Assembly (NCBI GenBank): GCA_008501585.1
Contig: QQUN01000048.1
Span: forward strand, 1 to 53,902
From: Pseudomonadota bacterium
Lineage (GTDB): Bacteria > Pseudomonadota > Gammaproteobacteria > Burkholderiales > Rhodocyclaceae
DNA: 53,902 bases
Direction of reading: 5' to 3'
Under the pieces are notes generated by a model. It was not told where the DNA came from. It saw only the letters and a program-made list of their open reading frames with translations, and did no database searches. Positions within the stretch are counted from its first letter, which is position 1. Each line of letters starts with the position of its first letter. Position numbers and translations under genes: made by a program. Below, piece by piece: positions 1-53,902 of this stretch.

Positions 1-1
1 G

Positions 2-205
2 GTGCGGCTGGAGGCCTTGCTGGCGCTTGGCCGGATCGACTCCGATGCGGCGATCCGGGGGGTGGGCCAGGTGGCGCTCGGCGGGCGCAGCGCGACGGAG
101 CGGGCGGCCGCGGTCGCGGTGCTCGAGGCGAGCCGGCGGGATCTTGCGCATGTCATGCTGGCGGCGGTCCGGGGGCGGAGCGACGCGGCGCTGGGGGCGC
201 GTTGA
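2..205 (+). CDS. C-terminal end of a HEAT-repeat-like protein (5' partial)
   Basis: The reading frame is open to the left edge, so only the last 67 residues are visible. They are Ala/Leu/Arg-rich amphipathic helices (for example RLEALLALGRIDSD, then AAIRGVGQVAL), spaced like HEAT or PBS-lyase repeats, which are helical protein-interaction scaffolds. No catalytic residue or membrane segment is seen. The gene ends 9 bases before the stop of the convergent ceramidase-like gene. The repeat call rests on helix pattern only. The full protein could carry another domain outside the window. Confidence 0.5.
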   Translation: MRLEALLALGRIDSDAAIRGVGQVALGGRSATERAAAVAVLEASRRDLAHVMLAAVRGRSDAALGAR

Positions 206-214
206 GCGGCCGGT

Positions 215-853
215 TCAGGGTCCCCGGCGGGCCGGCATCAAGGCCCGCATGCCGCACCACAGCACCAGCGCGTTGTTCACATGCCAGCCAAAGTGGGTGC
301 CAAGTGGGAAGGCCTCGCAGACGGCCAGGTCGGTGCTGCGCAAGAGCATCGACACGCCGAACAACACGGCCGCCGCGGTGAGCCAGCGGCGGGCCGGCGA
401 GGGTGGGCAGATCCGGCTCAGGCCGATCAGCGCCAGCCATGGGCCAAGGTAGAGTTCGGACCCGTTCAGGGCCGGGGCCTTCAGCGTTATCGCGATCATG
501 GCGCTGACAATGAGCACGCCAAGAACGGCGCCACTGGCGGCGCTGGCGCGCCAGCCGGCCAGGCGCACCAGCGCACGCTGCAGGAACAGCACCACGAAGA
601 GGGCGATGAAGGCGACGTCGAGCACCGCGGCCCAGGCCTGGGCCACGGTATGGAAGACCCCGCTGCCGGCGCCGACCAGGCCCATCAGCCAGGCCAGGGT
701 GCGCAGGTCGGCCGGGGTGCGGCGGTCCATGCGGCGCAGCAGCCACGCCGCGCCGGCGATGAAGGCGAGGTTGGTGAGTGCGTTGACCGGCTCGGCCCAC
801 AGGCCGGCATCGGTGCGCTCGCAATAGACGTCGAGCGGTGCCAGCCAGTTCAT
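215..853 (-). CDS. Ceramidase-like (CREST superfamily) membrane protein
   Basis: This 212-residue polytopic membrane protein has about six or seven hydrophobic segments. Near the N-terminus is DVYCER followed by EPVNALTNLAF. A GVFHT motif (His68) comes before a membrane segment with LDVAF (Asp79), and GTHFGWHVNN lies near the C-terminus. These Cys/Glu, Ser-His, Asp and His-x-x-x-His signatures fit the alkaline ceramidase/PAQR-like CREST group, metal-dependent hydrolases in membranes. The natural substrate in bacteria is not known. The start at 853 was chosen because its ATG overlaps the TGA of the upstream cyclo-ligase gene (ATGA), which implies translational coupling. Longer upstream starts would run through that gene in another frame. 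Confidence 0.75.
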   Translation of the reverse strand: MNWLAPLDVYCERTDAGLWAEPVNALTNLAFIAGAAWLLRRMDRRTPADLRTLAWLMGLVGAGSGVFHTVAQAWAAVLDVAFIALFVVLFLQRALVRLAGWRASAASGAVLGVLIVSAMIAITLKAPALNGSELYLGPWLALIGLSRICPPSPARRWLTAAAVLFGVSMLLRSTDLAVCEAFPLGTHFGWHVNNALVLWCGMRALMPARRGP

Positions 854-1425
854 GCGGACGGTGCGACCGGATGGATCCCGCGCTCGGTCACCAGCCAGCG
901 CATCGGGTGGTCGTGGGGCTGGGGGTGGGTGGTGGCGACCCGGCCGAGTTCGAAGCCGACCCCCACGGTGCACGGTGGCGGCGACAGCGCGGCGAGCGTG
1001 CGGTCGAAGTAACCGCCGCCATAGCCCAGGCGATAGCCGTCGGCGTCGAAGGCGTTGAGCGGGATCAGCAGCACCTCGGGGGTGAGCAGCGGGCCCTCGG
1101 CGGGCAGGAGGATGCCGTGGCGGTCGGGCACCATCCGGCTCTCCGGCGTCCATTGGCGGAAGCGCATCGGCTGGCCGGGCGCGATGACCTCCGGCAGGCA
1201 GGCGGCGCGCCCGTGCCCGGCCGCCAGCCAGCGCTGCACCACGGGGCGCAGATCCGGTTCGCCGCGGTAGGGCCAGCAGAAGGCCAGCGTGGCTGGCGCC
1301 AGTTGCGCCAGCAGGGTGGCCACATGGCCTTGCAGGGCGGCCTCATGCGGTTCTCGCGCGGCCGTGCTCAGCGCTTCGCGGGCGCGGATGGCGGCGTCGC
1401 GCAGGCGTTTGCGTTCGATCTCCAT
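850..1425 (-). CDS. 5-formyltetrahydrofolate cyclo-ligase
   Basis: ATP-dependent conversion of 5-formyl-THF to 5,10-methenyl-THF, returning a folate storage or inhibitor form to one-carbon metabolism in the cytoplasm. The diagnostic C-terminal stretch NAFDADGYRLGYGGGYFDR is present, as is the N-terminal basic helix MEIERKRLRDAAIRAREAL. The start MEIERKR at 1425 gives 191 residues, normal for the family. A longer start at 1500 adds 25 unsupported residues and crosses a GC-rich hairpin. The gene is followed by the ceramidase-like gene with an ATGA overlap. In many proteobacteria 6S RNA lies just upstream of this gene, but only 120 bases separate it here from the divergent transglycosylase gene. 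Confidence 0.92.
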   Translation of the reverse strand: MEIERKRLRDAAIRAREALSTAAREPHEAALQGHVATLLAQLAPATLAFCWPYRGEPDLRPVVQRWLAAGHGRAACLPEVIAPGQPMRFRQWTPESRMVPDRHGILLPAEGPLLTPEVLLIPLNAFDADGYRLGYGGGYFDRTLAALSPPPCTVGVGFELGRVATTHPQPHDHPMRWLVTERGIHPVAPSA

Positions 1426-1475
1426 GCGTGCATCCAGGGCAGGTAATTGCGGCACGGGCCGTGTAGAGTAGTCAG

Positions 1476-1495
1476 GCCGGCCCAGCGGGGCCGGC
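1476..1495. other. GC-rich hairpin in the divergent intergenic region
   Basis: The inverted repeat GCCGGCCC / GGGCCGGC has an 8 bp perfect stem and the loop AGCG. It lies 50 bases upstream of the cyclo-ligase start and 50 bases upstream of the transglycosylase start. No T-run follows on either strand, so it is not a typical intrinsic terminator. Its role is unknown. Confidence 0.35.
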
Positions 1496-1545
1496 ATCAC
1501 ATCAAGCAGCCCGTTCGAGACAACGGTGCGAAGGGATAGTAAGCG

Positions 1546-3468
1546 ATGAAGGCGGTAAAAGGCTGGGTTGTCGTGTGGCTCGGCGTGTTGTGCATGACCC
1601 CGGCGTGGGCACAGACCCCGACCGGTGATGAACGGATCCTGGCCGCGCGCGAGGCGCTACGCACCGGCGACCAGGCCACCCTCGACCAGCTCGCGGCGGG
1701 GCGCTCGCCGCACCTGCTGGAGCGCTATGTCAAATACTGGCATCTGCAGAATCAACTGGCGCGGCAGGAGCCGCCCGACACGCCGCGCATCGAGGCCTTC
1801 CTCGCCCGCTACGCCGGCAGCGTGCTGGCCGATCGCCTGCGCGGCGCGTGGCTGTCGCGGCTGGCCAAGGACGGCGACTGGATCGGCTTCATCGGCGCCT
1901 GGGGCGGCCTGGCCGCGCCGACCGATGGCCAGCGCTGCCAGCACTGGCTGGCGCGCGAGCGCATCGGCGATCGCAGTGCGCTGGACGAGGCGGCGGCGGT
2001 GTGGACCGGGCTGAGCCTGCGTGCCGAGGCCTGCGAGTCGCTGGTCGGCCTGCTGGCCGCCTCCGGGCGCTTGCAGCCGGACGATATCTGGGCGCGCTTC
2101 CGTGACGAAATGGCCTCACGCCGGCCGAGTGACCTCGAACTGATTCTCGGCGGCCTGCCGTCGGCCGATGCGCCCGCTGCGGCCGAGCTGAAAGCCATGC
2201 GCAAGGACCCCGAGCGCTATCTCGACACCCTGCGCCCGGGCTTTGCCCGGCGCCGCGCCGACAGCGAGTTGATGCTGGCGGCGCTGGGGCGGCTGGCCAT
2301 CAGTGACCCGAAAGCGGCCTACGCTCGCTTTGCCCGGCTCAACGACGCGCTGTCGGCCGAGGAAAAAGCTTATGGCTACATGCTGCTGGGTTGGCGCGCG
2401 GCGCAGGATCACCTGCCCGAAGCGGTGCGCTGGTTCCGCGCTGCCGGCAAGCTGCAGATGCCGGACGAGCAGCGTGCCTGGCAGGTGCGCGCCGCGCTGC
2501 GCCAGGAAGACTGGAAGGCGGTGCGTGAGGCAATCCTGGCGATGTCGCCCGAGCAGCGCGGCGAACGCGCCTGGACTTACTGGCTGGCCCGCGCCGAGCA
2601 GGCGCTGGGTGAAGGCACGGGGGCGCAGCACTTGCTCGAGCGGGTCGCCGGGCACCCGGACTTTTACGGCATGCTGGCCTCCGACGCGCTTGGCCGGGCC
2701 TTTACCCCGCCGCCGCCCGATCGCCCGCAGACCGCCGAGACGCAGGCCAGCGTGGCCGCCGACCCGGACATCCGCCGGGCGCTGGCGCTGTTCCGGCTCG
2801 ACCTGCATGCCGAAGGCACGCGCGAGTGGATCTGGCGCCTGCGCGACGCGGACGACGCCTTCCGCATTGCCGCCGCGCGGCTGGCGCTCGACGAGGGTAT
2901 CTACGATCGCGCCATCAACACCGCCGAGGCGGTGGACCCGCAGGACAATTTCGGCCTGCGTTACCTCACGCCTTACCGCGACCTGATCGAACCGCATGCG
3001 CGTGCCCAGGGTCTGGACCTGGCCTGGGTGTATGGCGTGCTGCGCCAGGAGAGCCGCTTCGTCACCCGCGCCGCCTCGCCGGTGGGCGCGCAGGGGCTGA
3101 TGCAGGTGATGCCGGCCACCGGCAGCTGGGTGGCCAAGAAGATCGGCATGAGCGACTACCGCCGCAGCCGGCTGCAGGAGCCCGACACCAATGTGCGCCT
3201 GGGCACCAGCTACATGCGCATCGTGCTCGACGACCTCGACGACCATCCGGTGCTCGCCGCCGCCGGCTACAACGCCGGCCCCGGCCGGGCCAAGCGCTGG
3301 CGCGATGAACGCATGCTCGAAGGGGCGATCTATGTAGAGACCATCCCTTTCACCGAAACGCGTGATTACGTGAAGAAAGTGATGGCCAATGCGGTGATCT
3401 ACGCGGCCCTGATGGACGGCCAGCCGCAGTCGCTGGCGGCGCGCCTCGGGCGGGTGGCGCCGCGCTAA
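1546..3468 (+). CDS. Soluble lytic murein transglycosylase (Slt70 type)
   Basis: Periplasmic enzyme that cleaves the MurNAc-GlcNAc bond of peptidoglycan to give 1,6-anhydro ends. It has 640 residues with a clear signal peptide (MKAVKGWVVVWLGVLCMTPAWA, cleavage expected after AWA). A long alpha-superhelical U/L region spans about residues 30-480, followed by the SLT catalytic domain at about 485-610. Catalytic Glu502 lies in LRQESRF, followed by SPVGAQGLMQVMPATG and AAGYNAGPGRAKRW, all classic SLT motifs. Length matches E. coli Slt. AAGGGA about nine bases upstream supports the ATG at 1546. The next gene follows after 21 bases and may be co-transcribed. Confidence 0.95.
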   Translation: MKAVKGWVVVWLGVLCMTPAWAQTPTGDERILAAREALRTGDQATLDQLAAGRSPHLLERYVKYWHLQNQLARQEPPDTPRIEAFLARYAGSVLADRLRGAWLSRLAKDGDWIGFIGAWGGLAAPTDGQRCQHWLARERIGDRSALDEAAAVWTGLSLRAEACESLVGLLAASGRLQPDDIWARFRDEMASRRPSDLELILGGLPSADAPAAAELKAMRKDPERYLDTLRPGFARRRADSELMLAALGRLAISDPKAAYARFARLNDALSAEEKAYGYMLLGWRAAQDHLPEAVRWFRAAGKLQMPDEQRAWQVRAALRQEDWKAVREAILAMSPEQRGERAWTYWLARAEQALGEGTGAQHLLERVAGHPDFYGMLASDALGRAFTPPPPDRPQTAETQASVAADPDIRRALALFRLDLHAEGTREWIWRLRDADDAFRIAAARLALDEGIYDRAINTAEAVDPQDNFGLRYLTPYRDLIEPHARAQGLDLAWVYGVLRQESRFVTRAASPVGAQGLMQVMPATGSWVAKKIGMSDYRRSRLQEPDTNVRLGTSYMRIVLDDLDDHPVLAAAGYNAGPGRAKRWRDERMLEGAIYVETIPFTETRDYVKKVMANAVIYAALMDGQPQSLAARLGRVAPR

Positions 3469-3489
3469 CCCGGCATCGGAGACAGAGGC

Positions 3490-4449
3490 ATGGATCGATC
3501 AAAAACCATACTGGCGGTGGGTGGCAGCGGCTATGTCGGGCACTCGGTGGTCGCTCAGCTGGTGGCCGCGGGCTACCGGGTGCGCGTGCCGACGCGCCAC
3601 CGGCACCGGGCGCGGCATCTGCTGTTGCTGCCGACGGTGGAGGTGGTCGAGGCCGACCTCTTCGATGACACCGCACTCGACCGCTTGATGGACGGCGTCG
3701 GCGCCGTGATCAGCCTGGTCGGCGTGCTGCACTCACCGCCGGGCACGCCGTTCGGGCCGGCCTTCCGGCGCGCCCATGTCGATATACCCGCGCGCCTGGT
3801 GGCCGCCTGCCACCGCCATGGCGTGTCGCGCGTGGTGCACATCAGCGCGCTGGGCGCCGACGCCGACGGGCCGTCGGAATACCAGCGCTCCAAGGCTGCC
3901 GGCGAAGCGGTGATCCGCGATGCCCGGCCGCCGCTGGCGTGGACGATCCTGCGTCCCTCGGTGATCTTCGGCCGCGACGACAGCTTCCTCAACCTCTTCG
4001 CCGGCCTCGTGCGCATCGCGCCGGTGATGCCGCTCGGCGGCGCGAGCTGCCGCTTCCAGCCGGTGTGGGTGGAGGATGTGGCCCGTGTCGTGGTGGCCAG
4101 CCTGGACCGCCCGGACGCCATCGGGCTGTGCGCCGATCTGGCCGGCCCCGGCGTCTACACCCTGGCCGAGCTGGTCGGCTATGTCGGCCGCCTGGTCGGG
4201 CGCCGGCCGCCGATCATCCCCATCCCCGAGGCGCTGGCCATGCTCCAGGCGCGGCTGCTGGAGCTGGCGCCCAAGCCGATGATGAGCCGCGACAACGTGC
4301 GCTCGATGCGGGTCGACAACATCACCGACGGCCCGCCGCTGCCCTTTGGCTGGACGCCGACCGCCCTCGAAGCCGTGGCGCCGACCTACCTCGGCCCCCA
4401 CCCCGGTCGTCGCCGTTTCGTCATCAATCGCCGCCGCGCCGTGCGCTGA
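3490..4449 (+). CDS. NAD(P)-binding atypical SDR, complex I NDUFA9-like
   Basis: A 319-residue Rossmann-fold protein. The N-terminal dinucleotide motif is AVGGSGYVGHSVV. Further features are VISLVGVLHSPPGTPF, RVVHISALGADAD, SEYQRSKAAGEAVIR and the ILRPSVIFGRDDSFLN block typical of complex I NDUFA9-subunit family proteins. Asp in DADGPSEY replaces the usual catalytic Tyr context, as in atypical SDRs. In bacteria these proteins are often annotated as NAD-dependent epimerases, and the substrate is not known. It sits between the lytic transglycosylase and cca on the same strand, with short gaps (21 and 47 bases). Confidence 0.85.
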   Translation: MDRSKTILAVGGSGYVGHSVVAQLVAAGYRVRVPTRHRHRARHLLLLPTVEVVEADLFDDTALDRLMDGVGAVISLVGVLHSPPGTPFGPAFRRAHVDIPARLVAACHRHGVSRVVHISALGADADGPSEYQRSKAAGEAVIRDARPPLAWTILRPSVIFGRDDSFLNLFAGLVRIAPVMPLGGASCRFQPVWVEDVARVVVASLDRPDAIGLCADLAGPGVYTLAELVGYVGRLVGRRPPIIPIPEALAMLQARLLELAPKPMMSRDNVRSMRVDNITDGPPLPFGWTPTALEAVAPTYLGPHPGRRRFVINRRRAVR

Positions 4450-4496
4450 AGCACTTCCAGCAGCGATAATGCGGCTTTGCCAAGACTGACGGCCGC

Positions 4497-5600
4497 ATGA
4501 AGACATACATCGTAGGCGGCGCCGTGCGGGACGAACTGCTCGGCCTGCCGGTGCAGGATCGGGACTGGGTGGTGGTCGGCGCCACCGTCGAGGCCATGCG
4601 CTCGCGCGGCTTCACCCCCGTGGGCAAGGATTTCCCGGTATTCCTCCACCCCGACACTCACGAGGAGTACGCGCTGGCGCGCACCGAGCGCAAGAGCGGC
4701 CACGGCTACACCGGCTTCGTGGTGCATGCCGCGCCGGACGTCACGCTTGAAGACGACCTGCTGCGCCGCGACCTGACCATCAACGCCATGGCTCGCGGCG
4801 AGGACGGCACCCTGGTCGACCCCCACGGCGGCCAGCGTGACCTGGCGGCCAAAGTGCTGCGCCATGTCAGCCCCGCCTTTGCCGAAGACCCGGTGCGCAT
4901 CCTGCGCGTGGCCCGCTTCGCCGCGCGCTTCGATAGCTTTACGGTGGCGGACGAAACCCTGGCGCTGATGCGCCGGATGGTCGACAGCGGCGAGGCTGAC
5001 CACCTGGTCCCAGAGCGGGTCTGGCAGGAAATCTCGCGCGGCCTGATGGCGCCGGCGCCGATGCGCATGATCGACGTGCTCGACGCCTGCGGCGCGCTGG
5101 CCCGCTGCCTGCCCGAGGTGGTGGCGCGGCGGCGGATCGACCCGTTGCTGCCCGGTGTGCTGCGCTGCGCCGTGGCGCGCGATCTGCCACTGGCTCATCG
5201 CTGGGCGCTGCTGGTCGGCCATGCCGTGGACGCCGCCGAGTCGGCCAGCGCACGGCTCAAGGTGCCCCTGCCCTGCCGCGACCAGGCGGTGATCCTGGCC
5301 CGCGACGGCGAGACCCTGGCCACTGCCAGCTCGGCGGTGGCGCGGCTCGAACTGCTCGGCCGTTGCGATGCCTTCCGTCGCCCCGAGCGGCTCATCAGCT
5401 TGCTCGAAGCGGCGCCCTGCGCCCACCCGGTGCCGGCACCGGCGGTGGCCCGCTGGCAGGCCACGCTGGCCGCCGCGCAGGCGGTCGACGGCGGTGCGGT
5501 GGCGCGCCAGTGCGCCGACAAGTCGGCGATTCCGGCGGCCATTCGCGCCGCCCGCCTGGCCGCCATCGAGGCAGCCGACGCGGCCGCGGGCCGTGGCTGA
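4497..5600 (+). CDS. cca: CCA-adding tRNA nucleotidyltransferase, HD domain degenerate
   Basis: Adds or repairs the 3'-CCA end of tRNAs. The class II polymerase-beta-like head is intact: [57 protein letters not shown], and the neck [21 protein letters not shown]. In E. coli Cca the C-terminal half is an HD phosphohydrolase with HxD, HDLGKG and HHGH motifs. Here that region is shortened (367 against 412 residues). [26 protein letters not shown] runs straight into RLKVP where HDLGKG and HHGH would be, so those metal-binding residues are absent. Nucleotidyltransferase activity is expected, but 2',3'-cyclic phosphodiesterase and phosphatase activities are not. Confidence 0.93.
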
Positions 5601-5649
5601 CACCTTTGCTCACACCCGCTGCGCCGTGGCGCGTGCCACACTGCGGGCC

Positions 5650-7524
5650 ATGATCGTCTGGTGTCGAACGTCGTTCTTGGCGCTGGGGCTGTCGCTGCTC
5701 ACCGCTGCAGCCGCCCAGGCGCAAACGCAGCACATCCCCGATTTTGCCGAGGTGCGCGCCGCCCATGCGAGCAGTGTCGCCCGCCTGGTCGACCGCCACG
5801 GCGAGCCGCTGGCCGAGCGCCAGCTGCGCTTCGACGACGATCGCCTCGACTGGGTCGGGCTCGACGCCCTGTCGCCGGCCATGCTCGAAGCCCTGCTCCA
5901 GGCCGAGGACCGGCGTTTCTACCAGCACGAGGGCATCGACTGGCGGGCGGTGGCCGCCGCCGCGGTGCAGAACCTGTGGTTCGAGCATGCCCGCGGTGCC
6001 TCCACCCTGACCATGCAGCTGGCCGGCCTGCTCGACCCGGCGCTGCAGCCGGCCGCCGTCGGCCAGCGGCGCCGCAGCTTCGAACAGAAGTGGGATCAGG
6101 CCTTGGCGGCACAGGCGCTCGAGGCCCGCTGGAGCAAGGCGCAGATTCTCGAGGCCTACCTCAACCTGGCGCCGTTCCGCGGGCGCCTGCGCGGCATTTC
6201 GGCCGCCGCCTGGGCGCTCACCGGCAAGGCGCCGGCCGCGCTCGACCGGCCCGAAGCCGCCGTGCTCGCCGCCTTGCTGCGCGGGCCGGGCGCGACACCG
6301 GCGTTGCTTGCCCGGCGGGCCTGCACGCTGGTGGCGCAGATTGGCAGCCCGGCCGCGTGTGAGCGCGTGCAGGCGATCGCCGCCGCGGTCGACCCGGCGG
6401 TGCTGTCGCCGCGCTGGCAGCTGGCGCCGCATCTGGCGGCGCGGCTGCTGCGCTCACCGGGCACCACCGTTGCCACGCTCATCGACGCCGGCTGGCAGCG
6501 GCGCATGCTGGGCGCGCTGCGCGCCGCCGCGCCGGCCCGCGCTGCCGTGGTGGTGCTCGACAACGCCTCCGGTGCGGTGCTGGCCGATGTCGGCGGGCTC
6601 AGCCCCGAGCATGCCGACGCCACCGGGTTTGCGTATCCGGCCCCCGCCATGCGTTGGCCGTTGCAGGTCGCCCGGGCGCTCGACCGGCGCGTGGTCACGG
6701 CGGCGAGCCTGCTCAACGCCGATTCGGAGGCGGCGCCGCGCTGGACCAGCGTGCGGGCGGCGGCGATGGCGGGGGAGGGCGCTGCCCTCGCGGCGCTGTC
6801 GCGACGGCAGGCCGAAGGCGAGACGCTGCCGCTGGCGACCGGGCCGGTCGACCTGGTCCGCCTGGCGGGGCTGATGCGGATGCTGGCGGTCGATGGCCAG
6901 TGGCGCGAGCCGTTCTGGCAGCCGGCCGCGGCGCGTCCGGCCGAGGCCGTGGTGTCGCCCGCGGCGGCCTTCGTGGCGCGGGATCTGTTCCCGCCGCTGA
7001 TGGCCGAGATGGTCACGCCGGGCCGCGCGGCCTGGGCGACCGGGAGCAACGCCGCGGTGACCATCGCGGTGTGGATGGAGACCGGCCCCACGGCGTTGAT
7101 CGAGGTGCGCGCCTGGCTGGCCGACCAGCTCGCCGGCGACGGCACATGGCCGGCCGAACAGGTGGTGCCCGCCGGTGTGGTGCGCCGCCCGGTGCGTTTC
7201 GATCCGCCGGTCGAGCCGGCGCGCGATGAATGGTTTCTGGCCGGCACCGCCGTGGCCGTGGCGTCGCCGCCGCAGGTGACGGCACAGATCGCCTGGCCGG
7301 CGCCGCGCAGCATCATCGACCTGCGGGCCGCAGCGCCCGGGCAGGGCGTGTTGCTGCGCGCCACGGCGGACGATGCGCGCTTGCGCTGGCGCATGGACGG
7401 GCGCGAGGTCGGTAGTGGGGGGGCGGTGTGGGTCCACCCGGCGCCGGGTGTGCGCGTGATCGAGCTGCTCGATGGGCGCGGCGAGCGCCTGGACCGTGTC
7501 AGCGTGGCGGTGCGCGGCGGCTGA
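5650..7524 (+). CDS. pbpC: PbpC-like peptidoglycan glycosyltransferase with a dead transpeptidase domain
   Basis: Family: penicillin-binding protein 1C, bifunctional class A. This protein has 624 residues (about 770 in E. coli). It has a signal sequence (WCRTSFLALGLSLLTAAAAQAQ) and a GT51 glycosyltransferase domain at about 70-235 with AEDRRFYQHEGIDW (catalytic Glu86), GASTLTMQLAG and QILEAYLNLAPF. A shortened transpeptidase region and a BiPBP_C-like tail (LRWRMDGREVGSGG, VRVIELLDGRG) follow. The SxxK region reads PAPAMRWPLQVARALD, and where KTGTS is expected there is WATGSNAAVTIAVWME. Both Ser and Lys are therefore missing and beta-lactam-sensitive activity is not expected. The ATG at 5650 begins the signal peptide. 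The stop codon falls on the end of repeat copy A. Confidence 0.85.
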   Translation: MIVWCRTSFLALGLSLLTAAAAQAQTQHIPDFAEVRAAHASSVARLVDRHGEPLAERQLRFDDDRLDWVGLDALSPAMLEALLQAEDRRFYQHEGIDWRAVAAAAVQNLWFEHARGASTLTMQLAGLLDPALQPAAVGQRRRSFEQKWDQALAAQALEARWSKAQILEAYLNLAPFRGRLRGISAAAWALTGKAPAALDRPEAAVLAALLRGPGATPALLARRACTLVAQIGSPAACERVQAIAAAVDPAVLSPRWQLAPHLAARLLRSPGTTVATLIDAGWQRRMLGALRAAAPARAAVVVLDNASGAVLADVGGLSPEHADATGFAYPAPAMRWPLQVARALDRRVVTAASLLNADSEAAPRWTSVRAAAMAGEGAALAALSRRQAEGETLPLATGPVDLVRLAGLMRMLAVDGQWREPFWQPAAARPAEAVVSPAAAFVARDLFPPLMAEMVTPGRAAWATGSNAAVTIAVWMETGPTALIEVRAWLADQLAGDGTWPAEQVVPAGVVRRPVRFDPPVEPARDEWFLAGTAVAVASPPQVTAQIAWPAPRSIIDLRAAAPGQGVLLRATADDARLRWRMDGREVGSGGAVWVHPAPGVRVIELLDGRGERLDRVSVAVRGG

Positions 7525-7683
7525 GAACTTGTGAAGAAATCGTAGCGAGCAGGGCCGAGTGCAAGGCCGCATTTGGCAACTGCGCGAGCGAACGACGAGA
7601 CATATCAAATGGATAGGCGAGGCGTGAGCGAGTGAGCAACGCAGCAATCGGCGCGCGCAGTAGATTTATTCACAAGTTCTGAG
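7521..7683 (+). repeat. Short interspersed element, copy A, with terminal inverted repeats
   Basis: About 163 bp. The left end is CTGAGAACTTGTGAAGAAATC. The reverse complement of the right end is CTCAGAACTTGTGAATAAATC, so 19 of 21 bases match as terminal inverted repeats. The body matches copy B at 20199-20349 in inverted orientation. One block near 7570-7585 (around GCATTTGGCAACT) is present in A and absent from B. No coding capacity. The TGA in the left end is the stop codon of the pbpC-like gene. It resembles a MITE or palindromic repeat, but no parent transposase is seen. Confidence 0.85.
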
Positions 7684-7697
7684 TCCGGGCGGCGGCG

Positions 7698-7898
7698 CTA
7701 CAGCCAGCGCAGGATCAGCCACGCCAGCAGGGACATCAGGACGGTGCTGGTGAACGGCAGGTGCCAGGTGCGGCCGTTGCGCTCCAGCGTGATGTCGCCG
7801 GGCAGCCGGCCCAGCGGCACATAGCGCGCCAGCAAGGGCTGCAGGCCGCCGAGCAGTCCGACCACGATCACGATGGAAACCAGCCATTTGAGCAGCAT
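7698..7898 (-). CDS. DUF2905 family small membrane protein
   Basis: A 66-residue protein from MLLKWLVSIV, with two hydrophobic segments (WLVSIVIVVGLLGGL, and LMSLLAWLILRWL at the C-terminus). Between them is a short loop LGRLPGDITLERNGRTWHLPF. The G-x-LPGDI and FPFTS-like pattern is characteristic of DUF2905 inner-membrane proteins of unknown function. A longer start at 7925 would add nine polar residues (MPSPSANGG). The start at 7898 was chosen because the family begins with the first membrane helix, but neither start has a strong ribosome binding site. It lies just beyond the right end of repeat copy A. Confidence 0.8.
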   Translation of the reverse strand: MLLKWLVSIVIVVGLLGGLQPLLARYVPLGRLPGDITLERNGRTWHLPFTSTVLMSLLAWLILRWL

Positions 7899-8066
7899 GC
7901 CGCCGTTCGCCGAGGGGGAGGGCACCGATTACATCGGATTGTCCGGTCCTTGCCAAGGCAATTATGCATGGCCTGGGCCGGCGGAATCGGCTACCGTGGC
8001 ACGATCGTGCGCTTGTGCCGGAACGGCCGCGCACCCGCAAGAACGTGCAATCAAGGATCTGGACGT

Positions 8067-8873
8067 ATGAACCGCAGCCGATTCGGCGACCTCGAAGTAT
8101 TGGCCAGCGCGCCCGATGGCGAAGCGCACCCGGTGCCCCTGTTGTTTGTGCATGGCGCCTATGCCGGGGCCTGGTGCTGGGCCGAGCACTTCATGCCCTG
8201 GTTTGCCGAGGCCGGCTTCACCAGCTACGCCGTGTCGCTGTCGGGCCACGGCCACAGCCGCCGGCGCGACCTGCTCGACAGCTACAGCATCGCGGACTAT
8301 GTCGACGACCTGGCCGAGGTGGTGGCCGAGCTGCCGGTGGCGCCGGTGCTGATCGGCCACTCGATGGGCGGCATGGTGGTGCAGAAATACCTCGAGCGTG
8401 CCGAGGTGCCGGCGACGGTCCTGATGGCCTCGGTGCCGCCGCAGGGCTTGTGGACCTCGGCGGTCGGGCTGATGTTTCGCAAGCCCATGCTGCTGCAGGA
8501 TCTCAACCGCATCATGGGTGGCGGGGCGGCCCAGGCCTCGACCCTGCGCGACGCGCTGTTCCACCAGCCGGTCGACGCCGACGATATGCGTCGTTACCTC
8601 GCCGCGTCACAACCGGAAAGCCATCGCGCGATCTGGGATATGACCCTGTTCAACCTGCCGCAGGTGGGGCGCATGACCCGCTCGCCCATGCTGATTCTGG
8701 GGGCGGAGCACGATCAGCTCATCCCGCCGTCGCTGGTGCGCATGACCAGTTCGGTGTACGGCCTGGACGATGACATCTTCCCCGGCATGGGGCACGCCAT
8801 GATGCTCGAGCAGGGCTGGGAGGCGGTGGCGGTGCGGATCCGCGACTGGCTGCGTGACACGCTGGCCGCCTGA
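8067..8873 (+). CDS. Alpha/beta-hydrolase (lysophospholipase/esterase-like)
   Basis: A 268-residue cytoplasmic alpha/beta-hydrolase. Motifs in order: LLFVHGAYAGAWCWAEHF (oxyanion HG and the W-rich cap common in MhpC/lysophospholipase-like enzymes), LSGHGHS, the nucleophile elbow GHSMGG with Ser99, LILGAEHDQLIPPS with the catalytic Asp, and GMGHAMMLEQGW with the catalytic His. The triad is complete. The substrate cannot be deduced. The start at 8067 is the first Met in phase with family alignments, and the region before it contains the perfect palindrome GCACGATCGTGC (7999-8010). A 7 bp hairpin (8928-8944) lies downstream. Confidence 0.88.
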   Translation: MNRSRFGDLEVLASAPDGEAHPVPLLFVHGAYAGAWCWAEHFMPWFAEAGFTSYAVSLSGHGHSRRRDLLDSYSIADYVDDLAEVVAELPVAPVLIGHSMGGMVVQKYLERAEVPATVLMASVPPQGLWTSAVGLMFRKPMLLQDLNRIMGGGAAQASTLRDALFHQPVDADDMRRYLAASQPESHRAIWDMTLFNLPQVGRMTRSPMLILGAEHDQLIPPSLVRMTSSVYGLDDDIFPGMGHAMMLEQGWEAVAVRIRDWLRDTLAA

Positions 8874-8996
8874 GGCGTGCCGCAGGCTCAGGTTTAGCCC
8901 CGATCGTGCGTTATTGCATGGCATGGGGTGGCGCGCTGCGCCACGATGAAAGTGCCGCACAGGGCGGCATGTGTGTCAGGCCGGACAGGTGATGCT

Positions 8997-9182
8997 ATGG
9001 ATGTGATTCCCGCGCCGGGCGTACCCGGCCCCGATTACGAAGACGAGGTGCTCGACGCGGGCTGGCTGCCGCAGCCCGAAGCGGTCGCGCCGGAGCCTGA
9101 CAGCCATCCGCCGTCGTCGCCGAGCGCGGCGCGCGAAGACGCCGAGGCATTCCTGCAGACGGTGTATCGCAACCAGGCCTGA
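8997..9182 (+). CDS. Small acidic proline-rich hypothetical protein
   Basis: A 61-residue protein, rich in Pro, Asp, Glu and Ala, with no Cys, no membrane segment and no recognised domain. It reads MDVIPAPGVPGPDYEDEV and ends EAFLQTVYRNQA. An AGGTG sequence about seven bases before the ATG at 8997 supports translation. A longer in-frame start exists at 8928, but it begins inside the upstream hairpin. It ends 14 bases before the convergent methyltransferase gene. Third codon positions are GC-rich as in neighbouring genes. I do not recognise it. Confidence 0.5.
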   Translation: MDVIPAPGVPGPDYEDEVLDAGWLPQPEAVAPEPDSHPPSSPSAAREDAEAFLQTVYRNQA

Positions 9183-9196
9183 GAGCCTGGCCCGGC

Positions 9197-10357
9197 TTAC
9201 AGCCCGTGCAGCCGGTCGCCACGGCGAAAGCCCAGCAGCGGCTCAGCCAGGCCCTTGCCGACGGCCAGCACCTTGAACAACTCGCCCATCTCGTGCGGCG
9301 CGGTCAGGCGCTGCACTGCACGGGCGGCGCGAATGTAGTCCGGCTTGGTCTGGTCGCCGCGCTCGGCGAGCAGTTCGAGCACCCCGCAGTTGTACAGAAA
9401 GCTCGCCTGGCTGGTGTAGCCGTAGATGCTCAGGCCGGCCTCGAAGGCGGCTTCGGCAATGGCGGTGAAATCCACGAAGGCGGTGATGTCGTTGAGCCCC
9501 GGCCACAGGAAGGGGTCGCCGTGGGCGTGGTGGCGGTAGTAGCACAGCAGCGTGCCGTTGCTGCGGCTGGGCAGGTAGTACTCGGCGCGCGGGTAGCCAT
9601 AGTCGATGAGCAGCAAGGCGCCGGCGTCGAGGCGATGGCTCCAGTCGGCGATCCAGGCCGGGCCGGCGAGGTTCAGTTCGCTCACGTATTCGCCTTCGGC
9701 GGGGCTCGGCGCGCCAAGCCGTTCGCCCGCGGTGCGCAGGGCGTCGCTGGCGGCGCGGTCGGCCCAGACAAAGGCGCCGGCGTCATGGCACGCCACGCCG
9801 CGCTCGAACACCGCGCCATCGCGCCACACCAGGATATGCACCGGCATCACGTCGAGCACCTCGTTGGCGATCACTGCGCCGGCGAAGTGCTCGGGTAGCT
9901 GGTCGATCCACTGCACGCGGTCGGCCAGCGTGGGGGCGCGCTCGCGCAGGGTGTCGGCCTGGCGGCCGCGCAGTTCGCCGGAAACTTCAAGGATCTGATA
10001 GCGCTCGGGTGCGCAGCCGAGGCGGTCGAGCGCCAGCAGTACATCGGCCGCGAGGTGGCCCGTGCCTGCACCGACCTCGATCACCTGTGGCGCCGATTGC
10101 GCCATCACCTCGGCCACCTGCTGCGCCAGTGCCTGCCCGAACAGGGGGGTCAGCTCCGGGGCGGTGATGAAATCACCCGCTGCGCCGAACTTGTGCGCGC
10201 CGCCGCTGTAGTAGCCCAGCCCCGGCGTGTACAGCGCCTGGTGCATGTACTCGGCAAAGCTGATCCAGCCGCCGGCCGCGGCGATCCGTTCGCGCAGCCG
10301 GGTCGCGAGGGCATCGCTCTGGGCGAGTGCGTCGTCCGAGGGTTGGGGCAGAGTCAT
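9197..10357 (-). CDS. MidA/NDUFAF7-type SAM-dependent methyltransferase
   Basis: A 386-residue protein of the DUF185/MidA family. In eukaryotes members methylate an arginine of complex I subunit NDUFS2; the bacterial substrate is less certain. Visible motifs are ISFAEYMHQALYTPGLGYYSGG near the N-terminus, GDFITAPELTPLFGQALAQQ, the SAM-binding glycine loop IEVGAGTGHLAADVL, VIANEVLDVMPVHI, and LLIDYGYPRAEYY with GTLLCYYRHHAHGDP. These blocks define the family. The start MTLPQPSD was preferred over one eight codons upstream. It is divergent from the pteridine-reductase-like gene, with 117 bases between them. Confidence 0.9.
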   Translation of the reverse strand: MTLPQPSDDALAQSDALATRLRERIAAAGGWISFAEYMHQALYTPGLGYYSGGAHKFGAAGDFITAPELTPLFGQALAQQVAEVMAQSAPQVIEVGAGTGHLAADVLLALDRLGCAPERYQILEVSGELRGRQADTLRERAPTLADRVQWIDQLPEHFAGAVIANEVLDVMPVHILVWRDGAVFERGVACHDAGAFVWADRAASDALRTAGERLGAPSPAEGEYVSELNLAGPAWIADWSHRLDAGALLLIDYGYPRAEYYLPSRSNGTLLCYYRHHAHGDPFLWPGLNDITAFVDFTAIAEAAFEAGLSIYGYTSQASFLYNCGVLELLAERGDQTKPDYIRAARAVQRLTAPHEMGELFKVLAVGKGLAEPLLGFRRGDRLHGL

Positions 10358-10474
10358 GGCGGCGTCCGGACAAAAGCGCAAAGTTTACATTGCGGGGCCG
10401 GTCGTGTCGTCAGGCCGGCGCGTGCGTGTGGGATACTGCACGCTGTCGTCATTCCTTCCCTCCGGGAGCGCAGT

Positions 10475-11224
10475 GTGTCGGATGTGGATGCTTCTCCTGT
10501 TGTTCTGGTGACTGGCGCCGGGCGGCGTGTCGGCGCGCAGATCGCGCGCAGCGTGCATGCGGCCGGTGCACGGGTGGCGGTGCACTACCGCCGTTCGGCC
10601 GACGCCGCGGTGGCGCTGGCCGACGAGCTCAATGCGCTGCGGGCGTCGTCGGCGGCGGTGTTTGCGGCCGACCTGGCCGACACGCCGCGCCTGCCCGCGC
10701 TGGTGGCGGCAGTGGTGGCCCGCTTCGGGCGGCTCGATGGGCTGGTGAACAACGCGTCGAGCTTTTTTCCGACGCCCGTGGGGCAGATCGACGCGGCGGC
10801 CTGGGAGGATCTGGTCGGCTCCAACCTGAAGGCGCCGCTGTTCCTGATGCAGGCGGCCGCGCCCGCCCTGACCGCCAGCGGGGGGGCGATCGTCAATATC
10901 GTGGACATCCACGCCGACCGACCCCTGGCCGGCTACCCGGTCTACAGTGCGGCAAAGGCGGGGCTGGCAGGGCTGACGCGGGCCATGGCGATCGAACTGG
11001 CACCGGCGGTGCGGGTCAATGGCGTGGCGCCCGGGGTAGTTTTGTGGCCCGACGATGGGCAGTTCGATCCGCGCGAGCGCGAAGACATCGTCAGGCACAC
11101 CTTGCTCAAGCGCGAGGGGACGCCGGCCGATATTGCTGCAACGGTGCGCTTCTTGCTGTTTGACGCCGGCTACATGACAGGCCAGATCCTGGCGGTCGAT
11201 GGCGGACGGAGCGCCCACCTGTAA
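10475..11224 (+). CDS. Pteridine reductase-like SDR (FolM/PTR1 type)
   Basis: A 249-residue short-chain dehydrogenase/reductase. The N-terminal cofactor motif is VTGAGRRVG (residues 12-20), where Arg in the TGxxxRxG loop is typical of NADPH-dependent pteridine reductases (PTR1/FolM). NNASSF, an IDAAAWEDLVGSNLKAP helix, and the YSAAK catalytic Tyr/Lys follow. A C-terminal GYMTGQILAVDGGRS is also typical. Likely reaction: reduction of dihydropterins or dihydrofolate. The GTG start at 10475 has GGGAG about six bases upstream; no ATG precedes the cofactor motif in this frame. ttcA follows after about 130 bases. Confidence 0.85.
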   Translation: MSDVDASPVVLVTGAGRRVGAQIARSVHAAGARVAVHYRRSADAAVALADELNALRASSAAVFAADLADTPRLPALVAAVVARFGRLDGLVNNASSFFPTPVGQIDAAAWEDLVGSNLKAPLFLMQAAAPALTASGGAIVNIVDIHADRPLAGYPVYSAAKAGLAGLTRAMAIELAPAVRVNGVAPGVVLWPDDGQFDPREREDIVRHTLLKREGTPADIAATVRFLLFDAGYMTGQILAVDGGRSAHL

Positions 11225-11269
11225 GCAGTCCATGAGAATAAACGTTGGTTTGATGCGCGCGCTATCCTC

Positions 11270-11299
11270 TTGATATTTCAAGCATGTGAATGATATGCT
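11270..11299 (+). promoter_or_regulatory. Candidate sigma-70 promoter for ttcA
   Basis: TTGATA at 11270-11275 and TATGCT at 11294-11299 are 18 bases apart. The -10 has an upstream TGA, giving an extended -10 (TGATATGCT). The predicted start lies about 50 bases before the ttcA ATG. A small palindrome CTTGATATTTCAAG overlaps the -35. It differs from an FNR box because only four bases separate TTGA and TCAA. Confidence 0.4.
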
Positions 11300-11353
11300 G
11301 CGCCGCAACATCCCTTGTTGTCGCTGATTTTTCGATCTAGGTCCGAAGTGTCC

Positions 11354-12307
11354 ATGTCTACAGTGCCGAGCGAAGCCCCGGAGGGGCGCCACTCCAATAC
11401 GTTCATCCGCCTCAAGAAAAAGCTCGAGCGCGCGGTTGGCGAAGCGATTGCCGACTTCAACATGATCGAGGATGGCGATACGGTGATGGTCTGCCTGTCG
11501 GGGGGCAAGGATTCGTATTCCCTGCTGTCGATCCTGCTTGCCTTGCGTGAGCGCGCGCCGGTGAATTTCCGGGTCATCGCGATGAACCTCGATCAGAAGC
11601 AGCCCGGCTTCCCCGACCATGTGCTGCCCGAATACTGTGCGTCGATCGGTGTGGACTACCGCATCGTGACTGAAGACACCTACTCGATCGTCAAGGACAA
11701 GATTCCCGAAGGCAAGACCACCTGCTCGCTGTGCTCGCGCCTGCGCCGCGGCATCATCTACCGCACCGCGCGCGAACTGGGCGCGACCAAGATCGCGCTG
11801 GGGCACCATCGCGACGACATGATCGAGACCCTGTTTCTCAACATGTTCTTCGGGGGGCGCATCAAGGCCATGCCGCCGAAGCTGGTCAGCGACGATGGCG
11901 AGCACATGGTGATCCGCCCGCTGGCCTATTGCGCCGAGGCGGATATTGCCCGCTTCGCGCGCGGTATGGCCTACCCGATCATCCCGTGCAACCTGTGCGG
12001 TTCGCTCGAGAACGCGCAGCGCAAGCAGATCAAGGCCATGTTGCAGGGCTGGGCGCAGCAGCATCCGGGGCGCATCGAATCACTGAGCACCGCCATGCGC
12101 AATGTGGTGCCGTCGCACCTGGCCGACGCCGGGCTGTTCGACTTCAAGGGGCTCACCCGTGACACCCCGGTCAGCGAGGGCGACCTGGCCTTTGACCCGC
12201 CGGAGATGCCCCGGCGTCCGGAGGCCGTCGTGCCACTGACGCTGCGTCCCCGCGACGGCAGCGCCGATGGCGACGCTTGCACCGGTCCGGGCATTGACCG
12301 ATCATGA
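11354..12307 (+). CDS. ttcA: tRNA 2-thiocytidine biosynthesis protein TtcA
   Basis: Fe-S dependent thiolation of cytidine 32 in tRNA. A 317-residue PP-loop ATPase: [12 protein letters not shown] with SGGKDS at residues 49-54. A Cys pair TTCSLCSR (Cys124, Cys127) and PCNLCGS (Cys212, Cys215) supply the cluster ligands. [17 protein letters not shown] and [19 protein letters not shown] are family signatures. The start [22 protein letters not shown] agrees with the family N-terminus, where the first helix binds tRNA. The C-terminal 50 residues are low-complexity (Pro/Arg/Asp-rich) and not conserved. A candidate promoter is seen at 11270. Confidence 0.95.
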
Positions 12308-12390
12308 AGCTATAACAGGAGCCCGGAACGGCTGCCGGGGCAGGTGCGATGGGTGCCTGCCGGGATGCCAAACGGGACGTGGAACGATCC

Positions 12391-13260
12391 ATGGCACAAC
12401 AACGTAACGCCTGCATGATGTACGCCGAGCTGGTCGGCGGCGAGCGGCTCGCAGCGCTGCTGAGCGAGACCGAGGCCGGTCATGCGATCGAGCGCAGCAT
12501 GAATCGTATCGAACGCGTGGTCGAAGGGCAGGGCGGGGAGATCCTGCGCCGGGCCACCGACGAGATCTGTGCGGCCTTTGACCGCTGCGACGGGGCCGTG
12601 CTCGCTGCCAGCGAGATGATCGACCGTGTTGCCAGCCTGCCGCCGGTGCGCGGCGTGCGGCTGGGGATTCGCATCGGCCTGCATCATGGCGCCATCGACG
12701 TCGACGGCCCGCCCTCCGGCGAGGCGCTGTCGGTCGCCATGCGCCTGGCCGGCATGGCGCACGCCGGGCAGGCGCTGGTCAGCGGCGCGACCGTGCTGTT
12801 GTTGTCGGCGGCATCGCGGCAGGTGATTCGCGAGCGTGACGAGCCGGGGTTGAAGGTCGAAGGCTTCGAGTGGCCGGTGTTTGCCCTGTCCGGTCGGGCG
12901 GGCATGGCCACCTCGGTGCCACCCGCGGCACGGGTGTCGCAACGCCTGCGCCTGCGGCATCAGCAGGATGTGCACCTGATCGAGGAATTGCGCCCGATCC
13001 TGCTGCTGGGGCGCGAGATGGGCAACGATGTGGTGGTGATCGATCCGCGAACCTCGCGGCAACATGCCCGGGTCGAACGTCGGCGGGAGGGGTTCTTCCT
13101 GGTGGATCAGAGCACCAATGGCACTTTTGTGGCCAACGAGGCCGGGAGCGAGCAGTGCATCCGCGGCGGGGAGGCGCTGCTGGCCGGACAAGGGCGGATC
13201 GGCTGTGGCTTCTCGGCGCTGGAGGTCGAGCGCGACCTGGTGTTTTTCGAGATCATCTAG
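12391..13260 (+). CDS. Degenerate adenylate/guanylate cyclase-like domain fused to an FHA domain
   Basis: About 289 residues. The N-terminal half (about 8-170) follows the class III nucleotide cyclase fold: CMMYAELVGGERLAAL, then VVEGQGGEILRRATDEICAAF, then GIRIGLHHGAIDVDGPPSGEALSVAMRLAGMA, and AGQALVSGAT. The first metal Asp is replaced (YAELVGG instead of F-x-D-hydrophobic), and the second motif reads ATDE rather than GD. Cyclase activity is therefore doubtful and a regulatory role more likely. The C-terminal part (about 203-285) is an FHA domain, LLLGREMGNDVVVIDPRTSRQHARV with STNGTFV, binding phosphothreonine peptides. An alternative start at 12349 adds 14 residues. An intrinsic terminator follows. 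Confidence 0.8.
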   Translation: MAQQRNACMMYAELVGGERLAALLSETEAGHAIERSMNRIERVVEGQGGEILRRATDEICAAFDRCDGAVLAASEMIDRVASLPPVRGVRLGIRIGLHHGAIDVDGPPSGEALSVAMRLAGMAHAGQALVSGATVLLLSAASRQVIRERDEPGLKVEGFEWPVFALSGRAGMATSVPPAARVSQRLRLRHQQDVHLIEELRPILLLGREMGNDVVVIDPRTSRQHARVERRREGFFLVDQSTNGTFVANEAGSEQCIRGGEALLAGQGRIGCGFSALEVERDLVFFEII

Positions 13261-13281
13261 CGCGCTTGCCTGCGCAAGAAC

Positions 13282-13309
13282 AACGCCCCGCCTGCCGGGG
13301 CGTTTTTTT
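13282..13309 (+). terminator. Intrinsic terminator after the cyclase-FHA gene
   Basis: Arms AACGCCCC (13282-13289) and GGGGCGTT (13297-13304) form a perfect 8 bp stem with a 7-base loop. A run of seven T (13303-13309) follows on the plus strand. It lies 22 bases after the cyclase-FHA stop and just before the convergent psiF stop. Confidence 0.85.
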
Positions 13310-13311
13310 GC

Positions 13312-13557
13312 CTATTTTTTCACCGGCTTGGTGGCAGCGACCGGTTTGGCGGCGGCGAGGGCGGCTGTGTCGGCATGCTTGCCCGACAGGCAGGTCTTCA
13401 TGAAGGCCTTGCGCTCGTCGCCCTTGAGGGTCTTCTCCTTGGCGGTCTTGTTGCAGTTGCGCATGCGGTCGTGCTGCGGGTTGGCCTGGCTGGCCAGCGG
13501 CTGGAGCAGGACCAGCGCGAGGGTGGCGGCCGCGGTCATTTTTTGTGCGGTGTTCAT
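13312..13557 (-). CDS. psiF: PsiF-family small exported protein
   Basis: An 81-residue protein with a signal peptide (MNTAQKMTAAATLALVLLQPLASQA). A PsiF-type repeat with conserved cysteines follows: RMRNCNKTAKEKTLKGDERKAF then MKTCLSGK. The tail is Ala/Lys/Pro-rich (AAAKPVAATKPVKK). In E. coli PsiF is phosphate-starvation inducible, but its function is unknown. GGGG eight bases before the ATG is the ribosome binding site. No Pho box was recognised upstream. Confidence 0.85.
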   Translation of the reverse strand: MNTAQKMTAAATLALVLLQPLASQANPQHDRMRNCNKTAKEKTLKGDERKAFMKTCLSGKHADTAALAAAKPVAATKPVKK

Positions 13558-13659
13558 GTTATCCCCTTTGGTTATGTGTTTGCCATAAATGGCAAATGAA
13601 TATACCACGGGCGTGCGCGAGCCGGGAAGGCCGTGCGCCGGGCGAAGCACCGTCGGGGG

Positions 13660-14598
13660 TCAGTCGGGGTCGCTGGCGCTGAGCAGCTCGCGCTGGCGGG
13701 AGATGAATTCGTGGGTGGAGTCGATGCCGCGCAACTGCAGGATGGTGTTGCGCACGGCGGCTTCGAGCAGCACGGCGATGTTGCGGCCGGCCGCCACCGG
13801 CAGGATGACCTTGCGGATCGGCACGCCGAGGATGTCCTGGGTTTCGTGGCCGATGGGCAGCCGGGTCGGGTCGCCGTCGCCGGGTTGGCGGCGCTGGAGA
13901 TAGACGATCAGCTTGAGCTGCATCTTCCGCCGGCAGGCGGTTTCGCCAAAGATGGTGCGGATGTTGAGGATGCCGATGCCGCGGACTTCGAGGAAATTCT
14001 CGAGCAGTTCGGGGCAGCGTCCTTCCAGGGTGTTGGGTGCGATCCGTGCGAAGTCGACCATGTCATCGGCGACCAGGCCGTGGCCGCGCGAGATGAGTTC
14101 CAGCGCGAGCTCGGACTTGCCGGCGCCGGAGTCGCCGGTGATGAACACGCCCAGGCCGAGGACGTCCATGAACACGCCATGCAGCGCGGTACGCTCGGCC
14201 AGTTCGCGCGACAGGTACAGGCGCATGAGGTCGATGACGCTGGCCGACGGCATCGGCGAGGTGAACAGGGCGATGTCGTGTTCTTCGCAGCAGCGCTGGA
14301 TGATGCCCGGCACGTCGCAGTCGTCGGCGACGATGATGGCCGGCGGCTGGGCAGCGAGGATCTCGCGCACATGGTGTGCGACCTTGTCACCCGATTGCTT
14401 GCGTGCCCAGTTCAGTTCGGCGGTGCCGAGGATCTGGAAGCGATCCGGGTGGATCAGGTTGAGGTGGCCGACGAGGTCGGCCGGCCAGGTGTGCGCTTCG
14501 GTGACCGACAGGGCGCGGTCGAGACGACCGCTGATGTGGGTCAGTTGAAGGCGTTTGGCGAGTTTCTCAAAGAGCCGCGCGACGCTGGTCTGCCGCAT
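13660..14598 (-). CDS. hprK: HPr kinase/phosphorylase
   Basis: Phosphorylates and dephosphorylates HPr on Ser46. In betaproteobacteria this belongs to a reduced PTS used for regulation. A 312-residue protein: N-terminal domain to about residue 130, then the catalytic domain with the P-loop GVFITGDSGAGKSELALEL (about residues 154-161). HPrK signature LEVRGIGILNIRTIFGE and DDMVDFARIAPNTLEG are present. The start MRQTSVARLFEKL at 14598 gives a 32-base overlap with the end of ptsN. Translation is probably coupled to ptsN in the chain lptB-rpoN-hpf-ptsN-hprK. Confidence 0.95.
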   Translation of the reverse strand: MRQTSVARLFEKLAKRLQLTHISGRLDRALSVTEAHTWPADLVGHLNLIHPDRFQILGTAELNWARKQSGDKVAHHVREILAAQPPAIIVADDCDVPGIIQRCCEEHDIALFTSPMPSASVIDLMRLYLSRELAERTALHGVFMDVLGLGVFITGDSGAGKSELALELISRGHGLVADDMVDFARIAPNTLEGRCPELLENFLEVRGIGILNIRTIFGETACRRKMQLKLIVYLQRRQPGDGDPTRLPIGHETQDILGVPIRKVILPVAAGRNIAVLLEAAVRNTILQLRGIDSTHEFISRQRELLSASDPD

Positions 14599-15055
14599 GG
14601 GCAGTACCCCAGGTGGTGAACAGTGCGTGCACTGCGGCGGCATCGGTGGCTTCGGCAACGCGTTCGCGGAAGGCCGCGTCGCTGAACAATTGGGCCAGTT
14701 CCGAGAGCAGTTGCAGGTGGTGCTCGGTGGCCTGCTCGGGTACCAGCAGGACGAACAGCAGGCTGACCGGCTTGCCGTCCGGGGCGTCGAAGGGGATCGG
14801 CGTGCTCAGGCGAATGACGGCGCCGGTGGCTTCCTTGAGGCCCTTGATGCGGCCGTGGGGAATGGCGACGCCCTGGCCGAGTCCGGTCGAGCCGAGGCGC
14901 TCACGCGCGAACAGGCTGTCGAAGACGACACTGCGGCCGATGCTCTGGTTGTTCTCGAAAATCAGGCCGGCTTGCTCGAAGACACGCTTCTTGCTGCTGG
15001 CGTCGAGGTCGACGAGAACATTGTCGGGGGAAAGAAGAGGGGCGATGAGATTCAT
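14567..15055 (-). CDS. ptsN: PTS IIA-like nitrogen-regulatory protein (EIIA-Ntr)
   Basis: Regulatory EIIA of the nitrogen PTS, acting in the cytoplasm on potassium transport, sigma-54-related and stress functions in other bacteria. A 162-residue protein. The phosphorylation site is His67 in GVAIPHGRI, preceded by ERLGSTGLGQG. LSTPIPFDAPDGKPVSLLFVLLVP follows. The stop lies inside hprK (32-base overlap). A perfect TATAAT is found upstream at 15137-15142, so this gene and hprK can be transcribed independently of rpoN-hpf. Confidence 0.94.
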   Translation of the reverse strand: MNLIAPLLSPDNVLVDLDASSKKRVFEQAGLIFENNQSIGRSVVFDSLFARERLGSTGLGQGVAIPHGRIKGLKEATGAVIRLSTPIPFDAPDGKPVSLLFVLLVPEQATEHHLQLLSELAQLFSDAAFRERVAEATDAAAVHALFTTWGTAHAADQRRAAL

Positions 15056-15136
15056 GGAACGAACTTGGCGCCCTGAGAGACGGGCGGAACGGACCCGGCG
15101 GTGGGTGCGGAAAAATCAATGGGGTGAGACACGCCC

Positions 15137-15142
15137 ATTATA
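15137..15142 (-). promoter_or_regulatory. Candidate -10 element for ptsN-hprK
   Basis: On the minus strand the hexamer is TATAAT, in the context GTTTATAATGG. It lies about 80 bases upstream of the ptsN ATG, in the gap after hpf. No convincing -35 is visible. Confidence 0.4.
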
Positions 15143-15177
15143 AACGCAACCCGCCAGCCGGGCGCCGAGGGAATCGG

Positions 15178-15501
15178 TCACGCTTCGGTGTTTTGATGCT
15201 TGAGCGCGTCGTGGGCGTGATCCTGGACTTTCTGCTTGTGCTTGATCACCTGACGGTCGAGTTTGTCGGCCATGGTGTCGATGGCGGCGTACATGTCTTC
15301 ATCGGTGCTCTCGGCGAACAGGTCCTTGCCGCGCACGTGCAGGGTGACCTCCGATTTCTGGACCAGCTTTTCCACCGACAGGATGACGTTCACGCTGGTG
15401 ACGTTGTCGAAATGCCGGATCACGCGATCGAGTTTGGCATTGACGTATTCACGGATGGCGGGGGTCACTTCCACATGATGTCCGGTGATGTTGAGATTCA
15501 T
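15178..15501 (-). CDS. hpf: Ribosome hibernation promoting factor (short form)
   Basis: Binds the 30S decoding centre in stationary phase and promotes 100S ribosome dimers. A 107-residue protein, the short HPF/YfiA form. MNLNITGHHVEVTPAIREYV and LVQKSEVTLHVRGKDLFAES, then DMYAAIDTMADKLDRQV, form the beta-alpha-beta-alpha fold with a conserved basic face. Tail: KHKQKVQDHAHD. AGGAG lies seven bases before the ATG. It follows rpoN after 14 bases in the canonical arrangement. Confidence 0.95.
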   Translation of the reverse strand: MNLNITGHHVEVTPAIREYVNAKLDRVIRHFDNVTSVNVILSVEKLVQKSEVTLHVRGKDLFAESTDEDMYAAIDTMADKLDRQVIKHKQKVQDHAHDALKHQNTEA

Positions 15502-15515
15502 GATTGCTCCTGTTA

Positions 15516-16928
15516 TCAGATCGTCTTGCGCTTGCTGACCGGCGGGATGTTGAGGGACTCGCGGTACTTGGCGACCGTCCGTCGGGCCACAACCATGCCC
15601 TGCTGGCTGAGTAAATCGGCGATTTTTGCGTCGGAAAGCGGTTTTTTACTGTCTTCGGCGTCCACGAGCTGACGGATCAGGGCGCGGATCGCGGTCGAAG
15701 AGGCGGCGCCACCGGTGTCGGTGGCGACATGACTGCCGAAGAAATACTTGAACTCCAGTACGCCGCGCGGCGTCGACATGAACTTCTGGGTGGTGACGCG
15801 GGAAATGGTGGACTCGTGCAACTCCAGCTCTTCCGCGATCTCCCGCAGTGTCAGTGGGCGCATGGCCACCTCTCCATAATCGAAGAACTGACGCTGTTGG
15901 TCAACGATTGACTGTGCGACGCGCAAAATGGTGTCGAAGCGTTGCTGGACGTTCTTGATCAGCCACTTGGCTTCCTGCAGCTGACCGCCCAGATCGCCGT
16001 TGTTGCCGCGGTTCTGCTGCAGGATCTTGGCGTATAGCGCGTTGACCTTGAGCCGGGGCATGGCGTCGGCGTTGAGTACGGCGGTCCAGCGGCCCTTGTG
16101 CTTGCGCACCACGACATCGGGGATCACGTAGCGGGTGTCGTTGGCCGCGAAACGGGCGCAGGGACGCGGGCTGAGGCTGCAGATGAGGTGGTGGGCGTCG
16201 CGCAGGGCGTCTTCGGAGCACTGCAGCGCGCGGCGCAGGCGGTTGAAGTCGCGCGCTGCGAGGGTGTCGAGGTGCTCGGTGACGATGGCCAGGGCCAGCC
16301 GGCGGGTGTCGGATTCGGGCAGCACGCGCAGTTGCAGCGCCAGGCACTCGGCCGGGCTGCGGCCGCCGACGCCGGCGGGATCGAGGTGTTGCAGGTGCTG
16401 CAGGGCGATCTGCAGGTCGTCGAGTTCGATCTCGCCGTCTTCGGCCAGCAGCGGCAGCAGCTCTTCGAGCGGTTGGCTCAGGTAGCCGTCGTCGTCCAGC
16501 GCTTCGATCAGGAAGCGCACCAGGGCGCGATCACGGTCGGACAGCGGGGTGAGCGCCACCTGCTGGTCGAGGTGTTCGCGCAGCGTGATTTCGGCGGCGT
16601 GGAAGGACTGGAAGTCGGAGTCGTCCTCGTCGTCGCGATGGGTGGTGTTGCCAGTGCCCACGCTCATCCAGTCGCCCAGGTCGTCGAGCGGCGCCTCGGC
16701 GGCCGGTTCGTCGCGCTCGCTGGGCCCTTCGGTGGGGGCTTCGGGCGGCGTGTCGCGGGCGTCCTCGCCCGGGCTGTCGTCCAGCTCCAGCAGCGGGTTG
16801 TCCAGCAGCGCCTGCTCGATCTCCTGGTTGAGCTCGATGGTCGACAACTGCAGCAGCTTGATCGATTGCTGCAGCTGCGGCGTGAGCGTCAGGTGCTGGG
16901 AGAGTTTGAGCTGGAGGGTCGGTTTCAT
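15516..16928 (-). CDS. rpoN: RNA polymerase sigma-54 factor RpoN
   Basis: Alternative sigma factor for -24/-12 promoters that need an AAA+ activator. A 470-residue protein. Region I is LQLKLSQHLTLTPQLQQSIK and LLQLSTIELNQEIEQAL. An acidic region II (about 50-110) is rich in Glu and Asp. The core-binding region follows. The HTH region contains LTLREIAEELELHESTISRV and the sequence KFMSTPRGVLEFKYFFGSHV. The C-terminal RpoN box ARRTVAKYRESLNIPPVS recognises the -24 element. All key elements are present. It follows lptB after 15 bases and precedes hpf. Confidence 0.97.
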   Translation of the reverse strand: MKPTLQLKLSQHLTLTPQLQQSIKLLQLSTIELNQEIEQALLDNPLLELDDSPGEDARDTPPEAPTEGPSERDEPAAEAPLDDLGDWMSVGTGNTTHRDDEDDSDFQSFHAAEITLREHLDQQVALTPLSDRDRALVRFLIEALDDDGYLSQPLEELLPLLAEDGEIELDDLQIALQHLQHLDPAGVGGRSPAECLALQLRVLPESDTRRLALAIVTEHLDTLAARDFNRLRRALQCSEDALRDAHHLICSLSPRPCARFAANDTRYVIPDVVVRKHKGRWTAVLNADAMPRLKVNALYAKILQQNRGNNGDLGGQLQEAKWLIKNVQQRFDTILRVAQSIVDQQRQFFDYGEVAMRPLTLREIAEELELHESTISRVTTQKFMSTPRGVLEFKYFFGSHVATDTGGAASSTAIRALIRQLVDAEDSKKPLSDAKIADLLSQQGMVVARRTVAKYRESLNIPPVSKRKTI

Positions 16929-16943
16929 GATCGGCGCGGGACG

Positions 16944-17666
16944 TCAGAGACGGAAATGCTCGCCCAGATAGACGCGGCGTACCTGGTCATTGGTCACGAT
17001 GTCGTTTGGCGTGCCGCTGGCGAGGACTTCGCCGGCGTTGATGATGAAGGCGCGTTCGCAGATGCCCAGGGTCTCGCGCACGTTGTGGTCGGTGATCAGC
17101 ACCCCGATGCCGCGTTCCTTGAGGTAGCGGATGATCTTCTGGATGTCGAGCACGGCAATCGGGTCGACGCCGGCAAAGGGCTCGTCGAGCAGGATCAGTC
17201 GCGGCGAGGTGGCCAGCGCGCGGGCGATCTCGCAGCGTCGGCGCTCGCCGCCGGACAGCGACACCGAGGTGTTGTCGCGCAGATGGGCGATGCCGAGTTC
17301 GTCGAGCAGTTCGTTCAGGCGGCGGGCGACCTCGTCGGCCGCGAGGCCTTGCAGCTCGAGGACGGCCTGGATGTTTTCCGCCACGGTGAGCTTGCGGAAC
17401 ACGCTCATTTCCTGCGGCAGGTACGACAGGCCGAGCTTGGCGCGGGCGTGGATGGGCAGATGGGTGAGGCGCTCGTCGTCGAGGGTGATCTCGCCGCCAT
17501 CGGCGGCCACCAGGCCGACGATCATGTAGAAACAGGTGGTCTTGCCCGCGCCGTTGGGGCCGAGCAAGCCGACGACCTCGCCGCTGCCGACGTCGAACGA
17601 GACGTCGTGCACCACGGTGCGCGCCCGGTACTTCTTCCGTAATCCGGTGACCTTAAGCAGACTCAT
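16944..17666 (-). CDS. lptB: LPS export ABC transporter ATP-binding protein LptB
   Basis: ATPase that powers LptFG-C to pull LPS out of the inner membrane and push it along the Lpt bridge. A 240-residue protein with Walker A GPNGAGKT (36-43), Q-loop [15 protein letters not shown] (PQExSVFRxLTV is LptB-specific), signature [10 protein letters not shown], and Walker [14 protein letters not shown]. It ends with [11 protein letters not shown], the LptB C-terminus. The upstream gene here is recX, with 14 bases of overlap. The usual lptC and lptA neighbours are not in the window. Confidence 0.96.
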
Positions 17667-18099
17667 CGTCGCGGTCTTTCAGTATCTTGTGAATCACATC
17701 GGCACCAAACCCCCGCCCCTGAAGGAAGCGGGCCTGCCGGGCCCATTCACGGGCGTCGGCGGGCGGGGTGCCGTACTTCTTTGCCCAGACCTCGCGTGCC
17801 CGGGCGGTATCGTCGCCGTCGCTGCCCTCGGCCAACGCGGCCGCGATCAGTGCGTCACCGACCCCCCGCTGCCGGAGGTCCATCGCCATCCGTCGGCTGC
17901 CGTAGCGTGCCTGCCGGCTGCGAACCCAGCTGTCGGCAAAACGCGCGTCGGACTGCAGGTCGAGCTCGGCGAGTCGGACGAGCAAGGCATCGATCTCGTC
18001 CTCGGTGCCGTGAGGCGCCAGCTTGCGAGTCAGCTCGGCACGGCTGTGTTCGCGCTGCGACAACAGCCGCAGCGCCCGTGCCTTGAGCGACTCGCTCAT
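17653..18099 (-). CDS. recX: RecA regulator RecX
   Basis: Inhibits RecA filament extension by capping. A 148-residue protein of three-helix repeats: [40 protein letters not shown], and [21 protein letters not shown]. Its start is eight bases after the recA stop. Its last codons overlap the start of lptB by 14 bases, so translation may be coupled into lptB. Confidence 0.93.
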
Positions 18100-18107
18100 G
18101 CCTTGGG

Positions 18108-19145
<1,038 letters not shown>

Positions 19146-19173
19146 GGTGTGGTCCTCTGAAAACGTGCGTTGG

Positions 19174-19203
19174 ATTATGGCACAGACTTTGCTGTGGTGT
19201 CGG
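19174..19203 (-). promoter_or_regulatory. Candidate recA promoter overlapping the cinA 3' end
   Basis: On the minus strand CCGACA (-35, 19203-19198) and CATAAT (-10, 19179-19174) are separated by 18 bases. The predicted transcript would start about 20 bases before the recA ATG. The spacer contains ACAGCAAAGTCTGT, an inverted repeat of the opposite polarity to a LexA box. Confidence 0.4.
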
Positions 19204-19678
19204 CCTGAAGGAGGCCGTCGAGCGCGTGGATCACGGCTTGCCGACGGACCTGCTCGCGGTCGCCGGCAAAGCGGCAGGTCTGGGTCCGCACGGCGCCGCC
19301 GGGGCCGCCCCAGGCAAAGCAGACCGTGCCGACGGGTTTGTCCGGACTACCGCCCGTCGGGCCGGCAATGCCGGACACAGCCAGCGCCACCTGGGCGTCG
19401 CTGTGGGCCAGTGCGCCGCGCACCATGGCGGCAACAACCGCTTCGCTGACCGCGCCCTGCGTGTCGATGAGCGTTGCCGGGACACCGAGCTGGCGTTGCT
19501 TGGCGGCATTGGAGTAGGTGACCCAGCCGCGGTCGAACCAGTCCGAACTGCCGGCGATGGCGGTGACCGTCTCGGCGATCCAGCCGCCGGTGCACGATTC
19601 GGCCGTGGCCAGCCGCCAGCCGTGCGTGCGCAGCCACTGGCCGGTGCGTTGGGCGAGGGTTTCGAGGCGTTCATCCAT
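19175..19678 (-). CDS. pncC: CinA C-terminal family protein / NMN deamidase
   Basis: Deamidates nicotinamide mononucleotide to nicotinate mononucleotide in the pyridine nucleotide cycle. A 167-residue single-domain protein (PncC type, without the N-terminal MoeA-like half of full CinA). Motifs: [75 protein letters not shown]. The start [13 protein letters not shown] is two bases after the pgpA stop. recA follows after 29 bases. Confidence 0.92.
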
Positions 19679-19680
19679 GG

Positions 19681-20163
19681 TCAGGGGGCGAGCAGGCGGG
19701 CAATGATGGCCAGCACCAGCAAGGTGTAGCCGGCGGCGATGAGGTCGTCGAGCATGACGCCGAGGCCACCCTTGACCTTGCTGTCGGCCCATTTGATGGG
19801 CTGCGGTTTGACGATGTCGAAGAAGCGGAACAGGCCAAAGGCGGCGGCCTGCCAGAGGAGGGTGTCGGGCGTGAAATACAGCACCAGCCAGAAGGGCACC
19901 ATCTCGTCCCAGACGATGGCGCCGTGGTCGGACACGCCCAGTGCCTGGCCGGTGCGGTCGGCGGCGACGATGCCGAAGACGAAGCCGGTGAGCAGGAACA
20001 CCAGAAACGCCGTGTCGCCGAGCGGGGCGAGCAGCAGCGGGAACAGCGCCCAGGCGGCCAGCGTGCCGGCGGTGCCGGGCGCCCTGGGCGACAGGCCGGA
20101 GCCGAGGCCGAGGGCGATGAAGTGCGCCGGGTGGGCGAACAGGAACTGGACGGTGGGGCGCAT
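19681..20163 (-). CDS. pgpA: Phosphatidylglycerophosphatase A
   Basis: Dephosphorylates phosphatidylglycerol phosphate to phosphatidylglycerol in the inner membrane. A 160-residue protein with three or four hydrophobic segments. Motifs: GLGSGLSPRAPGTAGTLAAW, VWDEMVPFWLVLYF, FRFFDIVKPQPIKWADSKVKGG and GVMLDDLIAAGY, all standard PgpA signatures with the acidic metal ligands. thiL normally lies directly upstream. Here repeat copy B separates the two genes. A TATACT at 20191-20196 on the minus strand may serve as a -10. Confidence 0.94.
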   Translation of the reverse strand: MRPTVQFLFAHPAHFIALGLGSGLSPRAPGTAGTLAAWALFPLLLAPLGDTAFLVFLLTGFVFGIVAADRTGQALGVSDHGAIVWDEMVPFWLVLYFTPDTLLWQAAAFGLFRFFDIVKPQPIKWADSKVKGGLGVMLDDLIAAGYTLLVLAIIARLLAP

Positions 20164-20198
20164 CGGGCGTGGGCGGTGGCGAAAGGGCGGAGTATAGG

Positions 20199-20349
20199 CT
20201 CAGAACTGGTGAATAAATCGACTGCGCGTGCCGATTGCTGCGTTGCTCACTCGCTCACTCCTCGCCTATCCATTTGATATGTCTCGTTGTTCGCTCGCTC
20301 GCGCCTTGCACTCGGCCCTGCTCGCTACGATTTCTTCACAAGTTCTCAG
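20199..20349 (-). repeat. Short interspersed element, copy B, inverted relative to copy A
   Basis: About 151 bp. The reverse complement begins CTGAGAACTTGTGAAGAAATC and continues like copy A through GAGACATATCAAATGGATAG and GTGAGCGAGTGAGCAACGCA. It lacks the block around GCATTTGGCAACT present in A. The ends form terminal inverted repeats with one G for T change (AACTGGTGAATAAATC). The TGA of the thiL stop is contained in CTGAGAACTT at the element's end, just as for the pbpC-like gene in copy A. No coding capacity. Confidence 0.85.
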
Positions 20350-21308
20350 GCGGTGAAGTGGTCGAAGCCGGCGCGGGCGAGTGCAGTGCTGGTGCCGTCG
20401 GCGGCGCGGAGCGTCAGCCCCTCGGCCGGTGCGGTGAGTGTGCCGATGCGGTGCAGCGGCAGGGCCAGCGCCGGGCCCAGCGCGGCGATCGCATCGCGCT
20501 GCGCCACTGGCGCGGTGAACAGCAACTCGTAGTCGTCGCCGCCGGCCAGGCAGGCCTGGCGGGCGCGTTCGGCGTCGCCGCAGGCGGCAAGCAGCGCGGC
20601 GTCGGGCAGGCGTATGGCGTCAATCCGCGCGCCCACGGCGCTGGCGTCGAGCAGGTGGCCGAGATCGCCGAGCAGGCCGTCGGAGACGTCGAGCATGGCG
20701 CTGGCCCGCCCGCGCAGGGCGAGGCCGAGCGCGGTGCGCGGTTGCGGGCGGTGCAGCGCGGCGAGGCAGGCGTCGCGATGGGCCGGGGCCAGCGGCAGGC
20801 GGTCGCGCAGATGCCACAGCGCCAGCGCCGCCCGGCCGGGCTGGCCGGAGACCCACAGGTCGTCACCCGCTCTGGCGCCGTCGCGCCGGATGGCCTCGCC
20901 GACGGGCACTTCGCCGCAGATGGTGATGCTCAGGTTGCGCGGCCCGCGGGTGGTGTCGCCACCGACCAGGTCGACGCCGAAGGCCTCGGCGCAGGCGTAG
21001 AAACCGTCGGCAAACGCGGCCAGCCAGTCGGCGTCGGCGTCGGGCACGGCCAGCGCGAGCAGCGCCCAGCGCGGGGTGGCGCCCATGGCGGCGAGGTCGG
21101 AGACATTGACCGCAAGGCTTTTCCAGCCCAGGTCGGTCGGGTCGGCGCCGGCAAAAAAATGCCTCCCCTCGACCAGCATGTCGGTGGAGACGGCCAACTG
21201 GTGACCGGGTGAGGGTTGCCACAAGGCGGCGTCGTCGCCGCCGGCCAGGTCGGTATGGCGGGTCGGGCGCGAGAAGTGGTGGCGGATGAGGTCGAATTCG
21301 GAAGCCAT
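20346..21308 (-). CDS. thiL: Thiamine-monophosphate kinase
   Basis: ATP-dependent phosphorylation of thiamine monophosphate to thiamine pyrophosphate, the last step of the pathway. A 320-residue protein with GGDDAALW near residue 23, STDMLVEGRHF, LAVNVSDLAAMGATPRW, VGGDTTRGP, a SAMLDVSDGLLGDL motif, and LAGGDDYELLFT. These are all the metal- and ATP-binding blocks of the AIRS/ThiL fold. Its stop codon lies within the terminal repeat of copy B. Divergent from the NAGGN operon with 410 bases between. Confidence 0.95.
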   Translation of the reverse strand: MASEFDLIRHHFSRPTRHTDLAGGDDAALWQPSPGHQLAVSTDMLVEGRHFFAGADPTDLGWKSLAVNVSDLAAMGATPRWALLALAVPDADADWLAAFADGFYACAEAFGVDLVGGDTTRGPRNLSITICGEVPVGEAIRRDGARAGDDLWVSGQPGRAALALWHLRDRLPLAPAHRDACLAALHRPQPRTALGLALRGRASAMLDVSDGLLGDLGHLLDASAVGARIDAIRLPDAALLAACGDAERARQACLAGGDDYELLFTAPVAQRDAIAALGPALALPLHRIGTLTAPAEGLTLRAADGTSTALARAGFDHFTA

Positions 21309-21718
21309 GGCGGGGGCGTGCGTCGGGAGGCGCCAGCATAGCGCGGCCGGGCCGGCGCCCCAAGTCGCGGGTGGTGCACGGCGACGGCCGGCACATGCGA
21401 CTGGGGTATGCGTTGCGTCTTGAAACCTTTGTGCAAAATAGTTTTGTTACAATGCAACATTCTTTTGTGTCCCGGCGCGCGCTTTGGCCGGCGCGGACCG
21501 GGAGGCGCGTGCACGACACAAAACGCTCAAGATCCCTGGATCACGGCCATTCGCCGCCGTGTTGCGGCGGTCATCCAAAGGTGGTCCACGCCGGGCTGCC
21601 GCGATTGTTCCCTGGCGTCCGATTCGGTTCTTCCGCGCGGCGTCGGAGCGTTTTGTGCGGGTGCCGGTCATTGCCGGCGCGTCGGCGGTGTGCGCGACGA
21701 TGTCTATGAGGACCCGAT
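21309..21718 (+). promoter_or_regulatory. Long non-coding gap: NAGGN operon promoter and structured leader
   Basis: No credible gene in these 410 bases. A -10-like TACAAT lies at 21448-21453, without a clear -35, and would start a leader of about 260 bases. Two pairings compete for the same strand. TTTTGTGTC (21463-21471) pairs with GACACAAAA (21515-21523). CACAAAACGCTC (21517-21528) pairs with GAGCGTTTTGTG (21646-21657). Inside the second are hairpins CCGCCG-TGTTG-CGGCGG (around 21555) and GCCGG-TCATTG-CCGGC (around 21665, beyond the closing stem). This looks like a switch-type leader. No known riboswitch class was recognised. Confidence 0.45.
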
Positions 21719-23491
21719 ATGTGCGGAATAGCAGGTGAAATTCGATTCGACGGTGGCATGCCCGACGCCGCAGCCCTGGGGCGGATGGTGGCGGCGCAGA
21801 CGCGTCGCGGGCCCGACGGGGCGGGGCTGGAGGTGCAGCTCGGCCGGGGTTTCGGCCATCGTCGACTGAAGATCATGGATTTGACCGAGGCGGCGCAGCA
21901 GCCGATGTTCGACCCAATGCTGGGCATGGGCATCGTCTTCAACGGCGCGGTCTACAACCACCCCGAGCTGCGTCGCGAGCTCGAAGGCCTGGGCTACACG
22001 TTCTACTCCCATGGCGACACCGAGGTATTGCTCAAGGCCTACCACGCCTGGGGGCTGGACTTCGTGCAGCGCCTCAATGGCATGTTTGCCTTCGCGATCT
22101 GGGAGCGCGACTCGGGCAAGGTGGTGTTCGGCCGCGACCGGCTCGGCATCAAGCCCTTTTACTACAGCGAGGTGAAGGGCGCGCTGCGCTTCGCCTCCTC
22201 TTTGCCGGCGCTGCTCAAGGCCGGGGGTGTCGATACCGCCATCGATCCGGTCGCGCTCAACAGCTACCTGTCCTTCCATGCCGTGGTGCCGGCGCCCTAC
22301 ACCCTGCTCAAGGGCGTGCGCAAGCTGGCGCCGGGGACGCTGATGGTGGTGCATCCGGACGGTCGCCGCGAGGAGAAAACCTTCTGGGCCATGCAGGCGG
22401 TGCGCACGGCCGAGGACGAGGCGCGCAGCTTCGACGACTGGTGCGATCTGCTGCTCGAACAGCTGCGTGCCGCGGTCAAGCGCCGCCTGGTGGCCGATGT
22501 GCCGGTGGGCGCGCTGCTTTCCGGTGGGGTCGACTCAAGCCTGATTGTCGGTCTGATGGCCGAGGCCGGCGTGCGCGACCTGCACACCTACAACGTCGGT
22601 TTTGCCGATGTGGGCGGCGAGAAGGGCAACGAGTTCGAGTACGCGCAGATCATCGCCGACGAATTCGGCACGCACCACGAGCGCATCTTCGTGCCCGAGG
22701 CGCAACTGCTGCAGCGCCTGCCCGAGGCCATCGAGGCGATGAGCGAGCCAATGGTCAGCCATGACTGCATCGGCTTCTATTTGCTGTCGGAGGCCGTGTC
22801 GCGCCACACCAAGGTGGTGCAGAGCGGGCAGGGCGCCGACGAGGTGTTTGGCGGCTACCACTGGTATCCCAAGCTCGAGGGCAGCACTGACGCGGTGGCC
22901 GACTACCTCGCCGCCTTCCGTGACCGCGACCATGCCGACTATCGCGCGCTGGTGCAGCCGCCGTATCACGCCGAGGATTTCAGCGGCCGCTTCGTGGCCG
23001 AGCACTTTGCCCGCCCGGGCGCCGAGGACCCGGTCGACAAGGCCTTGCGCCTCGACACCTCGATCATGCTGGTGGATGACCCGGTCAAGCGCGTCGACAA
23101 CATGACCATGGCCTTCGGCCTGGAGGCGCGCGTGCCCTTCCTCGACCACGAGCTGGTCGAGTTTGCCGGGCGCATCCCGGCGCGCCACAAGCTCGCCCAT
23201 GGCGGCAAGGGCGTGCTCAAGGAAACGGCGCGGCGGGTCATCCCCTCGGCGGTGATCGACCGGCCGAAGGGCTACTTCCCGGTGCCCGGCCTCAAGTACC
23301 TGCAAGGCTCCACGCTGGACACCGTGCGTGACGCCCTGCACAGTCAGGCGGCACGCGAGCGCGGCCTGTTCCAGCGCGAGCAGGTCGACATGCTGCTGGC
23401 CAATCCCGGCGAGCACATCACGCCGCTGCGCGGTTCCAAGCTGTGGCAGCTCGGCTTGCTCGAGTGGTGGCTGCAGACTCACCTTGCCTGA
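21719..23491 (+). CDS. asnO: N-acetylglutaminylglutamine amidotransferase (NAGGN synthesis)
   Basis: Converts N-acetylglutaminylglutamine to its amide (NAGGN), a dipeptide osmoprotectant. A 590-residue asparagine-synthetase-like protein. The N-terminal glutaminase domain starts MCGIAGEIRF (nucleophile Cys2), with RRGPDGAG, FNGAVYNHPELR and GRDRLGIKPFYYSE. The synthetase domain holds the PP-loop LLSGGVDSSLIVGL (268-274) and VQSGQGADEVFGGYHWYP, which is typical of the NAGGN subgroup. Assignment to that subgroup is strengthened by the two next genes, the other members of the known trio. Named asnO in rhizobia. A long leader lies upstream; ngg follows after 12 bases. Confidence 0.93.
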   Translation: MCGIAGEIRFDGGMPDAAALGRMVAAQTRRGPDGAGLEVQLGRGFGHRRLKIMDLTEAAQQPMFDPMLGMGIVFNGAVYNHPELRRELEGLGYTFYSHGDTEVLLKAYHAWGLDFVQRLNGMFAFAIWERDSGKVVFGRDRLGIKPFYYSEVKGALRFASSLPALLKAGGVDTAIDPVALNSYLSFHAVVPAPYTLLKGVRKLAPGTLMVVHPDGRREEKTFWAMQAVRTAEDEARSFDDWCDLLLEQLRAAVKRRLVADVPVGALLSGGVDSSLIVGLMAEAGVRDLHTYNVGFADVGGEKGNEFEYAQIIADEFGTHHERIFVPEAQLLQRLPEAIEAMSEPMVSHDCIGFYLLSEAVSRHTKVVQSGQGADEVFGGYHWYPKLEGSTDAVADYLAAFRDRDHADYRALVQPPYHAEDFSGRFVAEHFARPGAEDPVDKALRLDTSIMLVDDPVKRVDNMTMAFGLEARVPFLDHELVEFAGRIPARHKLAHGGKGVLKETARRVIPSAVIDRPKGYFPVPGLKYLQGSTLDTVRDALHSQAARERGLFQREQVDMLLANPGEHITPLRGSKLWQLGLLEWWLQTHLA

Positions 23492-23503
23492 CGGACCCAC
23501 GTC

Positions 23504-25252
23504 ATGATCCGAAAACACGTCACCCGCGCCCTGCGCCCCGGCAGTCAGCCGCTGCACTTGTCCGAGGGCCAGCCCGACAAGCGCGACATGCCCGCCAATG
23601 TGGTGGTCGAATGCGGCTGGGGGCGCTGGCTGCCGGCCCAGACCTATGCCGATGCCGGCGAGCTGGCCGCCGCGCTGCTCGACGAGCGCCCCGGCCAGCG
23701 CGACATCGCCTACTACGTGGAGCGTCCGCACGTGGTGGTGGCCCAGGCGCCGCAGCAGCTCTTTCTCGACCCCTCCGAGTCCTTCCGGCTCGGGCTCGGC
23801 GGCTATCGCGCCCAGCGCCCGGTGCGCCGCGGCTTCACGCTGCGGCGCCTGCGCACGCGCAGCGACGTGGCGGCGATCAACGCGCTCTACAGCAGCCGCA
23901 AGATGGTGCCGGTGGGGGCGCCGCAGGTGTGGGCGCAGCGCGCCGACCGGCACATCACCTGGGCACTGGCCGAGGATTTGTCCTCGGGCGAGATCATTGG
24001 CGTGGCCATGGGGCTCGACCATGTCGAGGCCTTTGCCGATCCGCAGCAAGGCAGCAGCCTGTGGTCGCTGGCGGTGGCGCCGCAGGCCGCCCACCCCGGC
24101 GTGGGCGAGGCGCTGGTGCGCTATCTGGCCGAGCATTTCCATGCCCGTGGCCGGGCCTGGATGGATGTCTCGGTGATGCATGACAACCAGCAGGCCATCG
24201 CGCTGTACGAGAAGCTCGGCTTCCAGCGCATCAGCGTGTTTGCGGTCAAGCGGCGCAATGCGATCAACGAGCCCTTCTATACCCGCCCGGCCGACGAGGA
24301 GGCGGAACTCAACCCGTATGCCCGTCTGATCACCGACGAGGCGCGCAAGCGTGGCATCCATGTCGAGGTGCTCGATGCGGCCAATGGCTATTTCCGGCTC
24401 GAACTGGGCGGGCGCAGCGTGGTCTGCCGCGAGTCGCTCACCGAGCTGACCTCGGCCATCGCCATGAGCCGTTGCCAGGACAAGCGGGTGACGCTCAAGT
24501 TGCTGGCCGAGGCCGGGCTCAAGGTGCCCGGCCAGCGCCTGGCCGACGGCTCGCAGGCCGACCTGGCCTTTCTGTCCAAGCACGCCGCGGTGGTGGTCAA
24601 GCCGGTCGAAGGCGAGCAGGGCAAGGGCATCAGCGTCAACATCACCACCGCCGACGAGTTGCTGTCGGCGATCGAGCGCGCCCGCCAGTTCTGCGACCGG
24701 GTGCTGATCGAAACCTTCTGCCCCGGCCACGACCTGCGCGTGGTGGTCATCGACTACCAGGTGGTGGCCGCGGCGGTGCGGCGGCCGCCGGCGGTGGTTG
24801 GCGACGGCGCCAGCCCCATCCGTGCCCTGATCGAGAAGCAGAGCCGGCGGCGCCAGGCGGCCACGGGTGGCGAATCGCAGATCCCGATCGACGACGAGAC
24901 CCGCCGCTGCGTCGCCCGCCAGGGCTACACGCTGGACGACATCCTGCCCGCGCAGGTGACGCTCACCGTGCGCAACACCGCCAACCTGCACACCGGCGGC
25001 ACCATCCACGACGTGACCGACAGCCTGCACCCGGTGCTGCGTCGCGACGCCGAGGCCGCGGCGCGGGCGCTGGACATCCCGGTCACCGGGCTCGATTTCA
25101 TCGTGCCTGACCCGGCCGCGCCCGAGTACGTGATCATCGAAGCCAATGAACGGCCGGGTCTGGCCAACCACGAGCCGCAACCGACGGCAGAGCGCTTTGT
25201 CGACCTGCTGTTTCCGCGTACCCGCACGCAACCCCAATCTGGAGATCGCTGA
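23504..25252 (+). CDS. ngg: N-acetylglutaminylglutamine synthetase (GNAT + ATP-grasp)
   Basis: Makes N-acetylglutaminylglutamine from two glutamines and acetyl-CoA. A 582-residue fusion. Residues about 105-260 are a GNAT acetyltransferase (LWSLAVAPQAAHPGVGEALVRYL, VMHDNQQAIALYEKLGFQRI). About 290-575 is a cyanophycin-synthetase-like ATP-grasp ligase (VVVKPVEGEQGKGISVNI, DLRVVVIDYQVVAAAVRRP, VTGLDFIVPD, IIEANERPGLANHEPQPT). Its TGA overlaps the ATG of the M42 gene by one base (TGATG), so the genes are translationally coupled. Confidence 0.94.
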   Translation: MIRKHVTRALRPGSQPLHLSEGQPDKRDMPANVVVECGWGRWLPAQTYADAGELAAALLDERPGQRDIAYYVERPHVVVAQAPQQLFLDPSESFRLGLGGYRAQRPVRRGFTLRRLRTRSDVAAINALYSSRKMVPVGAPQVWAQRADRHITWALAEDLSSGEIIGVAMGLDHVEAFADPQQGSSLWSLAVAPQAAHPGVGEALVRYLAEHFHARGRAWMDVSVMHDNQQAIALYEKLGFQRISVFAVKRRNAINEPFYTRPADEEAELNPYARLITDEARKRGIHVEVLDAANGYFRLELGGRSVVCRESLTELTSAIAMSRCQDKRVTLKLLAEAGLKVPGQRLADGSQADLAFLSKHAAVVVKPVEGEQGKGISVNITTADELLSAIERARQFCDRVLIETFCPGHDLRVVVIDYQVVAAAVRRPPAVVGDGASPIRALIEKQSRRRQAATGGESQIPIDDETRRCVARQGYTLDDILPAQVTLTVRNTANLHTGGTIHDVTDSLHPVLRRDAEAAARALDIPVTGLDFIVPDPAAPEYVIIEANERPGLANHEPQPTAERFVDLLFPRTRTQPQSGDR

Positions 25253-26451
25253 TGGCGAAAGACTATCCGTTCGACTACGACTACCTGGAAGAAACCCTGC
25301 TCAAGCTGCTGGCCATCCCCAGCCCGGTCGGCCTCACCGATGCCGTGGCGCGCTACACCGCCGGCCAGCTCGAAGCCATGAACATCCCCTACGAGATGAC
25401 CCGTCGCGGCGCCATCCGGGCCACGCTCAAGGGCAAGCAGCCGCGGCCGGCGCGGGCCATCGTGGCGCATCTGGACACGCTGGGCGCCATGGTGCGGGAG
25501 ATCAAGTCGAACGGACGTCTGGGCATCGTGCCCATCGGCCACTGGTCGTCACGCTTTGCCGAAGGCGGGCGGCTGACCGTGTTCACCGACAAGGGCCAGG
25601 TGCGCGGCACCTGCCTGCCGCTGAAGACGTCCGGCCATGCCTTCGGACCCGAGATCGATACCCAGCCCAGCAGCTGGGACCATGTCGAGGTGCGGGTCGA
25701 CGTGCCCGCCCGCAGCGCCATGGACCTCGAAGCGGCCGGTCTGCGCGTGGGTGACACCATTGCCTTCGATCCCCAGCCCGAAATCTGCCCGAACGGCTAC
25801 ATCGTCTCGCGCTATCTCGACGACAAGGCCGCCGTCGCCGCCCTGCTCACCGCCTGCAAGGCGGTGCAGGACGGCAAGCTGGTGCCGCCGGTCGATGTGC
25901 ACCCGCTGTTCACCATCACCGAAGAGGTCGGCTCCGGCGCCTCGGCTGCGCTGCATGGCGACATCGCCGAAATGCTCAGCCTCGACATCGCCATTGCCGC
26001 ACCGGGCCAGAACACCGATGAGCACGCCGTCACCATCTGCATGCAGGACATGAGCGGCCCCTTCGACTATCACCTGACGCGCAAGCTGATCGGCATCGCC
26101 GAGAAGTACAACATCTCGCACCGGCGCGACGTGTTCCGCTTCTACCGCTCCGACAGCGCCGCCGCGGTCGAGGCCGGCAACGACATCCGCACCGCGCTGA
26201 TCGGTTTCGGCGCCGACGCCTCGCATGCCTACGAACGCACCCACCGCCGCGCGCTGGCGGCGCTCACGCGGCTCACTACCTACTACCTGATGAGCAAGCC
26301 GGTGGCCCGCCGCGACGAACGCATGCTCGGCTCGCTCGACGGCTTCACCGAACAGCTCAGCCCGGAAGACATGGCCGTGCCAAGCAACCCGCTGCCGATG
26401 CCGGGCGACTTCCTGACGCACGACCCGAAGGCGGCCGGCGAGCCGGAGTAA
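25252..26451 (+). CDS. Osmoprotectant NAGGN system M42 family peptidase
   Basis: Third gene of the NAGGN trio. A 399-residue aminopeptidase of the M42 (co-catalytic zinc) family, presumed to process or turn over NAGGN, though its exact role is not established. Motifs: FDYDYLEETLLKLLAIPSPV, RAIVAHLDTLGAMV (His and Asp ligands), SRYLDDKAAVAALLTA, TITEEVGSGASAAL (catalytic Glu pair), FGADASHAYERTHRRAL. The start ATG overlaps the ngg stop. A perfect intrinsic terminator lies 15 bases after the stop and closes the operon. Confidence 0.92.
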   Translation: MAKDYPFDYDYLEETLLKLLAIPSPVGLTDAVARYTAGQLEAMNIPYEMTRRGAIRATLKGKQPRPARAIVAHLDTLGAMVREIKSNGRLGIVPIGHWSSRFAEGGRLTVFTDKGQVRGTCLPLKTSGHAFGPEIDTQPSSWDHVEVRVDVPARSAMDLEAAGLRVGDTIAFDPQPEICPNGYIVSRYLDDKAAVAALLTACKAVQDGKLVPPVDVHPLFTITEEVGSGASAALHGDIAEMLSLDIAIAAPGQNTDEHAVTICMQDMSGPFDYHLTRKLIGIAEKYNISHRRDVFRFYRSDSAAAVEAGNDIRTALIGFGADASHAYERTHRRALAALTRLTTYYLMSKPVARRDERMLGSLDGFTEQLSPEDMAVPSNPLPMPGDFLTHDPKAAGEPE

Positions 26452-26466
26452 GCGCCGCTCGCGCAC

Positions 26467-26494
26467 AAAAAAGGCCGCGATCGCGGCCTTTTTT
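26467..26494. terminator. Bidirectional intrinsic terminator between NAGGN operon and nusB
   Basis: The palindrome GGCCGCGA/TCGCGGCC (8 bp arms, tight turn) is flanked by AAAAAA on the left and TTTTTT on the right. It can terminate the NAGGN operon on the plus strand and the nusB operon on the minus strand. Confidence 0.9.
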
Positions 26495-26513
26495 GCGTCG
26501 GTGCGGCGGCGGG

Positions 26514-26966
26514 TCAGCCGCCCTTGCGCTCCGCCTCGCGTGCCGCGACCTCGACCGCCCGCAGCTTGCCGGCGACCTTGTCCATCACGCCGTTCACAAA
26601 GCGGTGGCCGTCGGTGCCGCCGTAGGCCTTGGCCAGTTCGATGGCCTCGTTGATGACCACCTTGTAGGGCACCTCGATGTGGCGTTCCAGTTCGTGGGTG
26701 GCCAGAAGCAGCACGGCGCGTTCGATGGGTGACAGCTCGGCCACGGTGCGCCCGATGAAGGGGGCGAATTCCGCCTCCAGGGCGGCGGTGTCGTTGAGCG
26801 TGCCGCGCAGCAGGGTGATGAACAGCGCGCGGTCGGCTTTCTCGAAGCCGGGCGCCTGTTGCACCTGGTCTTCGATCAGGGCGATGCCGTTGCCGGAGAG
26901 CAGGGCCTGGTAGATGCCTTGCAGGGCGAACTCGCGGGCGCGGCGGCGGGCGGACTTGCTGCTCAT
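26514..26966 (-). CDS. nusB: Transcription antitermination factor NusB
   Basis: With NusE/S10 binds boxA RNA in rRNA operons. A 150-residue protein, all alpha-helical: [19 protein letters not shown] near the N-terminus, [70 protein letters not shown]. The start overlaps the ribH stop by four bases (ATGA). Ends the rib-nusB operon and is closed by the bidirectional terminator. Confidence 0.96.
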
Positions 26967-27436
26967 GCCACCACCGCGCGCAGCAGATGCACCATCTCGA
27001 TCGCGGTGCGGGCGCAGTCACTGCCTTTTTCCTGCATGCGGGCCAGGGCCTGGTCGTCGTCCTCGGTGGTGAGCACGCCGTTGGCAATCGGCATGCCGGT
27101 GTCGAGGCCGACGCGGTTGATGCCGGCGGCCATTTCGTTGGAGACGATCTCGAAGTGGTAGGTCTCGCCGCGGATCACCGCGCCGAGGGCGATCAGCGCG
27201 TCGAACTGCTCGGAGTCGGCCATGGTCTGCAGCACCAGCGGGATCTCCAGCGCGCCGGGCACGGTGGTGATGAGGATGTCCTCGTCGGAGACGCCGAGGT
27301 TGAGCAGCTCGTCCACGGCGGCGGAGAGCAGGCCCTCGCACACGTCCTGGTTGAAGCGGCTCATGACGATGCCGATGCTCAGGCCGCTGCCGTCGAGGTT
27401 GGGGGTGATTTCGGTGATGTTGTCAAAGCGGGGCAT
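26963..27436 (-). CDS. ribH: 6,7-dimethyl-8-ribityllumazine synthase
   Basis: Condenses the ribitylaminouracil intermediate with dihydroxybutanone phosphate to give lumazine. A 157-residue protein. Motifs: [59 protein letters not shown] (catalytic His), [36 protein letters not shown]. It overlaps nusB by four bases and follows the ribBA stop after three bases. Confidence 0.96.
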
Positions 27437-27439
27437 GGT

Positions 27440-28570
27440 TCAGGCCTTTGCAGAATCGGGGGAGTCGGTGGCGTCGCAGCCCGGGTGGTAGCCAGTCACT
27501 TCCAGGCCGAAGCCGGCCATGCTGGGGATCTTGCGCGGGCTGGCGAGCAGGCGCATCTTGCCCACGCCGAGGTCGCGCAGGATCTGGGCGCCGACGCCGA
27601 ACAGGCGCGGGTCCCACTTGACGGCGGCGCGCGGCACGGACGGGTCGTTGGTGAGCTGGGCGAGCAGGTCGCGGCCGGTTTGCGGGCGGTAGAGCATGAT
27701 CAGCACGCCGGCGCCGGCCTCGGCGATGGTCTTGAGTGCGGAATCGACCGGGACGCTGTGGCGGTCGCTGCCGGCGTCGAGGAAGTCGATGACCGAGATC
27801 GGCTCGTGCACCCGCACCAGGGTTTCGGTGTCGGCACTGATGGTGCCGCAGGCCATGGCCAGATGGATGTCGCCCGAGGTTTTGTCTTCGAAGGCGCACA
27901 GGCGGAAGGGGCCGTGGGCGGTGTCGACGGTTTTCTCGGCCACGCGCTCGATCAGGTGTTCGGTGGCGGCGCGGTATTCGATCAGGTCGCGGATGGCGCC
28001 GATCTTGAGGCCGTGCTGCTTGGCGAAGGGGATCAGGTCGGGCAGGCGGGCCATCGAGCCGTCGTCGTTCATGATCTCGCAGATCACCGCCGCCGGCTCC
28101 AGCCCCGCAATGGCGCCCAGGTCGCAGCCGGCCTCGGTGTGGCCGGCGCGGATCAGCACGCCGCCGGGGCGCGCCATGATCGGGAAGATGTGGCCGGGCT
28201 GGACGATGTCTTCGGGCTTGGCGTTGCGGGCCACGGCGCGCTGCACGGTGAGCGCGCGGTCGGCGGCGGAGATGCCGGTGGATACGCCCTCGGCGGCCTC
28301 GATCGACACCGTGAAGGCGGTGCCGTGCGAGCTCTTGTTGCTGCGTGCCATCTGCGACAGGCCGAGCTGGGCGCAGCGCGCCTCGGTCAGGGTCAGGCAG
28401 ATCAGGCCGCGGCCATACTTGGCCATGAAGTTGATCGCCTCGGGGGTGACATGCTCGGCGGCGAGGACCAGGTCGCCCTCGTTCTCGCGGTCTTCCTCGT
28501 CCACCAGCACGACCATGCGGCCGGCGCGGATGTCTTCGATGATCTCGGTGATTGGCGCCAGTGCGCTCAC
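27440..28570 (-). CDS. ribBA: 3,4-dihydroxy-2-butanone-4-phosphate synthase with degenerate GTP cyclohydrolase II-like domain
   Basis: The N-terminal domain (about 1-205) makes the four-carbon unit of riboflavin: VVLVDEEDRENEGDLVLAAE, GRGLICLTLTEARC, HGTAFTVSIEA, GHIFPIMARPGGVLIRAGHT, and EAGCDLGAIAGLEPAAVICE. The C-terminal domain (about 210-370) has the GTP cyclohydrolase II fold, but the zinc-binding segment (ECLTGD ... LRCDCG in active enzymes) reads VHEPISVIDFLDAGSDRHSV, without cysteines. GTP cyclohydrolase II activity is therefore unlikely. This matches the RibBX architecture described in some proteobacteria. A separate RibA must lie elsewhere. Confidence 0.92.
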   Translation of the reverse strand: MSALAPITEIIEDIRAGRMVVLVDEEDRENEGDLVLAAEHVTPEAINFMAKYGRGLICLTLTEARCAQLGLSQMARSNKSSHGTAFTVSIEAAEGVSTGISAADRALTVQRAVARNAKPEDIVQPGHIFPIMARPGGVLIRAGHTEAGCDLGAIAGLEPAAVICEIMNDDGSMARLPDLIPFAKQHGLKIGAIRDLIEYRAATEHLIERVAEKTVDTAHGPFRLCAFEDKTSGDIHLAMACGTISADTETLVRVHEPISVIDFLDAGSDRHSVPVDSALKTIAEAGAGVLIMLYRPQTGRDLLAQLTNDPSVPRAAVKWDPRLFGVGAQILRDLGVGKMRLLASPRKIPSMAGFGLEVTGYHPGCDATDSPDSAKA

Positions 28571-28613
28571 GGTGTTCTCCTGTCGGGCCGGTGGCCGCGG
28601 TGTTGTGCTGTGC

Positions 28614-29213
28614 TTATTCGCCCTGACGCCAGGCGAGCATGCGCTCGACGTAGCGGGCGATGATGTCGATTTCCAGATTGACCCGCGCGCCCGCGCTCAG
28701 CTGCTTGAGCGTGGTGACCTCGACGGTGTGGGGAATCAGGTTGATCGAAAAATCGGTGCCGGTGACGGCATTGACGGTGAGGCTCACGCCATTGACGGTG
28801 ATCGAGCCCTTGCGCGCGATGTAGCCGGCCAGCTCGCGCGGCGCGCGGATCTCCAGCGCGTGGCTCTCGCCCAGCGGTTCGAACTTGATGACTTCGCCCA
28901 CGCCATCGACATGGCCGGTGACGATGTGCCCGCCCAGCCGGTCGTCGGCGCGCAGCGCCTTCTCGAGATTCACCTCGGCGCCGGCGGTGTCGAGCCCGAC
29001 GGTGCAGTTGAGCGTCTCGCGCGAGACGTCGAACTGCGCGCAGGCGCCATCCATGGCCACCACGGTGAGGCACACGCCGTTGTTGGCGATGCTGTCGCCG
29101 ATGGCCACGTCGGCCAGGCCGAGCGCGCCGGTATCGACGCACAGGCGCACGCCGTCTTCAAGGGGGGTGATCGACTGGATTTGGCCGGTGGCGGCCACGA
29201 TGCCGGAGAACAT
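28614..29213 (-). CDS. ribE: Riboflavin synthase alpha subunit
   Basis: Dismutates lumazine to riboflavin. A 199-residue protein made of two similar beta-barrels. The first has MFSGIVAATGQIQSI and IGDSIANNGVCLTVVAMDG. The second has GHIVTGHVDGVGEVIKFE and KGSITVNGVSLTVNAVTG. The start MFSGIV is diagnostic; a longer upstream frame exists but overlaps the VOC gene. ribBA follows after 43 bases. A 9 bp palindrome is found 13 bases upstream of the ATG (29227-29251). No FMN riboswitch (RFN) pattern was recognised. Confidence 0.95.
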   Translation of the reverse strand: MFSGIVAATGQIQSITPLEDGVRLCVDTGALGLADVAIGDSIANNGVCLTVVAMDGACAQFDVSRETLNCTVGLDTAGAEVNLEKALRADDRLGGHIVTGHVDGVGEVIKFEPLGESHALEIRAPRELAGYIARKGSITVNGVSLTVNAVTGTDFSINLIPHTVEVTTLKQLSAGARVNLEIDIIARYVERMLAWRQGE

Positions 29214-29226
29214 GGGGTCAGCGCTG

Positions 29227-29251
29227 CGCTTAAAACGTTGCATTTTAAGCG
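29227..29251. promoter_or_regulatory. AT-rich inverted repeat upstream of ribE
   Basis: CGCTTAAAA (29227-29235) and TTTTAAGCG (29243-29251) form a perfect 9 bp repeat with the loop CGTTGCA. It stands out as AT-rich in GC-rich surroundings. On the minus strand it lies between the VOC gene and ribE. It may be a hairpin ending the VOC transcript, or an operator for ribE. Confidence 0.4.
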
Positions 29252-29317
29252 ATTTTGGCGCCGTCCGGCCGGCAGCGTTCCGGACGGCGCGCTCGCGCGG
29301 CGCAAGCGCGCCGATCG

Positions 29318-29686
29318 CTAGTTCGGCGAGTGCAGCCCGACGCGGTTCCCCTCGCTGTCGATGAACAGCGCCATGTAGCCGATCTCGGGGGTGATCGCCG
29401 TCTTGGGCAGGGCCACCGTGCCGCCGGCCGGGCCGACACGCGCGAGGATGGTGTTCAGGTCGTTGCCGCCATTGAGGTACACCAGCGTGCCCTGCGCCGC
29501 GGGGGCCAGGTCGGCATGTTTGAACAGGCTGCCGCCCACGGCGCCCTCGCTCGCCGGCAGCAAGGCCATTTCCCCGTCGCACATGGACGAGGTGGTCAGG
29601 GCAGTGTTGAGGATGGCGCCGTAAAATTGGCAGGCGCGGGGCATGTCGGCGACCGGAATCTCAAACCAGTTGATGGCGTTTTTCAT
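29318..29686 (-). CDS. VOC family (glyoxalase/bleomycin-resistance-like) protein
   Basis: A 122-residue single vicinal-oxygen-chelate domain: NAINWFEIPVADMPRACQFY at the N-terminus, GSLFKHADLAPAAQGTLVYL, TAITPEIGYMALFIDSEGNRVG at the C-terminus. Members of this YdcJ/PhnB-like subgroup are metal-dependent or lack the metal; the substrate is not known. Divergent from the WYL regulator gene, with 108 bases between holding a perfect 9 bp palindrome. This arrangement suggests it is the regulator's target. Confidence 0.88.
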   Translation of the reverse strand: MKNAINWFEIPVADMPRACQFYGAILNTALTTSSMCDGEMALLPASEGAVGGSLFKHADLAPAAQGTLVYLNGGNDLNTILARVGPAGGTVALPKTAITPEIGYMALFIDSEGNRVGLHSPN

Positions 29687-29732
29687 GGAAGTTCTCCGTG
29701 GGGTGAAGGTGCCCGGCCAGTATCGCCAGCCC

Positions 29733-29756
29733 CTCCTGACAGCCTGGTGTCAGGAG
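29733..29756. promoter_or_regulatory. Perfect palindromic operator candidate between divergent VOC and WYL genes
   Basis: CTCCTGACA (29733-29741) and TGTCAGGAG (29748-29756) are separated by GCCTGG. The 24-base palindrome with core TGACA-N6-TGTCA is midway between the divergent starts (29686 minus and 29795 plus). It is the expected place for autoregulation by the winged-helix WYL protein. Confidence 0.6.
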
Positions 29757-29794
29757 CCCTCGGGCACGATGGCGCCACTCAGAGGAGAGTCTTG

Positions 29795-30472
29795 ATGCGA
29801 CGTGCAGATCGCCTGTTCCGGATCGTCACCCTGCTCGGCGGCGCGCGGGTGATGACCGCCCGCCAGCTGGCCGAGCTGCTGGAGGTGTCGGAGCGCACCA
29901 TTTACCGCGATGTGGCCGACCTGATCGGCTCGGGCACGCCCATCGACGGCGAGGCTGGTGTGGGCTACCGCCTGCGGCGCGATTACCGGCTGCCGCCGCT
30001 GCATTTTTCCGAAGACGAGCTGTCGGCGCTGGCGGTCGGCTTGCGCATGGTCGGCGGCTGGGCCGATCCGGCGCTGCGACGGGCGGCGGAGCTGGCGCTG
30101 GCGCGGATCGATGCGGTGATGCCGGCGGCGCGGCGCAGCCTGCGCGATGCACCGGTGGTGGCGCCCGATTTCCATGTGCCGCCGGCCATGGTGGCGCCGC
30201 TGGCGATGCTGCGCCAGGCCATGGCCGAGACGCGCAAGGTGCGTGTCGACTATGTGCGCGCCGACGGCGCGGCCTCGCAGCGGGTGCTGTGGCCGCTGGG
30301 GCTGATCTTCTGGGGCAGCAGCTGGACGCTGGGGGCGTGGTGCGAATTGCGCGAGGATTTTCGCAGCTTCCGGCTCGACCGCATCGGCCAGGCCGACCTC
30401 CTGCCCGAGCGCTTCGACGCCACCCGCGGGCGGCGGCTACAGGACTACATCGATGCGGTGCGCTGCGACTGA
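29795..30472 (+). CDS. YafY-family HTH/WYL-domain transcriptional regulator
   Basis: A 225-residue regulator. The N-terminal winged HTH (about 1-60) reads RADRLFRIVTLLGGARVM, TARQLAELLEVSERTIYRDV, ADLIGSGTPIDGEAGVGY. A WYL ligand-sensing domain (about 130-210) has KVRVDYVRADGAASQRVLWP and FWGSSWTLGAWCELREDFRS, followed by LDRIGQADLL. The start at 29795 has AGAGGAG eight bases upstream. WYL proteins sense small nucleotides or other ligands and often repress or activate neighbours. The VOC gene next door and the palindrome at 29733 suggest a two-gene regulatory unit. Confidence 0.9.
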   Translation: MRRADRLFRIVTLLGGARVMTARQLAELLEVSERTIYRDVADLIGSGTPIDGEAGVGYRLRRDYRLPPLHFSEDELSALAVGLRMVGGWADPALRRAAELALARIDAVMPAARRSLRDAPVVAPDFHVPPAMVAPLAMLRQAMAETRKVRVDYVRADGAASQRVLWPLGLIFWGSSWTLGAWCELREDFRSFRLDRIGQADLLPERFDATRGRRLQDYIDAVRCD

Positions 30473-30487
30473 GCGCCTGAGCGCGGC

Positions 30488-32338
30488 TCAGCGCACCAGT
30501 ACGGCGTCGAGCTGGCCGGCGAAGTCGTCGGCCGGCATGAAGCCGACCACGCGCTGGCCGGCGATCTCGCCGCCGCCGGGGGTGAAGAAGATGATGCCCG
30601 GTGGGCCGAACAGGCCGAAGCGCTTGAGCAGGGCCTGGTCGTCGGCGTTGTTGGCGGTGACGTCGGCCTTGAGCAGCAGCATCTGGCCCATGCGCGCCTG
30701 CACCGCCGGGTCGGAGAAGGTGAAGCGCTCCATCTCCTTGCACGAGACGCACCAGTCGGCATAGAAGTCGAGCATCACCGGGCGGGCGCTGGCCTTGATG
30801 CGGGCGTCCAGTTCGGCCACCGAGCGCACCTTCTCGAACTGCGGCGCGCTGGTGGCGGCCACGGCCGTACCGCCGCGCAGGGCGGCCAGCGGCTGCAGCG
30901 GGTCGCGCGAGCCGGCCAGGGCGCCGATCAGCATGGCGGCGCCAGCAAGCAGGGCGATGACCCCCACGCCTTTCCAGAAGCGGCGCCAGCTGTGGGCGTT
31001 GGGCGGCAGCGGATCGAGCGCGTGCAGGAAGATGCCCGAGAACACCAGCAGCGCCCCCCAGCCAAGCATCGGCACGATGGCCGGCACCACCGGCGAGATC
31101 ATCCACACCGCCAGCGCCAGCAGCATCATGCCGAAGGCCTTTTTGACGCCCTCCATCCACGGGCCGGCCTTGGGCAACACCGAGCGCGCGGCCACGCCGA
31201 CGGCGATCAGCGGGGCGCCCATGCCCAGTGCCATGACGAACAGTGCCACGCCGCCGAGCACGGCGTCGCCGGTCTGCGCAATGTAGAGCAGCGCGCCGGC
31301 CAGCGGTGCGGCCACGCAGGGGCCGACGATCAGCGCCGAGAGCACGCCCATGACCACCACGCCGCCGAGCGAGCCGCCCTTTTCGTGGCTGGCGGTGGTC
31401 GACAACCGGCTTTGCAGGGCGGTGGGCAGTTGCAGTTCGTAGAAGCCGAACATCGACAGCGACAGCACCACAAACACCAGCGCGAAGCTGCCCAGCACCC
31501 AGGCGTTCTGCAGCGCGGCCGACAGCAGCGTGCCCGAGAGGCCCGCCGCCACGCCGGCCAGCGCGTAAGTGACGGCCATGCCCAGCACGTAGGCACAGGA
31601 GAGCACCAGGGCGCGGGTCTTGGTGATCTTGTGGCCGTGGCCGACGATGATGCCCGAGAGGATCGGGATCATCGGGAAGGTGCAGGGCGTGAAGGCCAGC
31701 AGCAGGCCGAAGCCGAAGAAGGAGACGAGAATCAGCGGCACGCTGGCGCCGGTGAACAGGCGGGCGATGCGGCCAGATTCGTCGCCGCCGGCCGGTGCGG
31801 CACGGGCGGGGGGGGCGGCAGGGGCGGCGCTGACCGGGGTATCCATGGCCGGGGCCGCGGTCTTGCCGCCGATGCCAAGCTTCTGCAGCCAGCCGCCGCT
31901 GGCGGTGGGCGCGACGGTCTTGGTCAGGTCGACGGTCAGCGTCTGCGGGGTCGGCGGGTAGCACACGCCGATGTCGGCACAGCCCTGGCTGATGACGGTC
32001 AGTTCGAACTGGCTCACCCCGGCCGGGGCCTGCACCGGCAGGGTGAAGATCAGCTTGTCGCGATAGGTCTCGACCTCGCCGAAGAACTCGTCGGTCTTCT
32101 TCTTGCCGGCGGGCAGTGCCGGTGTGCCGACACTCACCGACTCCGGCTCGGTACGGAACTGGAACTTGTCCTTGTACAGGTAGTAGCCGTCCTCGATGTC
32201 GAAGCGCACTTCGAGCCGGTCGGGGGCGAGCGTGGCCACGCTGGCACGGTAGGCTTGTTCGGGCGGGAGCAGTTCTTGCGCCTGGGCGGGGCCGAGCAGG
32301 CCGAGCAGCAGCAGGAGCGGGGCGAGGAGGCGGATCAT
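30488..32338 (-). CDS. dsbD: Thiol:disulfide interchange protein DsbD
   Basis: Carries electrons from cytoplasmic thioredoxin to periplasmic thiols (DsbC, cytochrome c maturation). A 616-residue protein: signal peptide (MIRLLAPLLLLLGLLGPAQA); alpha domain with GCADIGVCYPP, the Cys pair around residues 118-125; eight membrane segments with the two membrane cysteines in FTPCTFPMIPILSG and IVGPCVAAPLAGALL; a C-terminal thioredoxin domain with DFYADWCVSCKEMER (CVSC around 525-530). All three Cys pairs are present. It follows cutA after seven bases. Confidence 0.96.
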   Translation of the reverse strand: MIRLLAPLLLLLGLLGPAQAQELLPPEQAYRASVATLAPDRLEVRFDIEDGYYLYKDKFQFRTEPESVSVGTPALPAGKKKTDEFFGEVETYRDKLIFTLPVQAPAGVSQFELTVISQGCADIGVCYPPTPQTLTVDLTKTVAPTASGGWLQKLGIGGKTAAPAMDTPVSAAPAAPPARAAPAGGDESGRIARLFTGASVPLILVSFFGFGLLLAFTPCTFPMIPILSGIIVGHGHKITKTRALVLSCAYVLGMAVTYALAGVAAGLSGTLLSAALQNAWVLGSFALVFVVLSLSMFGFYELQLPTALQSRLSTTASHEKGGSLGGVVVMGVLSALIVGPCVAAPLAGALLYIAQTGDAVLGGVALFVMALGMGAPLIAVGVAARSVLPKAGPWMEGVKKAFGMMLLALAVWMISPVVPAIVPMLGWGALLVFSGIFLHALDPLPPNAHSWRRFWKGVGVIALLAGAAMLIGALAGSRDPLQPLAALRGGTAVAATSAPQFEKVRSVAELDARIKASARPVMLDFYADWCVSCKEMERFTFSDPAVQARMGQMLLLKADVTANNADDQALLKRFGLFGPPGIIFFTPGGGEIAGQRVVGFMPADDFAGQLDAVLVR

Positions 32339-32345
32339 GGGCGGG

Positions 32346-32675
32346 TCAGGTGTCCGGGGTGGTTTCGGTGCGCACCCAGTCGAGGTAGGCGGGCAGGCCG
32401 TGCGATACAGGGACTGCGATCACTTCCGGAAGTTCATACGGGTGATGCGCGCGGATCGCCGCTTCGAGCGCGGCATAGCGGCTGGCGGGGGTCTTGATCA
32501 GCAGCGGCACTTCGGTGGCGGTTTCGATGGCGCCGTCCCAGCGGTACACCGAGGTGGCCGGCGCCAGCACATTGACGCAGGCGGCGACGCGTGCCTCGAC
32601 CAGGTGCGCGGCCAGCGTGTGGGCGCTGTCGGCGTCGGGCAGATTGGTGAGCACCAGCAGGAGGGGATCGGTCAT
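32346..32675 (-). CDS. cutA: Divalent cation tolerance protein CutA
   Basis: A 109-residue trimeric ferredoxin-like-fold protein linked to copper/divalent cation tolerance. Motifs: VLTNLPDADSAHTLAAHLVE, ARVAACVNVLAPATSVYRWD, EVPLLIKTPASRYAALEAAI, HPYELPEVIAVPVSHGLPAY. The start MTDPLLLVLTNLP at 32675 was chosen over an upstream start that would overlap the ABC permease gene. Seven bases separate it from dsbD, and the same cutA-dsbD pair is common in betaproteobacteria. Confidence 0.94.
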   Translation of the reverse strand: MTDPLLLVLTNLPDADSAHTLAAHLVEARVAACVNVLAPATSVYRWDGAIETATEVPLLIKTPASRYAALEAAIRAHHPYELPEVIAVPVSHGLPAYLDWVRTETTPDT

Positions 32676-32682
32676 GGCAGTC

Positions 32683-33474
32683 TCACTTGAGCAGTCGGCG
32701 GCGGGTGAGCGACACGGCCAGCCAGAAACCGGCGGCGGCATAGGCCAGCAGCACTGCCAGATGCGGCAGGACGGCCGTGGGTAGCTCGCCGAGCATCAGC
32801 GGCCGGGCAATGGCCACGGCGTGCGCCAGCGGCAGCAGCTGCGCGCCGGCCTGCAGCGCGGCCGGGAGCTGGTCGAGCGGGAAGAACACGCCCGAGAGCA
32901 GCGCCATCGGCGTGATGAAGAGGGTGAAGTAGTACATGAAGAAGTCGTAGTTGGGCGCCAGCGCGGTGACCACCAGGCCCATGGCGGCGAAGGTCAGCCC
33001 GATCAGGAAGATCAGCGGCACCACGGCCAGGGCGAGCGGGCTGCGGGTGAAGCCGAACAGCGCTACCACCAGCAAGATGGCCGTGCCCGACAGCGCCGCT
33101 TTGCTGGCGGCCCAGATCATTTCGGCCAGCACCACGTCGTCGAGCGACAGCGGCGCGTTCATCAGCCCCTCCCAGGTGCGCTGAACATGCATGCGCGAGA
33201 AGGCCGAGTAGAGCGTCTCGAAGCTGGCGGTGTTCATGCACGAGAAGCACACCATGCCGGCGGCCAGGAAGTGCACATAGGGCACGCCATCGACCGTCTC
33301 GACCAGTGCGCCGAGCCCGTAGCCGAGGCCGAGCAGGTAGATCATCGGGTCGGCCAGGTTGCCCAGCAAGGAGGGCAGGGCCAGCTTGCGCCACACCAGG
33401 AAGTTGCGCGACCACACCGACGCAAAGCGCCAGGACAGGCTGGGCAGACGGAAGTGGGTGGCAGTGGCGGACAT
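32683..33474 (-). CDS. ABC-2 type transporter permease (NodJ-like)
   Basis: A 263-residue inner-membrane protein with six hydrophobic segments. An N-terminal amphipathic stretch WRFASVWSRNFLVWRKLALP leads into LGNLADPMIYLLGLGYGLGA. VPYVHFLAAGMVCFSCMNTA and YSAFSRMHVQRTWEGLMNAP (the ABC-2 permease signature) follow, and FFMYYFTLFITPMALLSGVF is typical of NodJ/DrrB exporters. The start MSATATHFRL at 33474 was preferred because the frame further upstream has no supported coding. The matching ATPase gene (35679-36623) is separated from it by queF, a glycine-zipper gene and a DUF502 gene. Confidence 0.9.
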   Translation of the reverse strand: MSATATHFRLPSLSWRFASVWSRNFLVWRKLALPSLLGNLADPMIYLLGLGYGLGALVETVDGVPYVHFLAAGMVCFSCMNTASFETLYSAFSRMHVQRTWEGLMNAPLSLDDVVLAEMIWAASKAALSGTAILLVVALFGFTRSPLALAVVPLIFLIGLTFAAMGLVVTALAPNYDFFMYYFTLFITPMALLSGVFFPLDQLPAALQAGAQLLPLAHAVAIARPLMLGELPTAVLPHLAVLLAYAAAGFWLAVSLTRRRLLK

Positions 33475-33504
33475 GATCCGGCGCGTGGCTGATGAAGGGC
33501 TGAT

Positions 33505-33510
33505 TATAAT
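33505..33510 (+). promoter_or_regulatory. -10 element for queF
   Basis: A perfect TATAAT in the context TGATTATAATCG lies about 40 bases before the chosen queF ATG. There is no good -35. Transcription from here would start near 33517, which excludes the in-frame GTG at that position as the translation start. Confidence 0.45.
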
Positions 33511-33549
33511 CGCCCTGTGTTGCTTGCCCTTGAGATGGCTCAGACCTTG

Positions 33550-34392
33550 ATGACAGACGCGCCCACCCCCCATGGCGCCGAGGCTTCGCCCCTCGGCCGC
33601 GCCACCGCCTACCGCAACACCTACGCGCCGGAGTTGCTGTTTCCGGTCGCGCGCGCGCCCAAGCGGGCCGAGATCGGCGTGGGCGAGACGCAGCCCTTCC
33701 ATGGCGAGGACCTGTGGAACGCCTACGAGCTGTCGTGGCTGAACGCGCGCGGCAAGCCGGTGGTGGCGATGGGCGAGTTCCGGGTGCCGGCCAGCTCGCC
33801 GCGGCTGATCGAATCCAAGTCGCTCAAGCTGTATCTGAATGCCTTCAATGCCAGCCGCTTTGACGCCATGGACGAGGTCGAGGCGGTCATCACCCGCGAC
33901 CTGTCGGCCGCCGCCGGGGCGTCGGTGGATGTGCAGTTGCAGTCGCTGCACCGGGCTGAACGCCAGGTGACGAGCCTGCCCGGCACATTGATCGACGACC
34001 TGGACGTCGACATTACCGACTATCACCCGGCACCGGCCCTGCTGAGCGCAAACGCCGATGCCGCACCGGTGTCCGAAACCCTGGTGTCGCACCTGCTCAA
34101 GTCCAACTGCCTGGTCACCGGCCAGCCGGACTGGGCGACGGTGTATGTGAACTACACCGGCGCGCCCATCGACCGCGCCGGCCTGTTGCGCTACATCGTC
34201 TCCTTCCGCGAGCACAACGAGTTCCACGAGCAATGCGTCGAGCGCATGTTCTGCGACCTGATGGCGCGCTGCGCGCCGAGCCGGCTGGAGGTGTGGGCGC
34301 GCTACACCCGCCGCGGCGGGCTGGACATCAACCCCTGGCGCAGCAGTGTGGCCGGCGCGCCGCCGCTCAACCAGGGCGATCCGCGCCAATAG
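33550..34392 (+). CDS. queF: NADPH-dependent 7-cyano-7-deazaguanine reductase QueF (long form)
   Basis: Reduces preQ0 to preQ1 in queuosine biosynthesis. A 280-residue two-domain (tunnelling-fold repeat) type II protein. N-terminal half: [61 protein letters not shown]-terminal half: [20 protein letters not shown] (catalytic Cys), [19 protein letters not shown]. The start MTDAPTPHG gives nearly the E. coli length (282). Starts at 33535 or 33517 are possible but weaker. No preQ1 riboswitch was recognised. Confidence 0.95.
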
Positions 34393-34456
34393 GGCGGGTC
34401 AACGTTTTTTCCTCGCCGCCCGTTGACGGGGCATGGCCTTTGAAAGGGTGAACACC

Positions 34457-35023
34457 ATGAAACTCAAGCGATGCTTGCAGGGCCTGGCCGTGGCGGGACT
34501 GAGTGCGACGCTGGCACTGCCCGCGCCAGTGCTGGCCGATCCGCCCGCGCATGCCCCCGCCCACGGCTGGCGCAAGAAGCACGACCCCGACTACATCGGC
34601 TACACCGGCCGCAAGTGGGAGCGCGACTACGGCATCCTCGACGGCCGCTGCAGCACCGAGGCGGTGGGCGCGGTGGTCGGCGGCGTCATCGGCGGGGCCA
34701 TCGGCTCGAATATCGGTCGCGGCGACGGCCGGCGTATCGCCATCGTGCTGGGCACGGTGATCGGCTCGGTGGTCGGTGCCAGTGCGGCGCGCGAGCTGGG
34801 CGATGTGGACCGCGCCTGCCTGGGCCATGCGCTGGAGTTGAGCACCGACCGCCATCGGGTGCGCTGGCACAATCCGGACACCGGGGTCGATTACCTGCTC
34901 AGCCCGGTGCGCAGCCTCAAGCGTGACGGGTTGTCGTGTCGGGAGTTCGATCTCACCGCGGCGGGCAAGACCCATCGGCGGCTGGCCTGTGCCGAGGGCG
35001 ATGGCCGCTGGCAGATGCGCTGA
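34457..35023 (+). CDS. Glycine-zipper 2TM-domain exported protein
   Basis: A 188-residue protein. Signal peptide (MKLKRCLQGLAVAGLSATLA, ending PVLA). A glycine zipper at about 71-117: GAVVGGVIGGAIGSNIGRGD and VLGTVIGSVVGASAARELG, then a C-terminal region with SPVRSLKRDGLSCREFDLTA and RRLACAEGDGRWQMR. The pattern matches glycine-zipper (RcnB/17 kDa surface antigen-like) proteins of the envelope, whose function is unknown. GAAAGGGTGA before the ATG at 34457 supports this start. It lies after queF with a 64-base gap and convergent to the DUF502 gene. Confidence 0.82.
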   Translation: MKLKRCLQGLAVAGLSATLALPAPVLADPPAHAPAHGWRKKHDPDYIGYTGRKWERDYGILDGRCSTEAVGAVVGGVIGGAIGSNIGRGDGRRIAIVLGTVIGSVVGASAARELGDVDRACLGHALELSTDRHRVRWHNPDTGVDYLLSPVRSLKRDGLSCREFDLTAAGKTHRRLACAEGDGRWQMR

Positions 35024-35032
35024 GCGCCGGGT

Positions 35033-35665
35033 TCAGCGCCTGGCGCGCGGGCTGCCGTCGCTGTTGACGCCGGCGGTGAGCACGAAGCGCATCGCCGCTT
35101 CGCGCGACATGTCGATCGGGGTCAGCTGGTCGGCCGGTACCAGCAGGGTGTAACCGCCGATCTGGTAGCTCATCGGGAAATACACCGCCACCTCGCCCTC
35201 ACCGCCGATGCCCTCGGGCAGGCCGGTGAAATCGCTGCGCATGACGAAACCGATGAGCCGTACCGCGCTGCCCGGCAGCGTGAAGGCGACCACCTTGAGT
35301 TCGTTGGTGGTGTCTTCCTTGGTGGCGAGGGCGAAGAAATCCCGGAAGGCGGAGTAGATCGACTTGACCATCGGCACCGCCAGCACCGCGTCTTCGAGGC
35401 GGTGGAAGACCGCCCGGAACACCCAGGCCCGCATCAGCAGGCCGACCGCCAGGATCACCCCCAGCCCGATCACGACGCCGGCGCCGGGGATCTGCAGCAC
35501 CTCGCCGGTCTCGGAGCGGCGCAGCGATTCGGGCAGGAGCGCCAGCAGGGTGTCGCCGAAGATCGTCTCGGCGGTGTTGAAGACCCAGGCCAGCAGATAC
35601 AGCGTGGCGGCAATGGGGACGACGGCGAGCAGGCCGCTGGCGAAGATCTTGCCGAGGGTTTTCAT
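35033..35665 (-). CDS. DUF502 family membrane protein
   Basis: A 210-residue protein with two N-terminal membrane segments (GKIFASGLLAVVPIAATLYL, and GAGVVIGLGVILAVGLLMRA) and a soluble C-terminal part: FHRLEDAVLAVPMVKSIYSA, KVVAFTLPGSAVRLIGFVMR, GEVAVYFPMSYQIGGYTLLV. This is the standard DUF502 layout; the function is unknown. Its ATG follows the ABC ATPase stop after 13 bases, so both genes probably share a transcript. Confidence 0.92.
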   Translation of the reverse strand: MKTLGKIFASGLLAVVPIAATLYLLAWVFNTAETIFGDTLLALLPESLRRSETGEVLQIPGAGVVIGLGVILAVGLLMRAWVFRAVFHRLEDAVLAVPMVKSIYSAFRDFFALATKEDTTNELKVVAFTLPGSAVRLIGFVMRSDFTGLPEGIGGEGEVAVYFPMSYQIGGYTLLVPADQLTPIDMSREAAMRFVLTAGVNSDGSPRARR

Positions 35666-35678
35666 GGCGGGGCTCCGT

Positions 35679-36622
<944 letters not shown>

Positions 36623-36623
<1 letters not shown>

Positions 36624-37228
36624 CAGGCCGGCGGACGGGTGCTGACGAAGCTGTCGCGCTGGCCGATGCGGGCCAGGAATGCCTTCAGCCGGGGATAGCG
36701 GGCGCGCCAGTCGAGGCCGGGGGCACGCAGGTCGAGGTACTCGAGCGCGCAGCCGACGGCGACATCCGCCAGGCTGATCTGGTCGTCATGGAAGAACTCG
36801 CCGCTCAGTTGCGCTTCGAGCCGCGTCAGGGCGCGGGTGATCTTGTCGTGCTGGCGGTCGATGCTGCTTTGCAGCCGGGCCTCGGCGGGGCGCATCGTTT
36901 CGAGGTAGGCGAGTACCGCCGCATCGAGGATGCCGTCGGCCAGCGCTTCGGTCTGACGGACCCGCACGGCCGGCATGCCGGCCTGGGGAATGAAATGGGG
37001 CGCGACATCGAGGGCTTCGAGAAAGCCGGCGATGACCGGCGAGTCGAAGAAGGTCTCGCCGTCGTCGGTCTCGAGCACCGGCACCTTGCCCAGCGGGTTG
37101 AGCGCGGGCACCGAGGTGGCGGTCTCCCAGGGGGAGTCCACCACCAGGTCGCAGGGAATCTGCTTTTCGGCCAGCAGGATGCGGATCTTGCGCGCGTAGG
37201 GGCTGGTGAGCGAGGCGGTCAGTTTCAT
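36623..37228 (-). CDS. Glutathione S-transferase family protein
   Basis: A 201-residue protein. N-terminal thioredoxin-like domain: [39 protein letters not shown] and [16 protein letters not shown]. The first Ser in SPYARK is in the position of the GST active-site Ser/Cys. The C-terminal helical domain runs from about 85 to 195 ([20 protein letters not shown]). Substrate unknown; family relatives are YibF-like GSTs. It overlaps the ABC ATPase gene by one base and follows the alpha/beta-hydrolase gene after 12 bases. Confidence 0.9.
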
Positions 37229-37240
37229 GGCGGCATCCGG

Positions 37241-37888
37241 TTACAGGGGAGCCCAGCGTTGATGGATGAGGTCGCGGAGATGGTGCAGCTTGCCGTGGAA
37301 GAAGTGGTCGGCACCGGGCACGACGACAATCGGCAGCACCTGCGGCCGGGCCCAGTCGAGCACATTGGCCAGCGCCACGGTCTCGTCCGCTTCGCCATGG
37401 ATGACCAGGGTGTCGGCCGGCACGGTTTCGGTGCTGTACTGGCGGGCGCCGGTCACTTCACCGGTGGCCAGGCCCACCAGCACCATGCGCTCGACCGGCG
37501 TCACGCCGTCGGCCAGGCGCTTGGCCACGCGGGTCTGGACGAAGGCACCGAACGAGAAGCCGCCGAGGGCCAGCGGCAGCATGCCCCAGCGCGAATGCGC
37601 CCAGGCGATCACCGACAGCAGGTCTTCGGTCTCGGCAACGCCGTGGTCGTGCGTGCCTTCGCTCTTGCCGACGCCGCGAAAATTGGGGCGCAGCGTGGCA
37701 TAGCCCAGGTCGCGCAGGGTGCGGGCCAGGGTATGGGCCACCTTGTTGGTGTTGGCGCCGCCGAACAGCGGGTGCGGGTGCGCCACCAGGGCAATGCCGC
37801 GCACCTCGGCGGGGGCGTCGATCAGCACCTCGATGGTGCCCGCCGGTCCGTTGAGCAGGGCCGACTCGGTCGGCTGGGGCTTGTTCAT
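37241..37888 (-). CDS. Alpha/beta-hydrolase (CocE-like/DUF-type serine hydrolase)
   Basis: A 215-residue hydrolase with a short lid-less fold. Motifs: GIALVAHPHPLFGGANTNKV (HPHPLFGG), TLRPNFRGVGKSEGTHDHG, the nucleophile elbow ALGGFSFGAFVQ with Ser, VIHGEADETVALANVLDWA with Asp, and VPGADHFFHGKLHHLRDLI with His. The HPHPLxGG and GxSFGA blocks define a bacterial family annotated as alpha/beta-hydrolase or dienelactone hydrolase-like. The physiological substrate is unknown. Lies nine bases after the ferredoxin gene. Confidence 0.9.
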   Translation of the reverse strand: MNKPQPTESALLNGPAGTIEVLIDAPAEVRGIALVAHPHPLFGGANTNKVAHTLARTLRDLGYATLRPNFRGVGKSEGTHDHGVAETEDLLSVIAWAHSRWGMLPLALGGFSFGAFVQTRVAKRLADGVTPVERMVLVGLATGEVTGARQYSTETVPADTLVIHGEADETVALANVLDWARPQVLPIVVVPGADHFFHGKLHHLRDLIHQRWAPL

Positions 37889-37897
37889 GGCGCGCCC

Positions 37898-38206
37898 TCA
37901 GATGCGCAGGCGCGCCACCACGCGCCCGCCGACCAGGTGTTCGTCGATGATTTCGTCGATGTCTTCCTTGTCGACAAAGGTGTACCAGACCTCTTCGGGA
38001 TAGACGACCAGCACCGGCCCCTCGTCGCAGCGGTCGAGGCAGCCGGCCTTGTTGATGCGCACCTTGCCCTTGCCCTTCAGGCCGAGCTTGGCGATGCGCT
38101 CCTTGGCGTAGGTCTGCAGTTCGCTGGCGCCGTGGGCGTTGCAGCAGGTGTCGCCGGCCTCGCGCTGGTTACAGCAGAAGAAAACGTGATGCGAAAAATA
38201 GCTCAT
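37898..38206 (-). CDS. Thioredoxin-like [2Fe-2S] ferredoxin
   Basis: A 102-residue protein. Conserved cysteines for a [2Fe-2S] cluster: HVFFCCNQREAGDTCCNAHGA (Cys and Cys about 11 residues apart) and NKAGCLDRCDEGPVL (CxxxC). The thioredoxin-like fold continues with VVYPEEVWYTFVDKEDIDEI. Related to the Shethna-type/NuoE-like (2Fe-2S) ferredoxins. Its electron partner is not known. A TATAAT lies 27 bases upstream on this strand. It heads the likely operon ferredoxin-hydrolase-GST-ABC ATPase-DUF502. Confidence 0.93.
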   Translation of the reverse strand: MSYFSHHVFFCCNQREAGDTCCNAHGASELQTYAKERIAKLGLKGKGKVRINKAGCLDRCDEGPVLVVYPEEVWYTFVDKEDIDEIIDEHLVGGRVVARLRI

Positions 38207-38232
38207 GGGCAGGCCTCCGGTCAGTGGCGACC

Positions 38233-38238
38233 ATTATA
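38233..38238 (-). promoter_or_regulatory. -10 element for the ferredoxin-led operon
   Basis: TATAAT on the minus strand (context GGCTATAATGG), with an approximate -35 CTGAAG 18 bases upstream, in the short gap between the VanZ-like gene and the ferredoxin gene. The transcript would begin about 20 bases before the ferredoxin ATG. Confidence 0.5.
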
Positions 38239-38258
38239 GCCACGACCTGCCGGGGGCT

Positions 38259-39317
38259 TCAGCGAGGGGTGGTGCGGCGCAGGTTGACTGCGCTCAGGTA
38301 GGCCAGCGCCAGGAAGGGCCAGAGGCTGGCCACCAGGTGGGTGAGGCCGCTGAAGTTGAGGAAGTGGCCCTGGTTGATCAACGCCTGGTTGAAGCTCAGG
38401 TAGGGGTTTTCGGGGGCCACGTTGACCAGTACCGTGCCGGCCAGCAATGCGATGGCGGCCAGGGTCTGGCGCAGGGCGTGGGGCAGGGCCAGGGTGGCGG
38501 CGAGCACCGGCAGGCCGGCGCCCAGTCCGGCGATGGCGCCGGGGGTGAGCCACAGCAGCGGGCGCGGCGGAATGTAGAAGCTGGTGGCGGCCAGGGTGCG
38601 TGCGCCCAGGCCGAGGCAGATCAGCACCACGAGGGTCAGCGAAAAACGCTGCAGGCAGGCGCGGGCGACCAGGCCGATGGCCACCAGGTGGGTGGCGACG
38701 ATGGCCGCCTCCAGGCGCATGAAGCGCTCGGGGCTGAAGGGCAGCGGCGCCGGCAGGTCGAACAGCCGGCGCAGATCGCCGACCGAGAACAGCAAGGTCT
38801 CGGGCGAGAGCTGGGCCAGCAGCCACAGCGCCAGCAGCACCACGCCGAGGTCGCCGAGATGGCCGTCGAGCAGACGCTTGTCGTGCCACTGGTGGAGCCA
38901 GCCGCGGGTGTCGAAGATGCGCCGGCCGAGGGCGGCGCCGATGAGCGCGCCGAGCAGCCCGCCGAGCGTGTTGGCACCGAGGTCGACATTGGAGGCGACT
39001 CGGGTGGGCAGGAAGTTCTGCAGGGTCTCCAGCGACAGGCTCAGCATGGCGCAGATCAACACGGTCAGCATTACCGCGCGCGGTCGCGGCCAGCGCTCGG
39101 GCCAGGCGGCGGTGAGCACGAAGCCGAGCGGGATGAAGCCGAGCACGTTGAGGACGATGTCCTCGACCCGGTAGTAGATCGGCCACGGCGCGAGGAGGTA
39201 GTCGAACAGCGGCAGCCCCTGCGTTTTCCATCCGGTGAAGGGGTGGAGGCAGGCATAGGCGACCAGCAGGCCGTAGGCCAGGGTCAGGTAGCGGGGCAGC
39301 TGGGTGGAGGCGCGCAC
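38259..39317 (-). CDS. VanZ-like family membrane protein
   Basis: A 352-residue protein with about nine hydrophobic segments. The N-terminal VanZ-like domain has FTGWKTQGLPLFDYLLAPWP, DIVLNVLGFIPLGFVLTAAW, LSLSLETLQNFLPTRVASNV, and DLGANTLGGLLGALIGAALG, the conserved NVLGFIPLG/E-x-LQ.../SxxDLxxNTLG pattern. The C-terminal half is a further set of helices without a recognised domain. Family members occur in diverse bacteria; VanZ itself gives low-level teicoplanin resistance. The function here is unknown. It reads toward the ferredoxin gene with 52 bases between. Confidence 0.85.
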   Translation of the reverse strand: MRASTQLPRYLTLAYGLLVAYACLHPFTGWKTQGLPLFDYLLAPWPIYYRVEDIVLNVLGFIPLGFVLTAAWPERWPRPRAVMLTVLICAMLSLSLETLQNFLPTRVASNVDLGANTLGGLLGALIGAALGRRIFDTRGWLHQWHDKRLLDGHLGDLGVVLLALWLLAQLSPETLLFSVGDLRRLFDLPAPLPFSPERFMRLEAAIVATHLVAIGLVARACLQRFSLTLVVLICLGLGARTLAATSFYIPPRPLLWLTPGAIAGLGAGLPVLAATLALPHALRQTLAAIALLAGTVLVNVAPENPYLSFNQALINQGHFLNFSGLTHLVASLWPFLALAYLSAVNLRRTTPR

Positions 39318-39397
39318 ACGTTGGGCGGTCGGAGACCGGGCTGCGAAGAAGGCCCGATTGTACGCGCAGCGGCCCGCGGACGCGGGCCGGAGAACCC

Positions 39398-39880
39398 TCA
39401 GGCGGCGGGGCTGCCCAGGCGCGGCGGTTTGAAGCGCGCCAGCACGGCGGCCGGTTTGGTGGCGGCGATGAGCGCGTCCCAGTCCACGGCGTCGAGGGTG
39501 TTCTTGACCAGCAGGCCGATGTCGGTGTCGCCTTCCATGACCAGGCGGCGGCTGAAGAACAGGGTGTCGGCGTCTTCCTCGCGCAGCGCCAGGGCGAGGT
39601 AGTCGCGGGTGGCGGCGCGCAGGGTGAGGTCGGCCTTCTGGCGGTCAAAGCGCGGGCGGAAGCCGCGGGCCGACAGGGTGAAGCGCAGGCTCAGCCCGGC
39701 ATCGGTGACGTCCAGCTGCAGGCGCTTGCCGGTCAGCGGTTCGAGGTCATCCTTGGGCAGGATGCGGCCGAGCGCCAGGTTCAGCGCGCCGACCAGCGCC
39801 AGGGTGGGCGGCAGTTGCGGCAGGCGGGCGACCACGCGGCCGACGGCCGGGGGCACACGAAAGGCGGGGATGTTGGCCAT
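39398..39880 (-). CDS. ubiT: SCP2-domain ubiquinone biosynthesis protein UbiT
   Basis: Lipid-binding accessory protein of the oxygen-independent ubiquinone pathway. A 160-residue SCP2 domain: LPPTLALVGALNLALGRILP, LEPLTGKRLQLDVTDAGLSL and KADLTLRAATRDYLALALRE, then ADTLFFSRRLVMEGDTDIGL. Start MANIPAFRVP at 39880. Identification rests on the SCP2 fold together with ubiV and ubiU directly upstream in the same operon; 22 bases separate it from ubiV. Confidence 0.9.
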   Translation of the reverse strand: MANIPAFRVPPAVGRVVARLPQLPPTLALVGALNLALGRILPKDDLEPLTGKRLQLDVTDAGLSLRFTLSARGFRPRFDRQKADLTLRAATRDYLALALREEDADTLFFSRRLVMEGDTDIGLLVKNTLDAVDWDALIAATKPAAVLARFKPPRLGSPAA

Positions 39881-39902
39881 GATCGATCTCCGGAGGCCGC
39901 GC

Positions 39903-40805
39903 TCAGGCGGCGGCAACGTATTGTTCGAGGCCCGGCTTGCCATGCCAGAAGCCGTTGCAGGGCGCTTCGGGCATCAGCGCCTGGGACTGGGCGAAGGCGT
40001 CGGCAGGGGCGATGTCGCCGTCGATGGCGCGGCGGAACAGCGCCAGCAGCTCGGGCATGTGCGCGGACTGCGGCAGCACGCGCAGCACATCGACGCCCGA
40101 GGCCTGCAGCGCCGGCAGGTCGCCGAGCAGGTTGTAGACCTTGGCCGACTGCGTCTGGATGCCGTTGAGCGTCAGGAAGGCTTCGCCTTCGCGGGTTTTC
40201 AGGGGCATGCCCTCGGCGTGCTGCAGGCAGCGGAACTCGCAGGTGTCTTTCTGCAGGTTGAAGTGGCGGGCGGTGAAGCAGCGTGCCGAGTAGGCCAGCG
40301 GCAGGCGGCCGTAGGCGGTGACTTCCACCTCCGGGCGCGGCTCGCAGGCGGCGAGCAGGCCGTCCATGGCCTCGCGCGCCATCTCCGGCGGCACCGCCCA
40401 GCGGGTGGCGCCCTGGTCGGCGAACACGGCCATGGTCTCGGGGTTGAACACATTGAGTGTCGGCCCGGCGACCCAGTGCCGGTGGCCGGCGCGGATCAGT
40501 GCCTGCACGGCGGCCATGTCGTTGGCCTCGACCCGGAAGTCCGGCTGGCCGACCAGCTTGCGCAGCACTTTCAGGTCCGACTCGGATTCGATCAGCACCA
40601 GCGAGGAAAACACCACCTCCTTGCCGGCCTCGGCGAGCACACGGGCGACGTCGAACCAGTCGTCGAGGCGCATTTCATGCCGGCGGGAGCACACCGATTC
40701 GCCGACATAGACGATGTCGACCGGCGATTCGGCCACGTCGGCGTAGAAGTCCATCATGGCCTGGCGCGGCCAGTAGTATTGATGCGGTCCGAGGGCGAGT
40801 TTCAT
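39903..40805 (-). CDS. ubiV: Oxygen-independent ubiquinone hydroxylase component UbiV
   Basis: U32-family [4Fe-4S] protein that with UbiU hydroxylates ubiquinone precursors without O2 (prephenate as oxygen donor in E. coli). A 300-residue protein. The four cluster cysteines are Cys39 (VGESVCSRR), Cys176 (YSARCFTAR), Cys189 and Cys193 (KDTCEFRC), the same pattern as in the characterised UbiV. KLALGPHQYYWPRQAMMDFY begins the TIM-barrel-like fold. A start two codons upstream is possible. Nine bases separate it from ubiU. Confidence 0.95.
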   Translation of the reverse strand: MKLALGPHQYYWPRQAMMDFYADVAESPVDIVYVGESVCSRRHEMRLDDWFDVARVLAEAGKEVVFSSLVLIESESDLKVLRKLVGQPDFRVEANDMAAVQALIRAGHRHWVAGPTLNVFNPETMAVFADQGATRWAVPPEMAREAMDGLLAACEPRPEVEVTAYGRLPLAYSARCFTARHFNLQKDTCEFRCLQHAEGMPLKTREGEAFLTLNGIQTQSAKVYNLLGDLPALQASGVDVLRVLPQSAHMPELLALFRRAIDGDIAPADAFAQSQALMPEAPCNGFWHGKPGLEQYVAAA

Positions 40806-40814
40806 GGGCACGAC

Positions 40815-41828
40815 TTATTTCCAGGGGCGGTAGTAGGCGCCGAGCGTGTGGCTCTGGCCTTCGGAGACATTGTTGAGCGCGGTCATCCATTCGGGCTGGA
40901 CGGCGAAGCGTTCGCCGTCGGCCTTGAGGCGGTCGATGGCGGCGCGCCACACGCGGGTGACCTGCTGCACATAGGCCGGGCTGCGCTGGCGGCCCTCGAT
41001 CTTGATGGCGCGCACGCCGGCGCGGGCCAGGTCGGGCAGCAGCTCCAGGGTGTTCAGGCTGGTTGGCTCTTCGATGGCGTAGTAGGTGTCGTCACCGACG
41101 GCGAAGCGGCCCTTGCACAGGGTGGGGTAGCCGGCGCGCTCGTCGTCGCCGAAGCGATCGATGAGGATGCCGTTGAGCCGGGTTTCCATGCCCGTGGGGG
41201 TCTGTTCCCAGCGCACATGCTTGCCCGGCGAGCAGGCGCCGTTGCAGTTGGGCGACTCACCCGTGGCGTAGGCTGACAGCGAGCAGCGCCCCTCGACCAT
41301 CACGCACAGGCCGCCAAAGCCGAAGACTTCGATCTCGACCGGGGTGTTCTTGATGACGTGTTCGACCTGCGGCAGCGACAGCACGCGCGGCAGCACGGCG
41401 CGCTGGATGCCGAACTGCTCGTGGTAGAAGTTGATGGCTTCGTAGCTGGTGGCCGAACCCTGCACAGACAGGTGCAGGCGCAGCGCCGGGTGGGTGCGGT
41501 TGGCGTAGCGCATCAGGCCCGGGTCGGCCAGGATCACGGCGTCGACGCCCATGTCGGCGGCGGTGTCGATGGTTTTCGTCCACTCGGGCCAGTTGCCGGC
41601 CTGCGGGTAGGTGTTCAGCGCCAGCAGCACCTTGCGGCCGCGGTCGTGGGCATAACGGATGCCCTCGCGCATGCTCGCGTCGGTGAAGTTCAGGCCGGTG
41701 AAGTTCCGCGCGTTGGTGGCGTTCTTGAAGCCGACGTAAACACAGTCGGCGCCCGCGTCGACGGCGGTTTTCAGGGCGGGCAGGCTGCCGGCGGGGCAGA
41801 CGAGTTCGATCGGAGGGGTGGCAGTCAT
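40815..41828 (-). CDS. ubiU: Oxygen-independent ubiquinone hydroxylase component UbiU
   Basis: U32-peptidase-like [4Fe-4S] partner of UbiV. A 337-residue protein. Motifs: IELVCPAGSLPALKTAVDAG, DCVYVGFKNATNARNFTGLN. Cluster ligands in GFGGLCVMVEGRC (Cys175, Cys182), NGACSPGKHVRW (Cys199) and YPTLCKGRF (Cys238). AIKIEGRQRSPAYVQQVTRV closes the U32 signature. It heads ubiU-ubiV-ubiT. An FNR-type box is centred 62.5 bases before its ATG with a -10 at the right place for class II activation. Confidence 0.95.
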   Translation of the reverse strand: MTATPPIELVCPAGSLPALKTAVDAGADCVYVGFKNATNARNFTGLNFTDASMREGIRYAHDRGRKVLLALNTYPQAGNWPEWTKTIDTAADMGVDAVILADPGLMRYANRTHPALRLHLSVQGSATSYEAINFYHEQFGIQRAVLPRVLSLPQVEHVIKNTPVEIEVFGFGGLCVMVEGRCSLSAYATGESPNCNGACSPGKHVRWEQTPTGMETRLNGILIDRFGDDERAGYPTLCKGRFAVGDDTYYAIEEPTSLNTLELLPDLARAGVRAIKIEGRQRSPAYVQQVTRVWRAAIDRLKADGERFAVQPEWMTALNNVSEGQSHTLGAYYRPWK

Positions 41829-41855
41829 GGCGGCAGCAAGAAAAAGTGCCGCCAG

Positions 41856-41897
41856 AGTCTAGGGCCTGGCTCGGGAATTGGGATTGATACGTGTCAA
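41856..41897 (-). promoter_or_regulatory. FNR/Anr-type box and -10 for ubiUVT
   Basis: The palindrome TTGATACGTGTCAA (41884-41897) matches nine of ten FNR consensus bases (TTGAT-N4-ATCAA). On the minus strand TAGACT (41861-41856) sits where a -10 should be when the box is centred at -41.5, giving a start near 41849, about 20 bases before the ubiU ATG. This is class II FNR geometry. Anaerobic control is expected for this pathway. Confidence 0.7.
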
Positions 41898-41928
41898 TCG
41901 ACCGGGCCCGCCGGGGCGCCGGTCGTGC

Positions 41929-41952
41929 AATGCCCGCGTGTCGGCGGGCATT
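41929..41952. terminator. Strong hairpin between the symporter and ubiU genes
   Basis: AATGCCCGC (41929-41937) and GCGGGCATT (41944-41952) form a perfect 9 bp stem with loop GTGTCG, starting seven bases beyond the symporter stop on the minus strand. There is no U-run, so a Rho-independent role is uncertain, but it can protect the 3' end and separate the symporter from ubiU. Confidence 0.45.
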
Positions 41953-41958
41953 GCCGCC

Positions 41959-43368
41959 TTAACGGTAGTGCGACTGCCGGCCTGCGAAACCGCCGATCAG
42001 CATGCCCACCGCGCTCACGCACAGGCCGGCCAGTTGCGGCGGAACGATGCCTTCGGGGGCGATGAACTCGAGCGCGATCCAGGCGGAGAGGCCGAAGACG
42101 ATGGCCAGGGCAGCGCCGAGGTTGTTGGCGCGGCGCCAGTACAGGCCGGCGGCGAGCGGGACGAAGGCGGCGGCGAGGGTGACCTTGTAGGCGTTCTCGA
42201 CCATTTCATGGATCGAGCTTTCGGTCTGCATCGCATAGCCGGTGACGATGATGGCGAACACCACCACGGTGACCCGGGTCAGCTGCAGGAAGGCGTGGTC
42301 GCTGAGGTTGGGCATGAAGCCGCGCAGGATGTTCTCGGAGAAGGTCACCGACGGGGCCAGCAGCGTGCCGGAGGCGGTACTCATGATCACCGACAGCAGC
42401 GCGCCGAAGAAGATCACCTGGGCGCCGAAGGGCAGGTGGTTGAGGATCAGGTTGGGCAGGATCAGCTGCGAATCCTCTTCCATGTAGCGGGCCACCAGCG
42501 AGGGGTCGATCTGGGTCGCGGAATAGGCCAGGAACAGCGGGATGGCGGCGAACAGGAAGTAGGCGATGCCGCCGAGCACCGTGCCATTGACGGCGATGCG
42601 CTCGTTGCGCGAGGAGTTGGCGCGCTGGAAGACGTCCTGCTGCGGAATCGAGCCGAAGGCCATGGTCAGCAGTGTGGCTACCCAGGCAATGATGGCGCCG
42701 ATGTTGGCCTCGGGCAGCCATTCGAACTTGCCGGCCGCAGCCGCGTGGCTGATCACCTTGCCGGCGCCGCCGGCCAGATCGGACACTTCCCAGGCGATGT
42801 AGATCAGGCCGAGGACGATGACGATCATCTGCACGAAGGTGGTGATGGCCACCGACCACATGCCGCCGAACAAGGTGTAGAGCAGCACCACGGTGGCGCC
42901 GATCATCATGCCCTGATTCATGCTGACGCTGCCGTCGGTGAGCACGTTGAACACCAGCCCGAGGGCGGTGATCTGCGCCGACACCCAACCCAGGTAAGAC
43001 ACTACGATGCACATCGAGAGGATCAGCTCGGTGGTGCGGTTGTAGCGGCGGCGGAAGAAGTCGCCGAGGGTGAGCAGGTTCTGGCGGTACAGCCGGCGGG
43101 CGAAGAACAGGCCGAACAGGATCAGGCACAGCGAGGCGCCGAGGGGGTCGGAGATCAGCCCGTGGAAGCCTTCCTCGAGGAAGGTGGCGGAGATGCCGAG
43201 CACGGTTTCGGCGCCGAACCAGGTGGCAAAGACCATGGCGACGACGATGTACAGCGGCAGGTTGCGGCCGGCGACGATGTAGTCCTTCGCGCTATGGACC
43301 CGCATGGCGGCCACCAGACCGATACCGATGGACAGGACGAGGTAGGCAGCGACAAGCCAGAGCAGCAT
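41959..43368 (-). CDS. Sodium:solute symporter (SSS family)
   Basis: A 469-residue inner-membrane transporter with about 13 hydrophobic segments. Motifs: SAKDYIVAGRNLPLYIVVAM, FATWFGAETVLGISATFLEE, YSATQIDPSLVARYMEED, VIMSTASGTLLAPSVTFSEN and the helix GLYWRRANNLGAALAIVFGL. The LeuT-type fold and the Gly-Ser-Thr-rich TASGTLLAP block fit SSS. The substrate is unknown. Next gene downstream is ubiU (130 bases). Upstream is ubiB on the same strand. Confidence 0.92.
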   Translation of the reverse strand: MLLWLVAAYLVLSIGIGLVAAMRVHSAKDYIVAGRNLPLYIVVAMVFATWFGAETVLGISATFLEEGFHGLISDPLGASLCLILFGLFFARRLYRQNLLTLGDFFRRRYNRTTELILSMCIVVSYLGWVSAQITALGLVFNVLTDGSVSMNQGMMIGATVVLLYTLFGGMWSVAITTFVQMIVIVLGLIYIAWEVSDLAGGAGKVISHAAAAGKFEWLPEANIGAIIAWVATLLTMAFGSIPQQDVFQRANSSRNERIAVNGTVLGGIAYFLFAAIPLFLAYSATQIDPSLVARYMEEDSQLILPNLILNHLPFGAQVIFFGALLSVIMSTASGTLLAPSVTFSENILRGFMPNLSDHAFLQLTRVTVVVFAIIVTGYAMQTESSIHEMVENAYKVTLAAAFVPLAAGLYWRRANNLGAALAIVFGLSAWIALEFIAPEGIVPPQLAGLCVSAVGMLIGGFAGRQSHYR

Positions 43369-43517
43369 GGCGGTGGGCTCCAGAGCAGATGCGGATGGGC
43401 AGGGCCTGCGGGAGCGGCCTGCGCGTTTTTTCGGCGCGATTTTAGCAACGATGTCCGGCGGGAGGGCGGTTTTTTTACCGCATCATGCCGGGATCGTGGC
43501 AGATCATGCCGCGATCA

Positions 43518-45101
43518 TCATCCGCCACCGGCCAGTCGCCACAGCTCCAGCGCCAGCACGGCCGCCAGCAGCGTGCCGATCACCGTCAGCGCCAGGGTCT
43601 GGCGACGCTGCGCGCGGGCCAGGCGGGCCATGTCGAGGCGGGCGGCCTCGATGCGGTCGGGCGTGCTCAGCGCGTGATGGATCAGGCGCGGCAACTGCGG
43701 CAGCGTGGTGGCCCAGCAGGGGGCTTCTTCCTTGACATGGCGGAGCAGCGCGCCGAAGCCGACCTGGTTGCCCATCCAGCGCTCGAGGAAGGGTTTGGCG
43801 GTGGTCCACAGGTCCAGCTCGGGGTCGAGCTGGCGGCCGAGGCCCTCGATGTTGAGCAGCGTTTTCTGCAGCAGCACCAGCTGGGGCTGCACTTCCATCT
43901 CGAAGCGGCGTGCGGTCTGGAACAGGCGCAGCAGCGTCTTGCCGAAGGAGATGTCCTTCAGCGGCTTGTCGAAGATCGGTTCGCACACCGCGCGGATGGC
44001 CGATTCGAACTCGTCCACCCGGGTGTGCGCCGGCACCCAGCCGGCGTCGATGTGCGCCTGGGCGACGCGCTTGTAGTCGCGCTGGAAGAAGGCCAGGAAG
44101 TTCTGCGCCAGGTAGTTCTTGTCGACGTCGGTGAGCGTGCCCATGATGCCGAAATCGAGCGCGATATAGCGCCCGTCGGCATGCACGAAGATGTTGCCCG
44201 GATGCATGTCGGCATGGAAGAAACCGTCGCGGAACACCTGGGTGAAGAAGATCTCCACCCCCGCGCGCGACAGCGCCGACAGGTCGGTGCCCTGGGCCTG
44301 CAGCGCCTGGGTGCGCGAGATCGGCACGCCGTGCATGCGCTCCATCACCATCACCGACTTGCCGCAGTAGTCCCAATACACCTCGGGCACCACCAGCAGT
44401 TTGGAGTCGGTGAAGTTGCGCCGCAGCTGCGAGCAGTTGGCCGCCTCGCGCATCAGGTCGAGCTCGTCGCGCAGGTGCTTGGCGAACTCGGCCACCACCT
44501 CACGCGGCTTCAGGCGCCGCCCCTCGGGCCACAGGCGGTCGAGCAGGGTCGCGCCAGCGTCGAGCAGCGCCATGTCATGGGCGATGACGCGTTCGATGCC
44601 CGGGCGCAGCACCTTGATCGCCACCTCGGTGCCGTCGTGCAGGCGCGCGAAATGCACCTGCGCCACCGAGGCCGAGGCCACCGGCGTGCGGTCGAACTGG
44701 GCAAAGACCTCGTCGACCGGCCGGCCGTAGAGCTTCTCGATGACCGCGATGGCCTCCTCGCTGGGGAAGGGCGGCACGCGGTCCTGCAGCAGGGCCAGTT
44801 CCTCGGCGATGTCCAGCGGCAGCAAGTCGCGGCGGGTCGACAGCATCTGGCCGAACTTGACGAAGATCGGGCCGAGCGACTCCAGTGCGCGGCGCAGGCG
44901 CACCGCACGCGGCTCCGAGAAGTGCCGCCAGAAGAAAACGATGCGCCACAGCCGCACCAGCTGGCCGCTGCGGTCGGCGGTGAGCACCATGCGATCCAGC
45001 CCGAAACGCAGGCTGACGACGACGATTTTGGCAAGACGCAACAGACGCACGGGCGGGGCCAACAAAAGCAAAAGCGCAATTGTGCCCCAAAGCTCCCGCA
45101 A
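43518..45101 (-). CDS. ubiB: Ubiquinone biosynthesis atypical kinase/ATPase UbiB
   Basis: Protein-kinase-like ATPase required for ubiquinone synthesis, membrane-anchored. A 527-residue protein. The family-specific KxGQ motif is [16 protein letters not shown] (82-85). [20 protein letters not shown] is the nucleotide-binding region. [17 protein letters not shown] and [14 protein letters not shown] are catalytic-loop and metal-loop equivalents. Two C-terminal membrane segments ([20 protein letters not shown]) anchor it. The gene is divergent from the caspase gene, with 124 bases between. Confidence 0.95.
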
Positions 45102-45127
45102 GGGGCGCGCCGTGTCGGCAGCTCGCC

Positions 45128-45155
45128 TTGCTCTCGGGAGACCACATGCTTTAAT
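45128..45155 (+). promoter_or_regulatory. Candidate promoter of the caspase-CHAT-M15 cassette
   Basis: TTGCTC (45128-45133) and TTTAAT (45150-45155) are 16 bases apart. A transcript would start near 45162. GAGGTGA (45215-45221), five bases before the caspase ATG, is a strong ribosome binding site. Confidence 0.45.
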
Positions 45156-45172
45156 CAGAAGAAGCCATCGTC

Positions 45173-45229
45173 ATGACCGGGGCCGGCGTGTGCCCGCCCG
45201 ATGACGCCGGCAGCGAGGTGAGATCATGA
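45173..45229 (+). CDS. Possible 18-codon leader ORF overlapping the caspase start
   Basis: Reads MTGAGVCPPDDAGSEVRS, and its TGA overlaps the caspase ATG (ATGA). The Shine-Dalgarno before it (AGAAGAAG) is weak. If translated it would couple the caspase gene to itself. It could equally be chance: the GC-rich leader has few stops. Confidence 0.2.
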   Translation: MTGAGVCPPDDAGSEVRS

Positions 45230-46020
45230 GCAAACGTGCTTTGACCATCGGGATCAACGACTACCCCGGTACCGATGGCGATCTGTCGGGCTGCGTCAAC
45301 GATGCCCAGGACTGGGCCGCCGTGCTCGGCGGCAAGGGCTACGCCGTCACCACCCTGCTCGACGAGGCCGCCACGCGCGAGGCCATGGTCGAGAAAATCG
45401 GCGACCTGATCGCCGGCTCGGCCAAGGGCGATTCGCTGATCATCACCTACTCCGGCCACGGCACCTGGGTGCCCGACCGCTCCGGCGACGAGGCCGACGG
45501 CCGTGACGAAGCGCTGTGCCCGCACGACATCGGCGACGGCAAGATCCTGCTCGACGACGACCTGCGCGCCCTGTTCGACCAGCGTCCCGCCGGTGTGCGG
45601 GTGGTGCTCATCTCCGACAGCTGCCACTCCGGCTCGGTCACCCGCGGCGACGAGGTCGACCTCGACCCCGGCCTGCCGCGCGCCCGCTTCCTCCCGCCCG
45701 CCAGCTGGATGAGCCTCAGCGCGCTGGCCGCCACCCGCAGCCGGCCGTCGGCCCTGATGGGCGGCATGACCCGCGCCGGCGGCGACCTGCTGCTGGCCGG
45801 CTGCCGCGACACCGAATTCAGCTGGGACACCCAGTTCCGCGGCCGCCCCAACGGCGCCTTCACCTACTACGCCATCAAGACCCTCCACACCCTGCTGCCT
45901 GGCGCCAGCTACCAGCAGTGGTTCCGTGCCATCAGCCACTACCTGCCCTCGACCCGCCTGCCGCAGACCCCGCAGATCTTCGGCTCGCGCACCGCCCGCC
46001 ATTTCGAACTCTTCTCCTGA
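45226..46020 (+). CDS. Caspase-like (peptidase C14 / metacaspase-type) protease
   Basis: A 264-residue stand-alone caspase-clan cysteine peptidase. ALTIGINDYPGTDGDLSGCV opens the p20-like domain. ITYSGHGTWVPD carries the catalytic His78 and VVLISDSCHSGSVTRGDEVD the catalytic Cys133. RDEALCPHDIGDGKILLDDD between them is typical of bacterial metacaspases. The second half ends with NGAFTYYAIKTL and YLPSTRLPQTPQIFG. No signal peptide, no fused domain. The CHAT protein gene follows after 25 bases and the M15 gene after that, same direction. Such peptidases usually activate or process partner proteins, but the target is unknown. Confidence 0.93.
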   Translation: MSKRALTIGINDYPGTDGDLSGCVNDAQDWAAVLGGKGYAVTTLLDEAATREAMVEKIGDLIAGSAKGDSLIITYSGHGTWVPDRSGDEADGRDEALCPHDIGDGKILLDDDLRALFDQRPAGVRVVLISDSCHSGSVTRGDEVDLDPGLPRARFLPPASWMSLSALAATRSRPSALMGGMTRAGGDLLLAGCRDTEFSWDTQFRGRPNGAFTYYAIKTLHTLLPGASYQQWFRAISHYLPSTRLPQTPQIFGSRTARHFELFS

Positions 46021-46045
46021 TCCCGCCCGCACAAGGAACGTGCCC

Positions 46046-49000
46046 ATGCCCGCCACCCCCCGTTTTCGTCTCCGCGGCAGCCCTGCCGCCGCCCGCCAAC
46101 CCGTGACCGAGGCGGTCGGCGTCACCTCGGCGCGGCGGATCGTGCCGGGCGCCGCCCGCAGTGGCGAGGCGGTGAGCGAGGTCGATGCCGATGCCGTGCT
46201 GCGGGTCGAGCTGGAAAACGGCTTCGTGCTGTGGTCGCGCGCCGACGACCTGCTGCGCGAGCGCGGTCAGCGCAGCGTCGGGCGCGATGGCGAAGCCGAA
46301 TGGCAACTCGACTTCGGCCCGCGGTCCGGGCAGGCCGCGGCGGGGACGTCACGCGGCTGGCTGGGCCTGGGCGTGCGCTTGCTCGATGTGTTCGGCGTCG
46401 ACCTCAAGGGCCTGGCGGCCGCCAAGCTCGGCCAGGCACTCGAAGCGCGCGCACTCAAGGGCGCGCCGGGGCTGTACCGGGTGGCGCTCGATGGCGCCTC
46501 GCCCGATCTCCAGCCCGCCGGCGCCACGCTGCCCGCGGCGCCGACGCCACTACTGGTCTTCCTGCACGGCACCGGCTCCAGCACCACCGGCAGCTTCGGC
46601 GCCTTGTGGGAGAAAGACAATGCCGCCGGCGCCGCGCTGCGCACCCGGTTGGCCGAGCGCTACGGTGAGCGCGCCTACGGCCTGGAACACCGCACGCTGA
46701 CCGAAAGCCCGATCACAAACGCCCTGGCGCTGGCGCGTGCCCTGCCCGAGGGCGCCGAGGTGCACCTGGTCAGCCATTCGCGCGGCGGCCTGGTCGGCGA
46801 GTTGCTATGCCTCGGCATGCGCGACGCCGACAGCGAACCGCTCGACGGCAAGCTGATCGACACCTTGTTTGCCGCTGACCGCACCGTCGCCGAGCAGATC
46901 GGCCTGTCGCCGCTCGATACCGCCGCCGCCAAGGCGCGCGACGCCGCCTACGACGCCGACCGGCTGGCGCTCAAGGCGCTGATCGCCGAACTCGACGCCA
47001 AGCGGCTGCGCATCACCCGCTTCGTGCGGGTGGCCTGTCCGGCGCGCGGCACCACGCTGGCCGCCGGCCGGCTCGACCGCTGGCTGTCGGTGCTCGACTT
47101 CCTCGCCGGCGGCGGGCTGTTCGGCGAGGCGCTCGACTTCCTGCTCGCCGTGGTCAAGGCGCGTACCGATCCGCGCACCCTGCCCGGCGTCGAGGCGATG
47201 ATGCCCGGCTCCGCGCTCACCCGCTTGCTGCAGTCGCCCGATCTGGCCGTCACCGCCGACCTGTCGGTGATTGCCGGCGACATCGAAGGCGACTCGCTGT
47301 GGCAGCAGGTCAAGCTGCTGGCCACCGACTGGTTCTACGGTGCCGACCACGACCTGGTGGTCAACACCGGCTCCATGCTCGGCGGCCTGCGCCGCCCCGA
47401 GGGCGCGGCGCGCTACCTGCGCGATGCCGGTGGCGAGGTCAATCACTTCCGTTACTTCACCAACGAAAAGACCGTCAAGTGGCTCGGCCACGGGCTGACC
47501 CGGCCGGAAGGCAACGATGGCGGCTTCCTGCCCATGGCCACGGCCCCCCACGAGGCGCCGCGCTGGCGCGAGGCCGTGCGCCGCAGCCGCGCCGGCGGCA
47601 CCCCGCGGCCGCTGGCGGTGGTGCTGCCCGGCACCATGGGCAGCGTGCTGCAACAGCGTGGCGAAACCGTATGGATCGACTACTGGCGCCTGCTGCGCGG
47701 CCAGCTCAAGCGCCTGCGCATGGGCCAGCCCGATGTCGAGCCGATCGATCTGGTGGGCGACTTCTACGGCCCGATGGTCGAGTTCCTCGCCCGCAGCCAC
47801 CGGGTTGAAATCTTCCCCTACGACTGGCGCCAGTCGGTCACCGCGGCCGCCGCCCGGCTGGCCGAGGCGCTGGCGCAATGGCTGCCGGAGGTGGAAGCCA
47901 GCGGCCAGCCGGTGCACCTGGTGGCGCACTCGATGGGCGGCCTGGTGGTGCGCGCGATGATCGCCGACGGCGGCGCCGGCACCGCCGTGTGGCAGCGCAT
48001 CACGGCCCTGCCCAACAGCCGCTTCGTGATGCTCGGCACGCCCAACCTCGGTTCGCACGAGGCGGTGCGCTGGCTCACCGGCTGCAATCCCACCCAGCAG
48101 AAGCTGGCGCTGCTCGACCTGACCCAGACCACCACCGGCGTGACCGAGATCGTGCGCGACTATCCCGGCCTGCTCGAGTTGCTGCCCTTCGACCCCACCG
48201 GCGCCGACTTTGCCGACGCCGCGCGCTGGAAGGCGCTCAAGGCCGAGCTGTCGGCGGTGTGGCCGCTGGCCGATGCCGCCGCCTTGCGCGAGGCGCGCAA
48301 GACCTGGCAGCGCCTGCTCGATGCGCCCGCCGACCCGCGCCACATGATCTACCTGGCCGGCTGCCAGCCCGCCACAGTGGTCGACTACCGCGTCGAGGCA
48401 TCGCGCGACTGGGACCCGGCCGGCGAGCGCCGGCTGGTGTTCGACGCCACCGCCGAAGGCGACGGCACCGTCACCTGGGCCTCGGGGCGGCTGCCCGGCG
48501 TGCCGGTGTGGTATGTCGAGGACACCGCGCACGACGCCTTGTGCACCCAGAAGCGCGCCTTCCCCGGCCTGCTCGACCTGCTCATGACCGGCACCACCCG
48601 TCGCCTGCCCGCCACGCCACCGCAGCGCACCCGTGCCGGCGTGGTCGAGCCGACCCGCTTCCCGATGCCGGTGGCGCCGTTTACCGATGACTTCCCCGAC
48701 GAGGCGGCTGTGCGTGCGCTCGGCTTCGGCCCCGGCCGGCCACGGTCCGAGGCGGCTCCCTCGGCCGCAGCGCCCACGCTGGCGGTGAGCATCCGCCACG
48801 GCGACCTGGCCTATGCGCGCTACCCGGTGCTGGTCGGCCACTACGCCGGCGACACCATCGTCAGCGCCGAGGCGGCGGTCAACCAGCGCCTTGGCGGCGC
48901 GCTGGCGCAGCGGCTCAACCTTGGCATGTATCCGGCCGCCAACGGCACGCATGCGCTGTTCTTCAACGAAGTGCCCGAGCACAAGCCCTCGGGCGCCATC

Positions 49001-51484
49001 GTGGTCGGGCTCGGCCTGGTCGGTGAGCTGTCGCCGGGCCTGCTCGAGGCCGGTGTGCGCAGCGCGCTGCTCGACTTCGCCCTGCAGGTGGCGCAGTGGC
49101 CCGATGACCTGCGCTTCGGCCCGGCCTCGGCGCCGCGCTCGGCCGCCGTCAGCTGCCTGCTGGTCGGCTCTGGGGCCGGCGGCATGCCGGTGAGCGCCTC
49201 GGTCGATGCGATCCTGCGCGGGGCGGTGTCGGCCAGCGCGGCCCTGGTCGAGCAGGGGCTGGAGAACCGCGTGGTGATCGACGCGGTGGAATTCATCGAG
49301 ATCTACGAAGACGTGGCCATCTCGGCGGCCGAAGGGCTGGAGGCCTGCCTGCACGATGGCGACCTGGCCGGCAAGGCGCGCTGGGCACCGCGCGACATCC
49401 AGAGCGGCGAGGGCCGGCGCCGGCGGGTGCGGTGTGACGAGACGCCCGACTGGTGGCACCGGCTGGAGATCATCGAAGAGCCTGGCCGCGAGGCGCTGCG
49501 CTTCATCTTCGCCACCGACCGCGCCCGTGCCGAAGAAACCCTGATGGCCGGCCAGCTCGAACTGGCCGATGCCTTCATCGCCCAGGCCTCGGCCTCGCCG
49601 GCGGCCAACAGCGAGATCGCCAAGACCTTGTTCGAGATGTTGCTGCCCAACCGCCTCAAGGAGATGGCGCCGCGTCAGACCAACATGGTGGTGATGGTCG
49701 ACGACCGCTCGGCGCGCTATCCGTGGGAACTGCTCGAGAACCGCTGGAGCGTGGGCGACCGGCCCCCGGCCGTGGCGGCCGGGCTGGTGCGCCAGCTCAA
49801 GGCCAGCCAGTTCCGCCAGCAGCCGGCGCATGCGCCGCATGCCAAGGCCTTGGTGGTCGGCAACCCCGACCTCGACGGCTGGCCCGCCTTTGCCGACTTG
49901 CCTGGCGCCCGCCAGGAGGCCGACACCGTGGTCGGCATGCTGCGCAGCGGCGGCTTCGAGGTGCGCGAGAGCATCGACGAACGGGCCGACTCGATCCTCG
50001 CCGGCCTGCATCGCGACGCCTGGCGCATCCTCCATCTGGCCGGGCACGGCGTGCACGAGATGGCCTCCGGCCGGGGGCGTGTCGTCTCCGGCATGGTGAT
50101 CGGCCGCGATGCCGTGCTCACCCCGGGCGATGTCGAGCAGATGCGCTGGGTGCCCGAACTGGTGTTCATCAACTGCTGCCACCTGGGCAAGACGGCGCGC
50201 AGCGAGCCGGCGCGCTTCAACATCCTGGCCGCCAACCTCGCCGTGCAGTTCGTGCGCATGGGCGTGAAGGCCGTGGTTGCCGCCGGCTGGGCGGTGGACG
50301 ACGCCGCGGCCAACGCCTTCGCGGCCAGCTTCTACAAGCACCTGCTCGCCGGCCAGCCCTTTGGCGAAGCGGTGCGCGCCGCTCGCGAGGAGGCGTGGAC
50401 CAGCTTCCCCGGTATCAACACCTGGGGCGCCTACCAGTGCTATGGCGACCCGAGCTACCGCCTGCGTGGCCAGGGCGGGGCGAGTACGCCGCGGGCGGCG
50501 CGGCCGTTCTATGCGCCGTCGGAACTGGTGGTGGCGCTGGAAAACCATGTCCAGTGGGTGCAGATGCAGGTGCAGCGCCATGGCGGCGATGCCGACGAGC
50601 TGGCGGGGCTGCGCGATGGCATCGCGGCGATTCTTGCCCGCGTGCCGCAGGCCTTGTCCGACCGCTGGCTGGCGCGGGCCGATGTGGCCGCGGCGATCGG
50701 CTTTGCCTGGGGCGAGACCGGCGCCTTCGCCGAAGCGGTCGATTGGCTGAACCGTGCGCTGGGGTATGACGAGGGCGACTGCCCGGTGCGCGCCGTCGAG
50801 CAATGCGCCAACTTCAAGGTGCGCCTGGCCGGCCAGGCGTGGACGGCCCTGCGTGGCGCGTCCAGCGCCGACGAGGGGCGCCGGGCCGAGCTGGTGACGC
50901 GCATCGAGGAGGCCATCGCCGAACTTGATCTGATCTGCCGCCGCGCGCCGACCGAAGAGCGCTACACCCTGCTCGGCAGCGCCTGCAAGCGCCTGGCCTG
51001 GCTGCATGCGGCCGAGGGGCCGCGGCTCGAGGCGCTGATCAACATGGGCAACTACTACCGGCTGGCGATGGAGGCGGCCGGCAAGGGGCGGTCGATCTAC
51101 GGCTTCACCAACTGGGCGCTGGCCGAGGTGCTGGCCATCACGCTCGGCGGCAGCGCCGGCACCAGCGCGGCGATCCTGCTCGAAGAATGCGAGGCGATGA
51201 TCGAGGTGGCGCGGGCCAAGAACGCCGCCAATCCCAACTTCTGGGATGCCGCCAGCGAGGCCGACTGCGCGCTGGTGCGGCTGATTGCCAGCGATCCGCG
51301 CACCCGCGCCGCCCGCCGTGGTGCGGAGGACATCACCGCGCTCTACCGACGGGCGCTGGCGCGCGGGGCCAGCCCACGGCAGCGGGCGACGCTGCATGAG
51401 CATCTCGATTTCCTGGTGGCGCTGTGCGAGGGCGCGCGCAAGCCGGTGCGCGACGCGGTGACCGCGATCCGCGCCGGGCTGTGA
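46046..51484 (+). CDS. Giant multidomain protein: two alpha/beta-hydrolases, M17-N-like domain, CHAT protease, helical tail
   Basis: 1812 residues, no signal peptide. Residues 1-165: unknown. First hydrolase about 166-480: LLVFLHGTGSS (171-180), nucleophile Ser245 in HLVSHSRGG, Asp434 in GADHDLVV (or Asp436), His467 in VNHFRYF. Second about 520-860: VVLPGTMGS (527-535, LCAT/PGAP-like), Ser629 in HLVAHSMGG, Asp806 in EGDGTV, His829 in EDTAHDAL. About 912-1040: SIRHGDLAYARYPVLVGHYA and AIVVGLGLVGELSPG, resembling the M17 aminopeptidase N-terminal domain. CHAT about 1195-1480: RYPWELLENRW, His1334 in LAGHGVHE, Cys1378 in FINCCHLGK, end WGAYQCYGDPSYRLRG. The rest is helical, TPR-like. AGGA precedes the ATG at 46046; an in-frame start 40 codons upstream lies inside the caspase gene. 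Confidence 0.9.
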   Translation: MPATPRFRLRGSPAAARQPVTEAVGVTSARRIVPGAARSGEAVSEVDADAVLRVELENGFVLWSRADDLLRERGQRSVGRDGEAEWQLDFGPRSGQAAAGTSRGWLGLGVRLLDVFGVDLKGLAAAKLGQALEARALKGAPGLYRVALDGASPDLQPAGATLPAAPTPLLVFLHGTGSSTTGSFGALWEKDNAAGAALRTRLAERYGERAYGLEHRTLTESPITNALALARALPEGAEVHLVSHSRGGLVGELLCLGMRDADSEPLDGKLIDTLFAADRTVAEQIGLSPLDTAAAKARDAAYDADRLALKALIAELDAKRLRITRFVRVACPARGTTLAAGRLDRWLSVLDFLAGGGLFGEALDFLLAVVKARTDPRTLPGVEAMMPGSALTRLLQSPDLAVTADLSVIAGDIEGDSLWQQVKLLATDWFYGADHDLVVNTGSMLGGLRRPEGAARYLRDAGGEVNHFRYFTNEKTVKWLGHGLTRPEGNDGGFLPMATAPHEAPRWREAVRRSRAGGTPRPLAVVLPGTMGSVLQQRGETVWIDYWRLLRGQLKRLRMGQPDVEPIDLVGDFYGPMVEFLARSHRVEIFPYDWRQSVTAAAARLAEALAQWLPEVEASGQPVHLVAHSMGGLVVRAMIADGGAGTAVWQRITALPNSRFVMLGTPNLGSHEAVRWLTGCNPTQQKLALLDLTQTTTGVTEIVRDYPGLLELLPFDPTGADFADAARWKALKAELSAVWPLADAAALREARKTWQRLLDAPADPRHMIYLAGCQPATVVDYRVEASRDWDPAGERRLVFDATAEGDGTVTWASGRLPGVPVWYVEDTAHDALCTQKRAFPGLLDLLMTGTTRRLPATPPQRTRAGVVEPTRFPMPVAPFTDDFPDEAAVRALGFGPGRPRSEAAPSAAAPTLAVSIRHGDLAYARYPVLVGHYAGDTIVSAEAAVNQRLGGALAQRLNLGMYPAANGTHALFFNEVPEHKPSGAIVVGLGLVGELSPGLLEAGVRSALLDFALQVAQWPDDLRFGPASAPRSAAVSCLLVGSGAGGMPVSASVDAILRGAVSASAALVEQGLENRVVIDAVEFIEIYEDVAISAAEGLEACLHDGDLAGKARWAPRDIQSGEGRRRRVRCDETPDWWHRLEIIEEPGREALRFIFATDRARAEETLMAGQLELADAFIAQASASPAANSEIAKTLFEMLLPNRLKEMAPRQTNMVVMVDDRSARYPWELLENRWSVGDRPPAVAAGLVRQLKASQFRQQPAHAPHAKALVVGNPDLDGWPAFADLPGARQEADTVVGMLRSGGFEVRESIDERADSILAGLHRDAWRILHLAGHGVHEMASGRGRVVSGMVIGRDAVLTPGDVEQMRWVPELVFINCCHLGKTARSEPARFNILAANLAVQFVRMGVKAVVAAGWAVDDAAANAFAASFYKHLLAGQPFGEAVRAAREEAWTSFPGINTWGAYQCYGDPSYRLRGQGGASTPRAARPFYAPSELVVALENHVQWVQMQVQRHGGDADELAGLRDGIAAILARVPQALSDRWLARADVAAAIGFAWGETGAFAEAVDWLNRALGYDEGDCPVRAVEQCANFKVRLAGQAWTALRGASSADEGRRAELVTRIEEAIAELDLICRRAPTEERYTLLGSACKRLAWLHAAEGPRLEALINMGNYYRLAMEAAGKGRSIYGFTNWALAEVLAITLGGSAGTSAAILLEECEAMIEVARAKNAANPNFWDAASEADCALVRLIASDPRTRAARRGAEDITALYRRALARGASPRQRATLHEHLDFLVALCEGARKPVRDAVTAIRAGL

Positions 51485-51500
51485 GGCAGAGGGCCGCGAC

Positions 51501-52070
51501 ATGACCGACCATACCCAGACCCCCATCGCCGACTTCCACCGCGAGATGCTGGCACCGCGTGACCCGGTGTCGGCCAATTTCCTCGCCTACGAGCTGACCC
51601 GCTCCGAGCTGGCCGAGCGCCGCGGCATCGACAACACGTTTGAAACCGACCTCCAATTACAGGCCGCGGTGCATCTGGCGCGCGAGGTGCTGCAGCCGGT
51701 GCGTGACGAATTCGGCGCCTTCACCCCCAACAGCGTGTTCCGCTCGCAGGCGCTGGAGCGGGTGCTCAAGGACCGGCCGGCGAGCTGGATCAGCACCAGT
51801 CAGCACACCCTGGGCGGCGCCTGCGACATCGAGGTCCCCGGCGTGGCGACGCTGGACCTGGCGCGCTGGGTGGTCAAGCACCTGCGCGACTTCGACCAGG
51901 TGATCTGCGAGTGCTACGACCCGCGCAAGGGGCCGAACTCGGGCTGGGTGCACATCTCGCTCAAGCCGCCCGGATCGGGGGCGAACCGGCGGGTGGAGCT
52001 GAGCTACATCCGCGACCCGGGTTCGGGGCGGATGGTCTACGTACCGGGGCTGCGCGCGAGCGTCGCCTGA
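51501..52070 (+). CDS. M15-type D-Ala-D-Ala carboxypeptidase / endolysin-like metallopeptidase
   Basis: A 189-residue peptidase_M15_3 domain protein without signal peptide. The N-terminal FLAYELTRSELAERRGIDN is typical of phage-like M15A enzymes. The zinc site is SQHTLGGACDIEVPG, a perfect SxHxxGxAxD (His102, Asp109). Glu137 in VICECYD is the likely catalytic base and GWVHISL supplies His151. The site is therefore intact. Expected substrate: peptidoglycan stem peptides, outside the cell, so an exit route is needed. It follows the CHAT gene after 16 bases. Its TGA stop lies on the end of degenerate repeat copy C. Confidence 0.85.
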   Translation: MTDHTQTPIADFHREMLAPRDPVSANFLAYELTRSELAERRGIDNTFETDLQLQAAVHLAREVLQPVRDEFGAFTPNSVFRSQALERVLKDRPASWISTSQHTLGGACDIEVPGVATLDLARWVVKHLRDFDQVICECYDPRKGPNSGWVHISLKPPGSGANRRVELSYIRDPGSGRMVYVPGLRASVA

Positions 52071-52167
52071 AAACATGTGAGTCAGTCCCGGCGCGTGCCG
52101 ATGGCGGTGTTGCCCGCGCACGCGTCTTGCCCCCGGCGCCGTTCGCGGCGCTTGCTTCACAAGTTCG
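52067..52167 (+). repeat. Degenerate and shortened copy C of the interspersed element
   Basis: The left end CTGAAAACATGTGAGTCAGTC matches the element end CTGAGAACTTGTGAAGAAATC at 15 of 21 bases. The interior GCGCGTGCCGATGGCGGTGTTGC matches copy B (GCGCGTGCCGATTGCTGCGTTGC), so C has the orientation of B's plus strand. The right end is GCTTCACAAGTTC. The middle is lost, giving about 100 bp. Again the TGA in the left end is the stop of the gene before it (the M15 peptidase). Confidence 0.6.
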
Positions 52168-52209
52168 GTGTCCGGCCGTCGCCGCGCCGGAAGACGGCGA
52201 GGCTTCTTG

Positions 52210-52215
52210 TATAAT
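52210..52215 (+). promoter_or_regulatory. -10 element for argS
   Basis: A perfect TATAAT in the context CTTGTATAATGCGCGG lies 28 bases upstream of the argS ATG. No good -35 is visible. Transcription would begin just before the ATG, between the element copy C and argS. Confidence 0.5.
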
Positions 52216-52243
52216 GCGCGGTTTTCCAGCCTGATTCGTGCTC

Positions 52244-53902
52244 ATGAGCGCCGACCCGAAAATCCTGATTGCCGACCTGCTGCGCGACGCCCTGAAGAGC
52301 GTGGCGCCAGACCACGCCGACGCCGCCATCGTGCTGGAGCGTCCGAAGCAGGCCAGCCATGGCGACTTCTCCTCCAACCTCGCGCTGCAACTGGCCAAGC
52401 CGATGCGCCGCAGCCCGCGCGATCTGGCCGCCCTGTTGCTGGCCGAGCTGCCGGCCTCGAAGCAGGTGGCCAAGGTCGAGGTGGCCGGTGCCGGCTTCAT
52501 CAACTTCACTCTGGCGGCCGATGCCAAGACCTCGGTGGTCAATGCCGTGCTGACCCAGGGCGCGAACTTCGGCCGTGGCGCGGCAACCGGCACCAAGGTG
52601 CAGGTCGAGTTCGTCTCCGCCAACCCGACCGGTCCGCTGCATGTCGGTCACGGCCGCGGTGCCGCCTACGGCGCCTCGCTGGCCGCGGTGATGGATTTTG
52701 CCGGCCACACCGTGTCACGCGAGTATTACGTGAATGACGCCGGCCGGCAGATGGACATCCTGGCGCTGTCGACCTGGCTGCGCTACCTGGCCTTCTTCGA
52801 CATCAACGTGCCGTTCCCGCCCAACGCCTACCAGGGCGGCTACGTGGTCGACATGGGGCGCGAGATCCGCGATGCGCACGCCGACCGCTTCGCCAAAGTC
52901 ACCGCCGAACAGGTGCTCGCCGGCGTGTGCTCGGTCGAGGCCGACAAGGAAGACCATCTCGACGGCCTGATCGCCAATGCCAAGCGGCTGTTGGGCGAAG
53001 ACTACCCGTGGATCCACGACTTCGCGCTCACCGAGCAACTGGGCGATTGCCGCGAAGACCTCGAAGGCTTCGGCGTGCACTTCGACAAGTGGTTCTCGGA
53101 AAAGAGCCTGTTCGACACCGGCCTGGTCGAGCGCGCGGTGGTCCAGCTCGAGAAGCAGGGCCACATCTATGTGCAGGACGGCGCCAAGTGGTTCCGCTCC
53201 ACCGCCTTCGGCGACGAGAAGGACCGTGTCGTGCAGCGCGAGAACGGGCTGTACACCTACTTTGCCTCCGACATCGCCTACCACCTGAACAAGTACGAGC
53301 GCGGCTTCGACCGCATCATCGACATCTGGGGCGCCGACCACCACGGCTACATCCCGCGGGTGCGCGGCGCGGTGCAGGCCATGGGCCTGCCGCCCGAGAA
53401 GCTGGAAGTGGCGCTGGTGCAGTTTGCGGTGCTCTACCGCAACGGGCAGAAGGCGGCGATGTCCACCCGCTCGGGCGAGTTCGTCACCCTGCGCGACCTG
53501 CGCAAGGACGTGGGCAACGACGCCTGCCGTTTCTTCTACGTGCTGCGCAAGAGCGACCAGCACCTGGATTTCGACCTCGACCTGGCCAAGAGCCAGAGCA
53601 ACGAGAACCCGGTGTATTACATCCAGTACGCCCATGCCCGCATCTGCTCGGTGCTCTCGCAGTGGAGCGGGGTCGAGCGCGACCTGCTCGAGGTTGAGCT
53701 GGGGCGTCTCGAAGGCGAGCGCGAACTGGCCCTGTGCGCGCGCCTGGCCGCCTTTGCCGAGGTGGTGCAGTCGGCCGCGGCCGACTACGCGCCGCACCAG
53801 GTGGCCTTCTATCTCAAGGATCTGGCCGGCGAGTTCCACAGCTGGTACAACGCCGAGCGCATGCTGGTCGATGACCAGGCCCTGATGCTGGCCCGTCTGG
53901 CC
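52244..53902 (+). CDS. argS: Arginyl-tRNA synthetase (3' truncated by the window edge)
   Basis: Charges tRNA-Arg. 553 codons visible, open at the right edge, a little short of the usual full length. Motifs: an N-terminal Add-1 domain (LERPKQASHGDFSSNLALQL), ANPTGPLHVGHGRGAAYGAS (HIGH motif as HVGH, about 129-140), YYVNDAGRQMDILALSTWLR, SDIAYHLNKYERGFD, WGADHHGYIPRVRGAVQAMG, and the degenerate KMSKS-like loop KAAMSTRSGEF. A TATAAT lies upstream; the start ATG is the first in frame after it. Confidence 0.97.
   Translation, partial: MSADPKILIADLLRDALKSVAPDHADAAIVLERPKQASHGDFSSNLALQLAKPMRRSPRDLAALLLAELPASKQVAKVEVAGAGFINFTLAADAKTSVVNAVLTQGANFGRGAATGTKVQVEFVSANPTGPLHVGHGRGAAYGASLAAVMDFAGHTVSREYYVNDAGRQMDILALSTWLRYLAFFDINVPFPPNAYQGGYVVDMGREIRDAHADRFAKVTAEQVLAGVCSVEADKEDHLDGLIANAKRLLGEDYPWIHDFALTEQLGDCREDLEGFGVHFDKWFSEKSLFDTGLVERAVVQLEKQGHIYVQDGAKWFRSTAFGDEKDRVVQRENGLYTYFASDIAYHLNKYERGFDRIIDIWGADHHGYIPRVRGAVQAMGLPPEKLEVALVQFAVLYRNGQKAAMSTRSGEFVTLRDLRKDVGNDACRFFYVLRKSDQHLDFDLDLAKSQSNENPVYYIQYAHARICSVLSQWSGVERDLLEVELGRLEGERELALCARLAAFAEVVQSAAADYAPHQVAFYLKDLAGEFHSWYNAERMLVDDQALMLARLA

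Follow-up and report, generated by a model that had tools for sequence, protein, structure and literature searches.

A candidate conflict or programmed-lysis cassette in Denitromonas: a metacaspase, a multidomain hydrolase with CHAT and TPR-S domains, and an M15 peptidase

Introduction

What might three tightly packed genes, for a caspase-like protease, a very large hydrolase and a wall peptidase, be doing together among the housekeeping genes of a bacterium? We addressed this question in a window of 53,902 nucleotides (the whole stretch of DNA that was analysed; forward strand of contig QQUN01000048.1, assembly GCA_008501585.1), whose host genus is Denitromonas. An original prediction, made from the letters of the DNA, had read the three genes as a candidate programmed-lysis or conflict system, for whose sensor it put forward the 165-residue N-terminus or the M17-N-like domain of the giant protein.

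Gene layout

The layout was reproduced in both coordinates and strands. All three genes lie on the same strand, with 25 bases between the caspase gene and the central gene (hereafter the giant) and 16 bases between the giant and the M15 gene:

45226..46020, + strand: metacaspase-type caspase, 264 aa, single domain, His78/Cys133 dyad
46046..51484, + strand: giant, 1812 aa, with a beta-rich N-terminus, two alpha/beta-hydrolases, a macro-fold domain, a CHAT domain and a TPR-S domain
51501..52070, + strand: M15 peptidase, 189 aa, with probable zinc-site residues His102, Asp109 and His151

The surroundings are of the housekeeping type, as had been described. Pfam identifies a divergent ubiB (ABC1/UbiB-type kinase) upstream and an SSF transporter on the opposite strand, and argS lies downstream. 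Of 51 genes called in the window, 13 outside the cassette were scanned and none belongs to a known defence family. No NADase or nucleotide-processing enzyme was found beside the cassette genes in the window, and no structural genes of an extracellular contractile injection system (eCIS) among those adjoining them. Within the cassette itself we found no STAND NTPase and no gasdermin, in agreement with the original prediction, and no EACC1 partner.

Domains and conserved residues

The giant divides into six regions:

46046..46540, + strand: N-terminal ~165 residues, mostly beta in the structure model
46553..47590, + strand: first alpha/beta-hydrolase (DUF7379), PF24096, E 8.2e-31, Ser245/Asp436/His467
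47603..48625, + strand: second alpha/beta-hydrolase, phospholipase A2 group XV/LCAT-like, PF02450, E 2.9e-8, Ser629/Asp806/His829
48779..49351, + strand: macro-fold domain (macrodomain or M17-N type), from Foldseek, with bounds from the secondary-structure elements of the model
49613..50449, + strand: CHAT protease domain, PF12770, E 6e-32, His1334/Cys1378
50726..51121, + strand: TPR-S (tetratricopeptide repeats-sensor) domain, PF20308, E 6.3e-10 (1.3e-10 in a second search)

The end of the first hydrolase was set by eye on the structure model, and both bounds of the second were also set by eye. For the N-terminal region, Pfam returned nothing at E 1 or below.

Residue conservation was read from 65 non-redundant giants, taken from 91 after dropping any with at least 85% identity to a giant already kept (the same filter served the tree); giants shorter than 1700 aa, among the best 80 of 555 loci, were left out. 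His174, Ser245, Asp436, His467, Asp806, His829, His1334, Cys1377 and Cys1378 are invariant in 65/65, with Asp412 kept in 63/65. The CHAT dyad and the hydrolase triads named in the original prediction are thus invariant save for Ser629, which is kept in 62/65. The catalytic residues claimed for all three reading frames are present, and conserved in the aligned homologues.

The second hydrolase matches PDB profile 4x90 (E 1e-5) and, in Foldseek, 4x92 (E 9.3e-11). From sequence and model, it looks like lysosomal phospholipase A2/LCAT and appears phospholipase-like, which favours the lipase-like activity that had been proposed. The group XV phospholipase A2/LCAT enzymes have the same fold and triad, whereas the Denitromonas domain is bacterial, fused into the giant chain and of putative activity.

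The structural assignment of the macro-fold and CHAT domains was made with Foldseek alone, with the domain placed from secondary structure. The macro-fold region matches 1zr3 (E 4.8e-5, TMt 0.68), 2dx6 (TMt 0.73) and 3q6z (TMt 0.60), and in Pfam neither a macro nor an M17-N family matches the giant at E 1 or below. This fold is common to macrodomains and to the N-domains of PepA (M17-N). The earlier label “M17-N-like” holds insofar as the fold matches PepA, but macrodomains match at least as well. Glycines 988, 990, 993, 1041 and 1043 are kept in 62 to 65 of the 65 giants, and these loops would make the modelled domain a candidate nucleotide pocket. We know of no role for PepA N-domains as ADP-ribose sensors, and the occurrence of the fold in them counts against an ADP-ribose-sensing reading. 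As for the CHAT domain, its matches include separase, SAVED-CHAT and the Craspase TPR-CHAT (8tl0, 8d9h).

The TPR-S domain scores 40 bits against a cut-off of 27.6 (43.4 bits in the second search) and is the sole TPR-S over the cut-off in its own genome. Arg1639 is kept in 65/65 giants and Glu1638 in 64/65. This C-terminal domain is likely the sensor that was missed. The sensor, left open in the original prediction, has two candidates here, TPR-S (from Pfam) and the macro-fold domain (from Foldseek).

In terms of the flanking genes, the caspase matches Peptidase_C14 (PF00656, E 3.3e-26). Its family profile finds the GSU0716 chain in the PDB at E 1.4e-48 and chains named as metacaspases at E 8e-46 to 4e-34. 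His78 and Cys133, both predicted, are invariant in 15/15 aligned caspases; by sequence, the fold and the His/Cys dyad are those of a C14 metacaspase. The third gene encodes a predicted peptidoglycan-cutting M15 peptidase: its profile match is just over the cut-off (Peptidase_M15_3, PF08291, E 1.7e-5, 25.3 bits against 23.2), and the proposed zinc-site residues His102, Asp109 and His151 are invariant in 9/9 aligned rows. It has no match among PDB profiles up to E 0.01, and no signal peptide was seen by eye.

Distribution, gene order and selection

The giant and the M15 gene are present in 10/10 Denitromonas genomes searched. The whole cassette lies between ubiB and argS in all nine Denitromonas loci read (the window and eight relatives). 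This fixed site marks a stable core locus in the genus, and placement in a defence island was rejected here. The dN/dS values of the cassette genes range from 0.05 to 0.42 (8 pairs x 3 genes), near the argS value in close genus pairs and unlike those of a fast arms-race gene. Such stability and selection count against a conflict cassette. They suit instead a core Denitromonas function, an autolysis triggered by stress or development and not directed at phage, with a metabolic trigger (e.g. NAD loss) and a benefit to biofilm or kin recycling; its parts would act just as in the mechanism proposed below. The constant site, the presence throughout the genus, purifying selection not far from that of neighbouring genes and the lack of known defence families among the scanned window genes all favour this explanation.

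Beyond the genus the picture is different. The giant is sporadic, found in 25/399 genomes of the order, among them the window's own; these counts are possibly low, as only the best first-look candidates per genome were scored (2 giant, 8 M15, 6 caspase). On the giant tree (FastTree, two long branches flagged), an Azotobacter copy nests in the Thauera/Accumulibacter group, that is, across classes. Sporadic carriage, varied sites, spread across classes and the TIR and TPR-S partners described below resemble a conflict system. We therefore see core autolysis as possible, if somewhat unlikely.

Gene order was read in the best 80 of 555 confirmed loci, some of which share genomes with our genome set (e.g. 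Denitromonas L068-L071 and L085). In loci L178-L193 the self-trained gene calls misread several (e.g. L190), and only profile or BLAST matches were used there. Among the 80, the caspase lies directly upstream of the giant in 35, the M15 gene directly downstream in 34, and both in 23; both flanking genes are present in 19/75 non-Denitromonas loci. With M15 starts as placed by the gene caller, 15 of the 34 abutting pairs outside the window show a 4-base overlap between giant stop and M15 start, and 3 further pairs one of 14 bases, the caller having taken an upstream start.

Could the three be unrelated hydrolases, neighbours by chance? An adjoining caspase is absent from 45/80 of these loci and an adjoining M15 gene from 46/80, with some loci ending at contig ends. 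Against this, the adjacency recurs outside the genus and the stop-start overlap repeats; conserved order and overlap already make coincidence unlikely, and we rate it as extremely improbable. The arrangement exceeds chance in its recurrence among relatives, its dN/dS and its overlaps. The reading of the genes as one unit is borne out in this respect, and of the two points that it had proposed to check, co-occurrence is seen beyond the genus and placement in defence islands fails in Denitromonas. The unit idea was said to fail if homologues were never adjacent, or if the genes were widespread in one lineage with a known metabolic role. Adjacent homologues were found and no such role emerged, though the giant and M15 gene do pervade the genus.

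The linkage is not exclusive. In the sample of 399 genomes, the giant is also present in 14 of the 18 that have the close caspase. Of 19 caspase matches, 11 lie within 0.5 kb of a giant, so an exclusive caspase-giant pairing was rejected. The same applies to M15, where 4/7 strong matches abut the giant and 3 are in genomes without a giant match. State changes on the giant tree number 7 for M15 and 9 for the caspase; in L048-L067 the two genes counted wherever they lay in the locus, and in L068-L147 a stricter rule applied. The two genes are thus separable, and the three-gene set is one variant and not the definition of the system. Correlated gain of caspase and M15 gave no signal on this tree (8 pairs, too few).

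Partner genes in relatives

Other partners of the giant in relatives include TIR, TPR-S, SLOG-like, patatin and phospholipase-D proteins, and SIR2-like proteins are also found. Of the best 80 of 555 loci, 16 encode a short SLOG-like protein and 8 a long TPR-S protein, 24 in all; the TIR family occurs in 11 and patatin in 4. Pfam annotation of partner proteins left out one protein (L065). Neighbours of the giant were compared with 93 control genes, a random pick among genes lying over 5 kb from it. TIR is found in 13/93 neighbours against 3/93 controls (Fisher p 0.016, uncorrected and with rows that are not independent). TPR-S is found in 6/93 against at most 1/93, an upper bound because the families tallied for the controls stop at 25 (p would be 0.12 at 1). 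Phospholipase D, with 3/93 against at most 1/93, is not significantly enriched. The TIR and TPR-S neighbours agree with the conflict-type context that had been proposed.

In the window's own genome there are nine TIR matches, all on contigs other than that of the cassette. A search for the short SLOG-like partner, run without a positive control, found it in none of the 10 Denitromonas genomes.

TIR, SIR2-like, TPR-S, caspase and patatin families recur in published defence systems, Thoeris among them. Their presence around the giant in relatives could indicate a strictly anti-phage, abortive-infection system. Set against this are the lack of a defence island in Denitromonas and the PADLOC result, where the giant has a weak SAVED_CHAT match (E 0.0018), the M15 gene none, and apart from isolated weak or general domains no system is recognised. 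We consider this putative role very doubtful. The weak PADLOC result also counts against the broader conflict-cassette reading.

Contractile injection genes beside the cassette

In 7 of the best 80 of 555 loci, eCIS genes (two tubes, a sheath and Pvc16_N) lie divergently beside the cassette. A sheath-like gene alone is found in 4 further loci (in L078, a 70-aa piece with no Pfam match), and a longer eCIS cluster in L194 and L195. The release of eCIS particles is thought to proceed via lysis, according to a passage of PMC11297309. The cassette might then be an eCIS lysis module, which kills and opens the cell and so frees assembled particles. Sheath genes occur in 9/25 giant-bearing genomes against 7/55 others (p 0.03; the 55 being the first in the numbering of the sample and no random draw), and Pvc16_N in 8/25 against 41/374 (p 0.006; G000 scored as lacking Pvc16_N), both uncontrolled for relatedness and genome size.

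On the other hand, 16/25 giant-bearing genomes have no such sheath. Of the 11 eCIS-adjacent loci, 7 are on the giant tree, all within one group of 10 rows, so the adjacency may be a single event. In Denitromonas, a sheath homologue is present in 9/10 genomes, and an earlier idea that the genus lacks eCIS, drawn from the missing Pvc16_N in G000, was dropped. The genes are distant from the cassette, on another contig in G000, where the cluster runs to the contig end, or 1.3 Mb away in G002, where eCIS genes were confirmed. As a general explanation of the cassette, particle release is doubtful; it is possible in the Dechloromonas/Azonexus/Rhodoferax group, where the cassette adjoins the injection system.

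Comparison with known systems

No paper describing this architecture was found among open-licence papers. TPR-S-centred conflict systems were reportedly described by Burroughs and Aravind in J Bacteriol in 2020. They are similar in the TPR-S domain of the giant and in the TIR, SLOG-like, patatin and caspase partners of relatives. In contrast, the Denitromonas cassette fuses hydrolases, macro-fold, CHAT and TPR-S in one chain, has no adjoining NADase and has an M15 partner.

Both SAVED-CHAT and Craspase have the CHAT fold and His/Cys dyad of the giant (8tl0, 8d9h), but the cassette has no match to a SAVED domain, a gRAMP partner or a CRISPR effector. As for gasdermin-linked proteases, none of the three genes matches a gasdermin, and the neighbours are those given above.

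In VMAP systems, the relevant section of PMC7159879 places an alpha/beta-hydrolase gene always beside the caspase domain, a pairing that VMAP ternary and EACC1 caspase systems share with the Denitromonas cassette; it also names peptidoglycan-cutting domains in a related system. However, no MoxR, vWA, VMAP or EACC1 component was found with the cassette. The caspase scores 33.8 bits against a cut-off of 140 for NF047832 (EACC1-type caspase), and its upstream neighbour is the divergent ubiB.

Lastly, in Thoeris a macrodomain effector binds the TIR product, as part of PMC11204291 describes. With a TM-macro ThsA, the logic of a TIR-made nucleotide and a macro-fold receiver is also the one proposed here, and in some relatives, such as at the Methyloversatilis locus L094, a TIR gene lies beside the giant. 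The proposed effector differs, being a protease and phospholipase and not a membrane helix, and ligand binding by the macro-fold is putative here. Thoeris itself consists of ThsB (TIR) beside ThsA (SIR2-SLOG or TM-macro), and neither gene is in the cassette, nor does a ThsB gene adjoin it in the window.

Proposed mechanism and significance

We favour, at about even odds (roughly 50%), a compact cassette of the TPR-S type, for conflict or programmed lysis, whose CHAT protease and phospholipase would be unleashed by an NAD-derived nucleotide, with help from the metacaspase and the M15 peptidase. Of the original prediction, the unit, the conflict-type partners and the phospholipase are retained, the island setting is lost in Denitromonas, and the view of the sensor has changed. 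The TPR-S domain and the macro fold with conserved glycine loops count for a nucleotide signal, and the lack of an NADase beside the cassette in Denitromonas counts against it.

The domains, residues, gene order, conservation and the partners found in relatives are observed; the ligand, trigger, activation, order of cutting and lysis we infer as follows. The giant would be sensor, switch and killer within one chain. A TIR or similar enzyme, whose gene adjoins the giant in some relatives and would lie elsewhere in the Denitromonas genome, may make an NAD-derived nucleotide that binds TPR-S, the macro-fold domain or both. Binding would turn on the CHAT protease and free the two N-terminal hydrolases, of which the LCAT/phospholipase-A2-like one may attack membrane phospholipids. 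The metacaspase could be a second protease that releases the hydrolases by cutting the giant, or could kill in parallel. The M15 enzyme, presumably made in the cytoplasm, would reach and cut peptidoglycan once the inner membrane leaks.

A bolder version, which we hold to be rather doubtful, is that one chain (a TPR-S and macrodomain receiver, a caspase-clan protease and a phospholipase) joins a metacaspase and a wall peptidase in a self-contained pyroptosis-like lysis machine, harnessed in one bacterial group for the release of contractile injection particles. If the cassette works as proposed, a single bacterial protein would couple an ADP-ribose-type receiver to proteolysis and phospholipid hydrolysis, with neither a STAND NTPase nor a gasdermin. 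It would also offer a directly testable model of killing by prokaryotic metacaspases, a long-standing question, and of the bacterial role of TPR-S domains. According to PMC8195603, components of the animal ASK signalosome derive from bacterial conflict systems. Finally, the eCIS neighbourhood provides a test case for how injection particles exit the cell.

Cassette genes and domains

The three-gene unit picked out in the original prediction is real and interesting. Its positions, strand and gaps (25 bases between caspase and giant, 16 between giant and M15 gene) were all borne out, with each ORF confirmed:

45226-46020, plus strand, caspase
46046-51484, plus strand, giant
51501-52070, plus strand, M15 peptidase

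On the upstream side, on the opposite strand, Pfam identifies an ABC1/UbiB-type kinase gene and an SSF transporter, and argS is the downstream neighbour. A tandem pair of U32 peptidase genes lies nearby (39903-41828, minus strand).

The caspase carries the Pfam caspase domain (E 3.3e-26). Its family profile matches the uncharacterised GSU0716 and chains named Metacaspase-4, Metacaspase-1, MCA2 and Metacaspase-9, so that by profile it belongs to the metacaspase type. In the giant, Pfam finds DUF7379 (8.2e-31), LCAT (2.9e-8), CHAT (6e-32) and TPR-S (6.3e-10; residues 1561-1692). The TPR-S domain had been overlooked in the original prediction. It is the sole TPR-S above cut-off in its own genome, and across 65 giants Arg1639 is invariant and Glu1638 nearly so. 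The M15 gene matches M15_3 (E 1.7e-5), just two bits above cut-off. PADLOC gave a caspase match (4.6e-15), a weak SAVED_CHAT match (0.0018) and none for the M15 gene, and no NCBIfam match to the cassette genes passed the cut-offs.

Two AlphaFold2 models of the giant (residues 1-880 and 880-1812, on 51-row alignments) each have a mean pLDDT of 85.7. The second hydrolase most resembles lysosomal phospholipase A2 (4x92, E 9.3e-11) and also LCAT, in agreement with the profile search. The C-terminal model matches separase, a SAVED-CHAT filament and Craspase TPR-CHAT. One region, previously termed M17-N-like, does match PepA (best E 1.3e-4), but macrodomains match about equally (macroH2A1.1, E 4.8e-5, TMt 0.68; 2dx6, TMt 0.73; PARP14 macro 1 with ADP-ribose, TMt 0.60); the assignment of these matches to this region is our own reading of the search with the C-terminal model. 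Macro and M17-N domains have a common fold, so these matches are no proof of ligand binding, and the domain may be of either the macrodomain or the M17-N type. Glycines 988, 990, 993, 1041 and 1043 of this domain are each conserved in 62-65 of the 65 giants. The N-terminal 165 residues of the giant are predicted mostly beta and yielded no match.

Catalytic residues

The giants were aligned at a pairwise identity below 85%. Invariant in all 65 are His174, Ser245, Asp436, His467, Asp806, His829, His1334, Cys1377 and Cys1378. Ser629 is kept in 62/65 and Asp412 in 63/65, with the second hydrolase lacking its serine in three giants. The caspase dyad is conserved in 15/15 sequences and the M15 zinc residues in 9/9. 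The catalytic residues originally named were correct (62-65/65 in the giants), and given this conservation the enzymes are probably active.

Distribution and selection

Among the best 80 of 555 confirmed loci, the two nearest named ones are from Denitromonas ohlonensis and D. halophila. When the giant was searched for (E 1e-10) in 101 genomes, the window's own plus 100 relatives, 30 matched, three of them (G017, G023, G032) through the CHAT part alone. All 10 Denitromonas genomes have the giant, which in G005 is split between two contig ends. The M15 gene matched in 16/101 genomes, including all 10 Denitromonas, and 12 of the 16 matches are strong. The ubiB-argS site houses the cassette in the window and eight further loci of the genus; G005, the tenth genome, lay outside the caspase reading.

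Against the window, the five closest pairs have dN/dS of 0.05-0.23 for the caspase, 0.09-0.18 for the giant, 0.13-0.26 for M15 and 0.04-0.13 for ubiB and argS. In three distant pairs the values are 0.31-0.42 for the cassette, 0.14-0.28 for ubiB and argS and 0.22-0.71 for the SSF transporter. The cassette is therefore maintained by selection, and it evolves somewhat more rapidly than ubiB and argS do.

Outside Denitromonas the giant is sporadic, being present in 25 of 399 evenly drawn genomes of the order, own included. It also crosses classes, since on the giant tree an Azotobacter copy is nested in a Thauera/Accumulibacter group and Chromatiaceae copies cluster with Denitromonas. In Azotobacter chroococcum, two different giants stand in tandem behind one caspase (L074:1943-7432 and 9587 onward), separated by a gene of 293 amino acids.

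In the 399-genome sample, the giant is present in 14/18 genomes with a close caspase (>340 bits; Fisher 5e-16) and in 4/7 with a close M15 (4e-4), kinship being ignored in both tests. It is abutted by 11/19 caspase and 4/7 M15 matches. The giant tree requires 9 state changes for the caspase and 7 for M15, and both are therefore modules joined to a constant giant. A strong M15 homologue also occurs in a genome without a giant match (L178:4142-9850), and two proteins sharing 30-31% identity with the SLOG-like/TPR-S family are encoded no more than a few kb from it.

Gene order and partners

Partners were surveyed in the best 80 of the 555 loci. The caspase is first upstream of the giant in 35, M15 first downstream in 34, and both hold in 23; for the 75 non-Denitromonas loci the counts are 31, 30 and 19. 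Giant and M15 frames share 4 bases in 15/34 junctions, with starts as set by the gene caller.

The most frequent further neighbour, in 20 loci, is family F3 (about 520 amino acids; L077-L146, e.g. L146:16085-17647), located downstream of the giant and mostly right after the M15 gene. It reads like a multi-span membrane protein, had no Pfam match in the members scanned, and is likely a further cassette component. Short SLOG-like proteins are found in 16 loci, the label coming from a single weak Pfam match (E 0.006) and from judgement by eye. A TIR family occurs in 11 loci, in 10 of which BLAST links it to a TIR protein confirmed by Pfam; 8 loci have long TPR-S proteins and 4 have patatins. Two examples of gene order are TPR-S, caspase, giant, M15, membrane protein, patatin, TPR-S (L123) and TIR, giant, M15, SLOG-like (L094).

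We compared 93 close neighbours with 93 genes at distances above 5 kb in the same loci. TIR proteins make up 13/93 neighbours versus 3/93 controls (Fisher p 0.016), and TPR-S proteins 6/93 versus at most 1/93, the control tally extending to 25 families (p 0.03 if 0, 0.12 if 1); these p values are uncorrected and the rows are not independent. By eye, the long TPR-S proteins open with a domain resembling a nucleoside deoxyribosyltransferase or a TIR-like fold, as in the first 200 residues of L123:7074-9050 and L057:4944-6905, and these two are possible signal makers. Passages of PMC11204291 give a ThsB subfamily of Thoeris a nucleoside deoxyribosyltransferase-type active site. Unusual TIR fusions adjoin the giant at L107:5693-7768 (TIR with PASTA repeats) and L108:15561-16952 (TIR with a weak SIR2-like match, E 0.0014).

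Contractile injection system genes

Genes for two gp19 tubes, a sheath and Pvc16_N, all eCIS components, adjoin the caspase in divergent orientation in 7 of the best 80 of 555 loci; they were identified by Pfam in L077 and by BLAST in the others:

About 2200-8450, minus strand, eCIS genes in L077, L079, L088, L090, L112, L128 and L141

A sheath-like gene alone is by the cassette in 4 more of these 80 loci, that of L078 being a 70-residue piece. Within the order sample, genomes G275 and G391 have Pvc16_N and an 83-84% identical sheath adjoining the cassette, in a longer eCIS cluster (L194, L195) whose further genes were recognised by eye only. The adjacency was found in a Dechloromonas/Azonexus/Rhodoferax-type group, and the eCIS-adjacent loci present on the giant tree form one group.

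eCIS markers are moderately commoner in giant-bearing genomes: Pvc16_N in 8/25 versus 41/374 others (p 0.006) and the sheath in 9/25 versus 7/55 (p 0.03). Denitromonas has the sheath in 9/10 genomes, with the eCIS located away from the cassette (L196:13280-16777 and L197:167-9288, both with sheath and tube). One genome (G002) has Pvc16_N, eCIS_core and AAA, plus sheath and tube, and in the window's own genome the eCIS extends to the end of contig C66.

Possible mechanism

TPR-S domains were reportedly proposed by Burroughs and Aravind in 2020 as receivers of ADP-ribose-type nucleotide signals. An eLife 2021 paper cites their work for NAD-derived signals (PMC8195603). In Thoeris, as passages of PMC11204291 describe it, a TIR enzyme produces an ADP-ribose-type nucleotide that a macrodomain or SLOG effector receives, and in VMAP systems a caspase is described as always having an alpha/beta-hydrolase neighbour (part of PMC7159879).

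From such parts and partners we infer every step of a signal-to-lysis chain. A nucleotide signal would reach the giant, which would then exert its CHAT and phospholipase activity; the metacaspase would be a second protease, and M15 would act once leakage has occurred. A Denitromonas giant would need to receive its signal in trans, and the window's own genome has nine TIR matches, eight above cut-off, all on other contigs. Phage defence is one among several readings. In Denitromonas the unit forms a stable core locus; elsewhere it is modular and conflict-associated, a distribution beyond the view of the original prediction from sequence alone.
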